This document shows, piece by piece, positions 1 to 64,000 of a stretch of 64,000 nt of DNA. A program made the translations under genes and the position numbers. This stretch comes from Xestospongia bergquistia. Lineage: Eukaryota > Porifera > Demospongiae > Haplosclerida > Petrosiidae. The stretch covers positions 5,344,775 through 5,408,774 of the forward strand of contig OZ014418.1 in the NCBI GenBank assembly GCA_963965975.1, written 5' to 3'. Below the pieces are notes generated by a model. The model was not told the origin of the DNA, did not search any database, and saw nothing but the letters and a program-made list of their open reading frames with translations. Numbering within the stretch: position 1 is the first letter of the stretch; the number at the start of each line of letters is the position of its first letter.

Positions 1-163
1 GACTATTTTCAGTGAATTTTTTGATATCATTATTCTTCTCTGCAAATACTCCAAGAGACGCCAGAGCAAAAGTCAGAGCAACTAGAAGTATAAGACATTT
101 CACTATTAAGAGGATAATAGTGGTAGTCTTTCCAGTTGGTACTGGAATCTCCACAGTCTTCAT
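1..163 (-). CDS. TMEM179-like four-TM protein, exon 1 (cut by window edge)
   Basis: The minus strand from an ATG at 163 reads a short hydrophilic start (MKTVEIPVP) followed by a strongly hydrophobic segment and the motif SLGVFAEKNNDIKK. This closely matches the first exon of the complete paralogue at 4349-5318 and of the damaged paralogue at 60673-61559. The first membrane segment and the start of the first extracellular loop are visible; the rest lies left of the window. The sequence at 164-430 is homologous to the 61560-61800 leader region, so this gene lies about 270 bp downstream of a beta-helix gene remnant (432-733), the same arrangement as at 61.5-62 kb. Whether this copy is functional cannot be told. 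Confidence 0.6.
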   Translation of the reverse strand, partial: MKTVEIPVPTGKTTTIILLIVKCLILLVALTFALASLGVFAEKNNDIKKFTENS

Positions 164-431
164 TTAGATGGCACTTAATGAGCTCTAACAGCGCAAAGGA
201 TAAAAGCTGACTTTGACTGTAACGGGTGATATCTGCTCCACCTACACATAATTAGGAGATTGTATCTTAAAATTCAATTTCATTGAGATAAATAATTTTA
301 ATATTCAAAATCAATCAACTTTTATAAAAAAAAACCTCGCAAGTTTTATACATTTATTTTAACTTATTAATACTTTATAAGCATTCTAAATATATATATG
401 TATATAATTCTACATTACATTAGCATAGTTA

Positions 432-733
432 TTATCTAAAATCCTCTAGTGTAAAGTCAAAAATTAGACTTTCTCTTCTCATTAGAGTAACTGCTAGTGA
501 GCCTGGATGACTGCATTCAGAAGATGATGAAGCATCATTATTAGGCAATGTCATTTCACACTCACTGATATGCATTCTCTTTTCTCTTTATAACTTGATT
601 GGACTCTCAAACAGTGGAGTTAGTGTTAGTACTATAAGAACAAATAAAGCTACACCAGTAGATATGCCACTAGTAATAACTTGACTGTATTGTCCACTTG
701 TCATTATACTACTGAGAGTTACAAAACTGAATT
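432..733 (-). pseudogene. C-terminal remnant of beta-helix multi-TM protein
   Basis: The minus strand encodes the last ~100 residues of the family seen whole at 21393-25280: the block with TLSSIM, then STGVALFVL, then the cytoplasmic tail with SSSSECSHPGS and MRRESLIFDF, ending in TAA at 432-434. A tyrosine codon in the IKLYREKR segment of the intact copies is TAA here, so the tail is interrupted. Upstream of about 733 the homology stops and AT-rich sequence follows. An almost identical remnant lies at 15429-15729 in the second copy of the segmental duplication. It is probably inactive. Confidence 0.7.
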
Positions 734-891
734 TTCACACTCAATTTTGTTTTAACACAATAATTCCTCATAGATTTATGCATACCTATTATGTATATAT
801 ATATATATATATATATACTTGAAGAACTGGATTGCAATGACGCATGGCTTAAATGATGTATTCTATACTTGTACCTGGACTTTTACTGCTC

Positions 892-937
<46 letters not shown>

Positions 938-941
<4 letters not shown>

Positions 942-1163
942 ACAGTAAGATTGTCTAAATAGGGATTTTGTGAAATCCCTGAAACTTTCAGAGAATTTGT
1001 GAAATCACTATTTCACTTAGGGACTTCATAAATTCACTAAAATTTCTAGTGATTTCATGAAATCACTGAAATGAGGCTCTTGTTATTTCACAAAATCACT
1101 GAATGTGATATATTGTTAGAAATTCAGCATTGTTTAAGTGTTGTAAGGAAGTTTGTTCATAAA
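938..1163 (+). repeat. Left terminal inverted repeat of KRBA2-like element
   Basis: About 225 bp, nearly identical to the reverse complement of 2553-2776. It contains internal short mirrored motifs such as GGGATTTTGTGAAATCCC and TGATTTCATGAAATCA, so each arm can also fold on itself. Confidence 0.9.
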
Positions 1164-1265
1164 TATACGATTAGTTTTAATATCTGTACACAATTCTTTA
1201 TTGCAGATTTTCATGGACAATCACCACAATGAGACATCTTTGATGAATCAGTAATTCAGCTGGAA

Positions 1266-1465
1266 TTAATACCATAGCTTTGATGACTACTCTGAGGATT
1301 TATTGTAGTACAGAGCAGTTTATACTTCCTTTAATGTAGTCTTACACAGGGAGAGGTGTCAATAGTTTTTGCAATCAAAGAAATCTATGTAATCACATCA
1401 TAGCTTTGATGACTACTCTGAGGATTTATCATAGTTCAGAGCAGTTAACACTTCCTTTAATGTGT
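1266..1465 (+). repeat. Two diverged ~70-bp direct repeats in the transposon leader
   Basis: The segment starting CATAGCTTTGATGACTAC at about 1270 recurs at about 1396, both followed by CTGAGGATTTAT, CAGAGCAGTT and ACTTCCTTTAATGT. They lie between the left TIR and the transposase start and could be subterminal transposase-binding or promoter repeats; function is inferred only from position. Confidence 0.75.
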
Positions 1466-1549
1466 TGTAATTGCAATTTAGCTTAGCCTTCACAATATAA
1501 GAGGCAACTACACAATGCTCATCCACTTTATTCCTGCATTTGAAGCAAA

Positions 1550-2485
1550 ATGGCGCAGCATAATTTTGAGACAAAATTCGAAGAGGCTTTGTTCAAGAAA
1601 TATTCTCAATGTGCAAAATATCTCATTCCTAAAGAGGTGTACTACAAGACCATTGATGATCTGAAAACAGCAGCTGAAGCTTCCACTACCAAGTCACATC
1701 ATCAGTACTACATCCTAAAAAAGTATGAGTTACTTCAGTGTGGTGATGTAGAGAAGCTTATCAAGAAGAGAAAGTCACCAGAAGATCGCCCTGTCTACTA
1801 TGCCACCATAGAAGACACCTACGACATCATCAGTAAAGCTCACATTGCAACTGGCCATGGTGGTCGTGACAGGATGCTGAAACATCTTAGGCAAAAGTAT
1901 GCCAACATCACAACAGATGCTGTTGAACTATTCAAGTCCTACTGTGTTGTATGTCAAGAGAAGAGGAAACGTCCCAAGACTACTGGTGTTTTTGTCAAGC
2001 CTATTCTTTTCAGGGAATTCAACTCTAGTGGTCAAGTTGATCTTGTTGACATGCAGTCATCCCCACAAGGACAATTCAAGTGGATTATGGCAGGTGAAGC
2101 TGGAGATAATGTTGCTGTCCCCATTCCCATGGTTGACAGAGGGAGAGGTGACCCAAGAAATATCCTAGGAGTTATTGTTGATCGGGATGAACACGACATG
2201 TATAGAATTGCAGTGAAAGCTGGGATTCTGAGCAAAAAGTATTCCAGGAATCAGTTTGATCTCTGTCCTCAGTGACTCTTGAATGATTCTGATGTCAACA
2301 AAGAATCTACAATCACACTCTGTCAAGCTCTCAAGTCTACAGCTTCTGGCGGACAAGGGTTCTTCCGGTGTGACTGCAGCAAAGGCAAGAAACAGTGTCA
2401 GACAAACAGGTGCAAGTGTTATAAAGCAAAGAGACTTTGTAACTGTAGGTGTCACAGCAGTCTCAGTTGTCATAATAAGAATTGA
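1550..2485 (+). pseudogene. KRBA2-like integrase/transposase with core deleted and a stop before the Cys-rich tail
   Basis: From ATG 1550 the frame reads 241 codons to TGA 2273-2275, then stays open in the same frame to 2485. Residues about 93-140 form an integrase zinc-binding HHCC domain (HIATGH ... CVVCQEK). Just after the first core aspartate region (VDLVDMQ ... FKWIM, about 160-180) the protein jumps directly to the C-terminal integrase segment (VDRGRGDPRNILGV ... YSRNQFDLC), so the part of the catalytic core that should carry the second Asp and the Glu is missing. The part beyond the TGA is a cysteine cluster (CDCSKGKKQC ... CKCYKAKRLCNCRC), a zinc-binding tail seen in relatives of this family. 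The product cannot be a complete DDE enzyme. Confidence 0.8.
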
Positions 2486-2552
2486 GAATTATGTACAGAT
2501 ATTAAAACTAATCATAGCATTTTCAGATTGTTATTTTACCATTGTAATCATT

Positions 2553-2772
2553 CATGAATAAACTTCCTTACAACACTTAAACAATGCTAAATTTCTACCA
2601 ATATATCACATTCAGTGATTTTGTGAAATAACAAGAGCCTCATTTCAGTGATTTCATGAAATCACTAGAAATTTTAGTGAATTTATGAAGTCCCTAAGTG
2701 AAATAGTGATTTCACAAACTCCCTGAAAGTTTCAGGGATTTCACAAAATCCCTATTTAGACAATCTTACTGT

Positions 2773-2776
<4 letters not shown>
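2553..2776 (-). repeat. Right terminal inverted repeat of KRBA2-like element
   Basis: Reverse complement of 938-1163 with few differences; it ends ...CTTACTGTAACA and is followed by (TA)n. The AATAAA-like run near 2557 (GAATAAAC) may also serve as the polyadenylation signal for the transposase transcript; this last point is inference. Confidence 0.9.
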
Positions 2777-2817
<41 letters not shown>

Positions 2818-3468
2818 ATATACATATATATATATTATAATAACAATAATTCAGTAATTATAAAGCAAACTTATGGCTGTTATTGTGAACAACTCACTGA
2901 AAAACCTCTATCATCATACTGTTAGAGGTGTCACGTCTTCAACAGCATTTTCAACTGACTCAAAGCTTTCTTAATGAGTATTACAACATTGTCAAAAGGA
3001 GGCACAAATATAGTCACACTTGATGATGCCATTGTTTCTATGGCAATGTTAATATCATTGAGCAATTTTCATTTAGACTGTTGGACATTGACTATTTAAT
3101 ATTGACAGACAATTTTATAAATTCAAAATTAAACATTGAATATTGACTTAAATGTTTGGAAATTGAAATTTGAATGTTGACTATTAAGTCAATATTTAAT
3201 TTTCAATGTTTTCTTTTTGAAAAATTACTGCAATTTCAATGATTAAATGTGTTTGTAGATATTAGTAATATAAACAGAACACAGTTACTATAGTTGTATG
3301 ATGTGATGTCATGGTGGAATGTCATTTACTTTATATGTATGGGGTTTCTAGTTTACTACTTTCCTGAATAGAACTCTATTTTTATATAAAGTTTGAATTT
3401 GTGGAGTCACAAAACAACTCTCTCCTATGAAGTGCAATCTGTAAACTATACATGCTGCTGTACTCTCA

Positions 3469-3894
3469 TATATTATGACGCATCCGCAGTGAGTAACCCG
3501 ATCTATAAGCTACCGTATATGATGATAGCAGCATGCTAATTTACAGATAATATACAACCAAAATCTTCATAATATACAACTAAAATCAGGAACCTACAGA
3601 AGTCGAAGGCCGACATTCCAATTCCAATTCATAACTCAATGAAGGGAAGCGAGCACCGCGACCTCTCTCTCTTAGAATGGATCGAAGCGACGTGTTTCTG
3701 GGGATATAGAATTTTAGTTGTTAAATAGTCCATTGAAGGGTAGAAAATAGAATTGGAATTGGAATAAATTTGGAAAACGTCAAAGCAGTAGGAAAGCAAC
3801 TGGAAACATCTTGCTCACGCTCAATCTATAAGACAGAGACGGCTTGTGGTACTCGAGCTCCACGTTTTACTCACTGCGCATGCGTCATAATATA
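3469..3894. mobile_element. Foldback MITE with ATTATGACGCATGCGCAGTGAG-type TIRs
   Basis: The left end TATTATGACGCATCCGCAGT and the right end, read in reverse complement, TATTATGACGCATGCGCAGT form ~28-bp TIRs; TA/TATA borders suit a TA target site. Further in, a second nested inverted pair built on CCAATTCCAATT is visible. The same element, about 445 bp, lies at the paralogous position 16537-16981, so the insertion predates the segmental duplication. Copy 1 lacks a ~55-bp internal piece kept in copy 2. Confidence 0.75.
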
Positions 3895-3979
3895 TGACTA
3901 CTTTACTGGTGAAACTTCATACTCTCCAGCTTATTTCTAGCCTGAGTTACAACAAACAGATTTAAGTGTCAAACTCAAC

Positions 3980-4265
3980 CTAGAGTATAGGTGAAGGAGA
4001 CACAAGATAGTTCTGAGTGGAAAAATTGAACTGATAGATTTCACCAATTGCTTTACTAAACATTATTGCCTCAAGTGAAATTGTGATCATTTTTGAAGTA
4101 AAGATAGTACAATTGTTCATAATGAGAACCATAAAGTCAGTCATCTTGTTAAGAATGTGTATCCTTATTCCATCATTGATAGACATGAGCAGAATTAGTA
4201 CCTTACAATTCTGATAGCCTTCTACACCCCAATTAGATAGATATTCCCCTATAACAGTTTGGGTA
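3980..4265 (-). other. Conserved short reading frame of unknown nature, present in four copies
   Basis: The minus strand reads MSINDGIRIHILNKMTDF and continues to a stop at 3980. A longer, near-identical frame is at 17067-17351 and shorter homologous tracts are at about 14805-14930 and 60420-60540. The tract always lies 3' of the TMEM179-like last exon or its remnant. A possible splice donor (AAG/GTACTAAT) precedes it, so it may be an exon plus intron of an unrecognised gene rather than one reading frame. I assign no function. Confidence 0.35.
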
Positions 4266-4348
4266 ACAATACTTACACATACATAAACTAAAATTTTCTA
4301 TTGACATAATGATACTCTAATGTTACTATCAGTCATTAATCTAGTTAG

Positions 4349-5318
4349 TTATTTTAACTCTCCATATTCACTATTCTTCTTATGAGATAGAACAAGCAAA
4401 ACAGCTGAAAAGCCAATGAACCCAATAAGTAAGAGACACTCCACCCACGTACAAGCCTGTAATAATAAGAAAAAGTTGTTCAATTAGCTAGGTTAATTAC
4501 TACATTATGTTTAATAATATTATATTTAAAAAATCATTAAAAACCTTCTCCTAAGAAAAGCTAGGATTGTTACCATATAGCAAGGGTAGTCATTTATTTT
4601 ATTTCCGCTAAATATAGTATATACAGAATAGTGCAAATCAAACAATTCACTGATTTGCTTATGATATAAAATCACTAACCATTGAGGACTGAATAGTATG
4701 AAAGAAGTGGACTCCTCCTGGCATATTGTCTATATCAGAGCACCTGCACATTATTGACATTGAGTATAGTAAAATTACAATGTGTTGTTAACTTAACTTC
4801 TTAAATAAACCAGTTTCAATTAGTGTTTTGCATGTTTTACTCAGCCCTGATGATATAACTATAGCAACAACCAGAGACATCAAGACAGCCAAGATGATAA
4901 CAAAGATGACCAGAATATTAAAAACAGTAGCACTGAATTGCAAAATATGGCATGTTATTATAATGATATATTGTGTGTGTGTGTGTGTTGTACAATACCT
5001 TCTCTTAATTATCACTGCAAGAACAATAGTCACTAGTGCAGCAAGTATCAGAAAAGATACTGTAGCTTGTCCTCCAATAACAAACTGACAGATACTGTTG
5101 GAACTAAATCCTTGATCATCATTGAGAAAGAGAATGCAATAGTGATCAGAAAATGGGCTGTTTTCAGTGATTTTTTTGATATCATTGTTCTTATTTGCAA
5201 ACACACCAAGTGATACCAGAGCAAAGGTCAGAGCAGCAAGAAGTAGAAGAGATTTCACTATTAAGAGGATAATAGTGAATATGTTCCCACCTGGTAATGG
5301 ATTGTTTACAGTCCTCAT
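4349..5318 (-). CDS. TMEM179-like four-TM membrane protein, complete, four coding exons
   Basis: Exons on the minus strand: 5318-4999, 4932-4798, 4743-4680 and 4456-4349 (TAA 4349-4351), with GT-AG introns of 66, 54 and 223 bp and matching phases, giving 208 residues. TM1 follows the short N-terminus; an extracellular loop has paired cysteines (YCILF ... SICQF); TM2 and TM3 flank the first intron; the motif SGLSKTCKTL precedes a second loop starting KCSDID; TM4 is in the last exon (WVECLLLIGFIGF) before a short basic tail. Length, four-TM layout, the C-L-F / C-x-F loop cysteines and the TM3-W/S-x-x-C pattern agree with vertebrate TMEM179, a poorly characterised membrane protein; homology is my recognition, not a search. 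The first intron is 66 bp, a multiple of three, and free of in-frame stops, so retention would insert 22 residues. It lies 3' of the GABA-B-like exons. Confidence 0.7.
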
Positions 5319-5601
5319 TTCGCTAGTACTGGAAGATTTTGATATCGCTAAAACTGTTTTTATTAACACTGACTTTGATCCTGCAAATGTACAATTATAC
5401 TGTCTCAAAACAAATCTTTATTCAAGCCCAAAATGCCAAATACAAAATCAGGACTGAACTGGAATATTACACATACCTTATTCTGTTGAGCATGCTCAGT
5501 AATGATATACTAAATATAGAATATACATGACTAAATATAGAACACAAACTAAATATAGATCATACACAAGTTTTACAATTAAGGAGTGTATAGACTGGAC
5601 T

Positions 5602-5643
5602 AGCCTCGCACCCAGGCTTTCGCAAAAGCCTGGGTACGAGGCT
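5602..5643. repeat. Near-perfect hairpin, AGCCTCG-type MITE core
   Basis: AGCCTCGCACCCAGGCTTT is followed after CGCA by its inverse AAAGCCTGGGTACGAGGCT with one mismatch, giving a 19-bp stem. It lies just 3' of the last GABA-B-like exon. It is likely a tiny foldback repeat, not a gene terminator. Confidence 0.7.
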
Positions 5644-6885
5644 ATGACTACTTGCTCAGCCATATTTTGCAGGCGTGGTTTTACACCATACGTGCCGTGT
5701 AACTTATGTATGAATCCGTACTCCGTGAGTTCAATTCCGTTTTTTTACGGATAGATCCGTATGGTTGGAGCTCGTGACCACTGATAGTTCCTCAAGTGAC
5801 TCACTAACAGTGTTATTTGTTGGATGTGAAGAAGGTAAGGAATGACTAAGGACATTCTCTCCAGTTGGATTATGATATAAACTAACCATCTGTAGAAATA
5901 AAAATCAGATGTAAACGGATGACTTGTTTTACAGTCTCTAAAGATTAAGAAGAAGAGCTGAAATCGGTAATTAATAAAAATATTAAGAAAGAAATTCTTT
6001 AATTAAAATCTTGCTTTAAAATGACAACAAAATTAAAGTTAGAATGGAAATGAGTCATACGTTTGCAATGAACATAAGTCCTAGGAACACAGTGGTATCT
6101 ACCAGTAGAGCTTCTCCAAACATGGCGGCATACGCATCATGATAATTTTCAAGAGCAAACATTATCATTGCTAGCAATGGAAGTATAATACTGTTGATGT
6201 AGATAATGACAGCTATTTCTTTAAGTCATTGAGAGCTTTAACTTTAACGCAACGAATATGAAATGCCATAAATATTGCTACTAGTTGTAACAATGCTTTG
6301 TATGAAAAGGAGACTGCTAGCCAAATTTGTGATACTCTTTTTATCAAAAATACCTTCATCCTAAATATAGATTAATATCAAAGTTTTCAAAATAAAATTC
6401 AGTAAATTACTATGACAGCTGTATGGATGCATATGTTCTATAAATAACAAAATTAAGAGTCATGATCAAATGCTTTGTACTATTACCTGTTATATTTCAG
6501 TATTTGTTTAACTTTATACAACTAAAAATTGAACAAATTAATCTACTAATTGACTGACTATCTAGTAATAATATAAGCAAATTTGTCAGCTTATCTAATA
6601 AACCTTCTTATTAGGTTTTGGATTGTAAAAGATATAATAGACTCTCCATGTTTTGGAAAAAATGACAGCAAAACAAATAGAGTATCCTAAAAAGAACAAT
6701 CAGAATTGGATCTATGTGAAAATTAAGAATGGATCATTAATTTGAAGGTAAAACAATAGAATAATTCATTATAGAAAAAATCTAGAATTAACAATTAATG
6801 ATCATTAGGTGATAATCTTACATTACAGAAAGCAGTTTGTACATTAATTACTGTTGAGGAGTATATATAGAAGAAGACACATATG

Positions 6886-7106
6886 TGTAGTATTTGGTTT
6901 AGTTGAAACTTTAATGGATATAATGAAACTCTAGTATAAGTAAAAACTAAATCCTATTTATACAAAATCAAAAACAATAAAGAAAAGAGATAAGTGACAA
7001 AACTATTAACACAATTAGCACCAATTTACAGTAAAGATACTAACTAACATAATTACAAACAAAACTTAAGTGTTAAAGAGTTCAAAAGAGTTGAAAGGAT
7101 ATCACA
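6886..7106 (-). repeat. 3' LTR of Gypsy element
   Basis: 221 bp, starts TGTAGTATTTGG and ends GGATATCACA on the plus strand; paired with 11030-11250. The element is read on the minus strand so this is the downstream LTR. Confidence 0.95.
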
Positions 7107-7222
7107 TTTCCTCCCCTGTTAAGTGCTATAGTCCCGGTTCATATCGTAAAGGAAGGATGTCGACTTGACCTTAATGGGTAGTGACGTTCTTGAACTGGTT
7201 CATGTACAACAACTGGTGTAGG

Positions 7223-9637
7223 TTAAAAATAATCAGTTCTGGGTGTTGGAAACAGATGAAATTCCATAGTGTCAATGGTATAATGTTGTGAAGGAGAGTT
7301 GACAGAAATCACCGAACGAGACTTGATGTGATCAACATGATGGCGAAGTATCCTCCCATTTTCTATCTGAATTGAATAAGACAATGGTCCAGTAGTGTTC
7401 ACATTTCTCCGGGTATCCATTTCTTGAGAATAAAGACCTTGACCATCACGAGTTGACCTTTTTGAAAAGTGTCGTTGCTTAACATGTTTATCATCATGAG
7501 TTTTCTGGTTGCTCTGTTTTGTGTTCACAACAGATTCCATGTTAGGTTTCAATAGATCAAAATGCATAAGAAGCTTCCGTTACAGAAATAATTGTCCAGG
7601 AGAAACGTTAGTAGTAGCATCAGGTGTTGATTGATATGCTAGCAAGAACTGTGACAATTGAGTACTGAGGTTTGGTTCATCTTGAGTACTAGTCTTCATG
7701 GCTCTCTTGAAAGTTTGGACAAACCTTTCTGCCAACCCGTTTGTAAAGGGGTGATATGGAGCACTACGAATATGCTTAATTCCATTAACTTTCCTAAACT
7801 CAGCAAATTCTTCAGAGGTGAACTGTGGTCCATTGTCTGATACTAGTTGTTCTGGAAGACCATACTTCGCAAAGAGATTCCTGAGTGCTTTAATAGTTTT
7901 GAAAGACGTTGTTGAAGGCATTTGAATTACTTCTGGCCATTTTGAGTGTGCATCCACCACTACCAGGAACATCTTATCCAGGAAAGGACCTCCAAAATTG
8001 ATGTGAATTCTTTTCCATGGTGTGGTAGGCCAGAACCATGGGTGTAAAGGTGCAGCTGCTGGTTGCGATTTATTCTCAAGGCAAGGAAGACATGACTTTG
8101 CTAAATTATCAATATCCTTGTCAATTGCTAACCACCACATGTAGCTTCTAGCTATGGCTTTCTTTCTAGTGACTCCTGGGTGGTTCTGGTGAAGTGTCTA
8201 TGGAATTTGATCTTGTAGTCTTTTTGGAATAATGACAAGAATACCTCATAGTTGGCACCCGCTTTCAATAGTAATTTCTTCTTGTTTTGATTGATATGGT
8301 TGAATGTTATCTGGCACTTGCTTTGGCCATCCCCTCCTGACATAATCAACAATCTTGCTAAGAATGGGGTCACGCCTGGTTGCAGTGTGAACTTGGTTAC
8401 AGGCGACTGGTAAAGCTTGAATTTGAAAGAGATTTAAGATGGTAACTGTCTTCATTTCACCAATTGCTTCTTGGTCATGTAGTGGAAGTCTTGACAGTCC
8501 ATCAGCATTGCTATGAGATTCTGTAGGCTTAAAACAAATATTGTAATCATAACCTGACAAAAGAAGTGCCCAGCGCTGTAAACGAGCAGCAGCTAAAGAA
8601 GGAATTCCTTTCTTTGAGGCAATAATTGCAGTGAGGGATGTGTTGTCGGTTATGAGGGTAAATTTTCTTTTGTAAAGATATTGGTGAAATTTACAAACTC
8701 CAAAAATCAAAGAGAGAGCTTCTTTTTCAAGCTGTGAATAGTTTTTCTCTGCAGTAGTTAGTGTGCGTGAGGCAAAGGAAATTGGTTTTTCTGTAGAGGC
8801 ATCAGCTGCAAGATTGATGGGTAGAGTGGGGTTGTAACGGGTCAATACATTGGCAGAAACTAGTTGTCTTTTGGCTTCTTTAAATGCCTTTGTACATTCA
8901 TCAGTTCAATTCCACTTTTGATTTGCACGAAGCAGACCATTGAGTGGGTGTAAAACACTTGAGAGATTTCGAATAAATTTTCCGTAGTAATTGGGTAAGC
9001 CAAGAAATTACCGAAGTTCTTGGACAATAGTAGGTGGTGAAGCATTGGTGATGGCTTCCACTTTGCTGGGTACTGCACAAATTCCTTCTTGATCGATTTG
9101 ATGTCCAAGATACTCGACAGAGGGTAAAAGGAAGTGACATTTGTCCTTCTTAAGTTTGAAATTGTGCTCTTCTAATCTGTTTAGCACAGCCGCTAAATGT
9201 CGAAGATGTTCTTCGTCATCTTTTCCTGTGACTAATATGTCATCAATATAACAAATGACTCCTGGCAGTCTGTGTAGGTTCTTACCCATGAACCTCTGAA
9301 AAATAGCTGGTGCTGATGCAATTCCAAATGGCAATCTGGTAAATTGGTATAGACTTTGGTATGTGTTTATTGTGACATACTTCATAGAATCTTACTCCAG
9401 TGCTAGTTGTAAGTAGGCTTGAGAAAGATCTAACTTTGTAAAATATTTTCCATTTGCTAATGTAGCAAACAAATCTTCAGGCTTGGGAAGTGGGTACTGG
9501 TCTACTGTGAGAGCTAGGTTTATCGTGACCTTGTAGTCTCCACATATTCGAAATCGACCATCCTTCTTGGGAACAGGGACAATTGGAGCAGCCCAATCAC
9601 CGCTATCCACCTTTTTCAAGATCCCTTGTTCTTCCAA
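7223..9637 (-). pseudogene. Gypsy pol remnant: reverse transcriptase, RNase H, integrase
   Basis: Order on the minus strand: RT (9637-9008) with LDLSQAYLQ and the catalytic YIDD; RNase H (about 8845-8450) with DAST, LEKEAL, TDNTSL and the GLSRL end motif; integrase (8140-7580) with a CLPCLE zinc half, SDNGPQF and LAERFVQTFK. In the integrase core the first catalytic aspartate position reads INFGGPF, i.e. Asn in place of Asp. In-frame stops include TAA 9392-9394, TAA 9008-9010 and a TGA near 8905; all blocks nevertheless remain in one frame. A further in-frame stop, TGA 9701-9703, lies just upstream of the RT. Confidence 0.9.
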
Positions 9638-9835
9638 TCTGTCTATTTCCTTCCCTATAGCTTCTTTGACTGCAAAAGGTACAGGCCTAGGTTTGAAAAA
9701 TCATGGAGTTGCATCAGGCTTCACATTTAATGTCGACTTCTCTGGGTGTACTGTTCCCAGTTCATCCTTGAATAATGCTTTATGCTTGTGAAGTAAGTTA
9801 TTGAGGCCAATAGGCTTGTTACGAATTGTGGCAAT

Positions 9836-10915
9836 TCAATGCCAATCAAGGCAAATGTGTTTCAGCCAGTTTCGTCCCATTGGAGTTGGACCATTACCAG
9901 GAACTACATAGAGTATGAACTGAGCAGGTTGTCCTTGATAACACACGTCAACATGCAACTGTCCTAGAACAGGCATAGGTTCGTTAGTGTACGTTTTCAA
10001 CACTAACTTGCATGTCTGTAACTTTATCTCAGGGAAGTATTTCTTTTTTGTTGCTTCCGAGATTGTAGATACTGTAGCTCCGGTGTCTACTTCCATGTTA
10101 AGAGGTTTTCGGGCATCCTGTAGTGTGACTTGAATTGGGGGACAGGGAGACACTGTCTCACTTAGTGTGTAAGCCCTGACTTCTTCTGAATCAGCATTAC
10201 CTTGAGACTGTTGATGTACCTGATGAGTACCGTTATACTTTTTCTTTGATTTCTTTGAATTTTCAGGAGAGTTGTACTTCCTCTGGGGATTAGAACGACA
10301 AGCTGGAGCTATGTGTCCCTTCTTTCCACAAGCATTGCAACTTGAATCCTTGAATCTGCTTTCTTCAGGGATGTGATTTGATTTTTCACATCTGTAGCAT
10401 AACTGTGGGCTGTTTTTGGGCTTGCCTGGAGTCCCTATAACATTCTTGATATGCTGTTTTTGTCCTTTCAGTCTTCTAGAACTGTGGTCAGCAGCTTCCA
10501 TCCCTTGGCCGAGTTCCATGGCCTTCGCCAGGGTAAGTTTAGGCTCGGATAACAACCTACATTGAATGGCTTCGCTACGAAGTCCACATATGAATCTGTC
10601 TTGAAGGGCTTCCTCCAGGTATGCTTCGAATTTGCAAGTAACTGCTAATTTTCTTAGAGCGGCATCATATTTAGCAATAGTTTCATCTGGCCTCTGATTC
10701 CATTTGTGGAATGTAAACCTTTCTGAAATAATTAGCTTTTTTGGTTCGAAGTGGTCTTTTAATAATTGAGCAATCGCACGCAGAGTTAATGTTTTTGGAT
10801 TCTCTGGAACTGCTAAGTCACATATCAGTGAGTATGTAATGGGTCCAATGGAACTGAGGAGAATAGGCACCCGTTTGAGATCTGCCACTTCTTTTGCTTC
10901 GAAGTAGAGTAGCAC
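9836..10915 (-). pseudogene. Gypsy gag-protease frame
   Basis: A 359-codon frame ending at TGA 9836-9838. The first ~150 residues are a retrotransposon Gag-type helical domain (RFTFHKWNQRPDET ... LQDRFICGLRS). Two zinc knuckles follow at about 178-212: the first is CYRC...H...S with the last cysteine lost, the second CNACGKKGHIAPAC is intact. The aspartic protease motif VDTGATVST lies at about 275 and a GRNWL-like element near the end. The frame is the same as that of the downstream RT, so this was one Gag-Pol polyprotein. A start upstream, within 10916-11028, is possible. Confidence 0.9.
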
Positions 10916-11029
10916 ACAATTGAGGTATTTTGTGATTTTCTCCAGTCAGAGTTGAATTCCTTGAGAGTTCCAAATTGTGTTGTACCAGTAGCCATTGTTT
11001 GGTTGGAATCTACAACCCTTGTCACCAAT

Positions 11030-11250
11030 TGCAGTATTTGGTTAAGTTAAAATAACTTTAATGGATAGAATGAAACTCTAGTATAAGTAAAAAAATCTTA
11101 TTTATACAAAAGCAAAAACAATAAAGAAAAGAGCTAAGTGACAAAACTATTAACACAATTAGCACCAATTTACAGTAAAGATACTAAATAACATAATTAC
11201 AAACAAAACTTAAGTGTTAAAGAGTTGAAAAGAGTTGAAAGGATATCACA
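11030..11250 (-). repeat. 5' LTR of Gypsy element
   Basis: 221 bp, TGCAGTATTTGG ... GGATATCACA on the plus strand; would carry the element promoter on the minus strand. Followed by the ATATG target duplicate. Confidence 0.95.
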
Positions 11251-11559
11251 ATATGTATATGAGAGCAGTCCCTACAATTATGAGATAAATCAAGTTAGGA
11301 CTGGAAAGTTTGAAAACTCTATTAGAGGGAGGGAGTAAGGGAAGGTAGAATCAAGGTAAGACATACAACATCCATTTACTGACTTTTTATTTCTAAAGAC
11401 AATATTAAATACAAAACATACTGTTACAAAAATAAGACTAACAAATGCTGCAATATCATAAATTATAATCAATGCTAGATGATTCTGGTGTATAGTATCC
11501 ACTTCATAGCCATCATAAGGAGAACTACCATCTAGTGACATAATAATAGTAATATTATC

Positions 11560-13412
11560 TACGTTATATAGTAATATAACATTAAAATTACATTAAAATT
11601 GTCTTAAAACTGCGTTAAAATTACATTAAAACTATGTTAAAATTGCTTTAATTTTTTATTGAAATTGTGTGAAAATTGTGTTAAAATTACGTTAAAATTG
11701 CACAAAAACTGTGTTAAGATTTCAGTAACGTTGTGTTAAAGTTGTATAAAGAATGCATTAAAATTGTGTTAAAATTGCATTAAAACTTTGTGAAAATTGC
11801 ATTAACATTATCTTAAAATTGTGCTAAAATTGCATTTTTAGTTAAAATTGTGTGAAAATTGTCTTAAAATTGTTTAAATTGTCTTTAAAATGCGTTCAAA
11901 TTGCATTAAAACTGTGTTAAGATTACGTTAACATTGTGTTAAAGTTGTATTAAAAATGGATGAAAATTGAGTTAAAATTGCATTAAAATTGTGTTAAATT
12001 GCATTAAAATTCTGTTAAAACTGTGTTAACATTTTGTTAACTTGCTTTAATTTTTCATTAAAATTGTGTTAAAGTCATCTTAAAATTGCATTAAAATTGC
12101 ATTAAAACTGTTAAGATTGCCTTAACATTGAGTTAACGTTGTATAAAGAATGCATTAAAATTACTTTAAAATTGTGTTAAAATTGCATTAAAATTGTGTT
12201 AAAACTGTGTTAACATTATGTTAAAATTGTGCTAAAATTGCATTAATTTTTAAAAAATTGTCTTAAACTTGCATTAAAATTGCATTAAAATTGCATTAAA
12301 ACTGTGTTAACATTGTGTTATAAAGAATGCATTAAAATTGTGTGAAAATTGTATTAAAATTGTATTAAAATTGTGTTAAAACTGCATTAACATTATGTTA
12401 AAAATGTGCTAAAATTGCATTAATTTTTAGTTAAAATTGTGTTAAAATTGTCTTAAAATTGTGCTAAATTGCATTAAAACTGTGTTAAGATTGTGTTAAC
12501 ATTGTGTTAACATTGTATAAAGAATGCATTAAAATTACATTAAAATCTTGTTAAAATTGCATTAGTTTTTTAAAATTGTCTTAAACTTTCCGTTAAAATT
12601 GCATTAAAACTGTGTAACATTGCATTAACATTGTGTTAAATTTGTATAAAGAATGCATTAAAGTTGTGTTTAAACCATGTTAATATTATGTTAAAATTGT
12701 GCTAAAATTGTATTAATTTTTAGTTAAAATTGTGTTAAAATTGTCTTAAAATTGCAGTAAATTGCATTAAAGCTATGTTATTTTTGTGGTAACATTCTGT
12801 TAACGTTGTATAAAGAATGGATTAAAATTGTGTTAAAATTGCATTAAAATTGTATTGAAATTGTGTTAAAACTGCGTTAACATTATGTTAAAATTGTGCT
12901 AAAATTGCATTTTGTTAAAATTGTGCTATAATTGTGTTAAAATTGCATTAAAACTGTTTTAAGATTGCGTTAACATTGTGTTAAAGTTGTAAAAAGAATG
13001 CATTAATATTGCCTTAAATTTTTAGGTAAATTGTGTTAAAATTGTTTTAAAATTGCGTTAAAATTGCATTAAAACTGTGTTAAGATTGCGTTAACATTGT
13101 GTTAAAGTTGTATAAAGAATGCATTAAAATTGTGTTAAAATTGCATTAAAATTGTACTAAAATTGTTAAAACTGCGTTTATGTTAATTGCATTAAAATTG
13201 TGTTAAAACTGCGTTAAAATTGTGTTAGAAATGCCTTAATTTTTTATTAAAATTGTGCTAAAATTGTTTTAAAATTGCATTAAAACTGTGTGAAAGTTGT
13301 ATAAAGAACGGATTAAAATTGCGTTAAAATTGCATTTAAATTATGTTAAAATTGTGTTAGAACTGTGTTGACATTGTGTTAAAATTGTGCTAAAATTTCA
13401 TTAATTTTTTGC
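11560..13412. repeat. Intronic AT-rich minisatellite, ~11-bp unit (TTAAAATTGYR)
   Basis: About 1.85 kb of variants of ATTGCATTAAA, ATTGTGTTAAA and ATTGTCTTAAA. A marker variant, TAAAGAATGCATTAAA, recurs at about 11743, 12141, 12320, 12514, 12643, 12807, 12988, 13109 and 13298, indicating irregular higher-order units of about 120-200 bp. The array begins about 30 bp upstream of the splice acceptor of GPCR exon A. A shorter array occupies the same place in copy 2 (18868-19560). Confidence 0.95.
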
Positions 13413-14219
13413 ATGTTGGCGTGACTAATACAACAACCAACTGGTAGGGTGAGCATGATCAAGCTATTATTATTGCGTAATAAAACAAGAGTTACTATAT
13501 CAACAACAAAAACAACAACTGTAAATAAATCAAGTAGTATAAGTTAAAATATTGAAAAATCAATTTTACCTAATATATACTTTATTTTACAGAAGTTATG
13601 AAAGAAACTATGATGAGAATGACTCACATTGTCTACTAAGTTAGAACATGTACCATTTTCCTATCATATGATATCCCTGTAGCTTCAATTTTCCCTTATT
13701 AGCTCAAGTGCTGGTATAAACCAAAGCACGTGTTACGCTCCAAGTGTGGAGATTGCTCTGGCTTGCCCCACAGTAGGCATGATCGACTACAGAAATTTTT
13801 TTTTAAAATTGTGTAGGTGTTGTGTACTTAGCTGAGATCAAAATGATAACAACAACAAACACTCACAGAATAATATGTGCTTGGGTGTGTCTTTATTGCT
13901 CCTATACAATAATGATAACTAACAACATGATGAGAACATATTACATCCATATACCACTGTTGCTAGTAGCTTTGGTTCAACCTGTAACTTTAGTTGAACT
14001 TATATTCTTACTGTTGGAAGCCTTTTGTTTCTCTATAACATTCTTATCAAATGTGCACATGAACTTTGATTTTTTGTGTAAGATCTTTATTAGTATAATA
14101 TTATTTAACTCAACCTTGTATTGTCAATTCACAGCAACCTTCGCTCACATAAATGATTAAAGATTAGTCCATGGTCAGTCCAGCAGAATAGACTTGAACT
14201 TCATTTTTGATGACTAGAC
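13413..14219. other. Unassigned AT-rich stretch
   Basis: No recognisable exon. A plus-strand open frame at 13822-14160 (112 codons, hydrophobic, low complexity) has no family resemblance and may be chance. The Venus-flytrap exons expected 5' of the GPCR copy are not evident here on the minus strand. Confidence 0.5.
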
Positions 14220-15013
14220 AGGCAGTATATATATATTTAAGCAAAGGAAACAATCATGTTTCATTTGGCTGTTCCATCATGTGCTATTATTAATGAAACT
14301 GAGCACGAACATGCAATCCATACTAGTACTGATTAATAATATTTAGACATTATACATTTCTTGTTGCGTTTATCACTACTGTTGTGACATTTGTATTGAC
14401 AGAAGATGTGACCAGCAAATATTTAAATTGTTTGCATTGAGTTGATCTTTTTTGATCTTTTGCACTAGCATATAGTATCATAACAATAGCTCCAGGACTA
14501 ACTCCTTGACATGTACTAACAGTCACAAGTACTAGTGACACTGTAAACGACTGCAAAATACATGCAAGGACACAAAGCAAATGGCGAAGATGAAACCGAT
14601 CTTTTTGTTTGCTATTCACAGAAAATGAATATGTTATTATCTATTATCAATCAATCTAGTTAGTTAGATAACATTTCATATTGATTATTTTTCTTAAAAA
14701 AGCAGAAGTTCAACAAGTGAAAAATAAAAACATAATTGTGTTAATTTTTCTGAACCTACCATGATGATTTTTATAATGTGATTGATTAAGTGAAATTATG
14801 ATCATTTAAAGTTAGTACAACTGTTAATAATGAGAATCATAAAGTCAGTCATCTTGTTAACAATGTGTATCCACATTCCATCATTCCTAGTCATGAGGCA
14901 TAATTAGTATCTTACAACTCTGGAAGCCTACATCAAACACACTTGACTACTTTTATGATCTGTATATACCTACCTATATAGCAGCTACACATCCCAATTG
15001 GACAGACATTTCC
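14220..15013. repeat. Duplicated segment, paralogous to about 59785-60600
   Basis: Both segments begin with CAGGCAGTATATAT and continue collinearly through a beta-helix stalk remnant, an ATAAAGTCAGTC tract and the TCTGGAAGCC block. The copy at 59.8 kb abuts a truncated LINE; here the left border is unrelated AT-rich sequence. Confidence 0.75.
14340..14640 (-). pseudogene. Beta-helix family stalk fragment
   Basis: The minus strand reads a diverged version of the stalk of the 21393-25280 protein: FTVSLV ... CQGVSPGAIV ... STQCKQFKYL ... NTNVTTVVINATRN. Only this ~90-residue block remains; the helix and membrane regions are missing on either side. Probably a remnant of a former full-length copy. 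Confidence 0.75.
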
Positions 15014-15015
15014 TA

Positions 15016-15401
15016 CCGTAAGGATATAAATTTTCGTGGGGGATTTAATTTTGCTGTATTTGTGGGTTATCATGAAATTTAACTTTTACTTCACCCACGC
15101 ATAATCACGTTAAGGGATCCTGTCGGTTACTTCTTTCTCTTTTACAATGAAGTAATTCTCTGTCAACTGCCTCCCAGATTTTCGTGTATATATGGTACCC
15201 TCTCACCATTGATTAATAGGAACAGCTAGCCATACTTCGCAAAAATCACCCTTGTGTTACCAACACGTGTCTGATACCACACCCATTAATTAATACTTCA
15301 CACTCACTAAACACGAAAGTTAATACCTACGAAATTTAAATAATAAAGCAAAATTTTAAAAATACGAAAATTTAAACCCTCGAAAATTTGTACCCTTATG
15401 G
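15016..15401. mobile_element. MITE with CCGTAAGG TIRs and TA target duplication
   Basis: Left end CCGTAAGGATATAAATTTTC and right end GAAAATTTGTACCCTTATGG form imperfect TIRs of about 22 bp, flanked by TA on both sides. No coding capacity. It lies exactly at the junction between the 14220-type segment and copy 2 of the segmental duplication, so it may have marked or seeded the junction. Confidence 0.75.
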
Positions 15402-15428
15402 TAATTCTACATTACATTAGCATAATTA

Positions 15429-15729
15429 TTATCTAAAATCCTCTGGTGTAAAGTCCAAAATTAGACTTTCTCTTCTCATTAGAGTAAGCCTGGATGACTG
15501 CACTCAGAAGATGATGAAGCATCATTATTAGGCAATGTCATTTCACACTCATTGACATACATTCTCTTTTCTCTATATAACTTGATTAGACTAGACTCTC
15601 AAATAGTGGAGTTAGTGTTAGTACTATAAGAACAAATAAAGCTACACCAGTAGATATGCCACTAGTAATAACTTGACTGTATTGTCCATTTGTCATTATA
15701 CTACTGAGAGTTACAAAACTGAATTTTCA
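15429..15729 (-). pseudogene. C-terminal remnant of beta-helix multi-TM protein, second copy
   Basis: Near-identical to 432-733, ending in TAA at 15429. Small deletions relative to the intact paralogues (for instance about 10 bp in the codons before ECSHPGS) shift the frame. Confidence 0.7.
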
Positions 15730-15778
15730 CACTCAATTTTGTTTTAACACAATAATTCCTCATAGATTTATGCATACC

Positions 15779-15812
<34 letters not shown>

Positions 15813-16536
15813 TTGAAGAACTGGATTGCAATGATGCATGGTTTAAATGATGTATTCTATACTTGTACCTGGACTTTTACTGCTCATTTATATATATATA
15901 TATAACAATAATTCAGTAATTATAAAGCAAACTAATGGCTGTTATTGTGAACAACTCACTGAAAAAAATCTATCATCGTACTGTTAGAGGTGTTACGTCT
16001 TCAACAGCATTTTCAACTGGCTCAAAGCTTTCTTAATGAGTATTACAGCATTGTCGAAAGGAGGCACAAATATAGACACATTTGATGATGCTGTTGTTTC
16101 TATGGCAATGTTAAGTCATTGAGCAATTTTCATTTAGACAGTTGGACATTGAATATTTAATATTGACTGACATTTTTATAAATTCAAAATTAAACATTGA
16201 ATATTGACTTAAATGTTTGGAAATTGAAATTTGAATGTTGACTATTAAGTCAATATTTAATTTGCAATGTTTTCCTTGTGAAAAATTGCTGCAATTTCAA
16301 TGATTAAATGTGTTAGTTGATATTAGTAATATAAACAGAACATGGTTGCTATAGTTGTATGATGTGATGTCATGGTGGAATGTCATTTACTTTATATGTA
16401 TGGGGTTTCTAGTTTACTACTTTTGTGAATAGCTATAGCACTCTATTTTTTATATAAAGTTTGAATTTGTGGAGCCACAAAACAATTCTCTCCTATGAAA
16501 TGCTATCTGTAAACTACGCATGCTGCTGTACTATCA

Positions 16537-16981
16537 TATATTATGACGCATCAGCATTGAGTAACACCATCTATAAGCTACTGTATATGCTGCATGCTAA
16601 TTTACAGATGGCGTTTCATAATATACAACCAAAATCAGGAACCTACGGAAGCCAAAGGCCGATATTCCAATTCCAATTCATCACTCAATGAAGGGAAGCG
16701 AGCACCGCGAGCTCTCTCTTAGAATGGAGCGAAGCGACATCTTTCTGGAGATATAGGATTTTAGTTGTTAAATAGTCCATCGAAGGATAGAAAATAGAAT
16801 TGGAATAAATTTGGAAAACGTCAAAGCAGAATATGAAATTACGAAGTACAATTGGATGTCCACCTTCGGCTTCTGTAGGAAAGCAACTGGAAACATCTCG
16901 CTGATGCTCGATCTATAAGATAGAGACAGCTCATGGTACTCGAGCTCCTTGTTTTACTCATTGCGTATGCATCATAGTATA
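16537..16981. mobile_element. Foldback MITE, paralogue of 3469-3894
   Basis: TIR start TATTATGACGCATCAGCA and end GCATCATAGTATA. Inside, GGAAGCCAAAGGC and the later CCTTCGGCTTCTGTAGG form an extra inverted pair, which copy 1 has partly lost. Confidence 0.7.
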
Positions 16982-17066
16982 TGACTACTTTACAGATGGA
17001 ACTTCGTACTCTCCAGCTTATTTCTAGCCTGAGTTACAACAAACAGATTTAAGTGTCAAACTCAGC

Positions 17067-17351
17067 CTAGAGTATAGGTGAAGGAGACACAAGATAGTTC
17101 TGAGTGGAAAAATTGAAGTGATAGATTTCACCAATTGCTTTACTAAACATTACTGCCTCAAGTGAAATTGTGATCATTTTTGAAGTAAAGATAGTACAAT
17201 TGTTCATAATGAGAACCATAAAGTCAGTCATCTTGTTAAGAATGTGTATCCTTATTCCATCATTGATAGACATGAGCAGAATTAGTACCTTACAATTCTG
17301 GAAGCCGTCTACAACATAATGTACATCCCAATTAGACAGATATTCCCCCAT
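17067..17351 (-). other. Conserved short reading frame of unknown nature, longest copy
   Basis: Ninety-four codons starting MGEYLSNWDVHYVVDGFQNC and continuing with MSINDGIRIHILNKMTDF. It is the paralogue of 3980-4265 with only a few substitutions. It may be a spliced exon fragment; no family is recognised. Confidence 0.35.
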
Positions 17352-17449
17352 AACAGTTTGGCTAACAATACTTACACATACATAGAATAAAATTTTTACT
17401 ATTCATATAATGATACTCTAATGTTACTATCAGTCATTAATCTAGTTAG

Positions 17450-17556
17450 TTATTTTAACTCGCCATATTCGCTATTCTTCTTATGAGATAGAACAAGCAA
17501 AACAGCTGAAAAGCCAATGAACCCAACAAAAACAGACACTCCACCCACGCACAAGC
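17450..17556 (-). pseudogene. Last-exon remnant of TMEM179-like gene
   Basis: 107 bp matching exon 4 (4349-4456) of the complete gene, with its CAG splice acceptor, but one base shorter, which puts TM4 out of frame. The other three exons are missing in this copy of the duplication. Confidence 0.8.
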
Positions 17557-17754
17557 CTGTAATAATAAGAAAAAGTTGTTCAATTAGCTAGGTTAATGAC
17601 TACATTATGTTTAATAAAATAATATTTAAAAAATCATTAAGAACCTCTTCCTAAGAAAAGCTAGGATTGTTAAGCATTAAGAAACAAATTCTTTAATTAA
17701 AATCTTGCTTTAAAATGACAACAAAATTAAAGTTAGAATGGAAATGAATCATAC

Positions 17755-18837
17755 CTTTGCAATGAACATGAGTCCTAGGAACATAGTTACATTTACCAGT
17801 ACAGCTAGTCGAAACATGGCAGCATACACATCATGATAATTTTCAAGAGCAAACTGTGTCACTGCTAGCAATGCAAGTATAATACTGTTGATGTAGATAA
17901 TGACAGCTATTCCTTTGAGTCATTGAGAGCTTTAACTTTAACACGACGAATATGAAATGCTATAAATATTGCAACTAGTTGTAACAATGCTTTGTATGCA
18001 AAGGAGACTGCTAGCCAAACTTGTAATGCTCTTTGGGCACACATATAGATGTTTTTTTCAAAAATACCTTCATCCTAAATATAGATTAATATCAAAGTTT
18101 TCAAAATAAAATGCAGCAAATTACTATGACAGCTATATGCATGCATATGTTCTATAAATAACACAATTAAGACTCGTGATCAAATGCTTCATATTTCAGT
18201 ATTTGTTTAACTTTATACAACTAAAAATTGAAGAAATTAATCTACTAATTGACTGACTATCTAGTAATAATGTAAGTAAATTTGTCAGCTTATCTAATAA
18301 ACTTTCTTATTAGGTTTTGGATTGTAAAAGACTCTCCGTGTTTTGGAAAAAATGACAGCAAAACAGACAGAGTATCCAAAAAAGAACATTCAGAATTGGA
18401 TCTATGTGAAAATTAAGAATAGATCATTAATTTGAAGGTAAAATAATACAATAATTTATTATAGAAAAAATCTAGAAGTAACAATTAATAATCATTAGGT
18501 GGTAAACTTACATTAAAGAAAAAAGTTTGTAGATTCATTACTGTTGAGTAGTATATATAGAAGTAGACACATATGTATATGAGAGCAGCCCCTACAATTA
18601 TGAGATAAATCAAGTTAAGACTGGAAAGTTTGACAACTCTATAGAGGGAGGGAGACTCAAGCTAAAACATACAACATCCAGTTACTGACTTTTTATTTCT
18701 AAAGACAATATCAAACACAAAACATACTGTTACAAAGATGAGACTAACAAATGCTGCAATATCATAAATTATAATCAATGCTAGATGATTCTGGTGTATA
18801 GTGTGCACTTCATAGCCATCATAAGGAGGAGTACCAT
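17755..18837 (-). pseudogene. GABA-B-like class C GPCR heptahelical exons, copy 2
   Basis: Minus-strand exons A 18837-18690, B 18638-18512, C 18401-18303 and D 18074-17755 with GT-AG introns; intron A-B is only 51 bp. Reading across gives FRNKK + VVKLSS at the A-B join, a TM3 with FSKTRRVFY, and CAQRALQVWLAV, AYKALLQLVAIF, VKALNDSK, LGLMFIAK in exon D, which is the TM5-TM7 signature of GABA-B receptors. Lesions shared with copy 1: TGA replacing a tryptophan codon at the start of TM3 in exon C and a 1-base deletion after ALNDSK. The tail exon E is absent. Exon A needs one base from an upstream exon, so the heptahelical part was once joined to an ectodomain. Confidence 0.8.
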
Positions 18838-18867
18838 CTAGTGACATAATAATAATAATATTATGTA

Positions 18868-19560
18868 TGTAACATTAAAATTGTCTTAAAATAGCGTTAA
18901 AATAACATTAAAACTGTGTAAAAATTGTCTTAAAATTGTATTAAAATTGTCTTAAAACTATGTTAACATTGTGTTAAAATTGCATTAATTTTTTATTAAA
19001 ACCCTTAAAATTACGTTAAAATTGCATTAAAACTGTGTTAAAATTGCATTAATATTGTGTTAAGGGTGTATAAAGAATGCATTAAAATTGCATTAAAACT
19101 GTGTTAAAACTGTGTTAACATTGTGTTAAAGTTGTATTAAGAATAGATTAAAATTGTGTTAAAATTGTATTAAATGTGTGTTAAAATTGCATTAAAATTG
19201 TGTTAACATTGTGTTAAAATTGCCTTAATTTTTTATAAAAATTGTGTTAACATTGTCTTATAATTGGATTATAATTGTCTTGAAATTGCATTAAAAGTGT
19301 GTTAAAATTTCATTACAATTACAATGAAATTGTGGTAAAACTGTGTTAACATTGTGTTAAAATTGTGCTAAAATTGCATCAATTTCTATTGAAATTGTGT
19401 TAAAATTGTTTTAATATTACGTTAAAATTACATTAAAAGTGTGTAAAAATTGCATTAAAATTGTGTTAAAATTGCATTAATTTTTTATTAAAATTGTCCT
19501 AAAATTGTGTTAAAATTGCATTTAAAATAGTATTAAAATTGTGTTAAAATTGCATTAACA
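18868..19560. repeat. Intronic minisatellite, shorter array
   Basis: About 690 bp of the same ~11-bp family as 11560-13412, again immediately 5' of GPCR exon A. Its far end runs directly into the truncated beta-helix frame at about 19566. Confidence 0.95.
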
Positions 19561-19565
19561 TGAAC

Positions 19566-20750
19566 TGAAAAAGACACATTGACAAAAATAAATTTGTTTT
19601 CCTGAATACTTTTAAAGTTGTTTATCATCATCCCACCACCATCAGTACACATTAGTGAACTATTACTAGTACTATAAGTATATCCATTATTAGATAATAT
19701 AACATTTTCAAATAAGATAGTACAGTCATTAACTTGATATAGGAAAAGATATGCTCCTCCACCCATTCCTGCAAAGTTGCTGTCCATAATGCTATCAGTA
19801 ATGCTCAGTTGTGTAGTAGGAAGACATGTGAGTTGACTGAGCATTAGGGACAGCCCCCCACCACTGGAATGGTGTGATAATATATGAAGAGATTTTCCTT
19901 TTAATGTAATAACTCGTTTTAAATGAATTGTGTTAATGTAACTGCTAAAGATAGCAATGAAAATGTTTCCTTCGTATCCATTGAGTGACATACCCTCTTC
20001 AACTGTAATATCCTGAAGTTGTAAATGCACAAACGAAGAATTTAATATAGAGATAGACAGGCTACCCTTACTCCCAATACTAGTTGTAATATTGGTATTT
20101 TTGATCATGTATTGTACATCATTTTGAAATGCTACTATCTTCAAATTACCATTATAAGTTTCTGTTGGATCATGTCCATTCCTTGAAAAGCTACAAGTGT
20201 GTATTAGTAGTATGTTGCTTGTGTCAATTGACATACCAAGACCAGTATTATTTTGAACTGATACCATTATCACAGACAGGTAATAAACATTTAAAAAATG
20301 TAACAACGAATTCTTAGTTCCTGTACAGTTTGTAAAAGTGATACCAACTATTGCAGTTTGTATTGACATTGCAAAATTAAATCCTCCAACTTTACCATTG
20401 CAGGTAATGATAACAGTAGATTGCATTACATTCTTTGTGTTCCCTTCAACCCATTGTCCTTGACCTTTCAATGTTAAGTTATTTGCATACACAATACTGA
20501 CCTTTCTGTCCAAAAGATGACTGCCTTCCATGAAAATAAATGTAGCATTAGAGACAAAGTAAGTATCAGTTTGTGAAGTATAGTAAGATAGAGTGTGACA
20601 AGTATTATCAGCCAAGGCATCAGGAGGACAAGAGGTGTTGGTAGATCCATGAGGTTTCACATAGTAGATACGATGAGACTCCAATAATACTGGTAATAAT
20701 AGAAAGACTGTTAACACAGCTACCGGTGAAGAAGACGCTACAGCATCCAT
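19566..20750 (-). pseudogene. Beta-helix protein N-terminal fragment, cut by minisatellite
   Basis: From ATG 20750, about 395 codons nearly identical to the N-terminus of the 21393-25280 protein: signal peptide, RIYYVKPHGSTNTSC, many N-glycosylation sequons and beta-helix-type short hydrophobic strands (GGAYLFL, LSITDS). After NVSFS the homology ends and the frame runs into minisatellite, stopping at 19533. The helix C-terminus, stalk and membrane region are absent. The next recognisable exons downstream on the same strand are the GABA-B-like ones of copy 2, so a chimeric transcript is conceivable. Confidence 0.85.
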
Positions 20751-21392
20751 AGTAGTTCTGGTAGAGCTGGACTAATACCAATCTGATTGATACAACAGTT
20801 ACAGGAAATTTGTATGCAATACTTGAATCTCATCTTTCCTGAAGTTTAGCTATACTAGTGATAATGCATGCATAACTACAAGATCAATGAAACAACGGTG
20901 ATTCGTACTTTTAATGGCTCATATATATCACTGTAAAAACTAACTGGTTGATTTAACCAATAAATGATTATACAGGTTGCATAATGCAAACTGAAAGTAA
21001 ACACAGTGCTGTTTGATTACTAATTACCTGAGGGATTGACTGTTTATGTAGCTAATGGTTAGAACTAGTGATGATTTTATCATAGACAAGTGATGCTGGC
21101 CCAGGATTGTTACTACAGATTCATGTGTACACTTCTTTGTATGGATGGATGCATCCAACAAATGATATCCATGAATGAGTTAAGGCAACCTATAAAATTG
21201 ATTACTTGACTTAACCAATATATGGTATATGTGATAAGGGAAGTATTAGCATTCTATACATGAGTGATTACATATGATGTCATTAGTTTCCCCAGTTATA
21301 AAATTGTAACTACAGTTATATTATGATATACAAACCAACAAAACTGATAAAGTCAAAGCCATATATAAAAACATTAACAATATTTATTAATT
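20751..21392. other. Intergenic region between tandem beta-helix copies
   Basis: About 640 bp between the start of the truncated copy and the stop of the long copy, both on the minus strand. AT-rich; no exon, TIR or other feature recognised. It should hold the 3' end of one gene and the promoter of the other. Confidence 0.5.
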
Positions 21393-24300
21393 TTAATTAA
21401 TGGATTTAAAATCTTCTGGTATAAAATCAAAAATTAGACTTTCTCGTCTCATTAGAATAACTGCTGGTGAGCCTGGATGACTGCATTCAGAAGATGATGA
21501 AGCATCATTACCAAGCAGTGGCATTTCACATTCATCAACATGCTTTCTCTTTTCTCTATATAACTTGATTTTACTTTCAAACAGTGGACTTAGTGTTAGT
21601 AATATAAGAACAAATAAAGCTACACCAGTAGATATGCCACTAATAATAACTTGACTGTATTGTCCATTTGTCATTATACTACTGAGAGTTATAAAACCAA
21701 TGTTGAGATATGACAAGATTTCAATTGTATTCAGTTCTCTTGTTTTATACATACCCCCAACTATCCAAGCTAAACTTGCTAATAATAAAACAATTCCAAG
21801 AACGATGATGTTGTTGACTTGACAGTTCATACTAGATGTATAAGAGAAGAGACCTGTTAATACAAGACGTACTATCAGTAAGAGTCCTGTCTAGAACCGA
21901 CAACTATCCTTATAAGGACCACAATATGCATCAATCAAAGGTTTCAGTCTAAACACTGGATCTCTACTAGCTTTATGACAGCATATATAACTGTAACGTT
22001 GAAGCCACTGAGAGGAAAATACCAGTAATGTATAGACAATCCCAATAAAGAGAAGAATGCTAGAGAATATTAGTAAAGGAAGACGTGGATTACTTGAGTA
22101 GTCTAATGTTGCATCCACACTCCAAATGAACCACCTATTGTTATTACAAGAGAGTGTTGTAAACATAAAGACATTGGTTATGTTACGTAATAATTTGGTA
22201 TAAGACATGAGGAACAATGTTGCCAGTACTGGTACAGCATTTCTACCACACACACGTGATAGCCTTAGAGAATAGTGACAGCTAATAATAACAACCAGTG
22301 CCAATAGCCACAAATACAATGGAAATGCAAACTGCAGCCATGTTTTCCAATAACCATCTAATCCATTGTAGAAACAAGTCTCGATACCAAGGTCTAAGTT
22401 GAGCCAAGAAATAAACTGTCTCAGCACTGGAACACCTCCATTTGGAAAGAAGGCTGTCTCATTGAGTTTGACAATGTTAGCGTAGAAGAGGAGACCATTG
22501 ATTCTTCCTGAAGACACTGTAAGATTAACTGTAATTAGTAAAGCAATTAGAACAATACCAGCTACTGTAAATGGAAGTAAAAGTGCCAAATAGCTGTTAG
22601 TACAGTCAGTACATTTGTTAGAGCCCAACATGAGACTAAGTCCTGACTTACACTGTCCACAAAGTGTACCTCCTCTGTTGAATGCACATTGAGGATTAGG
22701 TGATGTGATGTTAAAAGAGACAAGGGATGGATTACAGTAATCAAATGGACAGTTAGTATGAGCAACAGTACAATTGTAATCTTTAAAGTGAGCTATCCAA
22801 TTATTGCCAGATCTGGTGAATGGACTCTTAAAATCAGTTATGTTACATTTGATGTCATTGTCGGGTATAATTTGTTTAATGAAATCATTACATACACACT
22901 GTCCAGTGTTAGAAGATAGTTGAAAACCTGTAGGGCAAGGTAAGAAACTTATAATTACTATCATTTCAGCATTAGACAATCTGATATTTCTAGCTGCATT
23001 TATCACTACTGTGGCATTTGTATTGATGGAAGAGTTCCGACTAGCAAAATATTTAAATTGTTTGCATTGAGTTGATGTTCTTTGATTTTTAGTAGTAGTA
23101 TTAAGATTACTACCAAATGCTGTCACAACAATAGCTCCAGGACTAACTCCTTGACAAGTACCAACAGTCACAAGTGACACTGTAAATGGCTGCCCAGGAT
23201 AGATTTCTCTGTACAAAGTTCGTACAAAGCAGTTGATACTGCCTTTAATGCAAGGACATACAGCAAATGGTGAAGACGAAATTGACCTTTCTGTTGACAA
23301 TGACCAGTACCTTGTAAGAGGACAACTTAATTCATCTTCTATTGTTGATTTGACAGTTTGGAACCTTATTGGTATTGTACTGCAGTGTCGATAAATTCCT
23401 CCATAAATGTCATATCCTGCCATTGCTTTGTTCAGCTCAAAACTCACTAGTGGATACCTTGTTTGGTTCAGTTTAAAGTTGAAGTTTTCATTAGTAATGA
23501 ATGTACATTTGCGATAGTCACTGAACAGTCCATTAATGAATGATAGGTCAAAGACATCCAAGTCTATTTTTTTAACATAAATGGCTCCTCCATATAAGCC
23601 AGCACTATTGTTAATAAATGAAACATGGCTGCCTTCATTGACTTGAAAATAGTTTTTTGTCAATATAACTAGTCCTCCTCTAATATATGGTGAACTATTA
23701 TTAATGAAGGCATTATTCTTTCCATTAAATATAACATTACAACCACGAATGACCATGCCACTAAGGTTGAAGTTATCTCTGACTACTATATCTGTAATAT
23801 TCACTGTAAACTCAACTTTGGCAACAAAAACCATTGCCGCAAAGACTAATAGCAATTTTCCTTTGTATGAAAATGGTTCATGAAGGTATATTTCTATTGT
23901 ATTGGTAGAAAGTCTTGTATTCTTTCTGAAGATTACATTTGTTAGTTGAACCTGTGGTGGGCATTTATCAGAGTCTGATTTTGGATAAAATAAAAGTCCT
24001 GCTCCAACAAAACCAGAGTTTTCATCAAAAGTAGTATTAATTATGTTTAAACTCTCTCTGCATACAAACACATTGAATAGCCCACCTCCATCGACTGCTT
24101 GATTATGGGAAAAAGACACATTGACAAAAATAAATTTGTTTTCCTGAATACTTTTAAATGTGTTTATCATCATACCACCACCACCAGTACACATTAGCGA
24201 ACTATTACCAGTACCATAAGTATATCCATTGTTAGAAAATATAACATTTTCAAATAAGATGGTACAGTTGTTAACTTGATTTAGGAAAAGATATGCTCCT

Positions 24301-25280
24301 CCACCCATTCCTGCAAAGTTGCTATCAATAATGCTATCAGTAATGCTCAGTTGTGTAGTAGGAATACATGTAAGTTGACTGAGTGCTAAGAACAGCCCCC
24401 CACCAGTGGAGTGCTGTGATGATGCATAAAGAGATTTTCCTTTTAAGGTAATAACTCGTGTTAAATGAACTGTATTAATGTAACTGCTAAAGATAGCAAT
24501 GAAAATGTTTCCTCCGTATCCATTGAGTGACATACCCTCTTCAACTGTAATATCCTGAAGTTGTAAATGCACAAACGAAGAATTTAATATAGAGATAGAC
24601 AGGCTACCCTTACTCCCAATACCAGTTGTAATATTGGTATTTTTGATCATGTAATGTACATCATTTTGAAATGCTACTATCTTCAAATTACCATTATAAG
24701 ACTCTGTTGGATCTTGTCCATTCCTTGAATAGCTACAAGTGTCTATTAGTAGTATGTTGCTTGTGTCAATTGACATACCAAGACCAGTATTATTTTGAAC
24801 TGATACCATTATCACAGACAGGTAATAAACATTTAAAAAATGTAACAACGAATTCTTAGTTCCTGTACAGTTTGTAAAAGTGATACCAACTATTGCAGTT
24901 TGTGTTGACATGCTAAAATTAAACCCTCCAACTTTACCATTGCAGGTAATGATAACAGTAGATTGCATTACATTCTTTGTGTTCCCTTCAACCCATTGTC
25001 CTTGACCTTTCAATGTTAAGTTATTTGCATACACAATACTGACCTTTCTGTCCAAAAGATGATTGCCTTCCATGAAAATAAATGTAGCATTAGAGACAAA
25101 GTAAGTATCAGTTTGTGAAGTATAGTAAGATAGAGTGTGGCAAGTATTATCACCCAAAGCATCAACAGGACAAGAGGTGTTGGTAGATCCATGAGGTTTC
25201 ACATAGTAGATACGATGAGACTCCAATAATACTGGTAATAATAGAAAGACTGTTAAAAAATTTAAGATAGCAGATGCCAT
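21393..25280 (-). CDS. Beta-helix, Cys-rich, multi-TM surface protein (one in-frame TAG)
   Basis: A single-exon frame of 1296 codons with one internal stop, TAG 21891-21893, where the paralogue at 62.3 kb has TGG. Residues 1-21 are a signal peptide; about 22-660 are repeated short strands with Asn/Thr sequons and GGG/NN turns typical of right-handed beta-helix (pectate-lyase/POMP-like) folds; about 665-780 a stalk with GTCQGVSPG; about 782-894 a Cys-rich part (CPTGFQ, CVCND, GTLCGQCKSG, CTDC). Four membrane segments lie before the stop (about 897-920, 984-1001, 1015-1035, 1067-1088) and three or four after it, then a cytoplasmic tail with acidic and SSSSECSHPGS motifs. DAYCGPYKDxCRFW before TM5 looks like a conserved intracellular signature. 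A receptor or adhesion role at the cell surface is inference. The TAG would remove TM5 onward unless read through; it may be a pseudogene, a null allele or a sequencing error. Confidence 0.85.
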
Positions 25281-26161
25281 AATTCAGGCAGAACTGGATT
25301 TTGCAAACTGCTAATTTCATTGACTTTATGGAATAAGCACATAGCATTAGACAGTCATCTTTCCTAGATGTTTTACACAATAATGGTGATGCGATTAAAT
25401 TGTTACGCATATACAATTAATACACTGATGCATGCATAGCCGATAACCAATGGTTCAATTGACATAAGAACGACTGTTATCACCTGTTTACAAAGAAATC
25501 CCTTTACCATATATATTAATAGACAGGTCAGAGGTCACATTATTAGAATAAGAGTAACACTAAAACTCCATACATATCACCAACTATCCAAATTAACTAA
25601 TAATATTACTAGACAGAGTAGACTCCATGGAGTTGTATTCATTTATGAATACCAAGTATGTAAAGGTTTGAGACTAGAACCAGTACATCAAGGGTTAAAG
25701 TTATACTACTATTACTATGGTAAGCCAAACAATAAATTACATTACATATCTCAATAGCCTTATCACTTTTCCTCAATGCCACTGGACTCTCCCTGACAGA
25801 TTACTATGATCTCTTTCTTTGTTGTGATTAACAATTGATAAGATTATACCTTACGTTAATACTAACATTGTTATAGTATCTGTGTATTCTGTAGTCATGA
25901 AAGTGATTACCAACAAAATTAATTAGATCAAGTACCAATTTCTCAGTGAAGTATAATAATGCAAAAACCAGATATTATATCAGCCAAAGTCAAATAAATG
26001 TTCAATAGCAAAACTGTTTAAAATTTGCATTAAAAGAAACTTGAGAAAAAAATACCACCATCCTACAAAACTCATAAGTAAATAATAAAAATGACTGCTT
26101 AATGATTGAATATGATCAATGATCACCACATACTATATATATATATATACCTCATATTGAG
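25281..26161. other. Upstream region of the long beta-helix gene
   Basis: About 880 bp between the ATG at 25280 and the stop of the TMEM179-like gene at 26162. AT-rich with a short (AT)n at 26130-26150; no exon recognised. Confidence 0.5.
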
Positions 26162-27577
26162 TTACTGAGTTGTGTCTTTGAGTTCACTCTCAGATTCTGC
26201 AGCATAAACTTGATTGTCTTCATCATTTACAAGGACCTCCATCCTTTCTCTCTGTAATTTGGTTCGTCTATATAAACACAAACTAACAGCTGTAATGTAA
26301 GAAACTGTAATACCAGCCAACACAAGAAAACTAAGCCAGCAAAATACCTAGAGACAAAATAATACGTCAATGAAGGAAACTTTAAAGAGCTTGGTTGTGT
26401 AGTTGTGGTTCAATATGATGCTTGTTTGATATTATGTATAACAATCAGACATGTTTATAGTAGTGTTCTGATTGCCTAGCAACTCCATGGCATGATTTAC
26501 TAACATGTTATTTACCATATTGGTCTAATTAAAAAAAACTATAGCAAACTTATAGTCCATTTGGACTTGATTAACAGTTAATGGATTTGATATGCTGACA
26601 AATTAATACGTCATTAACCTAAATTAGAAGTTTACTTTTGCTTCAAGACATTTATCACTTTCTATAAGTGTTTGAAATAACATGTTTGAGAATGTTGTTC
26701 ACTTCTTTATAATAAACTATTTTCCTTAGAAACTAGTGCTTAGTTTTAAGCAAAGTGTAAGACCTATTGACTAGTACAAACCATTACTCAGTAGCTTGTT
26801 TTACATTGAGCCAGGTATTAAACTCAAATTGGTAGCCAATCCCTAGAGCTTCTGTAATATATGTTTACAATTGTAGGCTGCATTTCATCATACCTTTATA
26901 TAAAAAAATACTGTGTATAGTCTGCGTACTAAGCAGACTATACACAGAATCCTAATAAGAATAACCACAGCAATGCTAATTACTTAGTACAACAACAACA
27001 ATGACTGCTTATGACATCATATGACATCAGTACAGAGGACTTACTAGAGAAGTAACAAAATGTCCATAGAATGGTATACTACCACTAGTATCATTAGCAA
27101 CAGGTGGAAGTAAAGAATTACTGCATCTTTAGAATGGAATAAAGAAATCATCAAATAGACAACAAGAAAGAACATGATATTATAGTGGGAGCATATTTCA
27201 TTTATTTGCTCATATTAAGAGTTCTATTGTAATAGAATGAACATGTCTATAATGACACCTTAATATAATATGAATAGACTTGCTAACATACACATTTTGG
27301 AGTTCTGATATTACCAATTGCTTCAATTTAGTGCCAGTATGAACTACTAGTTAATAATGGATAATATTAATATATATTGATGTACTAATAGTCCACAAAT
27401 AACAGATGATATGTATTCAATATACATGTCATAAATAATGTAACCAACCTAAATCCAACCTCCATAAATGCTTTGCATGTATCAGACAATCCTGAGGAGA
27501 ATACAAGACTCATTAGAAACTGGAATATGGCCACAGTTGTATTGATAATCAGTTCAACAACAAGATCACAACGCATG
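26162..27577 (-). CDS. TMEM179-like protein, exons 2-4 (exon 1 not found)
   Basis: Minus-strand exons 27577-27449 (TM3, SSGLSDTCKAFMEVGF), 27126-27045 (loop starting CSNSLLPPVAND) and 26347-26162 (TM4 and a 35-residue acidic tail ending in TAA 26162-26164). Phases match the complete paralogue: the exon 2-3 junction splits the codon before the loop cysteine in the same way. The tail is longer than in the 4349-5318 protein, so this is a distinct paralogue. Exon 1, with TM1 and TM2, is not seen before the LINE that starts at about 27.8 kb; it may lie beyond the insertions or be lost. It sits 5' of the beta-helix gene at 25280. Confidence 0.65.
26911..26947. repeat. Perfect 15-bp hairpin in intron of TMEM179-like gene
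   Basis: CTGTGTATAGTCTGC, a 7-base loop GTACTAA, then the exact inverse. It lies in the intron between exons 3 and 4 of the 26162-27577 gene. It could be a short foldback repeat or a structured intronic RNA. Confidence 0.85.
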
Positions 27578-27820
27578 CTACCATAAATAAAATATTAACA
27601 ATTGTACAATAGCTATCATTTAAATAAAACAGAGTTATTACAATGTACAAACAACCCCCCTCCCCTAATTAGGGACACACCCTTTTCTACATTATACATA
27701 ATGTAAAAAGGATATGTGTAAATAATAATACAGCATTATTACAATATTACAAGTAAGTGTGTATTCCTTATCAAAACAAGGCTTGAAATGTGGTAATGTG
27801 ACAATTCCAAAAGCTATTCA

Positions 27821-29987
27821 TTGGAAGCTGTACTACTATCCCCTTCTCAGTACCATCCAAATAATAGAGGTTCTCACAATAGGAGATTCAATCCACAGAC
27901 AGCAGCCAGACTACAAAAATTGTATCGCTGCAATAAAAAGAAGTGCATCCGTAGCATCTTGGAGGACAATTCTCCAAAATGTGAAATTCCTCTCAAAGAT
28001 CTAGAAGAATACTTCTCAGCAAAGCCCCCTCAGTCTCCCTCTGAGAACGCACCTCTTCAACAACAACAAACTCTCTTACACGCTGATGACCTCACATACC
28101 CCATTGAAATGGACGAAATTGAGCAGCAACTAAGGAGACTCCCCTCAAACTCAAGTCCTGGCTCAGATGGGGTCCCATATGAAACATGGAAAAAAGTAGA
28201 AGGGAGCAAGATCACCCTGGAGCAGATTTTCACAACTTGTCTATTCAACAAAAGAATCCCTCAAAGCTGGGAAAAGAGCTCAACCATTCTTATATACAAA
28301 AAAAGGTGACAGGAACGAGCCCAGCAATTGGAGACCTATCTCCCTACAGTCCAAACTCAAACTCATCTCATAATATAAGAAACAAGGAAGGCCTCTTGGA
28401 CGACATTCCTGTCTACAGAGAAATAAAGCAAGGCTGCCCCTTGAGTCCCCTGTTATTCAACCTAGTACTAGAAAGTATTATTCCTCAGGTTGAAAATAGC
28501 GAAGGGGGTTATCAATTCAATAATGGCAGTCGCGTAAAAATTCTAGTCTATGCCAACGGCATCTGCCTGACTGGCCAGGAGAAGGATGACATTCAAAGAT
28601 CTTTGGATATGTTGATGAAATTTACGATCTGGGCTGGGCTAACTGTTTTGAAGTGTGGGTCTCTGTCACTCATAAATAAAAAGGGCAGGAAGTATGTAGA
28701 ACCTTACCAACCCCGTTTAGGCCAAGCCCTAATCCCTCCACTGAAATGGAGCGACAGTTATAAATATCTAGGAATAAGAATCAGTAGGGAGAGACTCCGT
28801 ACACAAAAAGACTTAGAAGACAAGATTGTGAGAAATGTCGAAAAAATTATGGATTTGGCTCTTACGGACTGGCAAAAAATCGAAGCTGTTAACGTATTTG
28901 TCTTCTCAGGACTAGAATATTACCTAAACACCTCCATTCCAAATCGCTTGTGGCTGATAAGACTCGACGCAACTATAAGGAGGATTGTTAAGAAGGCACT
29001 AAAACTCCTAAAAAGAACTTCAACAGCTTTTTTTCACATATCAAGAAAAGATGGGGGTTTAGGTCTTATTTCACAAGAGGACAGACTAAACATTATTCTA
29101 CTAAAGAGGGCCCTGATCATCCTATCAAGTCAAGATAGGTGGATACAAGATATTGCTTGGGCCCAGTTGACCTCCACCCTGACTTGTAGAGAAAAAGTAA
29201 AGAGAACCTGACCTCAATGGACATAGAAAGTTTCTTAAACACCCCAGCCAGACCTGAGGAAGCCTACACAAGAAGAGATGTAAGAAGTCTATGGAGCTTG
29301 GTTAGGAAGTCCCTATGGCGCCTAAAGTGTTCTGTACAACTACATGAGGCAGAGGTATATTTGACCAAGGATGAAAAACAAATCCATAGCAAACAACAAG
29401 GTCCATTGACAAATGTCTTGGTAGAGACAACCCATCAATCCAGACTCTCCCAGTTGCTACAAGCTAAAGACCAAGGCCGTGCTTACCATCATATTAGCAA
29501 ATCTCCAGTCAGTAGCGACTGGATTCAGGATGGGAAGTATTTGTCTTTCGCGGAATACAGGTTCACCATCAGAGCCCGTCTCAACATCTTACCAACCAAG
29601 ACAGTGGCAAGAAGGGCGGGGAAGTCTCAATTGGACACCAAATATCGAAGATGTAAACTCCAACAAGAAACTCTGGGACATATACTAAATGCCTGTACAC
29701 CAAATACTAGCCTAATGAGGGAAAGACACAACAAGATCTTGGAGAGACTGGTAAAAGCCGTCCCCGCTGATCTAGGGGACAAGTTCAAGGAACAAAAGCC
29801 GCTGCAATTTCCGGGTGACCTCAGACCGGATCTAGTAGTCCGTAATAGAAACTCTGGTGAAGTCACTATAGTAGATGTGACAATCCCTTTTGAGAGTGAT
29901 AAGGACGCCTTTGATAAAGCTAGGAATGAGAAAGCTCAAAAATATTCTCCCCTAAGTGACCTGGTACCAAGATCAGGAGCACATTAA
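27821..29987 (+). pseudogene. LINE ORF (RT plus restriction-like endonuclease), broken
   Basis: Three open blocks separated by a frameshift (about 28305-28370) and a stop at 29209-29211, directly followed by the endonuclease frame. Compared with the copy at 31765-33030, the block VWFDLKDAFG is absent. Expected complete length of the family is about 1000 residues or more; about 700 remain. Confidence 0.8.
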
Positions 29988-30276
29988 AAACGTCTATTAT
30001 GAGACTTTTGTAGAAGGTGCATTGGGATCTTGGGACCCTCTAAACAAACCACCCTATCAAGACTAAAGATTGGTAATAGTTATGTGAAGCTTTTCAAGAA
30101 ATTATGCGTCATTGACTCAATCAAAGGATCATATAGAATTTGGATCTCTAGCCGATAATGAACTTAATATCCTGGAAAATTAAAAACTTACCTTACACAT
30201 TAATCTATCATATTTTATTATTTTAGTTTGTTTCCTATAACTTTCTTGTTTTTCTTCCCGATTCTATCGAGGGGCT

Positions 30277-30292
30277 TGGCTGGCGACAGCCA
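30277..30292 (+). other. GNRA-loop hairpin in LINE 3' UTR
   Basis: TGGCTG GCGA CAGCCA: a 6-bp stem closed by a GCGA (GNRA) tetraloop. The same GGCTGGCGACAGCC lies in the 3' tail of another LINE copy at 51427-51440, in a shared context (ATACTT ... CCCTGTCTTT). Probably the structured 3' end recognised by the element's RT; role is inference. Confidence 0.7.
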
Positions 30293-30385
30293 CACTATAC
30301 TTTGTTTTTTCACTTTGTTTGTGTATAACCCTGTCTTTGTTATATTTATGAAGAATTGTTTAAACTTTAAACTGTTCTTTCGAGT

Positions 30386-30705
30386 TTAATAGCTCAAACG
30401 AGGATCATGTATCCTCAAGCTATTAACCCAATTTTTTTCTACTAGGAGTGGTGTGTGAAGCTTGCTTCCCTCACTCCACGGGTTGCCCTGGTATTGCAGT
30501 ACCTCCAAGTGTGGCCCATTTTCCCTTTTATATAGGGGATAATTTTTATACAAATTTAAGTGCAAATAAAAATTAAAAACCATTCTAACCTTGCCAACTA
30601 TCATGGGCAAATAATGTCTGGGTCAAACAGACTATTCAATATATTCCTCATGGACGTACTAAGTCAATAGGAGAGAAGTTTAACAGAGAATGCCAAACTT
30701 GATTG
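30386..30705. other. LINE-flanking stretch, unassigned
   Basis: Continues the LINE 3' tail for some distance (TTTAATAGCTCAAACGAGGATCATG) and then becomes unassignable. No exon 1 of the TMEM179-like gene was found here on the minus strand. Confidence 0.4.
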
Positions 30706-31079
30706 CATGTCAAAAGCACAGATAGATTTGCCATCACAACAAAAGACCTCATCTAGTCCAGACCTACAACAGGAAACTCAGTCAATCCTAGACTTACAAT
30801 TGTCATCACAAATGGAGGCTCTGGAAACTCAGTTCAACCTACACCTACAAGCAAGATCTGACAGTACAAACACAGCTTCAACAATCCTACCCACAGAGGA
30901 GGAGGAAAACCATGATTCCCTAGTCCTAGAAGCAAGAACAAGAATGACAGATCCAACTCCTACAAACCCTCCTTCAGAGGAGACCGTAAGTAAACTCACC
31001 CTCAGTTACTGGAGGATTTAAGTTTCAACTGCCAAGAGAGTAGTTTGGGTGTTACTAACTAAATATGTAGAGTCTTTTC

Positions 31080-31450
31080 AACCGAAACTGACTCAATGTC
31101 ATACCAGCTCTTAAATGGGAAGACCACTATAAATACCTAGGCATCAAGTCATGACGAGAAAGATTAGGCTGCATTAAAAAACTTGAGGAAAAGCTGTTAG
31201 AGAAAACAACAAAAATAATGAACTCACTCCTAACAGATTGGCAAAAAATAGAAGCCATCAACACTTTTATACTGACAGGTATAGAATACCACATGAACGC
31301 ATCATTACTAAACAGATAAAATGGATTTTCAAATCAAAATGGTCTAAAGATCCTAAGAACAATAAGTGTCTTTCTCCACACACCAAAAGGTACAGAGGTC
31401 TTGGCATAACCTCTTTAGAAGATCGATTTGACATGATATAAATAAAAAGA
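31080..31450 (+). pseudogene. R2/NeSL-type LINE fragment (RT thumb)
   Basis: The plus strand reads diverged versions of KYLGI, LTDWQKIEAIN and a GIEYH block, matching 28750-29060. It carries several stops. It is followed at 31500-31700 by two copies of a short repeat built on GAGTCTGAAGC. Confidence 0.7.
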
Positions 31451-31764
31451 TCCCTTCACTTCCTCACATGTCCAGACAAGACTCTCCAAATTGGTTGTCA
31501 AAAGCATGAGGCGATGTACCGCTGTTACAAGAGTCTGAAGCAAATGATCCCCCTCATTGTGAATTACAAGAGTCTGAAGCGATTGATCCTCCATTACCAG
31601 TCCAACAAGATAGGTCAGCTCTTTCAATTCCCTCGGGAAATCTGGACTCAGCTCCCACAATTCTCTCGGCAGATCAGGTAACGAGTACCACCTTAATTCT
31701 TCATCCAGAGGGATCCCTAAATTTCATTCTAAATAATAATAACAATTATGTTAGCATTGATAGG

Positions 31765-33030
31765 TTGTCAAGCTCAAAAGCATCACCCCCTGACACAATC
31801 ACGGGGGACTCCCTTTATCACAACCAAAATTCCTCCTCTAAAGATGACGTTAATCGGGTCAACCAAGTTCTAACCCACTTTTCAAACTTGCTCGACAGTT
31901 ATGTGGGAAGGAATCTAACCAACGAGGAATGGATATTGGTTGCTAAGTTCACGGATGATTGGATAAAGGAGTTGGGGGCATTAAAAGGATCAGGTCAAAG
32001 GTCACCTACTCACAAGACAATTCACTGGAAAAAGAGAGCCAAACATCGCTCTTCTACCCAGAAGTCATCTGGTGATATTGATTGTGTGCCAACAGTGAAA
32101 GCAACCTTACATCCCTCCAAACCAAGAAGTCATCATCGACCCAACAAAAAACAACAAGCCTGTGACATACAGAAATTTAACAGATCAAACAGGAAGAAGT
32201 GTGTAAGATCTATTTTAGGTACTTCTTCTCAATATTGTAATATTGAGACAGCGAAACTGGAGGACCACTTCAACAGCTCTTGTCCCCTTCATAACCTTCT
32301 TAGTGTGCTGGAATGGATCCCCTCTAGAAGCCCTCAGGCTGATGAGCACCTAGATGAGTTAAGTTATCCTATCTCAAAACAGGAGTTGCTAGCGTGCTGG
32401 TGCATTGACAATGAGGTAATATCTCCTAAGCAGAAAGGTTTTCTACCTTACGAAGGGTGTTTTGAACACTCTTTTCTGATGCAAGCAGCTCTCAAGGACA
32501 GTAAAAGAAGATGTAAGGACCTAAGGATAGTATGGTTTGACCTAAAGGATGCATTTGGTTCTATTTCTCATTATTTGTTACTAGATATGTTAAGAAGGTT
32601 GAATATACCATCAGATTTTATTGATGTATGTGACGATATTTACACAGGGTCATCATATAGAGTCAAATCTTCAAAGGGGTTGACAAACCCAATTCTTCTA
32701 ATCAGAGGCATTAAACAGGGTTGCCCTTTGAGCCCTCTGTTGCTCAACCTTGTCGTTCAGGGACTACTGGCAGGTCTTGATACTGTGGATGGGGGTTACA
32801 TGTTCAATAGCCATCTACGCCTGAACTTTTTAGCTTATGCTGATGATCTCTGTATATTAGGGAATTCAGAGGAGGAAATTCAAAAGATGATCTGTGAAAT
32901 CGAAAAGTTTTGTAAGTGGGCTCAGTTGGTGTTTAATGTTGACAAATGTGCTGCTTTATTCATCTTCAACAGCAGACCCAAGAAATTTGTCAAGACCTTC
33001 TCCCCTTTGGTACAATTACTAATCAATTAA
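31765..33030 (+). pseudogene. R2/NeSL-type LINE, N-terminal region and RT with intact YADD
   Basis: A 421-codon frame. Residues about 1-130 are a poorly conserved basic N-terminal region; NRSNRKKCVRSIL at about 140 matches the other LINE copies. After LSYPISKQELLA the frame skips the expected RT 0-2 region and resumes at KQKGFLPYEGCFEHS, so an internal deletion kept the frame. RT motifs then follow: VWFDLKDAFGS, GIKQGCPLSPLL and FLAYADDLCIL with both aspartates present. The frame stops at 33030 before the thumb and endonuclease. It is truncated and not autonomous. Confidence 0.85.
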
Positions 33031-33179
33031 AAAAAGATATCGAAATAATTAAACAAGCTTCATTCCATAAAGCCCCAGTGGGCATGATTTGGAATAAAAA
33101 TCAGTAAGTAATAAATATGTTACTAACTGATTTTACTGCACATGTGCAAAAGTAATAACACATGCTTATGCAAGCTCAT

Positions 33180-33640
33180 GCACAGCAGCAGATCCATCTA
33201 GCACCTGTGTAGGTGTTTGCTTTTGGAGATGCTACAGCATGCTCACAGGCTGCTGAACAATTGAAGGCTGAAGTGGCCTCTACAATCACAGCTGAGAACA
33301 GCTCTCAAAACCTAGAGATACCAACAGAGCAGACATCTGGACTGTGGTCAATGATAGATGAGTGTTGTGGCCATTAGTTCACACCCATCCTCCACCACCT
33401 CAATACATACATTGATGAGCCAAACCTTCCAAGAAAAGAGGATCCTTTGAGGTGGTGGAAGGAAAAACAGGCAAGCTTTTCTGCTTTTGCTCATCATGCC
33501 AGTACATATCTTGCCATTCCCGCTACCTCTGGACCAGCAGAACGACTCTTTTCTAAACTTGGGGAGCTCACTTTGTTAAGAAAGAACAGAATTAAGTCCA
33601 AATGTGGACATGATCCTCTTCTTAAATAAAGAATAATAAA
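33180..33640 (+). pseudogene. hAT transposase C-terminal fragment
   Basis: The frame at 33447-33629 carries the hAT dimerisation signature: ATSGPAERLFSKLG, then KNRIKSK and a final hydrophobic DPLLK. Upstream sequence (33200-33440) is in several broken frames. No TIR or target duplication was identified. Confidence 0.75.
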
Positions 33641-33649
33641 CTGTAAAGT

Positions 33650-36360
33650 GAACATGTCTCATTCATAATGTATACTGTACAGCCATGCTATATGTGGCCC
33701 ATGGTGCCACTTATGGCCCTTAACAAATGATGGCACTTTTGTCAAGTTGTCAAAAGGTAGAACTGTATTTGGATTATTGCACAGAAACTACAACACTTCT
33801 GTATTCACTCAGCATTGTATAGTGCATAGGCAGGCATTGGCATTGTATAGTGCATAGGTATAGACAGGCATTTATATCGTTCAATGTTCCATTTCTCTCT
33901 TGGCTTTCTTGAATGCTTTCAACCTTGCTCTTGGGGTCTTTTAAACCAGGTTGCTACTATTGGTCTAGAATCAAACTCAGAAACTGGGGGCATGTCTAAA
34001 TGTATGGTTAAGTAAGCATTGATTGTTTCCCTTTCTAGTGATGTTCAATGGTCAATTGTATGCTGATATTGCAAATTCAACATACATACTATGAGGTGAC
34101 ATGACAAGGATTCTAGCTAGCAATTCAAGCATTTTCAAAACTTCCAATAGGCCTTTCTTCTGAGCAGTTGTGATTAATTTAACAAGTTCTATGAAACTGA
34201 AACTGTCAAGTTGAGGAGTGCTTGACAATAAACTTTTACAGTCTGTCCACTCACTCATTATGCTACCCAAAGCCAACTCTGGCATTGCCACTTTCACAAG
34301 CTTCTCCACATTTTCATTTCCATAAGTCTCCAAAAATTCTTCCCTTTTAAGATACCTGGTCATATCCATAGAATTGAAAACTTGCTAGTACAGTAGTTTC
34401 ATCTGTTTCAAGCTATTCTTCCAAAAAAATTGTGTGTAGCCAGTAGGACTTCTTGTTTAATGGACTCAAAATTGCGAGTAAATGCAACATATTGGTTAGT
34501 AGCTCTTCAAGCTCTTTCAGTTGACAAAGGAAACCCATGAAAAGCACCATTTTCAATTTTTTCTGAGAACTTTGCTTCAAAACCTCCAGACTTTGGTTTT
34601 CACAACATTTGCTTAATTTTAGCTAAAGTAGCATCTCTAAGTGGTTCAACATCAAGTATTGTCAACTGCTTGTTTCGAAATTGCATTTGTAAGCACTCTA
34701 CAATCTCAACAACATCAAGAAAGGCATGAATCAGTTGTAGCTTATCTTTTAAAAGCCATGTCTTCATAAAGCCTTTAGATCTATTCTTTTCCTCAGTACG
34801 TGCTTCTTTGGAAAATGATAGCTCTTTCCAACAAAATAAACATACAGGAATATTACAAACAAATGATTTCAGGAGGTTAGGAGTAAACTCAAGAAATCTC
34901 TCCTCTTGAAATAATTGTGAAAAATGAAGTAGCTTAAGGTCAGGAAAATGATTCTTAGCAACTTTTTCAAGTTCACAAGAATGTACACCAGAATGATGAA
35001 AGAATGTTGGTACTCTTTGACCATCAACGAGCAAGATATTCACTTGATTTTTTACCCTTTTGAAGGTTAAGTTAGAGCAGTGTGCAGTGCACCAGCATTC
35101 AAATAATGGTTTTTCACATACCTCTTATCTGAGTCCATAGGCCAGTTCTTGTACCAGAGTTAGCATTTTCACCATCAGTGGTAATGCCAGTTAAATGCTT
35201 GGAAGCTTTTGCCTCAAATTAAATCTGATTTCATCAACACCATTTTTCACTGCTTCCAACATTCCCTTTGAACTACATGTTGTATGTGGCTGTATTGAAA
35301 GAAAATCAATGCTGAGCTCACCACTATTGTCTACTGTACGAACGGCTAAAAACTTATTATCTACTTGATATGCATCAACATTTCCATCTACTTTAACACA
35401 AAATTGCAATCGAACTTTCCAACTTTTTGCAAAGGTTTTTCCTACCAGCTTCAATGAGTAATAGCAATATATTCTTATGATAGGTAGGATTCACATATTA
35501 CATATCTGCCACCTTAGGTTGATATGGTTCAAATTTATCCCCTTTAGGCTTTTCATTGACTTGATTAGCAAAACAAGTAGTATGGAACCTTGAAGGCCAA
35601 GACCAGGCAGATAATGTGCCCACCTCTGCATCATTATATACATCCAGCACTATTTCATTCATGTGTTGAAGGAGTTGTTTATCAATTTCAGTAATTGCAC
35701 TCAGCCATGGGTAGCAAACTTCCATTATTGGCTTCAAAAAGGTCCTTATTGTGTTTTGCTTCAAGACATACTAAATGGGCAGGACTGATATGATGTAAAA
35801 TTACAACTTTTGCTTGATAGTGGGTACCATCAGTGGTTGCAATTGGAGGGGAACGCTTATTACCAGAACTGCTAATGCATATGCTTTGCAATTCCAAACA
35901 AATTTTACAATAACATACGAAATTTGAACCTCTTTTAAAGTCTATGTGCCAATGTTTTGTAAGTGACTTGGCTTGAGAAAGCTGATATCTATGATATGAT
36001 TCATATCAACCTTGCCCATCAGTACTAGTCACAGTACTACCGGTACTATCAGTAACCAATGCCATTAGGGTACTGCAGGCCTCCTCGCGATCACTGCTAC
36101 TCTCAGACTCAAAATCAAATTCAATACTATTACTAGTATCGCCTTCATGACTTACATCATCATCATCTAGATTGTCACACAGGTGTACATGTGATAAATA
36201 GTCTCCAGAAACAGTATCTGTGGGCTCAGAATGATGCTCCTTTGTCCCTTCATTTTCCTTTAAAGGCAAGGGATGTGGCCTTTTGCCTCTTGTTTTCTTA
36301 GTAGAATTGAAAATTTTAGTCCATTGAGGATCCATTTTTAGTTTGACACATGGCAAATGA
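33650..36360 (-). pseudogene. Degenerate transposase-like gene, minus strand
   Basis: Successive minus-strand blocks: 36356-36006 (MDPQWTKIF, basic KKTRGKRP, long acidic Ser/Asp tract), 35764-35498 (WLSAITEIDKQL ... SRFHTTCF), 35454-35191, 35043-34600 (FHHSGVHSCELEKVA ... FLEFTPNLLKSF) and 34369-34052. Frames change at least four times. The organisation suggests a hAT-like or domesticated-transposase protein with an acidic N-terminus; I cannot fix the family. A diverged host gene is the alternative. Confidence 0.45.
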
Positions 36361-36626
36361 CAGCTGCTACTCTTATACTTATGAATATGTTTAACATATT
36401 ATAATTAATTGCATTAGTCATTGTACATGCATTGTGAAACTATAGGCAAGCATGGGCTAGTTGAGGTCCTCAGACTGATCATCCAACTAGCCCAAAATAC
36501 AGACAACTTTCTTTTGGGCTAGTCCAAAGCCTACTTTTTAGGGGCTGGATACAACTCATATGTCCATCCTCCACCTGTCTTGCCAACTGGTCAGATTTTG
36601 TCAGACGTTTCAGATTTTGTTACCCT

Positions 36627-38433
36627 GTGTCAAATGGTCAGACAGTTCATACTAAAGTCAGATTTTTAAAAATTACTTTATTGATAATTAGAAAAATAAT
36701 AGAAATATACATGGCAGAGCAAGAGGAGCAATTTTTTGATACCACTTATAGCAGTGAAGCTAGTGATGAGTCATGTGAAGAGACAACTTCAACTAATGAT
36801 CCTGAAACTAAACTACAAATTACTCCTCCCACTAAAAGGAAGAGAATTAGATGTGCATATAACGATGCATGGAAGAAATCCTATCCATGGAGCAAACCAT
36901 ATCCAGCAGGACGTAAGCACTATGGTTGGTGTACGTATTGCTCTAAGTCTGTCAATATCAAAGCAGGTAGTAATGAATTTAAAAAGCATTCTTTGACAAA
37001 AGCACATAAAAGAAATGAAAAATCAATTCTTTCATCTACCTCACTCACTTCCTTAATAAATTAACGTGATGTTGTGTGAGGAGAGATTCTTATTGCAATA
37101 TTTATTGCTGAGCATCATGTAGCTATAAGAGCTGTTGATCATTTGACAGAATTAATTAAAACCATATGTCATAATTCTAAAATAGTGAGTAAAATGAGAT
37201 TTCATAGAACCAAAGCAACCGCATTGATCCAGGTTATTGCAAGTGACATACAATCCTTGTTGATAAATAAAGTTTGTAATAATTTCTTCAGCATTGCTTT
37301 TGATGAAACTACCGATGTGAGCACTACCAAGATTATGGTAAATATGCTGAGATATTTTGATGAAGTCTGTGGCTCTGTGAATACTTTTCTGTACAAGATT
37401 GACGAAGTACCAATTGCTGATGCAGAGACTTTTTTTAATGTTCTTGACAGTAACCTTACCAATGATTTGTTATCTTATGAGAAAATTGTGAGTGTAAGTA
37501 CCGAAGGAGCTAATGTAATGATAGGACTAAGAAATTCAGTTACATCACGACTAATAGAGAAACAACCAGCTATATTTTCTTTACATTGCCCATGCCATGT
37601 CAGTGCTCTTATTTCATCTTATGCAGCAAAAAAGCTACCTAAGGATATTGAGGAACTTGTATGTGATATTTTTTATCATTTTAGTATGTCACCCAGACAA
37701 GAGTTCCTGTCTACTGAGTTTTAATTTCTTGAGATTAGAACATTGCTACATTGGTATTAACACTGAAGCTTACCTTCAAGAGTTAGTTGAAGGTGAGGGA
37801 AATGAAGAACAGAGAAGATATGTATCTGAGAGAGAAATCCAACAAGTTTGTGAGATCTGTGTGGAGTTTTGGATTGAAGCTGCCTGTCAAACAAGGAAAT
37901 GACTTCCTTTTGATGATGCATTAATCAAAAATTTAGAGTGCCTACAACCACAGGCTGTCAAGATCAATTGCTATTACCAAGCAGGTAATAGAATGTGCTA
38001 AATGTTTGCTTAATGTGGTTCAAACAGCTGAGATAGCACCATTAAAAAGAGAATGTACAGAATACCTGTGCACTTCCATCAATAGTGACAGTGACATTAT
38101 TCTTGACAAATACTGGACAAATGTATCTGTGATCAAGAATCCTGCCAATCTGTCTCGCTTCTCTTTGCTTAGTAAACTGACTAAGGCACTGCTCATGTTT
38201 TTCCATAGTAATGTAGATTCAGAGTGTCTCTTTCTCAGTATAACTTGAGTAAGACAAAGCACAGGAATAGACTTAGTACTAAAATGATGAATACACTACT
38301 TTGTATCAAGACAAACATCAAGTCTAATTGCTACAATTTTTCACCCACCAAATCACTTTTAAGAGCCTCCAGAAATCCTATTTTATCATTGAAAGACACA
38401 TCAGAAAAATCAGACTCGGATACTAATGAGTAA
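36627..38433 (+). pseudogene. hAT-type transposase (ZNF862-like), broken
   Basis: Plus-strand blocks: 36711-37064, an acidic N-terminus, KRKRIR and a BED/TTF-like zinc finger (WCTYCSKSV ... FKKHSLTKAHKR); 37143-37724, a hAT catalytic region with FDETTDVSTTK, VSTEGANVMIG and LHCPCHVSAL, the last being the conserved hAT Cys/His box; 37790-37900; and 38224-38433, the dimerisation region with TKHRNRLST. Frameshifts lie at about 37070 and 37720 and several stops at 37900-38220. About 600 residues would be expected. Confidence 0.75.
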
Positions 38434-39344
38434 TGAATAAGCATTGTACTGAGTAACTTTTAGCATGGTCATATATATATTCAGATAATTGTATGTTAAT
38501 GTCAGATAAAATAAGATTTTTTTTGCAAAATGTTCAGATTTGCATGTGAAAAAGTTGACAACACTGCCATTAACCACCACACCCACTCTTCCTCCTGTCT
38601 TACCTCCGTGTAGTCAATTGTTCTCTTATCCAGACTACAGTTTATCTCCTACTGCAGATACAACCAATCTTTTGATAAATGCCCTGGAATTTACTTCACC
38701 ACGTCCTTGTGTCAACGATTACTTGGTATATCCACATACTAACTATGATATGACAATGAACCAAATAATGTAAAATTGAAATGTAGTATTTTTTGTTATT
38801 TAACTTTATTATTTAATTTACCTACTCAATATCTTTAAATTCAAAAAAAATTTTTACTTATTATTGTGCATTAATTAAATATTTACAATGTTAAAAGCAC
38901 AACAAGTTAAGACAATGTATACAACACAATAGAGTGTTGGTATACTAACAAAGGTTAACTATCTATAGTACATTGATTGTAAATAAAAATAAAATACAGT
39001 GAGTACAAATAGAAGAGTGCTTTGATCATATGCTTCTTGTAAGTGGAATATGTTCCTCTTATATGAAAGTAAGTATTAGCTATTTGTATGGACCAACCAT
39101 TGTTTCTTTATTGAGTTTAGTTAACTATTATAGTAAAATTATTTCAAATTCATCATCTGTACTCCCTAAATCAGCTCTTAAAGCATGACATTAATTGGAA
39201 CTGTATTCCAGAATGTGATCAAAATGTAAGTACTGTTAAATAGAAATTAATGTCTTCAAGATTAGTACATCACATTAGTCAGTTACAAATTAGAAAGTCT
39301 AGTGATGATTCAGCAATGTGACTGGTCCTTTAATTTTCGGTTGT
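38434..39344. other. Unassigned AT-rich stretch
   Basis: A short plus-strand frame at 38540-38773 is rich in Pro/Thr and has no family signature. Nothing else supported. Confidence 0.4.
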
Positions 39345-39660
39345 AATGGTGATCAAGAAATATCATGTAGCATTCATCTCAGTACAGTGCAGAAAGAATA
39401 ATTCTCAAGTAAAAAAAGATGCTCTTTCATTAGTATTTGATATAAAACAGGTCCACTAATACTTGTACAGCAGAAGTTTTATATTAATAACAGATCATAA
39501 ACCACCCTCCTAGACTTGCTGCTGCCAGATTGCAAAGGTAGGATATTTTTTATCTGCCTATACTTATGACATTGAATGTCAATACACTCTGTTATGTACT
39601 AATACCAACACCTTCTCAAGATTGCTATTGAGTTTAAGAAAAGGTTCAGCAGGTTCTTTT
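39345..39660 (+). pseudogene. Gypsy RNase H fragment
   Basis: Broken frames read NYSQ, DALSLVFD, LITDHKPP and YTYDIEC, the middle of a Ty3/Gypsy RNase H, ending near TFSRL. It belongs to a different copy from the one starting at about 39880. Confidence 0.6.
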
Positions 39661-39879
39661 CACACTACACACAGAATTCTGTGAATTATGATGGAATATA
39701 ATAGAATGTGTGGCAAAAGGAGGTAAAATACTGAGAGAGAAAGCAAATGAAAATAAAAAAATATTGATCGAGGTAAAAAAAAGTCTAGTAGAATGTTAGT
39801 AATGTGTCTTAAAAATTTGGAGAAAAAGAGATATAGGGCAGTAGTCAGAGAAGCACTACGCTTTCATTTCATGTACTTT

Positions 39880-41245
39880 GACACCTGCAGAAAAAAATTA
39901 CTCGCATGTAGCAACTGGAGAAGGAAGGTCTGGCAGTGGTATTTGCTGTTAATAAGTTCCATCAGTACTTTTTAGGGTGGAAATTTATCATATATTCAGA
40001 TCATCAACCTTTAAAGTATTTGTTCAGTGAGAACCACCCATGTCCCTCAGATGGCTGCTCCTAGGATCCAGCGATGGTCTCTATTCTTAAGCTCTTATCA
40101 GTATGTTATCCAATACTGACCTGGTCATAAGATTGCCAATGCTGATGCTTTTATCAGACTACCTATATCTGACAAAAAGTTAAATTTTAGTTTTGAGGGT
40201 GGAGAGGTTGTTAATTTCTTTCTTAATCATCTTTCAGAGGCAATAATTACAGCATCCCAGATCAGACACTGGACCAGTAAGGATCAAATTCTCTTTTGTG
40301 TACATCATTTCAATTTACATGGTTGGAATACCAGTAATTCTGGTGATTTACAACCTTCCTTTTATCATTGAAATGAATTAAGGGTCACGGACAGCTGCGT
40401 ACTATGTGGGTCACATGTTGTGATTCCACCTCAGGGTCATGCCATTGTGTTAGAGCAACTTCATGACACTCATCCCAGCACCAATCGAAAGAAAAGTTTG
40501 GCTAGATCTTATGTCTGGTAGCCGCATCTTGATTCTGATATTGTTACTAAAGTAAGACACTGTCACATTTATCAAAACAATCGTTCATCACCCCAAAGGT
40601 CCCTTTACACCCTGGGAATGGTCTATTAGACCTTGGGCAAGATTACATATAGACCATGCAGGACCCTTTCATGGTAAACAGTTTCTAGTAGTTGTAGATG
40701 CACATTCCAAATGGATAGATGTTCAGATAGTGAAATCTACAGCTTCCAATTCAACAATTGCAGTCTTACGTTACCTTTTTGCCACACATGGCCTTCCAGA
40801 AGACATAGTATCAGACAATGGACCTGGTTTTAGAAGTTCTGTATCTAGCTTCAAACAAGTAGGCTGAACGTGCTGTCTAAACTTTTAAGCATGCTGTCTT
40901 AAAAATAGAAGGACACATGGAACTTAGGTTAGCTTGATTTTTGTTGAAATACTGTGTAACACCTCAGACTACCACGGGAGTTTCACCTTCTGAACTATTA
41001 ATGGGAAGATGACTCCGCACATCATTAGATTTACTACATCCAGACACTTCATGCAAAATGTCATAGAAACAACACAAGTTGATTAGGAATAAAACTCCTC
41101 GTAAGTTTGAAATTGGTGACAAACACTTTGAAAAATACTTCCATGAAATGGAATGGATACCTGTTAAGGTTACAAAAGTCACTGGTCACTTTACCTCGAC
41201 CTGTTGATCATTTTGCACCCCTACTTCAAACTTAAGAGGGGGAAA
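39880..41245 (+). pseudogene. Gypsy pol remnant (RNase H to integrase)
   Basis: RNase H: LEKEGLAVVFAVNKF, IYSDHQPLKYLF, HKIANADA (39900-40170). Integrase: an H...H...C zinc region around 40440-40600, FLVVVDAHSKW at about 40690, GLPEDIVSDNGPGF at about 40800, then decay. It ends with the polypurine tract AAGAGGGGGAAA just before the LTR at 41246. Confidence 0.75.
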
Positions 41246-41991
41246 TGTGATAATTATGAATATGGTAATAATGTATAATATTTATGTATCCCAGAATATT
41301 CTACAATAAGCCAGGCCTGGGGCAATAGTAATATGTAATAGTAATAGTAATAGTAATGATTACATTTTTTCATGTAATAATAATAGTAATAGTAATATAT
41401 GTTTCAAAATGATGGTGTAATAGTAATAATAATAGAATAGAAAGTAATATGTAATTTCATATTACATCTCTATTACATTCCTGTTTAGTCCTATGTTGTG
41501 TTAGTTAGCAATTTAGCATATGTCTTTGACTCTCTGATCAGTTAGCAAGGTATAGCAAGATATTTTCTGACCTGACGGGCGCTCCCTGAGTGACTCTGTA
41601 TTTCTAAAACTAATCACCATAAAATGCAATGGACATATTAGTGATGTTACAACTGCTTGATTTAATTTCTTAAATACAAATTACAAAATCTTAACCGTGT
41701 TGTGAAGTAATAGTAATAGTAATAATAATAGACTTCAAAGTAATAGTAATAGTAATATATTACTATGAATTCAGCCAGTAATAGTAATAGTAATAGTAAT
41801 AGAAAAATTTTGAAGTAATAGTAATAGATTACATTGCAATGTAATTGACCCCAGGCCTGCAATAAGCACATGTCTCTATTGTGTGAGCACATTTTGGTGC
41901 AGTGAGCTCTGTTTTTGTCATGTTGACTCTCTCTCTTGATTCTTATATATTTGTTGTTATATGTTGAATCAATCTCGGTCAGGTTACAACA
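41246..41991 (+). repeat. Gypsy 3' LTR interrupted by a hAT MITE
   Basis: Begins TGTGATAATTATG immediately after the polypurine tract and probably ends ...GGTTACAACA near 41991. Without the nested MITE (41312-41859 plus one target copy) it would be about 190 bp. No matching 5' LTR is in view, so the right boundary is tentative. Confidence 0.5.
41312..41859. mobile_element. hAT MITE with 8-bp target duplication and TAATAG-repeat interior
   Basis: TIRs CAGGCCTGGGG(T)CAAT at both ends, flanked by the perfect 8-bp duplication CAATAAGC (41304-41311 and 41860-41867), the diagnostic size for hAT. The interior is largely TAATAG/TAATAGTAA microsatellite plus a short unique core (TTAGTCCTATGTTGTG ...). 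It inserted into the LTR of a Gypsy element. No coding capacity. Confidence 0.9.
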
Positions 41992-41999
41992 TTGCCCAT

Positions 42000-43800
42000 A
42001 GTCACGATTATGAAACCAGACAACCCAATACATATCAGTGGATATTACAAAACCACTATAAATACAGCATCTAAGCTTGATACCTCCTACCTGTTACCTA
42101 AAGTTGATTTTTTTCCTCACTAGTGAGAGGGATGTTTTTCATGACTGTGGATCTGTCAAGCACATATCAACAAGTAGAAATCAATCTATAGTCTCATCTA
42201 TATACTAACATGAATACACACAAAGGGTTACACATAAACATGTAACTATTATTCAGATTCAACTCAGCACTGTCAATATTTCACCACCTGATGGAGAATC
42301 TCCTCTAAAAACTACCACATTTCAGTATATATATATGATACACTAATCAGAGGCCATACTGAATGAGAGCATGTAGCCAATGAAGAGAAAGTATTAAAAA
42401 GATTGTCTTTAGCTGGAATGAAACTTAGATAAGAAAAATGTACATTGTCCAATACCTAGACATAAATCACTAATAATGGAATTGAGCCTACATAAGAGAA
42501 AGTAGAAGCCATTGTACACAATGTACAGACACCCTATCCTACCAATATGTCAGAGCTTAAAAGATTTTTAAGCTCGATTAATTACTATGATAACAACTAC
42601 TTTGAATCTGTTAAATTCACTTTTGCACAAAGATAGGCAATGGAACTGGAAGTCAGAATAAGAAATCAATAAAGCTAAGGGTTTGATCAAATCACCTACT
42701 GTACTCCCTCATTATGATGGTACATAGAAATTGGTCTTAACTTGTGATGCATCACCCATTGGAGTACAAACAGTTATAGCAAATTGAAAAAGATCCAGTA
42801 CTATTGAGAGTAGCTACTTTACTTGGAGGCAGGCCAGAGAATTCATCAGATATTCCATTGGATTGCATACACTAATATTGATGACAAACTGACTTAAGTT
42901 TACTTGTGTATTGTGGAGCACATGAGTCATCATTCCAATCAAGTTAGGAACTCAGGTCTTAGAATAATTACACCATATTCACCCAGTAGTGAAAATGAAA
43001 TGATCACCTTGTAGATACCTTTAGTGCTATGACATATATTTATAGTTGTCATTGATTCTTACACTAAATGGTTAGAGGTTTTTCCTGTACACATAACAAT
43101 GTTGAGAAATTAAGAATGGTATTTTCATCATTTGGTTTACTAGACAACACAGTGAGTGACAATGGTTCTCTTTCACAACCCAAGAATTTCAGGATTTTAT
43201 GAAGAGTAATGGAATTATTCATGTGAAGTATCAGCATACCACCCATTGTCTAAGGGACTTGCGGTGAGAGTGGTACAAATTTTCAAGAGAGTTCTAGAAC
43301 CACAAACAGAAGGATGTTTGGAGGGTAAAATATCTATGGTTTTGTTCAATTACAGAGTCACTCCTCAATCTTCTACAACCAAGTTCCTGCAGAATTGCTT
43401 TTTGGTAGAAAACTAAAATCTTGTTTGGATTTATTACCCCCAGATCTTCAGGGGAAGGTAGAATCTAAAGTGGAGAAACAGTAAGAAGCTCATGTCTATT
43501 CAGAGAGTTCAGAGAAGATGATACTGTGTTTGGTAGGAATGATAGAACTGATCTAAATGATAGAAGGAACTGTTTATAACAGATTAGGTCCACTATCCTA
43601 CATTGTGAAATTGAAGAATGTATTGAACATCTCTATTATCTGAAACAGATGAATCAGACATCTCTTTTGACGATTTTCCTGGAGTTACCTCAGTTACTGT
43701 AGACTCTAGTTTAGTATAACCATCAATTCCAGGACCAATAGGATCTACTAGAATTTGTAAACCTTCTAACCAATATTTTTAATCTTAAGGTGGGAGGAAT
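42000..43800 (+). pseudogene. Second Gypsy pol remnant (RT, RNase H, integrase)
   Basis: Broken plus-strand frames show RT pieces (SGDY.TTINTASKLDTY, EEKVLKRLSLAGMKL, MSELKRF), an RNase H start near 42720 and an integrase (VVIDSYTKWLEV at about 43045, then ALLD-NTVSDNG at about 43140). It ends in a purine tract GGTGGGAGGAA at about 43790. Stops and frameshifts are numerous. Confidence 0.7.
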
Positions 43801-44029
43801 ATAATCTATTATTGTCTGATGTAGTTTTGTGTTTAATTAGAAATCTTTATGTTTACTTATGAATATTATTACCCTGTTTAAACTTTTTGTCCCTCAACTG
43901 ATTTATGCAACTTACAGTTTAAAATGTCCATGTGATCATATCAGCTATTTTGTCTCATGTTAAATGTAGGTACGTTTATACTCAAATAAAGTTACTAACT
44001 ATAACAGAGTGAATACACCACAGAGGTGA

Positions 44030-46215
44030 ACAAAGAGAAGCTACTCAACATACAAGATGTCAACCATAAAACCAAAAAGGGGTGAACAACTTAAGAGGTC
44101 AAGTACAATCAATTGTACCAGATGTGGTGTAAATTACAGTGCCCAGCTTGTAACCTTTTTGTCACAAATGTAAGAAGATAGAACACTAGCAAATTTTTTG
44201 CTGTAATCCAACTAGCAAAATAGACTCTATTTAAAAAAGTGAGTTCCTAGGACAGTTGCAAGCTGTTACAGGAGATAAGAAGCCATGGATTACTCTCCAT
44301 TTGAAAGGTCAGTCCTGTCAATTCAAGCTTGATGTAACAATAATTCCCAAAGATGGAGTGAAATTACAGTCCTCAGATCGAGGACCAAGAGGTAAACCAG
44401 TTAAAATAAAAGGAAAATTAACTGGGACAATATGCAATAAAGATCAAGAGAATAAGCAAGAAATTTATGTTATTTAAGATTTAGTAAGCCTATTACTAGC
44501 TAGGGCATTCAGTAATTGAAAGTTTCCAACATATTTGACTCTGTTATTGATAGTTGTAAAGAGCAAATCACAGAAGCTAATCCTCCTCATCTTTTAGAAG
44601 CATTGGTACGTTCAAAGGAGAATATCAAATTAAATTAATCAACAACCTGACTCTATTTTCATTGACAACACCTCAAAGTGTACCACTCCCATTGTTCTAT
44701 ATAGTCAAAGAAGAAATCGATCAAATTGAGAGAACAGGAGTAATCTGTAGAGTTGATGAACTGAACCAATGGTGTCAAGGAATGATTGTTATACCAAAAT
44801 CTAATCATAAATACATATATTTGTTGATCTTACTAAATTGAATAGGCAAAAAATTTGAGAGAGGCATATCCTACCTTCAGTGGAACAGTTGTTGACAACG
44901 CCAAATTGTTTTCTGAATTGGACACTAATTAATAGCTGTAATTGATTCAACAGGATAATGTTCTTCACCAAGAAGCAACTGAATTGTCAGCATTGTCATT
45001 GATAGTCTTCCAGTGTTGGAGGGACGCCTCAAAGATTAAAGTTACCAAGAGAATCAGACAGTTTGCAAACAATAATCAAGTACTGTTTGGATGAATGGCC
45101 ACTACAACATCTAATAAGTGAGTCACTTTAACCTTATTATCTCTTTGCATCAAAAGAAACAATAAATAATGGACTACTACTTAAAGTAGGATTAGTGGTA
45201 CCACCTACAATAAAATCAGAGATAATGAAGAGTCTCCACCAGTGCACATAAAGGCATTATTAAAACCAGAGAAAGAACTAGAACTTCCATATGGTGGCCT
45301 AGTATAAGTCAGGAAATTACTAAATGGTCAATTTAAGCCATTAATACCATGTGAACATCCACTGTTGCCATGGCTACATGCTGCAAGTGATTTATTTGAG
45401 TGGAAAAATTCAGTGTATGTATAGTTGTCAACTATTTCTCACAATATATTAAAATACCAAAACTCTCAAGAATCATGTCAGAAGAGGTTATTCAAGAATG
45501 AAAATCAATTTTTGCTTGACATGGTGTACTTAGATCTGACAATGGCCACAATATTCATCTTATGTTTTCCAACAATTCTCAAACGAGTATGGATTTGATC
45601 ATGTGACTAGTTATCCAAAATATCAACAGAGCAATGGAGAAGCCAAATGTCTGGCAGAAAGTCAAAAACTTACACAAGAAATCTGACAACCTTTAATTAG
45701 CTCTACTATTCTATAGATCAACTCCACTAAATAATGGACATGGCCCATTGGAACTATTATATTCATCAATTATATGATCAACTGAAACCATCTATATCAG
45801 AGTATGAACAAATCAATTTAAAAATTAAATTAAAAGAGAGGCAAAAAGAGAATTAATATCATCAGAGTTAAGGAAAAAGAACCTCTGAGATCTAGAGAAA
45901 ATGTATGGATACCAGATCGTACACTAATGCGACAGTCATTGAAGAAATGCCATATCTATCTTATAATTGCATGATCTTTAATAAGGAGAAACTGAAGACA
46001 TACTGTTAGTAACCCTCAAGAAAATTCTCCAATTATTGATAAAGGACCTTTAGAAGATCCAATTAGTGATGAGACCACTCAAACTCAAACTAATAATGTT
46101 CCTATTTCAGTTAATTGTAATACTAGACACATCGTCAGTAGTAGTGGAAAAATATCTTGTCTGCCAGTACAATAATGTAATATGTATTGACCTACAAGAA
46201 GGGGTGATGTAATAA
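44030..46215 (+). pseudogene. Third Gypsy remnant (protease to integrase)
   Basis: A zinc-knuckle-like CTRCGVNYS at about 44115 and a protease block WITLHLKGQSCQFKLDV (44280-44340) in which the catalytic Asp-Thr-Gly is not preserved. RT, RNase H and integrase debris follow in shifting frames (NGLLLKVGLVVP, GFDHVTSYPKYQQSNGEA). The end is a purine tract near AAGAAGGGGTGA at 46200. It is old and non-functional. Confidence 0.65.
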
Positions 46216-46718
46216 TATCACTTAGCTTCATACCTAGGTGTTCACAAAAGTAAAGAACACCTGGTAGCTACTGCTTGTGCATGTGTATAATTATTAAAAT
46301 ATAATGACTTCATAATTACAACATTTTAAAGAAACTGATGAATCAATATGCTGTGCTTTATATTGATGACATTCCATTTATGATAGATCACATTTATGTA
46401 CATAGATCACAGGGGTTCATACAGGGGGGGGGGGGAAACCTGGGATATCCCCCCCCCCCCCAAGAATTTTCCATATATTTTTGATTTTTATAATTATTTA
46501 AGTTAAAGTTCAATGTGCCTATTTTTTTGTTTGAAAATATCCATTATTGCATTAAAGTCAACATCTTTTAATGGAGGTCCTTCTATTGCAACCTTCATTA
46601 AATGTTCAAGATTTGAATCAGATAGTCGACTACGTAGAAAATGCTAATATGCAACTGTTACATGTTACATTGTGTAATATAATAAGTGATGATTTTCTAA
46701 AGAAAGAACAATGAAATA

Positions 46719-48116
46719 CTGTAAACTACTAATATTAGCGTGCAACCAATTTTGGCGATATTAGTGATTTAAAAAAATTGCTAAATTTAATATTCGCTAA
46801 AGTTAAGAGCGAGTCACGTGCGTTGAAAAAGAAGAAGCATGCAAACTGAACAGCAAAAGTCATGTCTCTTATAAGATGGCTTCATGGGTCATCATTGTCA
46901 GAACTAATGAGGATCATCAGGTATCATCATTATGATGATGAAACACGTGTTAAAATTGCCAAGTACTTGTGTGAATGTGGAAATAAGGCAGCTGCTGACA
47001 AATTCACTAAGGAGCTTGGATTTTTGGTTACCGAGAAAGATCCTGAGAGAATACGCAGTCTTCCTCATGGATCTAGAGGGAGACCATTGATGCTTGGGCA
47101 GAATCATTCCTTCGTAGAAATGGGTATGTGAAGAGCAAGGCCACCAAGGCTGCCCACAAGTTGCCTGATGATTTTCCAGAAGTAAAGCAGGCATTCCTTC
47201 AGAGAGTCAAGAGTGAAGTTGAAACATGGAACATTCAACGTGTCCTCATAATCAACTGGGACCAAACTGGATCCAAGTTAGTTCCAGTAAGTGAATGGAC
47301 CATGGAAAGGGAAGGCACAAAACAAGTTGCTATCATAGGACAGGAAGATAAAAGGGAAGTTACTGTTCTTATGTCTGTAACTGCTTCTGGTATTCTACTT
47401 CCTTTTCAAGTCATCTATCTGGGAAAGACAATTGGGTGCTATGCTAAAGTCACATTTCATAACAATTGGAAAATTACTCAGAGTGACAGTCACTGGAGCA
47501 CTGAGTCAACCATGTTGGAGTTTATCGACAAAGTAATTGTACCTTATGTTACACAGACAAGAGAAAAGCTCCAGCTTGTTTCAGATCAGCCAGCTCTTGC
47601 TTTATTTGACGTTTTCAAGGCACATCGCTGTGAGTCTGTCCTGGAAAAGCTACGTCAACATCATATCCATCAAGTGTTCATACCAGCAGGATGTACAGGG
47701 GAGCTACAACCCCTCGATCTTACCGTTAATTTGTTGTTCAAAGCATCTATGAAAGCTCACTTTTCCCGTTGGTATTCTACTGAAGTCAAAGAAGCTTTAG
47801 AGCAAGGACAAGAAATAGCTAATGTGAAGGTTGACCTTTGAGCTTCAATTGTGAAACCTCTGCATGGTAACTGGCTAATGATGTCATTCTCATTTGTCAA
47901 AGAAAAAAAGATATCATAGAAAAAGGATTTGAAAAAAGTGGAATTTTGAGTTCCATTGCAATTACCAGTACTTGATATACTCATAAAATGCAATTTTGAT
48001 ACTATTGATACTAGTACTAGTAATTGTTTTTAACAACGTTAAATTTAATAGCCGCTAATATGGTAATGAAGCAAAAATGCTAAAAAAAGTAGCCGCCAAC
48101 ATTAGTAGTTTTACAG
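46719..48116 (+). mobile_element. pogo-like DNA transposon with TA target duplication
   Basis: TIRs CTGTAAACTACTAATATTAG (left) and CTGTAAAACTACTAATGTTG (right, reverse-complemented) are flanked by TA at 46717-46718 and 48117-48118. Subterminal TTAATATTCGC / TTAATAGCCGC elements add a second inverted pair. Total 1398 bp, shorter than an autonomous pogo because the transposase is internally deleted. Confidence 0.85.
46862..47841 (+). pseudogene. pogo-like DDD transposase with internal deletion and frameshift
   Basis: The first block (46862 to about 47090) carries the N-terminal DNA-binding region (KIAKYLCECGNKAAADKFTK) and RGRPLMLG. The reading frame then changes near 47090; the second block (through 47841) holds the catalytic core: first Asp in INWDQTG, second in LFDVFKAH, third in QPLDLTVN, with GVK-like EGTKQV and CYAKV between. 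The DNA-binding linker normally present after RGRPL is missing. All three catalytic aspartates are preserved, but the frameshift and deletion make it inactive. Confidence 0.85.
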
Positions 48117-48205
48117 TACAGCATGATGCATATATAGTACAATACTGCATATGCATTGACAGAGTCCCCCCCCCCCCCAAAGTTCAAATCTTGTATAAAC
48201 CCCTG

Positions 48206-48880
48206 ACATGCAATGTCTTGCTTTAACCAGTCAATTTGTTGTTTGTGCAGAAGTTTAGTGCAAGCTAAGAGCATTACACTTGTTCAGTACAATTGTGATT
48301 TAAAATCATTGGGTTTCAGAATAACTTTTTGATCCATCATTAGAGCTACTAAAGTACTTATTATCATGATCAACACAGAACAGTTCTTCTCAGTGCCAAC
48401 AAGACAAAGCTTGTAATCCATCATGAATGAAAAGAATTGATGACTACACAAAGGTATTCCTTCTGTCAGTATATACTGCTTTAACAGACAAAAATCTCTT
48501 TTTAAGAGATAGATTTAGTCTCACTAGCTACTTTAGATTGTAAAGTAGAGCAGCAGAGAAGTTACCATCATAGATAGTGGAAGATTGTGGTAAAAGGAAT
48601 TTTTACATCATAGTTGACAGAGGATTCCTATAGAGCATACTGTTTTCCAAGAAATAAGTGGAATTACGCGCATGTGCAAGCAGTAGTTACACCAGGCATT
48701 CATGAAATTGCAATCTCTCAGCTCTCAGACTCAACATCCAAAAGAAAAGGGATCTCCTCCTGCTCCCTGGACGACTTGGACAATTTCCTCAACACCAAAC
48801 CACAAGCAGGTGACATTTAAAACCTCTGGAGTCTGTGTAGAACATCCCTCAAAAAAACTAACACTCAACTACATCCTCCC
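48206..48880. other. Unassigned stretch before LINE debris
   Basis: No recognisable family. Short frames at 48614-48911 have a Ser/Thr-rich composition like LINE N-terminal regions but no motif. Confidence 0.35.
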
Positions 48881-50177
48881 TCAGAACATGACCGAAATGG
48901 GAAATTTGTGAAAAGAAAATATCTTTGGCTCAAAAAGGTTTCTTACACTACGAGGGTTGTTTTGAGCACTCTTTTATACTAAGGAGTGTTATTGAAGATT
49001 CCAAAGATGCCAAAGGAACCTCAGAATTGTATGGCTAGACCTAGAAAATGCATTTGGTTCAGTACCTCACAAAGGTAGATGTACACAAACTCAACTCATA
49101 GACTCATAAAGTAAGAGCCAAGGAGGGTCTCTCTGATGATATCCCAGTTTACAGAGGCATAAAACAAGATTGCCCCTCGATCCCCCTGCTATTTAATCTA
49201 GTTCTGGAAGGCATCATACCCTAGATCAAAAACAGTGAAGGGGGCTATCAATTCAATGGCGGAGGCTATCAATTCAAAGTGGTAGTAGAGTGAAATATGC
49301 TGATGACATTTGTCTGATAAGATCTCTGGACATATTAACAAAATTCACAAACTGGGCAGGACTAACTTTCAAAATATCTAAGTGTGGGTCTCTTTCACTT
49401 ATAAACAACAAGGGAAGAAAATATGTCTAACCATATCAACCCTGCATCGGGCATGTCCCAATCCCCCCACTGAAGTGGAGTGACAACTACAAATATTTGG
49501 GAGTAAGAACTAGCAGAGAGAGAGACTTCCTACAGAGAAAGATATAGAAGAAAAAATTGTTAGAAATGTAGAGAAAATCATGAACTCAGCGCTAATTGAC
49601 TGGCAGATTGAAGCTGTCAATGTATTTCTTCTCTCAGGTCTTGAATACTACCTCAATGCTTCCATCCCTAATCACTCATGGCTGGTGAGACTAGATGCTA
49701 TGCTACCATAAGAGGGAGCATTAAGAAAGCCTTAAAGTTGCCAAAGAGAACTCTAACTATGTTCTTCCACAGATCAAGGAAGGATGGGGGCTTGAGACTC
49801 ACTTCTCAAGAAGATAGGGTAGACATCAGTCTGGTCAAAAGGGCTCTGGTTATCTGTCAAGACAGGATAGACGGGTACAAGACATTGCACAGTCTCAACT
49901 GACTTCCACTCTAAAGTGTAGAGGGATACAAAATTCAATCTATAAAATCTATGCAGCAGTATTGTCAAAGAGGTTGGTGGGTTGGTGCATTGACAACAAA
50001 GTAATATATGTCTAGACAAAAGTTTTTTTTACCCTATGAGGGATGTTGTGAACACTTCTTTCTAATGAATTCATTATTTGAAGATAGTAAAAGACAGTGT
50101 AGAGACCTGAGAATTGTTTGGTTTGATTTAAGAAATGTCTCACCTCCTCCTGTTTGATATGCTGGACAGGTTGGGTA

Positions 50178-50496
50178 TAGGGCTGATCAATACATCAATA
50201 TTATTGACATATTGAGCTTTTGTAAGCACTCAATACCCATTATCGATCAATAATTATTGCCTATTGAATAGTTATCGTTTTACCAGCGATATGTATTTGT
50301 GCCACAAGCGTTAGCTCAGAAAGAATCTTCAGCACAGGAGGACACATTGTTTCTGATAATCGCACATGTTTAAAACCTCAAATAGTTGACTACCTAGTTT
50401 TTTTGTCTAAAGATTTATAATAATTACTTTTCTATTTGAAAGAAATTCACATATTGGCAATACTTTAAAGCAATAGTTGGTTGATCAATTAAATTT
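50178..50496 (+). mobile_element. hAT remnant nested in LINE
   Basis: Between LINE sequence resembling GLDVPSD and FINVC lies about 320 bp starting TAGGGCTGATCAATAC and containing the hAT dimerisation signature SSERIFSTGGHIVSDNRTCL and VDYLVFLSKD (about 50310-50420). GATCAAT recurs inverted near the right end. An internally deleted hAT copy. Confidence 0.65.
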
Positions 50497-51426
50497 CATC
50501 AACGTGTGCAAAAATATATATTCAGACTCAAAGTTTAGAATCAAAACGTCTGACGGTTTTTCTGACCTTATTCCTCAGAGCATTGGAGTCAAACAAGGCT
50601 GTCCTCTAATCTAAGCCCATGTTGTCCATGCTACTTTTGTTTCAGTTATAAAAATATGTTCTTAGCAGGACCAATCCTACCTGAGGAAGTGAAAGCAAAG
50701 TTGCAAAGAGTACATATGGCATCCTGAAGAAACTGAACCCACAAGGAAACATCTTAGCAATCCTCTATGAAATCTGTACAAGAAACAGGAAAATTCCAAG
50801 CCAGTGGAAAACCAGCCATACGATACTAATACACAAGAAGGGCAGAACAAATGACCTTAGTAACTGGAGACCAATCAACCTGCAGAAGACAACATACAAG
50901 ATCTAGGCAGCCACAGTTGTCGATGTAACTATTCCTTTCGACACAGAACAGACAATTGCAGATGCAAGGAAAGAAAAGTAACCAAATATGCACAACTCAA
51001 ACCACTACTCAAAAAGAGAGGCTACACCAAGGTCATTATAGGAGCATTTGTCATAGGAAGCCTCGATTCCTGGGACCCTGAAAACGAAGAAATCATCAAA
51101 ACCCTCAGAATCAACCAAGGCTACATCAAATACAATTGAGGACAGTCAGGCTATCCAAGCTTAGGAATACATTAAGAAGTGTTCATAGTGGGTGCTCTAG
51201 GATCATGGGACCCGTTGAATAAGAACACTTTGTCAAAACTAAAAATAGGACCCAAATATGCCAAGCTGTTTTAAAAGTTGTGTGTTGCTGATGCAATCAC
51301 ACAGAATCTGGAAGGCAAGCCTTTAGGGACTCAACTAATTGGAGCTTCATTTAACAAATAAACTTAACATTTAATGATATGTACTAAATATCTATTTCAT
51401 TTCCTCTGATTTTTTTGAGAGGTTTA

Positions 51427-51440
51427 GGCTGGCGACAGCC
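51427..51440 (+). other. GNRA-loop hairpin, second copy
   Basis: GGCTG GCGA CAGCC, identical to 30278-30291; the outermost pair of that copy is lost here. Followed by ATATAATACTT and CCCTGTCTTT as in the first copy. Confidence 0.7.
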
Positions 51441-51654
51441 ATATAATACTTGTATTTTTGTATAGCCCTGTCTTTTACTATATATTTTATGAAAAGAATG
51501 TTTTCAACTGTTCTTTTGAGTTTAATAGGCCTACAGACGTCCCTTTTCATGACATTGTCACAAATGAGGACACATTTTTACCCAACTTCTTCTGAGACAG
51601 TACAAGGATACTTGTTTTACTCTAGGAGCCGAAGATCAGATTAATCAGTTTTGA

Positions 51655-53005
51655 TGTATGTAGCTGAGCTAAAAAAACTAGCTGAGTTCTGCAACTTGGA
51701 GATACACTTGAACTAATTGTCCACGATCGTATCATTTGCGGAATAGGTAATGAATGCTGGCAGCATTGTCTACTCAGTGAGGAAGATGTCACTATAAGAG
51801 TGCTATGAAGATTGTTCTAGCACTAGAATTAGCAGACAGCCAGATAAAAAGAGCTGCAAGGTGCTACAAGGATACACCAAGTCTGAAGCCCTAGCAATTG
51901 CAGAGACCCAGGAGACAAGACACACTTTCCGCAGATTTTACAGTGTTATTGTTGTAGCAGAAAACACGAGCTCAAGGAGTGTTGGTTTAAGTACTCAGAA
52001 TGTCACTTTTGTCATAAGAAAGAACACGTGTCAAAAATTTGCCAAAAGAAGACAAGGAGCCAACAAGGTAAACGTACAGCAACCCCACATGGTACAAACA
52101 GTGTTGCTGAACCAGTGGAAGTGGAGTATCCTTTGCATGCTCTCACTACAGGCAAAAATCACCCACTCACAGTAACATAAATAATGCCGACTTACAAATG
52201 GGAGTTGACACAGTAGCCACGCTGCATATGAGAGGCTATGGCCCATAAAAGGCTGGCTCCATTGTTCAAGTTCACTAACACAATGTTAAAGACGTATACA
52301 GGACAACAAATTAAAGTTTTAGGATCTATAAATGTCAATGTGACCTACCAGAATCAAAAGAGACAGTTACCGTTGCTAGTAGTTTCAGGAGATGGTCCAT
52401 CACTGTTAGGCCAAGGCTGGCTACAACAGATAAAACTGGACTGGTCTCAGTACTACAAATCATCTACACCCATGGGAATGGCCAGAACGTCCATGGTCAC
52501 TGTTACACGCAGATTATGCAGTTCCATTTCTGGGTACAATGTTTCTTATCGTCGTGGATGCCTATTCGAAATGGCTAGAAGTTATACCTGTAAGTTCTGC
52601 TATAACTCTGTCAACAATTGAACAGTTCAGATCTATATTCTGAATACATGGTTTACCTGAAGTGCTAGTGACTGATAACGGCACTGTATTTACAAGTAGT
52701 GAATTGATGGAATGTATGAAGACAAAATGGAATATTCGGTAGACTTCCACGCTCACATTTGGATTTATTGAAGCCAACCTTAGGCGGGAAGAGTGCATAA
52801 GAAGTTAGAAAAGAAGAAAGAAAGCCATGATATTCGTTCTAAATAGAGAAAATTTCAGATTGGTGACTCAGTATTTACTTAGATTTTCAAGATTGCTCCA
52901 GATTGTCAACATTGACTCTCTGGAAAAATTACATCTGTCAAAGGTCAATGTTCCTATTTAGTAGAACTTGAGGATGGACGAATTGCAGATTCCATCTAGT
53001 TGAAA
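51655..53005 (+). pseudogene. Gypsy element lacking RT (gag, protease, integrase)
   Basis: Gag helical block ending at two zinc knuckles (CYCCSRKHELKEC, CHFCHKKEHVSKIC; about 51945-52050, frame-shifted), then protease (MGVDTVATLHM at about 52180, VSGDGPSLLGQGWL at about 52390), then directly integrase (VDAYSKWLEVIPVS at about 52550, VTDNGTVFTSSE at about 52670). The whole RT and RNase H are absent. Stops present. About 3 kb shorter than a complete Gypsy internal region. Confidence 0.75.
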
Positions 53006-53019
53006 GGAGAATAATACCA

Positions 53020-54600
53020 TCTTAATCTATAAAAAAGTAGACCTTAGTGATCCTACCATCTGGTGACCTATTGCTCTAAAAAACAAAAAGTGTCGCGACT
53101 TCAGAATTGTCTGGTTTGCCTTAAGAAATGGTTTTGGAACAATATCCCACCATCTATTATTTGATATGCTAAATAGATTGGATGTGCCATCTGACTTTAT
53201 TAATGTGTGTAAATATATATATTCAGGCTCAAAATTTAGAGTCAAAACGTCAAACAGTTTCTCCAACTTTATTCCTCAAAACATCGGAGTAAAACAAGGC
53301 TGTCCATTAAGCCTATGGTTGTTCAATCTTATTATCAAAGTTCTACTAATTGGTCTTGATAATATGGATGTGGGCTACACTTTCAACAACTGTCTGCATT
53401 TAAATTATTTGGCATATGTAAATGACCTATGTATAATAGGTAAAACTGAGGAAGAAATCCAACATATGATTAGTAAAATTAAGAAGTTTTGTGATTAGGC
53501 TCTATTGAAATTCAATATTGATAAATGTGCAGTGTTATCCATCATCAAAACTAAATCAAAGAAGTATGTTAAAACTTTCACTCCATCTTTACAGGGTCAG
53601 CTCATTAAATCTCTAAAATGGTCTGATTGTTATCAGTATTTGGGTATTTCATTGGGACACGTTGGATCAGCTTCTTTGAAAGATTTAGCAAATAAAATAG
53701 TTAAAGGGTTCAACTGGTCATTAATGAGCAACTCATACACTGTAAACAAAGAAGATAGCTGACAAATGTTTTATCAGAAATGTCATACCAGTCAAGATCT
53801 CATAATTATTACAAGCCAAAGACTGACCAGGGGTGAACATACCACTTACTTAGTAAATGTCCTGTCATTAATGATTGGATATACAATGGAAAATACATGA
53901 CCTTCACAGAATATAGGTTTGCTATTAAACCTCGGCTCAATATTTTACCTACTAAGACTATTGCAAGAAGAGCTGGGATAAAGCAAGTTGACACAAAGTG
54001 GCAAAAGTGCAAACTCAATCCTGAGACATTGGGGCATGACCTAAATGCCTGTACCCTCAAAACTGGTCTTATGAGAGGGAGGCACAATAACAGATTAATT
54101 AAGGACATCCCCCTCAGAGTTAGGGAACAAATTTAAGGAGAAGAAACCAGCCAGTTTCCCTGGGTGATCTTGACCTGACTTGACAGTTATTAAAAAGCTT
54201 CAAGTGAAGTCATCATAATTGACATAACTATCCCATTTGATGGTGATATCAAGACGTCTAAAAAATCGAGAACGGAAAAACAGGAAAAGTATTCCCCTTT
54301 AATCAGTTGGTTTTGAGATCAAGATGTAAGGAAAGTCTCATTTGATACCTTCATAATAGTTGCATTAGGATCATGGGATCCATTATATAAGAAAATTCTA
54401 TCAAAACTAAATTGGCTCATAATTCCGTCATTATCAGATGTCAATATATTGGAACTTCCAAATTTTATGAGACCTTTAATTGAGTCAGAGACACATAATG
54501 TTTTAAAGAATTTGAGCAACAATACAAATTCTGATATATATATTATGATTTGTGCATACCTGGCCACACAAAAGAAGATATTCAATATAAAGTAGATAAA
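53020..54600 (+). pseudogene. R2/NeSL-type LINE fragment (RT to endonuclease finger)
   Basis: 53100-53762: GVKQGCPLSLWLFNL, YVNDLCI where the family has YADD, IDKCAVLS, SLKWSDCYQYLG. 53897-54136: TFTEYRFAIKPRLNILPTKT, CKLNPETLGHDLNAC and RHNNRL (endonuclease finger). 54170-54300 keeps an IIDITIPFD block. The YVND box has lost one active-site aspartate and stops interrupt the frame. Confidence 0.75.
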
Positions 54601-54899
54601 TTATACAAATCCATCCTAAACTTAAACTTGATCACAGTCCAGTGTTAAAATGGCAAGACCATTACAAGTACTTAAAGAAGAAAAACTGTTAGACAAAATG
54701 AGAAAATAATACTCAACCCTAACTGACTGGGAAAAATAGAAGCTATTAACACATTGTACTGATGGATATAAAGTATCACATTAATGCAGCTTTGCTAAAT
54801 AGAACATGGCTTATGAAGATGGATTCCTGAATCAGACAAATAGTGAAAAAGGCTTTAAAGTTACAAAAAAGAACATCAAGTGTCTTTCTTTGAAAATTA

Positions 54900-55748
54900 A
54901 TATTAAAAATTCTATCCAATGAACTCCAAAAACAGTTAAATGATGCACTACAAGATAGATTTGCATGTGGACTAAGGAGCAAAAGTATTCAAAAAAGGGT
55001 TGCTAACAGAGGACAACCTAATGTTTGTAATGGAAGCTGCAGACAAGAACTCAAAGTCCCTACAAGGATCAGAAGGGATAGTACAAAAGATAACACAGCT
55101 CTCCCAGAAGCCCAAAGACAAAGGGGGAAGAGAGACCTGCTATCAATGTGGAGACCCATTTCAAGGAAAAATGTTTTTAATAGTGGTTAATGCATACTCT
55201 AAACAGCCTGAAATATTTGAAATGTCAAACTCTACAGTATTAGCAACAATAGCTACTTTATGAAGATTGTTTTCATCTTATGGATTACCTCATCAACTGG
55301 TCTCAGATAATGGACTGCAATTTACCTCTTGAGAATTTAGTATCTTCCTTAAGGAAAACGATATGAAGCATATCTGCTGCTCACCCTCACCCTTAGCAGA
55401 ACGCTTTGTTCAGACTTTCAAGCAAGCCATGAAAGCCAGTGCAAATAATAACAAGAGTTACAGCATCATCTGACTAACTTTCTTTTTAGCTATCGTATAA
55501 CACCACATGTAACTACTAATAGAACACCATGTATGATGTTTCTTAACTGAAGTTGAGAATGGAACAGTAGTTGTCAACGTAACAATGTTATAGATGATGC
55601 AATCATGAAGTTGCCGTCATAGAACAGAAAAGAAGAACCACATTTCGTTCAAGAAAGAATTAGTTACAAAATCTTGGTATCCCATTCATAATTGCCAGCA
55701 ACTTACTCAACCCCAACAGCAACAACTACTTAACTTAATTGGGAGGAA
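54900..55748 (+). pseudogene. Gypsy gag-integrase deletion derivative
   Basis: Gag end with a zinc-knuckle start (CYQCGDPF, about 55140) is joined in frame to integrase (GKMFLIVVNAYSKQPEIFEM), followed by GLPHQLVSDNGLQFTS and LAERFVQTFKQAMKAS. The first core Asp is Asn here (VVNAYSK). Protease, RT and RNase H are missing. It ends at the purine tract GGGAGGAA. Confidence 0.75.
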
Positions 55749-55977
55749 TGTAATATGTTTACTACAATCCAAATATGGTCTTGTAGACTTGTTAATTAGT
55801 ATAAACTATTGTTTTGACACTTATCTATTTGTGGTTCAGTAGGTCAACTCTTTTAGCACAATTATTTGTTATTCAATTTTAGTCTTTTGTTATTCCACTT
55901 ATATTTAAGTGGATCTCTTTTTTGTTGAAATATACACATTCAAGTTGATATCTATGTAAAATTAACAAGATATCACA
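55749..55977 (+). repeat. Gypsy 3' LTR
   Basis: 229 bp starting TGTAATATGTTTAC after the purine tract and ending AGATATCACA, the same terminal motif as the LTRs of the 6886-11250 element. No partner 5' LTR found. Confidence 0.7.
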
Positions 55978-56159
55978 CAATCTCTCTCAAAGTAAGACAC
56001 ATTGCAACAGAAGCATAACAAAAAAATCAATATCAAAAAGTCTATATGAATATTCTACAGAGACTCTGCCCAAAATGCAAGACTCAGTCAGAAACTCTAA
56101 GTCAGGTTCTAAATGAAACAACCTGCTAATGGCATAATAAAAGGGCAGACCACAAGGGC

Positions 56160-57056
56160 TTGTCTTCTGATGGTGTTGTTTCTGATGATCAACTATGTCA
56201 AACTGTTTCAAATAAACAGAGAGTGAAGGATAAACTAGCTAATAAGAATTCTAAGCCTTCAAATCCATCCTCATCTGTTCATTGTGTCTGTTCCTCATCA
56301 GAAGACTCTCGTCACATGGTTGAGTGTGAGGCTTGTTCTCAATGGTCTCACAGCAAATGTGTTGGCATCACTCCTTCTCTGGCTCCAACTTATCCTTATG
56401 TCTGCCCATTTTGTATAAAATCTGTCTTCTCTCAGATTGAAGAAATTAGGACTGAAGTCTCTGATCTTCAGTGCCAACTTTCTTCCCTTGAGTTGTCCAT
56501 TAACTGTGATGTCTCTCCTTCTGTTCAGTCTGAAATTCAGCGCATTAATGATTCTCTTTCTGAAATCTCAGTTAAACTCAGTTCTAATATTTCCAAGTCT
56601 ACTCAGCCTCCCACTTTGCAAGTTCCACTGATCCCAACCAATCCTACCTCAGCCAACAAGTCGATTAAGCCTGTTGATGTAGACAGAAATCTCAACATTG
56701 TAATATATAGAGTAAAGGAATGCCCGAAAGGGACTTCCAAATTCAACAGGGCTGTGGTTGATCTTAAAAGTGTCACCTCCATCATTTCCAAACTAGACAG
56801 TTCCTTTAACGAATACTCAATTAGAGACTCTCTCCAGCTTCGAAGATATCAAGAGAAAGCCGAACGTCCACGTCCACTCCTGGTAAAATTCAACAGAGCT
56901 GCAGACATCTCCAAGGTCCTTTCTAAAAGAAACAGACTGGACAAATCTTTCATTATCAAGCCAGATCTGTCACCTAAAGGAACGCTGGTCATTAATCCAG
57001 TCAGGGCACAGCAAAAGCGAAGTAAAAATCCGAGGCTCTTGCATTTTCATCAATAA
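56160..57056 (+). CDS. LINE ORF1 with PHD finger, coiled coil and RRM-like region
   Basis: 298 codons, intact. Residues about 42-85 form a C4HC3 PHD finger (CVCSSSEDSRHMVECEAC, WSHSKCVGI, YVCPFC). Residues about 90-150 are a heptad-rich coiled coil; about 175-285 resemble the esterase-free ORF1 RNA-binding domain of CR1/L2 elements (NIVIYRVKECPKG, LQLRRYQ, RPRPLLVKF). ORF1 proteins bind element RNA; PHD fingers usually bind histone H3 tails, so chromatin targeting is possible but inferred. A stop separates it from a short open extension (57061-57270). Confidence 0.8.
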   Translation: MSSDGVVSDDQLCQTVSNKQRVKDKLANKNSKPSNPSSSVHCVCSSSEDSRHMVECEACSQWSHSKCVGITPSLAPTYPYVCPFCIKSVFSQIEEIRTEVSDLQCQLSSLELSINCDVSPSVQSEIQRINDSLSEISVKLSSNISKSTQPPTLQVPLIPTNPTSANKSIKPVDVDRNLNIVIYRVKECPKGTSKFNRAVVDLKSVTSIISKLDSSFNEYSIRDSLQLRRYQEKAERPRPLLVKFNRAADISKVLSKRNRLDKSFIIKPDLSPKGTLVINPVRAQQKRSKNPRLLHFHQ

Positions 57057-57270
57057 GAAGTTGCATGGTCAAGTTATCAATCTCATGTTTCAGCGGTATC
57101 CTCAGCTTGGAGATTATGCCCCTAACCAGAGGACCTCCTCAGACAGAGAAGAACATGCTCCAGCCTTAGAAGATCTAACGCTTTCCCCAACTTCAGTTCC
57201 TGATCAAAGTTTTCCCCCTCCTTCTAATCCAGTGGCTTTTTCCACCAGGGTTAGTACCTCTGAGGACTGA

Positions 57271-59782
57271 CTAACTGACAATCTCAAAATTTGTCTCTGG
57301 AATTCACGTAGCCTAGTAAACAAACTTCTCCAATTCCAATCATTTGTCTACTCATCCCCTTTTGATATCTATGCCATCACTGAAACCTGGCTGTCAAGTT
57401 ACATATATGACAATGAAATTCTGCCCAACAACTTTATTCTTTATAGTAAAGACAGGAATACCAGGGGTGGTGGGGTTCTTCTGGCTGTACATCACAATAT
57501 TCAATGTATTCTTCTTTCCTCTCACTCAAACTTAGAAGTCATTACTGTTGAAATCAAAAATATCCTTCCTCTACCTTTTATCCTCTGTGTTGTTTACTCC
57601 TCACCCAACTCTAGTCAAGTCTACTTCTAGAACTTATTATCTTATCTGTCTACTCTCTCATCTGCAAATTATCACATTATCATTACAGGAGATTTCAATT
57701 GCCCAGACACAGACTGGGATACACTGTCTAGCTCCTCCTCCACATCTACCATGATTTGCGATTTTGCATTTGATCTCAATCTGGAGCAACTGGTGTCAGC
57801 CCCTACACATATCAAAGGGAATATTCTTAACATATTTTTGACTAATTGTGACAATTATATCAACAACCTCATTATTCATCCTCACCAAGGACTAAGTATT
57901 TAATCTGATCATTTTATACTATAATTTTCTATTGCCAAATCAAGACTTAGTCCTAACCTGATATCTCCCCGATATGTATATGACTATTCCAAAGCTGATT
58001 GGGATGGTCTTTCTTCTTATCTTCTTGATTATGATTTTGATTCCATTTTTCATCTCAATGATGTTGAAACCTGTTGGATGTCTCTCAAACAATCACTTTT
58101 AACTGCTATGAGTTTGTCTGTTCCTAAGGTCAAACTCCGGGCACACCAATGCCCCAAGTGGTTTACTGCAAGCATCCAAAATCATTTGAATAAAGTTCAC
58201 TCACTTCGTAAGAAAGCTAGATCTACTCCTTCCCCTCAAAATTTATCTAATCTAGCCTCATCTGAATCTCTCCTTCAAGCTGATATAGCTGAGGCAAAAT
58301 TAAACTATGAATCGCACCTTGTGTCTACATTTGCTGCAAACAAAAACTACAAAATTTTTAACTACATGCGTTGTCTAACCACACATAACTCCCTGCCAGC
58401 TACTATTGTTCAGACTCCTCACAAGCAAGTTCTGATGTGGAAAAGCCCAATTTATTTAATCAATACTTTCACTCTGTTTTTACCAGAAGCAACTACTCTT
58501 TACCCTCCCTGCAAGATTTTCCAGAAAATGGTGTCTCTATTAGTGAGATTATTTTCTCAGAGAGTGATGTATATGAAGTCTTTGCTGCCCTCAACCCTAA
58601 CAAAGCTATGGGTATTGATGGTATTGGCCCTAGTGTTCTTAAGTACTGTGCTCTTTCACTATGTGGTCCTATTCATCGCCTCTTCTCTCTCTGTGTTCAT
58701 CTTCACTCTATCCCTGCTGAATGGCGTCTACACTGCATCATCCCTATTTTTAAATCAGGGGACAAATCTCTAGTCCATAACTATAGACTTGTCTCTCTTT
58801 TGTGCTCCATCTCTAAAGTCCTGGAGAGACTAATCTATAGTAATATTATCGATCATGTCTCCTCCTCTATTTCCGATGTTCAGTTTGGTTTTCTCCAGCA
58901 TCGTTCCACTATTCACCAGTTACTTCTATTCTTGAGTACGATTTTCAACTCCTTTGACCAGAGATGCCAAACGGACTGTATCTATTTTGACCTACGAAAG
59001 GCTTTTGATACAGTTCCTCATAATGAGCTTTTATTCAAACTCTGGTCCATCGGCATTACAGGTAGCCTCTGGGAACTTTTTCGATCATACCTGTTGTCTC
59101 GCTCTCAGTGTGTCTTAACAACAGCCTTTCTGACAAACTTCCTGTTATCTCTGGAGTTCCTCAGGGCAGCATCTTAGGCCCCATCCTATTCATCATTTAC
59201 ATCAATGACTTGCTGTCTACTGTCTCCTCTTCAATTATTCTTATGTTTGCTGATGACACAAAATGTTACAGACCTATCAGTTGCCCAAACGACTCCTTGA
59301 TTCTTCAGCGAGACCTCAACTCCATCTCAGAGTGGTGTGTGGCATGGAATTTGTCCTTTAACTCCACTAAATGTGCAGCTCTACACTTCTCTCATTCTTC
59401 ACCTTCTTCCTCTTCTACCTATTATTTGAATGGTGATTCAATTTCTGACATGGTATGTCACTGTGATCTAGGTGTTATAATATCCAGGGATCTGTCCTGG
59501 AGTAACCACTATGACTATATTTCTGCCAAAGCATATAAGACCCTTGGCCTCATCCGCCATTCATTCCATCATATCAGCTCTATCTCTACCAAAGGACTCT
59601 TTACATCTCTATTATTAGACCACAGATTCTCTATGGCTCTCAAATCTGGCATCCCCATCTGATAAAGGACATTACCAAAATTGAGAATATTCAAGGGCGT
59701 GCTTCTAAATTTATCTTAAATGACTTCCTCTCCGACTACAAGTCTTGCCTCACTTCTCTTCACATACTGCCTCTCATGCTCA
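57271..59782 (+). pseudogene. LINE ORF2 (APE endonuclease and reverse transcriptase), frameshifted
   Basis: Endonuclease: WNSRSLVNK, AITETWLSS, GGGVLLAVHH, ITGDFNCPDTDW (57290-57720) and SDHFIL (about 57910), all key APE motifs visible. Linker frame 58078-58440. RT: GIDGIGPSVLKY, FGFLQHRST, YFDLRKAFDTV, SGVPQGSILGP and MFADDTKC with both active-site aspartates. Frame changes at about 58440 and 59130 and stops at about 57630 and 57900 inactivate it. Confidence 0.85.
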
Positions 59783-60600
59783 GGCAGTATATATATTTAA
59801 GTAAAGGAAACAATCATGTTCCCTTTTGCTGTTCCTGCATATGCTATTATAATGAAACTGAGGATGAATATGCAACCCCTACTAGTACTAATTAATAACA
59901 TTTAGGCGTTATACAATTAATTTATTTCTAGTTGTGTTTATCACTACTGTGACATTTGTATTGACAGAAGATCTGACTAGCAAATATTTAAATTGAATTG
60001 ATCTTTTTTGATCTTTTGCACTACCAAATATTGTCATAACAAATAGCTCCTGGATTAACTCCTTGACAAGTACTAACAGTCACAAGTGACACTGTAAACA
60101 GCTGCCCAGGATAGAGTTCTCTGTACAAGGTTCATACAAAATAGTCAATATTGTTATAAAATTCAAGCAAAGACACACAGTAAATAGTGAAAATGAAACT
60201 GATCTTTTTGTTTGCTTTTCACAGAAAATGAACATGTTATTATCTATTATCAATCAATCTAGTTAGTTAGATAACATTTCATATTGATTTTTCTTTGAAA
60301 AAGCAGAGGTTTAACATTTAGTCAAGTGACAAATAAAAACATAATTGTGTTAATTTTTCTGAGCCTACTATGATGATTTTTATGATGTGATTGATTAAGT
60401 GAAATTGTGATCATTTTTGAAGTAAAAGTTGTTCACGAGAACCATAAAGTCAGTCAAGAATGTGTATCTACATTCCATTATTCATAGTCATAAGGCAGAG
60501 TTAGTACCTTACAACTCTGGAAGCCTACATCAAACACATTTGACTAGTATTATGATCTGTACCTATATAGCATGCTACACATTTCCTATGACAGTTTGGC
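59783..60600. repeat. Duplicated segment, paralogous to 14220-15013, with beta-helix stalk remnant
   Basis: Collinear with 14220-15013. On the minus strand about 60150-59930 has pieces of the stalk (PGQLFTVSLV, TCQGVNPG) in broken frames. The copy of the AAAGTCAGTC tract at 60420-60540 completes it. Confidence 0.7.
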
Positions 60601-60672
60601 TAGCAAGAATTACTATTCACACAATAAATGTTATATAAACTGTAATATCATTACGTCTATCAATCTAGTTAG

Positions 60673-61559
60673 TTATAATAACACTCCATATTGATTATTT
60701 TTCTTATGAGATAGAACAAGCAAAACAGCTGAAAAGACAATGAACCCAACAAGTAAGAGACACTCCACCCACGCACAAGCCTGTAATAATAACAAAAGAT
60801 GTTCAATTAGCTAGGTTAATTACTACATTATGTTTAATAACACTATCTATAAGATAATATTATGTCCTATTATAATATTATACATTGACTGTTAACGAAC
60901 ATTAAATATAAAAATATAACTAACCAATGATGACTAACACTATCAAAGAAAGGTAATAATAGTACAGGATAGTCAGCAAATAGCTTATAATCAGAACACC
61001 TGTGTGTTGATATAGTACAGTAAGATTACAATGCACTATTTCTGATATCACTAAACTTGTTATGTAAACCTGTGTCTCTCAATGCTTTACATGTTTTACT
61101 CAGCCCTGCTGATATAACTACAGCAACAGCCAGAGACATCAACACAGCCAATGTGATAATAGAGAGAACCACAATAACGAAAGTAATAGGACTGGAAATG
61201 AAAAAATTACAATAAGATAATGAATTTCTTATACAACACCTTCTTTTAATTATCACTGGCAGTATAACAACCACCATTGCAGCAAGTACAGATACAGCAG
61301 CTTGCCCTACTATAACAAATTGACAAATACTTTTGGAACTAAATATATGATTGTTGTTGCCGGCTGTTGTGCTTTAAAAAAGAATACAATAGTTATCTCT
61401 GTGAATTGCATTGTTTTCAATGTCACTGTTCTTATCTGCAAACACACCAAGAGATACCAGAGCAAAGGTCAGAGCAACAAGAAGTAGAAGACATTTCAGT
61501 ATTAAGAGGATAATAGTGGTAGTGTTCAATGATGGTACAGGAATCTTCACAGTCTTCAT
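60673..61559 (-). pseudogene. TMEM179-like four-TM gene with nonsense codon
   Basis: Minus-strand exons at 61559-61240, 61191-61057, 60999-60925 and 60780-60673, parallel to the complete gene at 4349-5318; exons 1 and 2 have identical lengths (320 and 135 bp). An in-frame TAA at 61374-61376, after YCILF in the first extracellular loop, cuts the protein. Exon 3 is 75 bp against 64, which puts exon 4 out of frame with the visible splice sites. It lies about 240 bp downstream of the beta-helix gene ending at 61800. TM1 to TM4 are otherwise well conserved, so inactivation looks recent. Confidence 0.7.
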
Positions 61560-61799
61560 TTAGATGCCACTTAACGAGCGCAAAGGATAAAATGACTAAC
61601 GGGTGATATTGGACTCCACCCCACCTACGCATAATAAGAGATTGCAATTTCATTGAAATAAATAATTTTAATATTCCAAATCAATTCAACTTTTATATTA
61701 TTAAAGAAACCACGCAAGTATGATATTTTAATTTATCTTAATTTATTCGTACTTTATAAGCTGTCTAAAAAATAATTCTACATTACATTAGCATAGTTA

Positions 61800-64000
61800 T
61801 TATCTAAAATCCTCTGGTGTAAAGTCAAAAATTAGACTTTCTCTTCTCATTAGAGTAACTGCTGGTGAGCCTGGATGACTGTATTCAGAAGATGATGAAG
61901 CATCATTACCAAGCAGTGGCATTTCACATTCATCAACATGCTTTCTCTTTTCTCTATATAACTTGATTTTACTTTCAAACAGTGGACTTAGTGTTAGTAA
62001 TATAAGAACAAATAAAGCTACACCAGTAGATATGCCACTAATAATAACTTAACTGTATTGTCCACTTGTCATTATACTACTGAGAGTTATAAAACCAATG
62101 TTGAGATATGACAAGATTTCAATTGTATTCAGTTCTCTTGTTTTATACATACCCCCAACTATCCAAGCTAAACTTGCTAATAATAAAACAATTCCAAGAA
62201 CGATGATGTTGTTGACTTGATAGTTCATACTAGATGTATAAGAGAAGAGACCTGTTAATACAAGACGTACTATCAGTAAGAGTCCTGTCCAGAACCGACA
62301 ACTATCCTTATAAGGACCACAATACGCATCAATCAAAGGTTTCAGTCTAAACACTGGATCTCTACTAGCTTTATGACAACATATGTAACTGTAACGTTGA
62401 AGCCACTGAGAGGAAAATACCAGTAATGTATAGACAATCCCAATAAAGAGAAGAATGCTAGAGAATATTAGTAAAGGAAGACGTGGATTACTTGAGTAGT
62501 CTAATGTTGCATCCACACTCCAAATGAACCACCTATTGTTATTACAAGAGAGTGTTGTAAACATAAAGACATTGGTTATGTTACGTAATAATTTGGTATA
62601 AGACATGAGGAACAATGTTGCCAGTACTGGTACAGCATTTCTACCACACACACGTGATAGCCTTAGAGAATAGTGACAGCTAATAATAACAACCAGTGCC
62701 AATAGCCACAAATACAATGGAAATGCAAACTGCAGCCATGTTTTCCAATAACCATCTAATCCATTGTAGAAACAAGTCTCGATACCAAGGTCTAAGTTGA
62801 GCCAAGAAATAAACTGTCTCAGCACTGGAACACCTCCATTTGGAAAGAAGGCTGTCTCATTGAGTTTGACAATGTTAGCGTAGAAGAGGAGACCATTGAT
62901 TCTTCCTGAAGACACTGTAAGATTAACTGTAATTAGTAAAGCAATTAGAACAATACCAGCTACTGCAAATGGAAGTAAAAGTGCCAAATAGCTGTTAGTA
63001 CAGTCAGTACATTTGTTAGAACCCAACATGAGACTAAGTCCTGACTTACACTGTCCACAAAGTGTACCTGCTCTGTTGAATGCACATTGAGGATTAGGTG
63101 ATGTGATGTTAAAAGAGACAAGAGATGGATTACAGTAATCAAATGGACAGTTAGTATGAGCAACAGTACAATTGTAATCTTTAAAGTAAGCTATCCAATT
63201 ATTGCCAGATCTGGTGAATGGACTCTTAAAATCAGTTATGCTACATTTGATGTCATTGTCGGGTATAATTTGTTTAATGAAATCATTACATACACACTGT
63301 CCAGTGTTAGAAGATAGTTGAAAACCTGTAGGGCAAGGTAAGAAACTTATAATTACTATCATTTCAGCATTAGACAATCTGATATTTCTAGCTGCATTTA
63401 TCACTACTGTGGCATTTGTATTGATGGAAGAGTTCTGACTAGCAAAATATTTAAATTGTTTGCATTGAGTTGATGTTTTCTGATTTTTAGTAGTAGTATT
63501 AAGATTACTACCAAATGGTGTCACAACAATAGCTCCAGGACTAACTCCTTGACAAGTACCAACAGTCACAAGTGACACTGTAAATGGCTCCCCTGGATAG
63601 ATTTCTCTGTATAAGGTTCGTACAGAGCAGTTGATACTGCCTTTAATGCAAGGACATACAGCAAATGGTGAAGACGAAATTGACCTTTCTGTTGACAATG
63701 ACCAGTACCTTGTAAGAGGACAACTTAATTCATCTTCTATTGTTGATTTGACAGTTTGGAACCTTATTGGTATTGTACTGCAGTGTCGATAAATTCCTCC
63801 ATAAATGTCATATCCTGCCATTGCTTTGTTCTGCTCAAAACTCACTAGTGGATACCTTGTTTGGTTCAGTTTAAAGTTGAACTTTTCATTAGTAACGAAT
63901 GTACATTTGCGATAGTCACTGAACAGTCCATTAATGAATGATACGTCAAAGACATCCAAGTTTATTTTTTTAACATAAATGGCTCCTCCGTATAAACGAG
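61800..64000 (-). CDS. Beta-helix, Cys-rich, multi-TM surface protein, 5' part off window (one in-frame TAA)
   Basis: Nearly identical to the C-terminal 730 residues of the 21393-25280 protein: end of the helix, stalk with GTCQGVSPG, Cys-rich domain, membrane segments and tail, ending in TAA at 61800-61802. The tryptophan after YKDSCRF that is TAG in the other copy is TGG here. Instead, the glutamine codon after GQYS is TAA (62049-62051), which would remove the last membrane segment and tail. The remaining 82 codons are open and conserved. The N-terminal helix and signal peptide lie beyond 64000. A TMEM179-like gene follows directly on the same strand. Confidence 0.85.

Follow-up and report, generated by a model that had tools for sequence, protein, structure and literature searches.

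The closest described counterparts of the proteins considered here are of three kinds. Adhesion and other GPCRs, sponge and choanoflagellate families included, combine a large ectodomain with a multi-pass membrane domain and a cytoplasmic tail and form large animal families (PMC12716839, PMC4302439). The sea-urchin Sp185/333 genes are clustered, similar copies marked by segmental duplications and genomic instability (PMC5103432, PMC1988830). The Pmps of Chlamydia, which are bacterial autotransporters, carry the POMP repeat (PF02415, TIGR01376), and PMC11166332 describes such repeats as forming the coils of a beta-helix.

The locus described here resembles the first in its layout, the second in its clustered copies and the third in a short repeat match within the ectodomain. 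The window, a 64-kb stretch of the sponge Xestospongia bergquistia at C8:5344775-5408774 (genome of 146.5 Mb in 21 contigs), contains two minus-strand frames, w1 and w2, which encode a signal peptide, a beta-helix-like ectodomain, a Cys-rich stalk, a multi-pass transmembrane (TM) domain and a conserved tail (Table 1). Judged from their sequences, both are probably either copies that lost their function recently or segregating null alleles; the multi-pass family to which they belong is very large, mostly intact and apparently single-exon.

Table 1. Features of the window, numbered from its first letter
Feature	Position	Strand	Remarks
w1, full-length family gene	21393..25280	-	ATG 25278-25280; terminal stop 21393-21395
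w1 putative signal peptide, about first 23 codons	25212..25280	-	hydrophobic N-terminus; cleavage site by eye
w1 ectodomain	22686..25211	-	POMP/Chlam_PMP-type repeats; 23 N-glycosylation sequons; Cys-rich end
w1 LCGQC stalk, multi-TM domain and tail	21393..22685	-	RRESLIFDF-like conserved end
w1 internal stop, TAG	21891..21893	-	sole interruption of frame; codon 1130 of about 1,296
w2, cut by window end	61800..64000	-	full copy C8:5406577-5410455
w2 internal stop, TAA	62049..62051	-	
Truncated family copy	19533..20750	-	405-codon open frame; signal peptide and first part of ectodomain; end overlaps 11-bp satellite 18874-19558
C-terminal-end fragment	15423..15719	-	C8:5360197-5360493
Late-ectodomain fragment	14353..14608	-	about 60% identical
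Short ectodomain fragment	60042..60152	-	in-frame stop
C-terminal-end fragment	434..728	-	in-frame stop; C8:5345208-5345502
Degenerate 11-bp satellite (TTAAAATTGTG-like), two arrays	11582..13397; 18874..19558		second array overlaps end of truncated copy
Retroelement/DNA-transposon pieces	7583..8140	-	domains listed in next row
Retroelement/DNA-transposon pieces	1550..2272; 28186..29208; 31765..33027; 47128..47838; 58437..59174	+	domains over both rows: integrase core, integrase zinc-binding, three reverse transcriptase pieces, DDE_1
Frame without Pfam match	9839..10915	-	gag-like by eye
Open frame with PHD finger	56160..57053	+	upstream of reverse transcriptase frame; perhaps first ORF of the same non-LTR element
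206-codon frame	4788..5408	-	several hydrophobic segments; by eye unrelated to the family

Copies and stops in the C8 cluster

Both frames are real and, as a first-pass annotation of this DNA had stated, open except for one stop each. The 1,129-codon open frame of w1 is far beyond chance, and its TAG falls within the stalk, TM and tail part at an otherwise invariant Trp, which is identical in all eight other members of our nine-member alignment. The TAA of w2 removes the tail together with the last TM segment, as assigned by inspection. Both lesions are single transitions and not homopolymer indels. In an alignment of the 3′ part of 16 C8 sequences the sister codons are those previously given (TGG and CAA); 11 of the 12 sequences covering the first site have a sense codon and one has TAG, and at the second site 14 of 15 have a sense codon and one has TAA. 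Each stop is private to one copy and is not a property of the family. The earlier suggestion that the lesions may be recent holds.

Further copies were found by tblastn over 200 kb around the window. An intact copy, i1 (C8:5411111-5414998), starts about 2.3 kb past the window end, and an intact mosaic copy, i2 (C8:5415356-5419144; 68% identical to w1), about 6.6 kb past it. A near-full copy at 5313 kb (C8:5313178-5317064) is disrupted by two stops and one frame break; it matches w1 together with shared flanks over 8,087 bp at 98.0%. The other C8 copies in this region have several stops or frame breaks each, and many fragments accompany them.

Comparison of i1 with i2 gave a mismatch of 4.5% over the first 312 columns, 43.5% over the next 2,126 and 2.0% over the last 1,426, with breakpoints near i1 codons 124 and 828. 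The corresponding dS is 1.30 for the ectodomain and 0.02 for the TM part; the former value covers 783 codons, with i2 read from an internal Met, and includes some saturated windows. Such a pattern is what one would expect from gene conversion or ectopic recombination. This pair is the one in which a mosaic was seen; window scans of two other pairs (L029/L043 and L032/L033) revealed no sharp break.

Family size and domain architecture

A 21-base degenerate pattern for the GLxFYAN motif of the membrane domain gave 195 raw exact matches genome-wide (89 + 106) and 0 in the reversed control. Using the last 213 codons of i1 as a protein query, we obtained 150 scored matches among 440 candidates genome-wide, with 65 on C1 and 44 on C11 (about 0.13-2.2 Mb). 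Of the 132 scored matches outside C8, 99 sit in frames 1,000 or more codons long whose matched part is free of stops (median 1,219 codons) and 10 contain a stop within the match, whereas on C8 only 2 of 18 lie in stop-free frames of this length and 12 contain a stop. This difference in the share of intact frames has a Fisher p of 2e-7, the counts being per match and not per copy, with two C8 copies split over two rows. Because it has so few long stop-free frames in comparison with the rest of the genome, the C8 cluster is a decaying outlier. By the same numbers, the rule of exactly one stop in each long copy does not hold for the family at large, nor does it fit the two stops and frame break of the 5313-kb copy; since intact copies and a two-stop copy adjoin the window, we regard that pattern as a small-sample effect.

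The long open frames also uphold the single-exon coding that had been proposed, and the 150 matches to the 3′ part confirm that it is coding; the family as a whole is apparently single-exon in its coding part. An alternative code with TAG and TAA as sense codons was rejected, as the 99 matches in long stop-free frames end at ordinary stops. Among bacterial and archaeal genomes there were 46 pattern matches and among viral contigs 24, none of which was confirmed as a relative.

Some side observations concern other loci of this genome. Cathepsin-like (Peptidase_C1) genes are clustered in tandem at C9:1502757-1523415; they match piecewise and probably contain introns. The cathepsin-like gene in L042, considered as a possible silicatein and hence sponge marker, apparently retains a catalytic Cys. 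Wnt domains, which mark the genome as that of an animal, occur at three loci and in none of 14 control genomes, a weak control, as those identified are prokaryotes.

Besides w1, whose stop was read through, the nine-member alignment (1,552 columns) comprises i1, i2 and six relatives, of which C1 has two and C3, C4, C5 and C13 have one each. Each member has 17-29 N-glycosylation sequons and 23-35 Cys ahead of a Cys-rich LCGQCxxGLS stalk, which is followed by the TM segments and by a tail ending in RRE(S/P)LIF(D/E)F in seven members and in a looser form in the other two. The TM parts are more alike than the ectodomains in all 21 pairs of seven members (w1 and i2 left aside), with means of 48% and 32%. 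Of the 7-8 TM segments originally proposed, family-averaged hydropathy recovers six clearly and one as borderline, and two more are seen by eye; with an extracellular N-terminus and a cytoplasmic C-terminus, the count would be 7 or 9.

The domain layout in the first-pass annotation agrees with matches to sequence profiles. Beta_helix (PF13229) matches three of the nine members, w1 not among them, with a best E of 5.2e-16; POMP_repeat (TIGR01376) and Chlam_PMP each match eight of nine at E ≤ 1, w1 being above the cut-off for the former (25.2 vs 15 bits) and below it for the latter. The beta-helix-like ectodomain is thus supported at the level of profiles, and the single-sequence AlphaFold models, with unusably low mean pLDDT values of 44.8 and 39.8, are too poor to add to this. 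A Foldseek search of the PDB with the 39.8 model gave no match at E ≤ 0.001. Weak matches to aldolase structures (best E 0.016) were taken as chance.

For the membrane domain, as far as its sequence can be matched, none of the curated Pfam or NCBIfam models searched scores at or above its cut-off. No GPCR, GPS or TRP family model of Pfam matched any of the nine members at E ≤ 1, none of their NCBIfam matches is a receptor, and a TM-domain profile found no solved structure in the PDB, GPCR or TRP channel included, at E ≤ 5. These searches concur with the earlier statement that the protein attaches to no characterised receptor. Weaker matches were DUF3915, below its cut-off, to the last TM segments of three of nine members (best E 0.0036); DUF7630, likewise below its cut-off, in or near the TM part of four of nine (best E 0.008; at the stalk in w2); and, in one member each, DUF3823_C (E 0.0004), LapA_dom and DUF2069.

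Drift, selection and the meaning of the stops

Three-point branch lengths from synonymous distances are 18.5 synonymous changes for w1, 7.5 for w2 and 7.5 for i1. With 0.11-0.15 nonsense changes per synonymous change without constraint (transition bias 4 to 2) the neutral expectation is about 0.8-2.8 stops per copy, and 1, 1 and 0 are observed; a rate of 0.19, near the no-bias value of 0.20, raises the expectation to 3.5, 1.4 and 1.4, respectively. A single stop per copy therefore does not exceed what neutral drift would produce.

Synonymous divergence among the four nearly full-length, almost identical copies (w1, w2, i1 and the 5313-kb copy) is about 1-5%, and their dN/dS is 0.38-0.61 for the ectodomain and 0.29-0.57 for the TM part. 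For w1 vs w2 the ratio runs from 0.29 (TM) to 0.61 (ectodomain), and therefore most of their history was under constraint, which counts against a reading of decay. Downstream of the first stop site the six pairs among these copies have 3 to 17 changes each and ratios of 0.59 to 4.45, four of them exceeding 1; w1 and i1 differ there by only 1 synonymous and 2 nonsynonymous changes. The values above 1 are as relaxed constraint would give, on few changes. Intact pairs from elsewhere in the genome have dN/dS over the same region of 0.41 (L029/L043, p 0.16), 0.40 (L032/L033, p 4e-6) and 0.19 (L030/L031, p 6e-11; dS 2.6, near saturation), and on this basis the region is constrained in the family, while nothing indicates that the constraint persists in w1 or w2. 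The dN/dS check that the first-pass annotation had suggested for the sequence 3′ of the stops thus returns purifying selection in two of three intact pairs and too few changes among copies of the w1/w2 type. That annotation had also taken conservation downstream of the stops as an argument for tolerance or readthrough; this is not supported, because with such low synonymous divergence and with signs of gene conversion in the cluster near-identity 3′ of a stop is uninformative on function.

Together the private stops, the intact neighbours, the intact family elsewhere and a stop count within neutral drift make pseudogenes or null alleles the most likely identity of w1 and w2, each of which has a disabling lesion of its own alongside intact paralogues that are under purifying selection. 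Their products, if transcribed, would keep the ectodomain but not the last TM segments or the conserved tail, on account of which they would most likely be signalling-dead.

That the stops are common null alleles which segregate, perhaps through balancing selection, rather than fixed pseudogenes is an explanation we consider rather unlikely; it is favoured by lesions that are young, single and private and by the intact copies adjoining them, and segregating nulls are found in certain families of chemosensory and recognition genes. It is a good deal less probable that near-identical copies were collapsed and that the stops are errors of assembly or base calling. Copies 98% identical over 8 kb are prone to mis-polishing, but other copies and fragments of the cluster have lesions of their own, 12 of the 18 C8 matches containing a stop, and the changes in w1 and w2 are simple transitions, not homopolymer indels. 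It is very improbable that the truncated products are functional decoys which display the ectodomain without the tail: the w1 ectodomain is intact, the 405-codon fragment keeps a signal peptide and part of the ectodomain, and single-exon mRNAs are without the exon junctions that trigger decay, but the two truncations end at different points in the TM part and each is found in one copy only. Translation through the stops or RNA editing, with the full protein being made, is scarcely credible, for although the downstream frame is open in both copies and the TAG sits at a Trp invariant in eight other aligned members, into whose codon A-to-I editing could in principle turn it, the sense codon at the second site is beyond such editing, neither stop is common to any other aligned copy, the bases that follow (ACA at the first site, GTT at the second) form no readthrough context that we know of, and the downstream identity is explained by recency and conversion.

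A putative recognition family and its nearest counterparts

With pseudogenes or null alleles as the preferred reading, the stops have the look of ordinary gene decay and the family itself is the finding worth following. It would evolve by birth and death, through segmental and tandem duplication, gene conversion, by which copies can stay similar in their start and membrane domain, and a steady pseudogenisation that would be strongest in the retroelement-rich C8 cluster. The beta-helix ectodomain may bind an extracellular ligand, possibly the glycans of microbes, of food or of other sponge cells, and the TM domain and tail, which are conserved, may pass a signal inward or anchor the receptor. 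Architecture, size and turnover together suggest a putative role as recognition receptors.

In a broader form, which we put forward tentatively, the family would serve sponges as a recognition system: about 150-200 or more single-exon receptors would sense microbes or self and non-self, conversion would hold the start and the membrane module constant as the beta-helix ectodomains diverge, and the copies with stops would be by-products and possible conversion donors. If this is true, a constant-variable architecture is made here without introns or somatic rearrangement. Such a family would matter because animals of early-branching lineages require receptors that recognise symbionts and self; its size, its unmatched membrane domain, its apparently intron-free coding and at least one constant/variable pair made by conversion make it a good, testable candidate. 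The family looks little studied: no description was found among the matches listed from the literature, which comprised open-licence papers only and is thus weak evidence of absence. Similar unnamed proteins are presumably present in the sponge Amphimedon.

Against the systems named at the outset the family differs in distinct ways. The Pmps are autotransporters, and the family instead has a helical multi-TM domain after its ectodomain; the short POMP repeat match is, as a sequence likeness, no demonstration of common descent. From the large-ectodomain GPCRs it is set apart by the failure of any GPCR or GPS model to match its nine members at E ≤ 1, by a TM count that may be 7 or 9 and by a short tail, without a kinase, at the end of the frames read. 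The Sp185/333 proteins are unrelated to it and are secreted, whereas the members of the sponge family are multi-pass.
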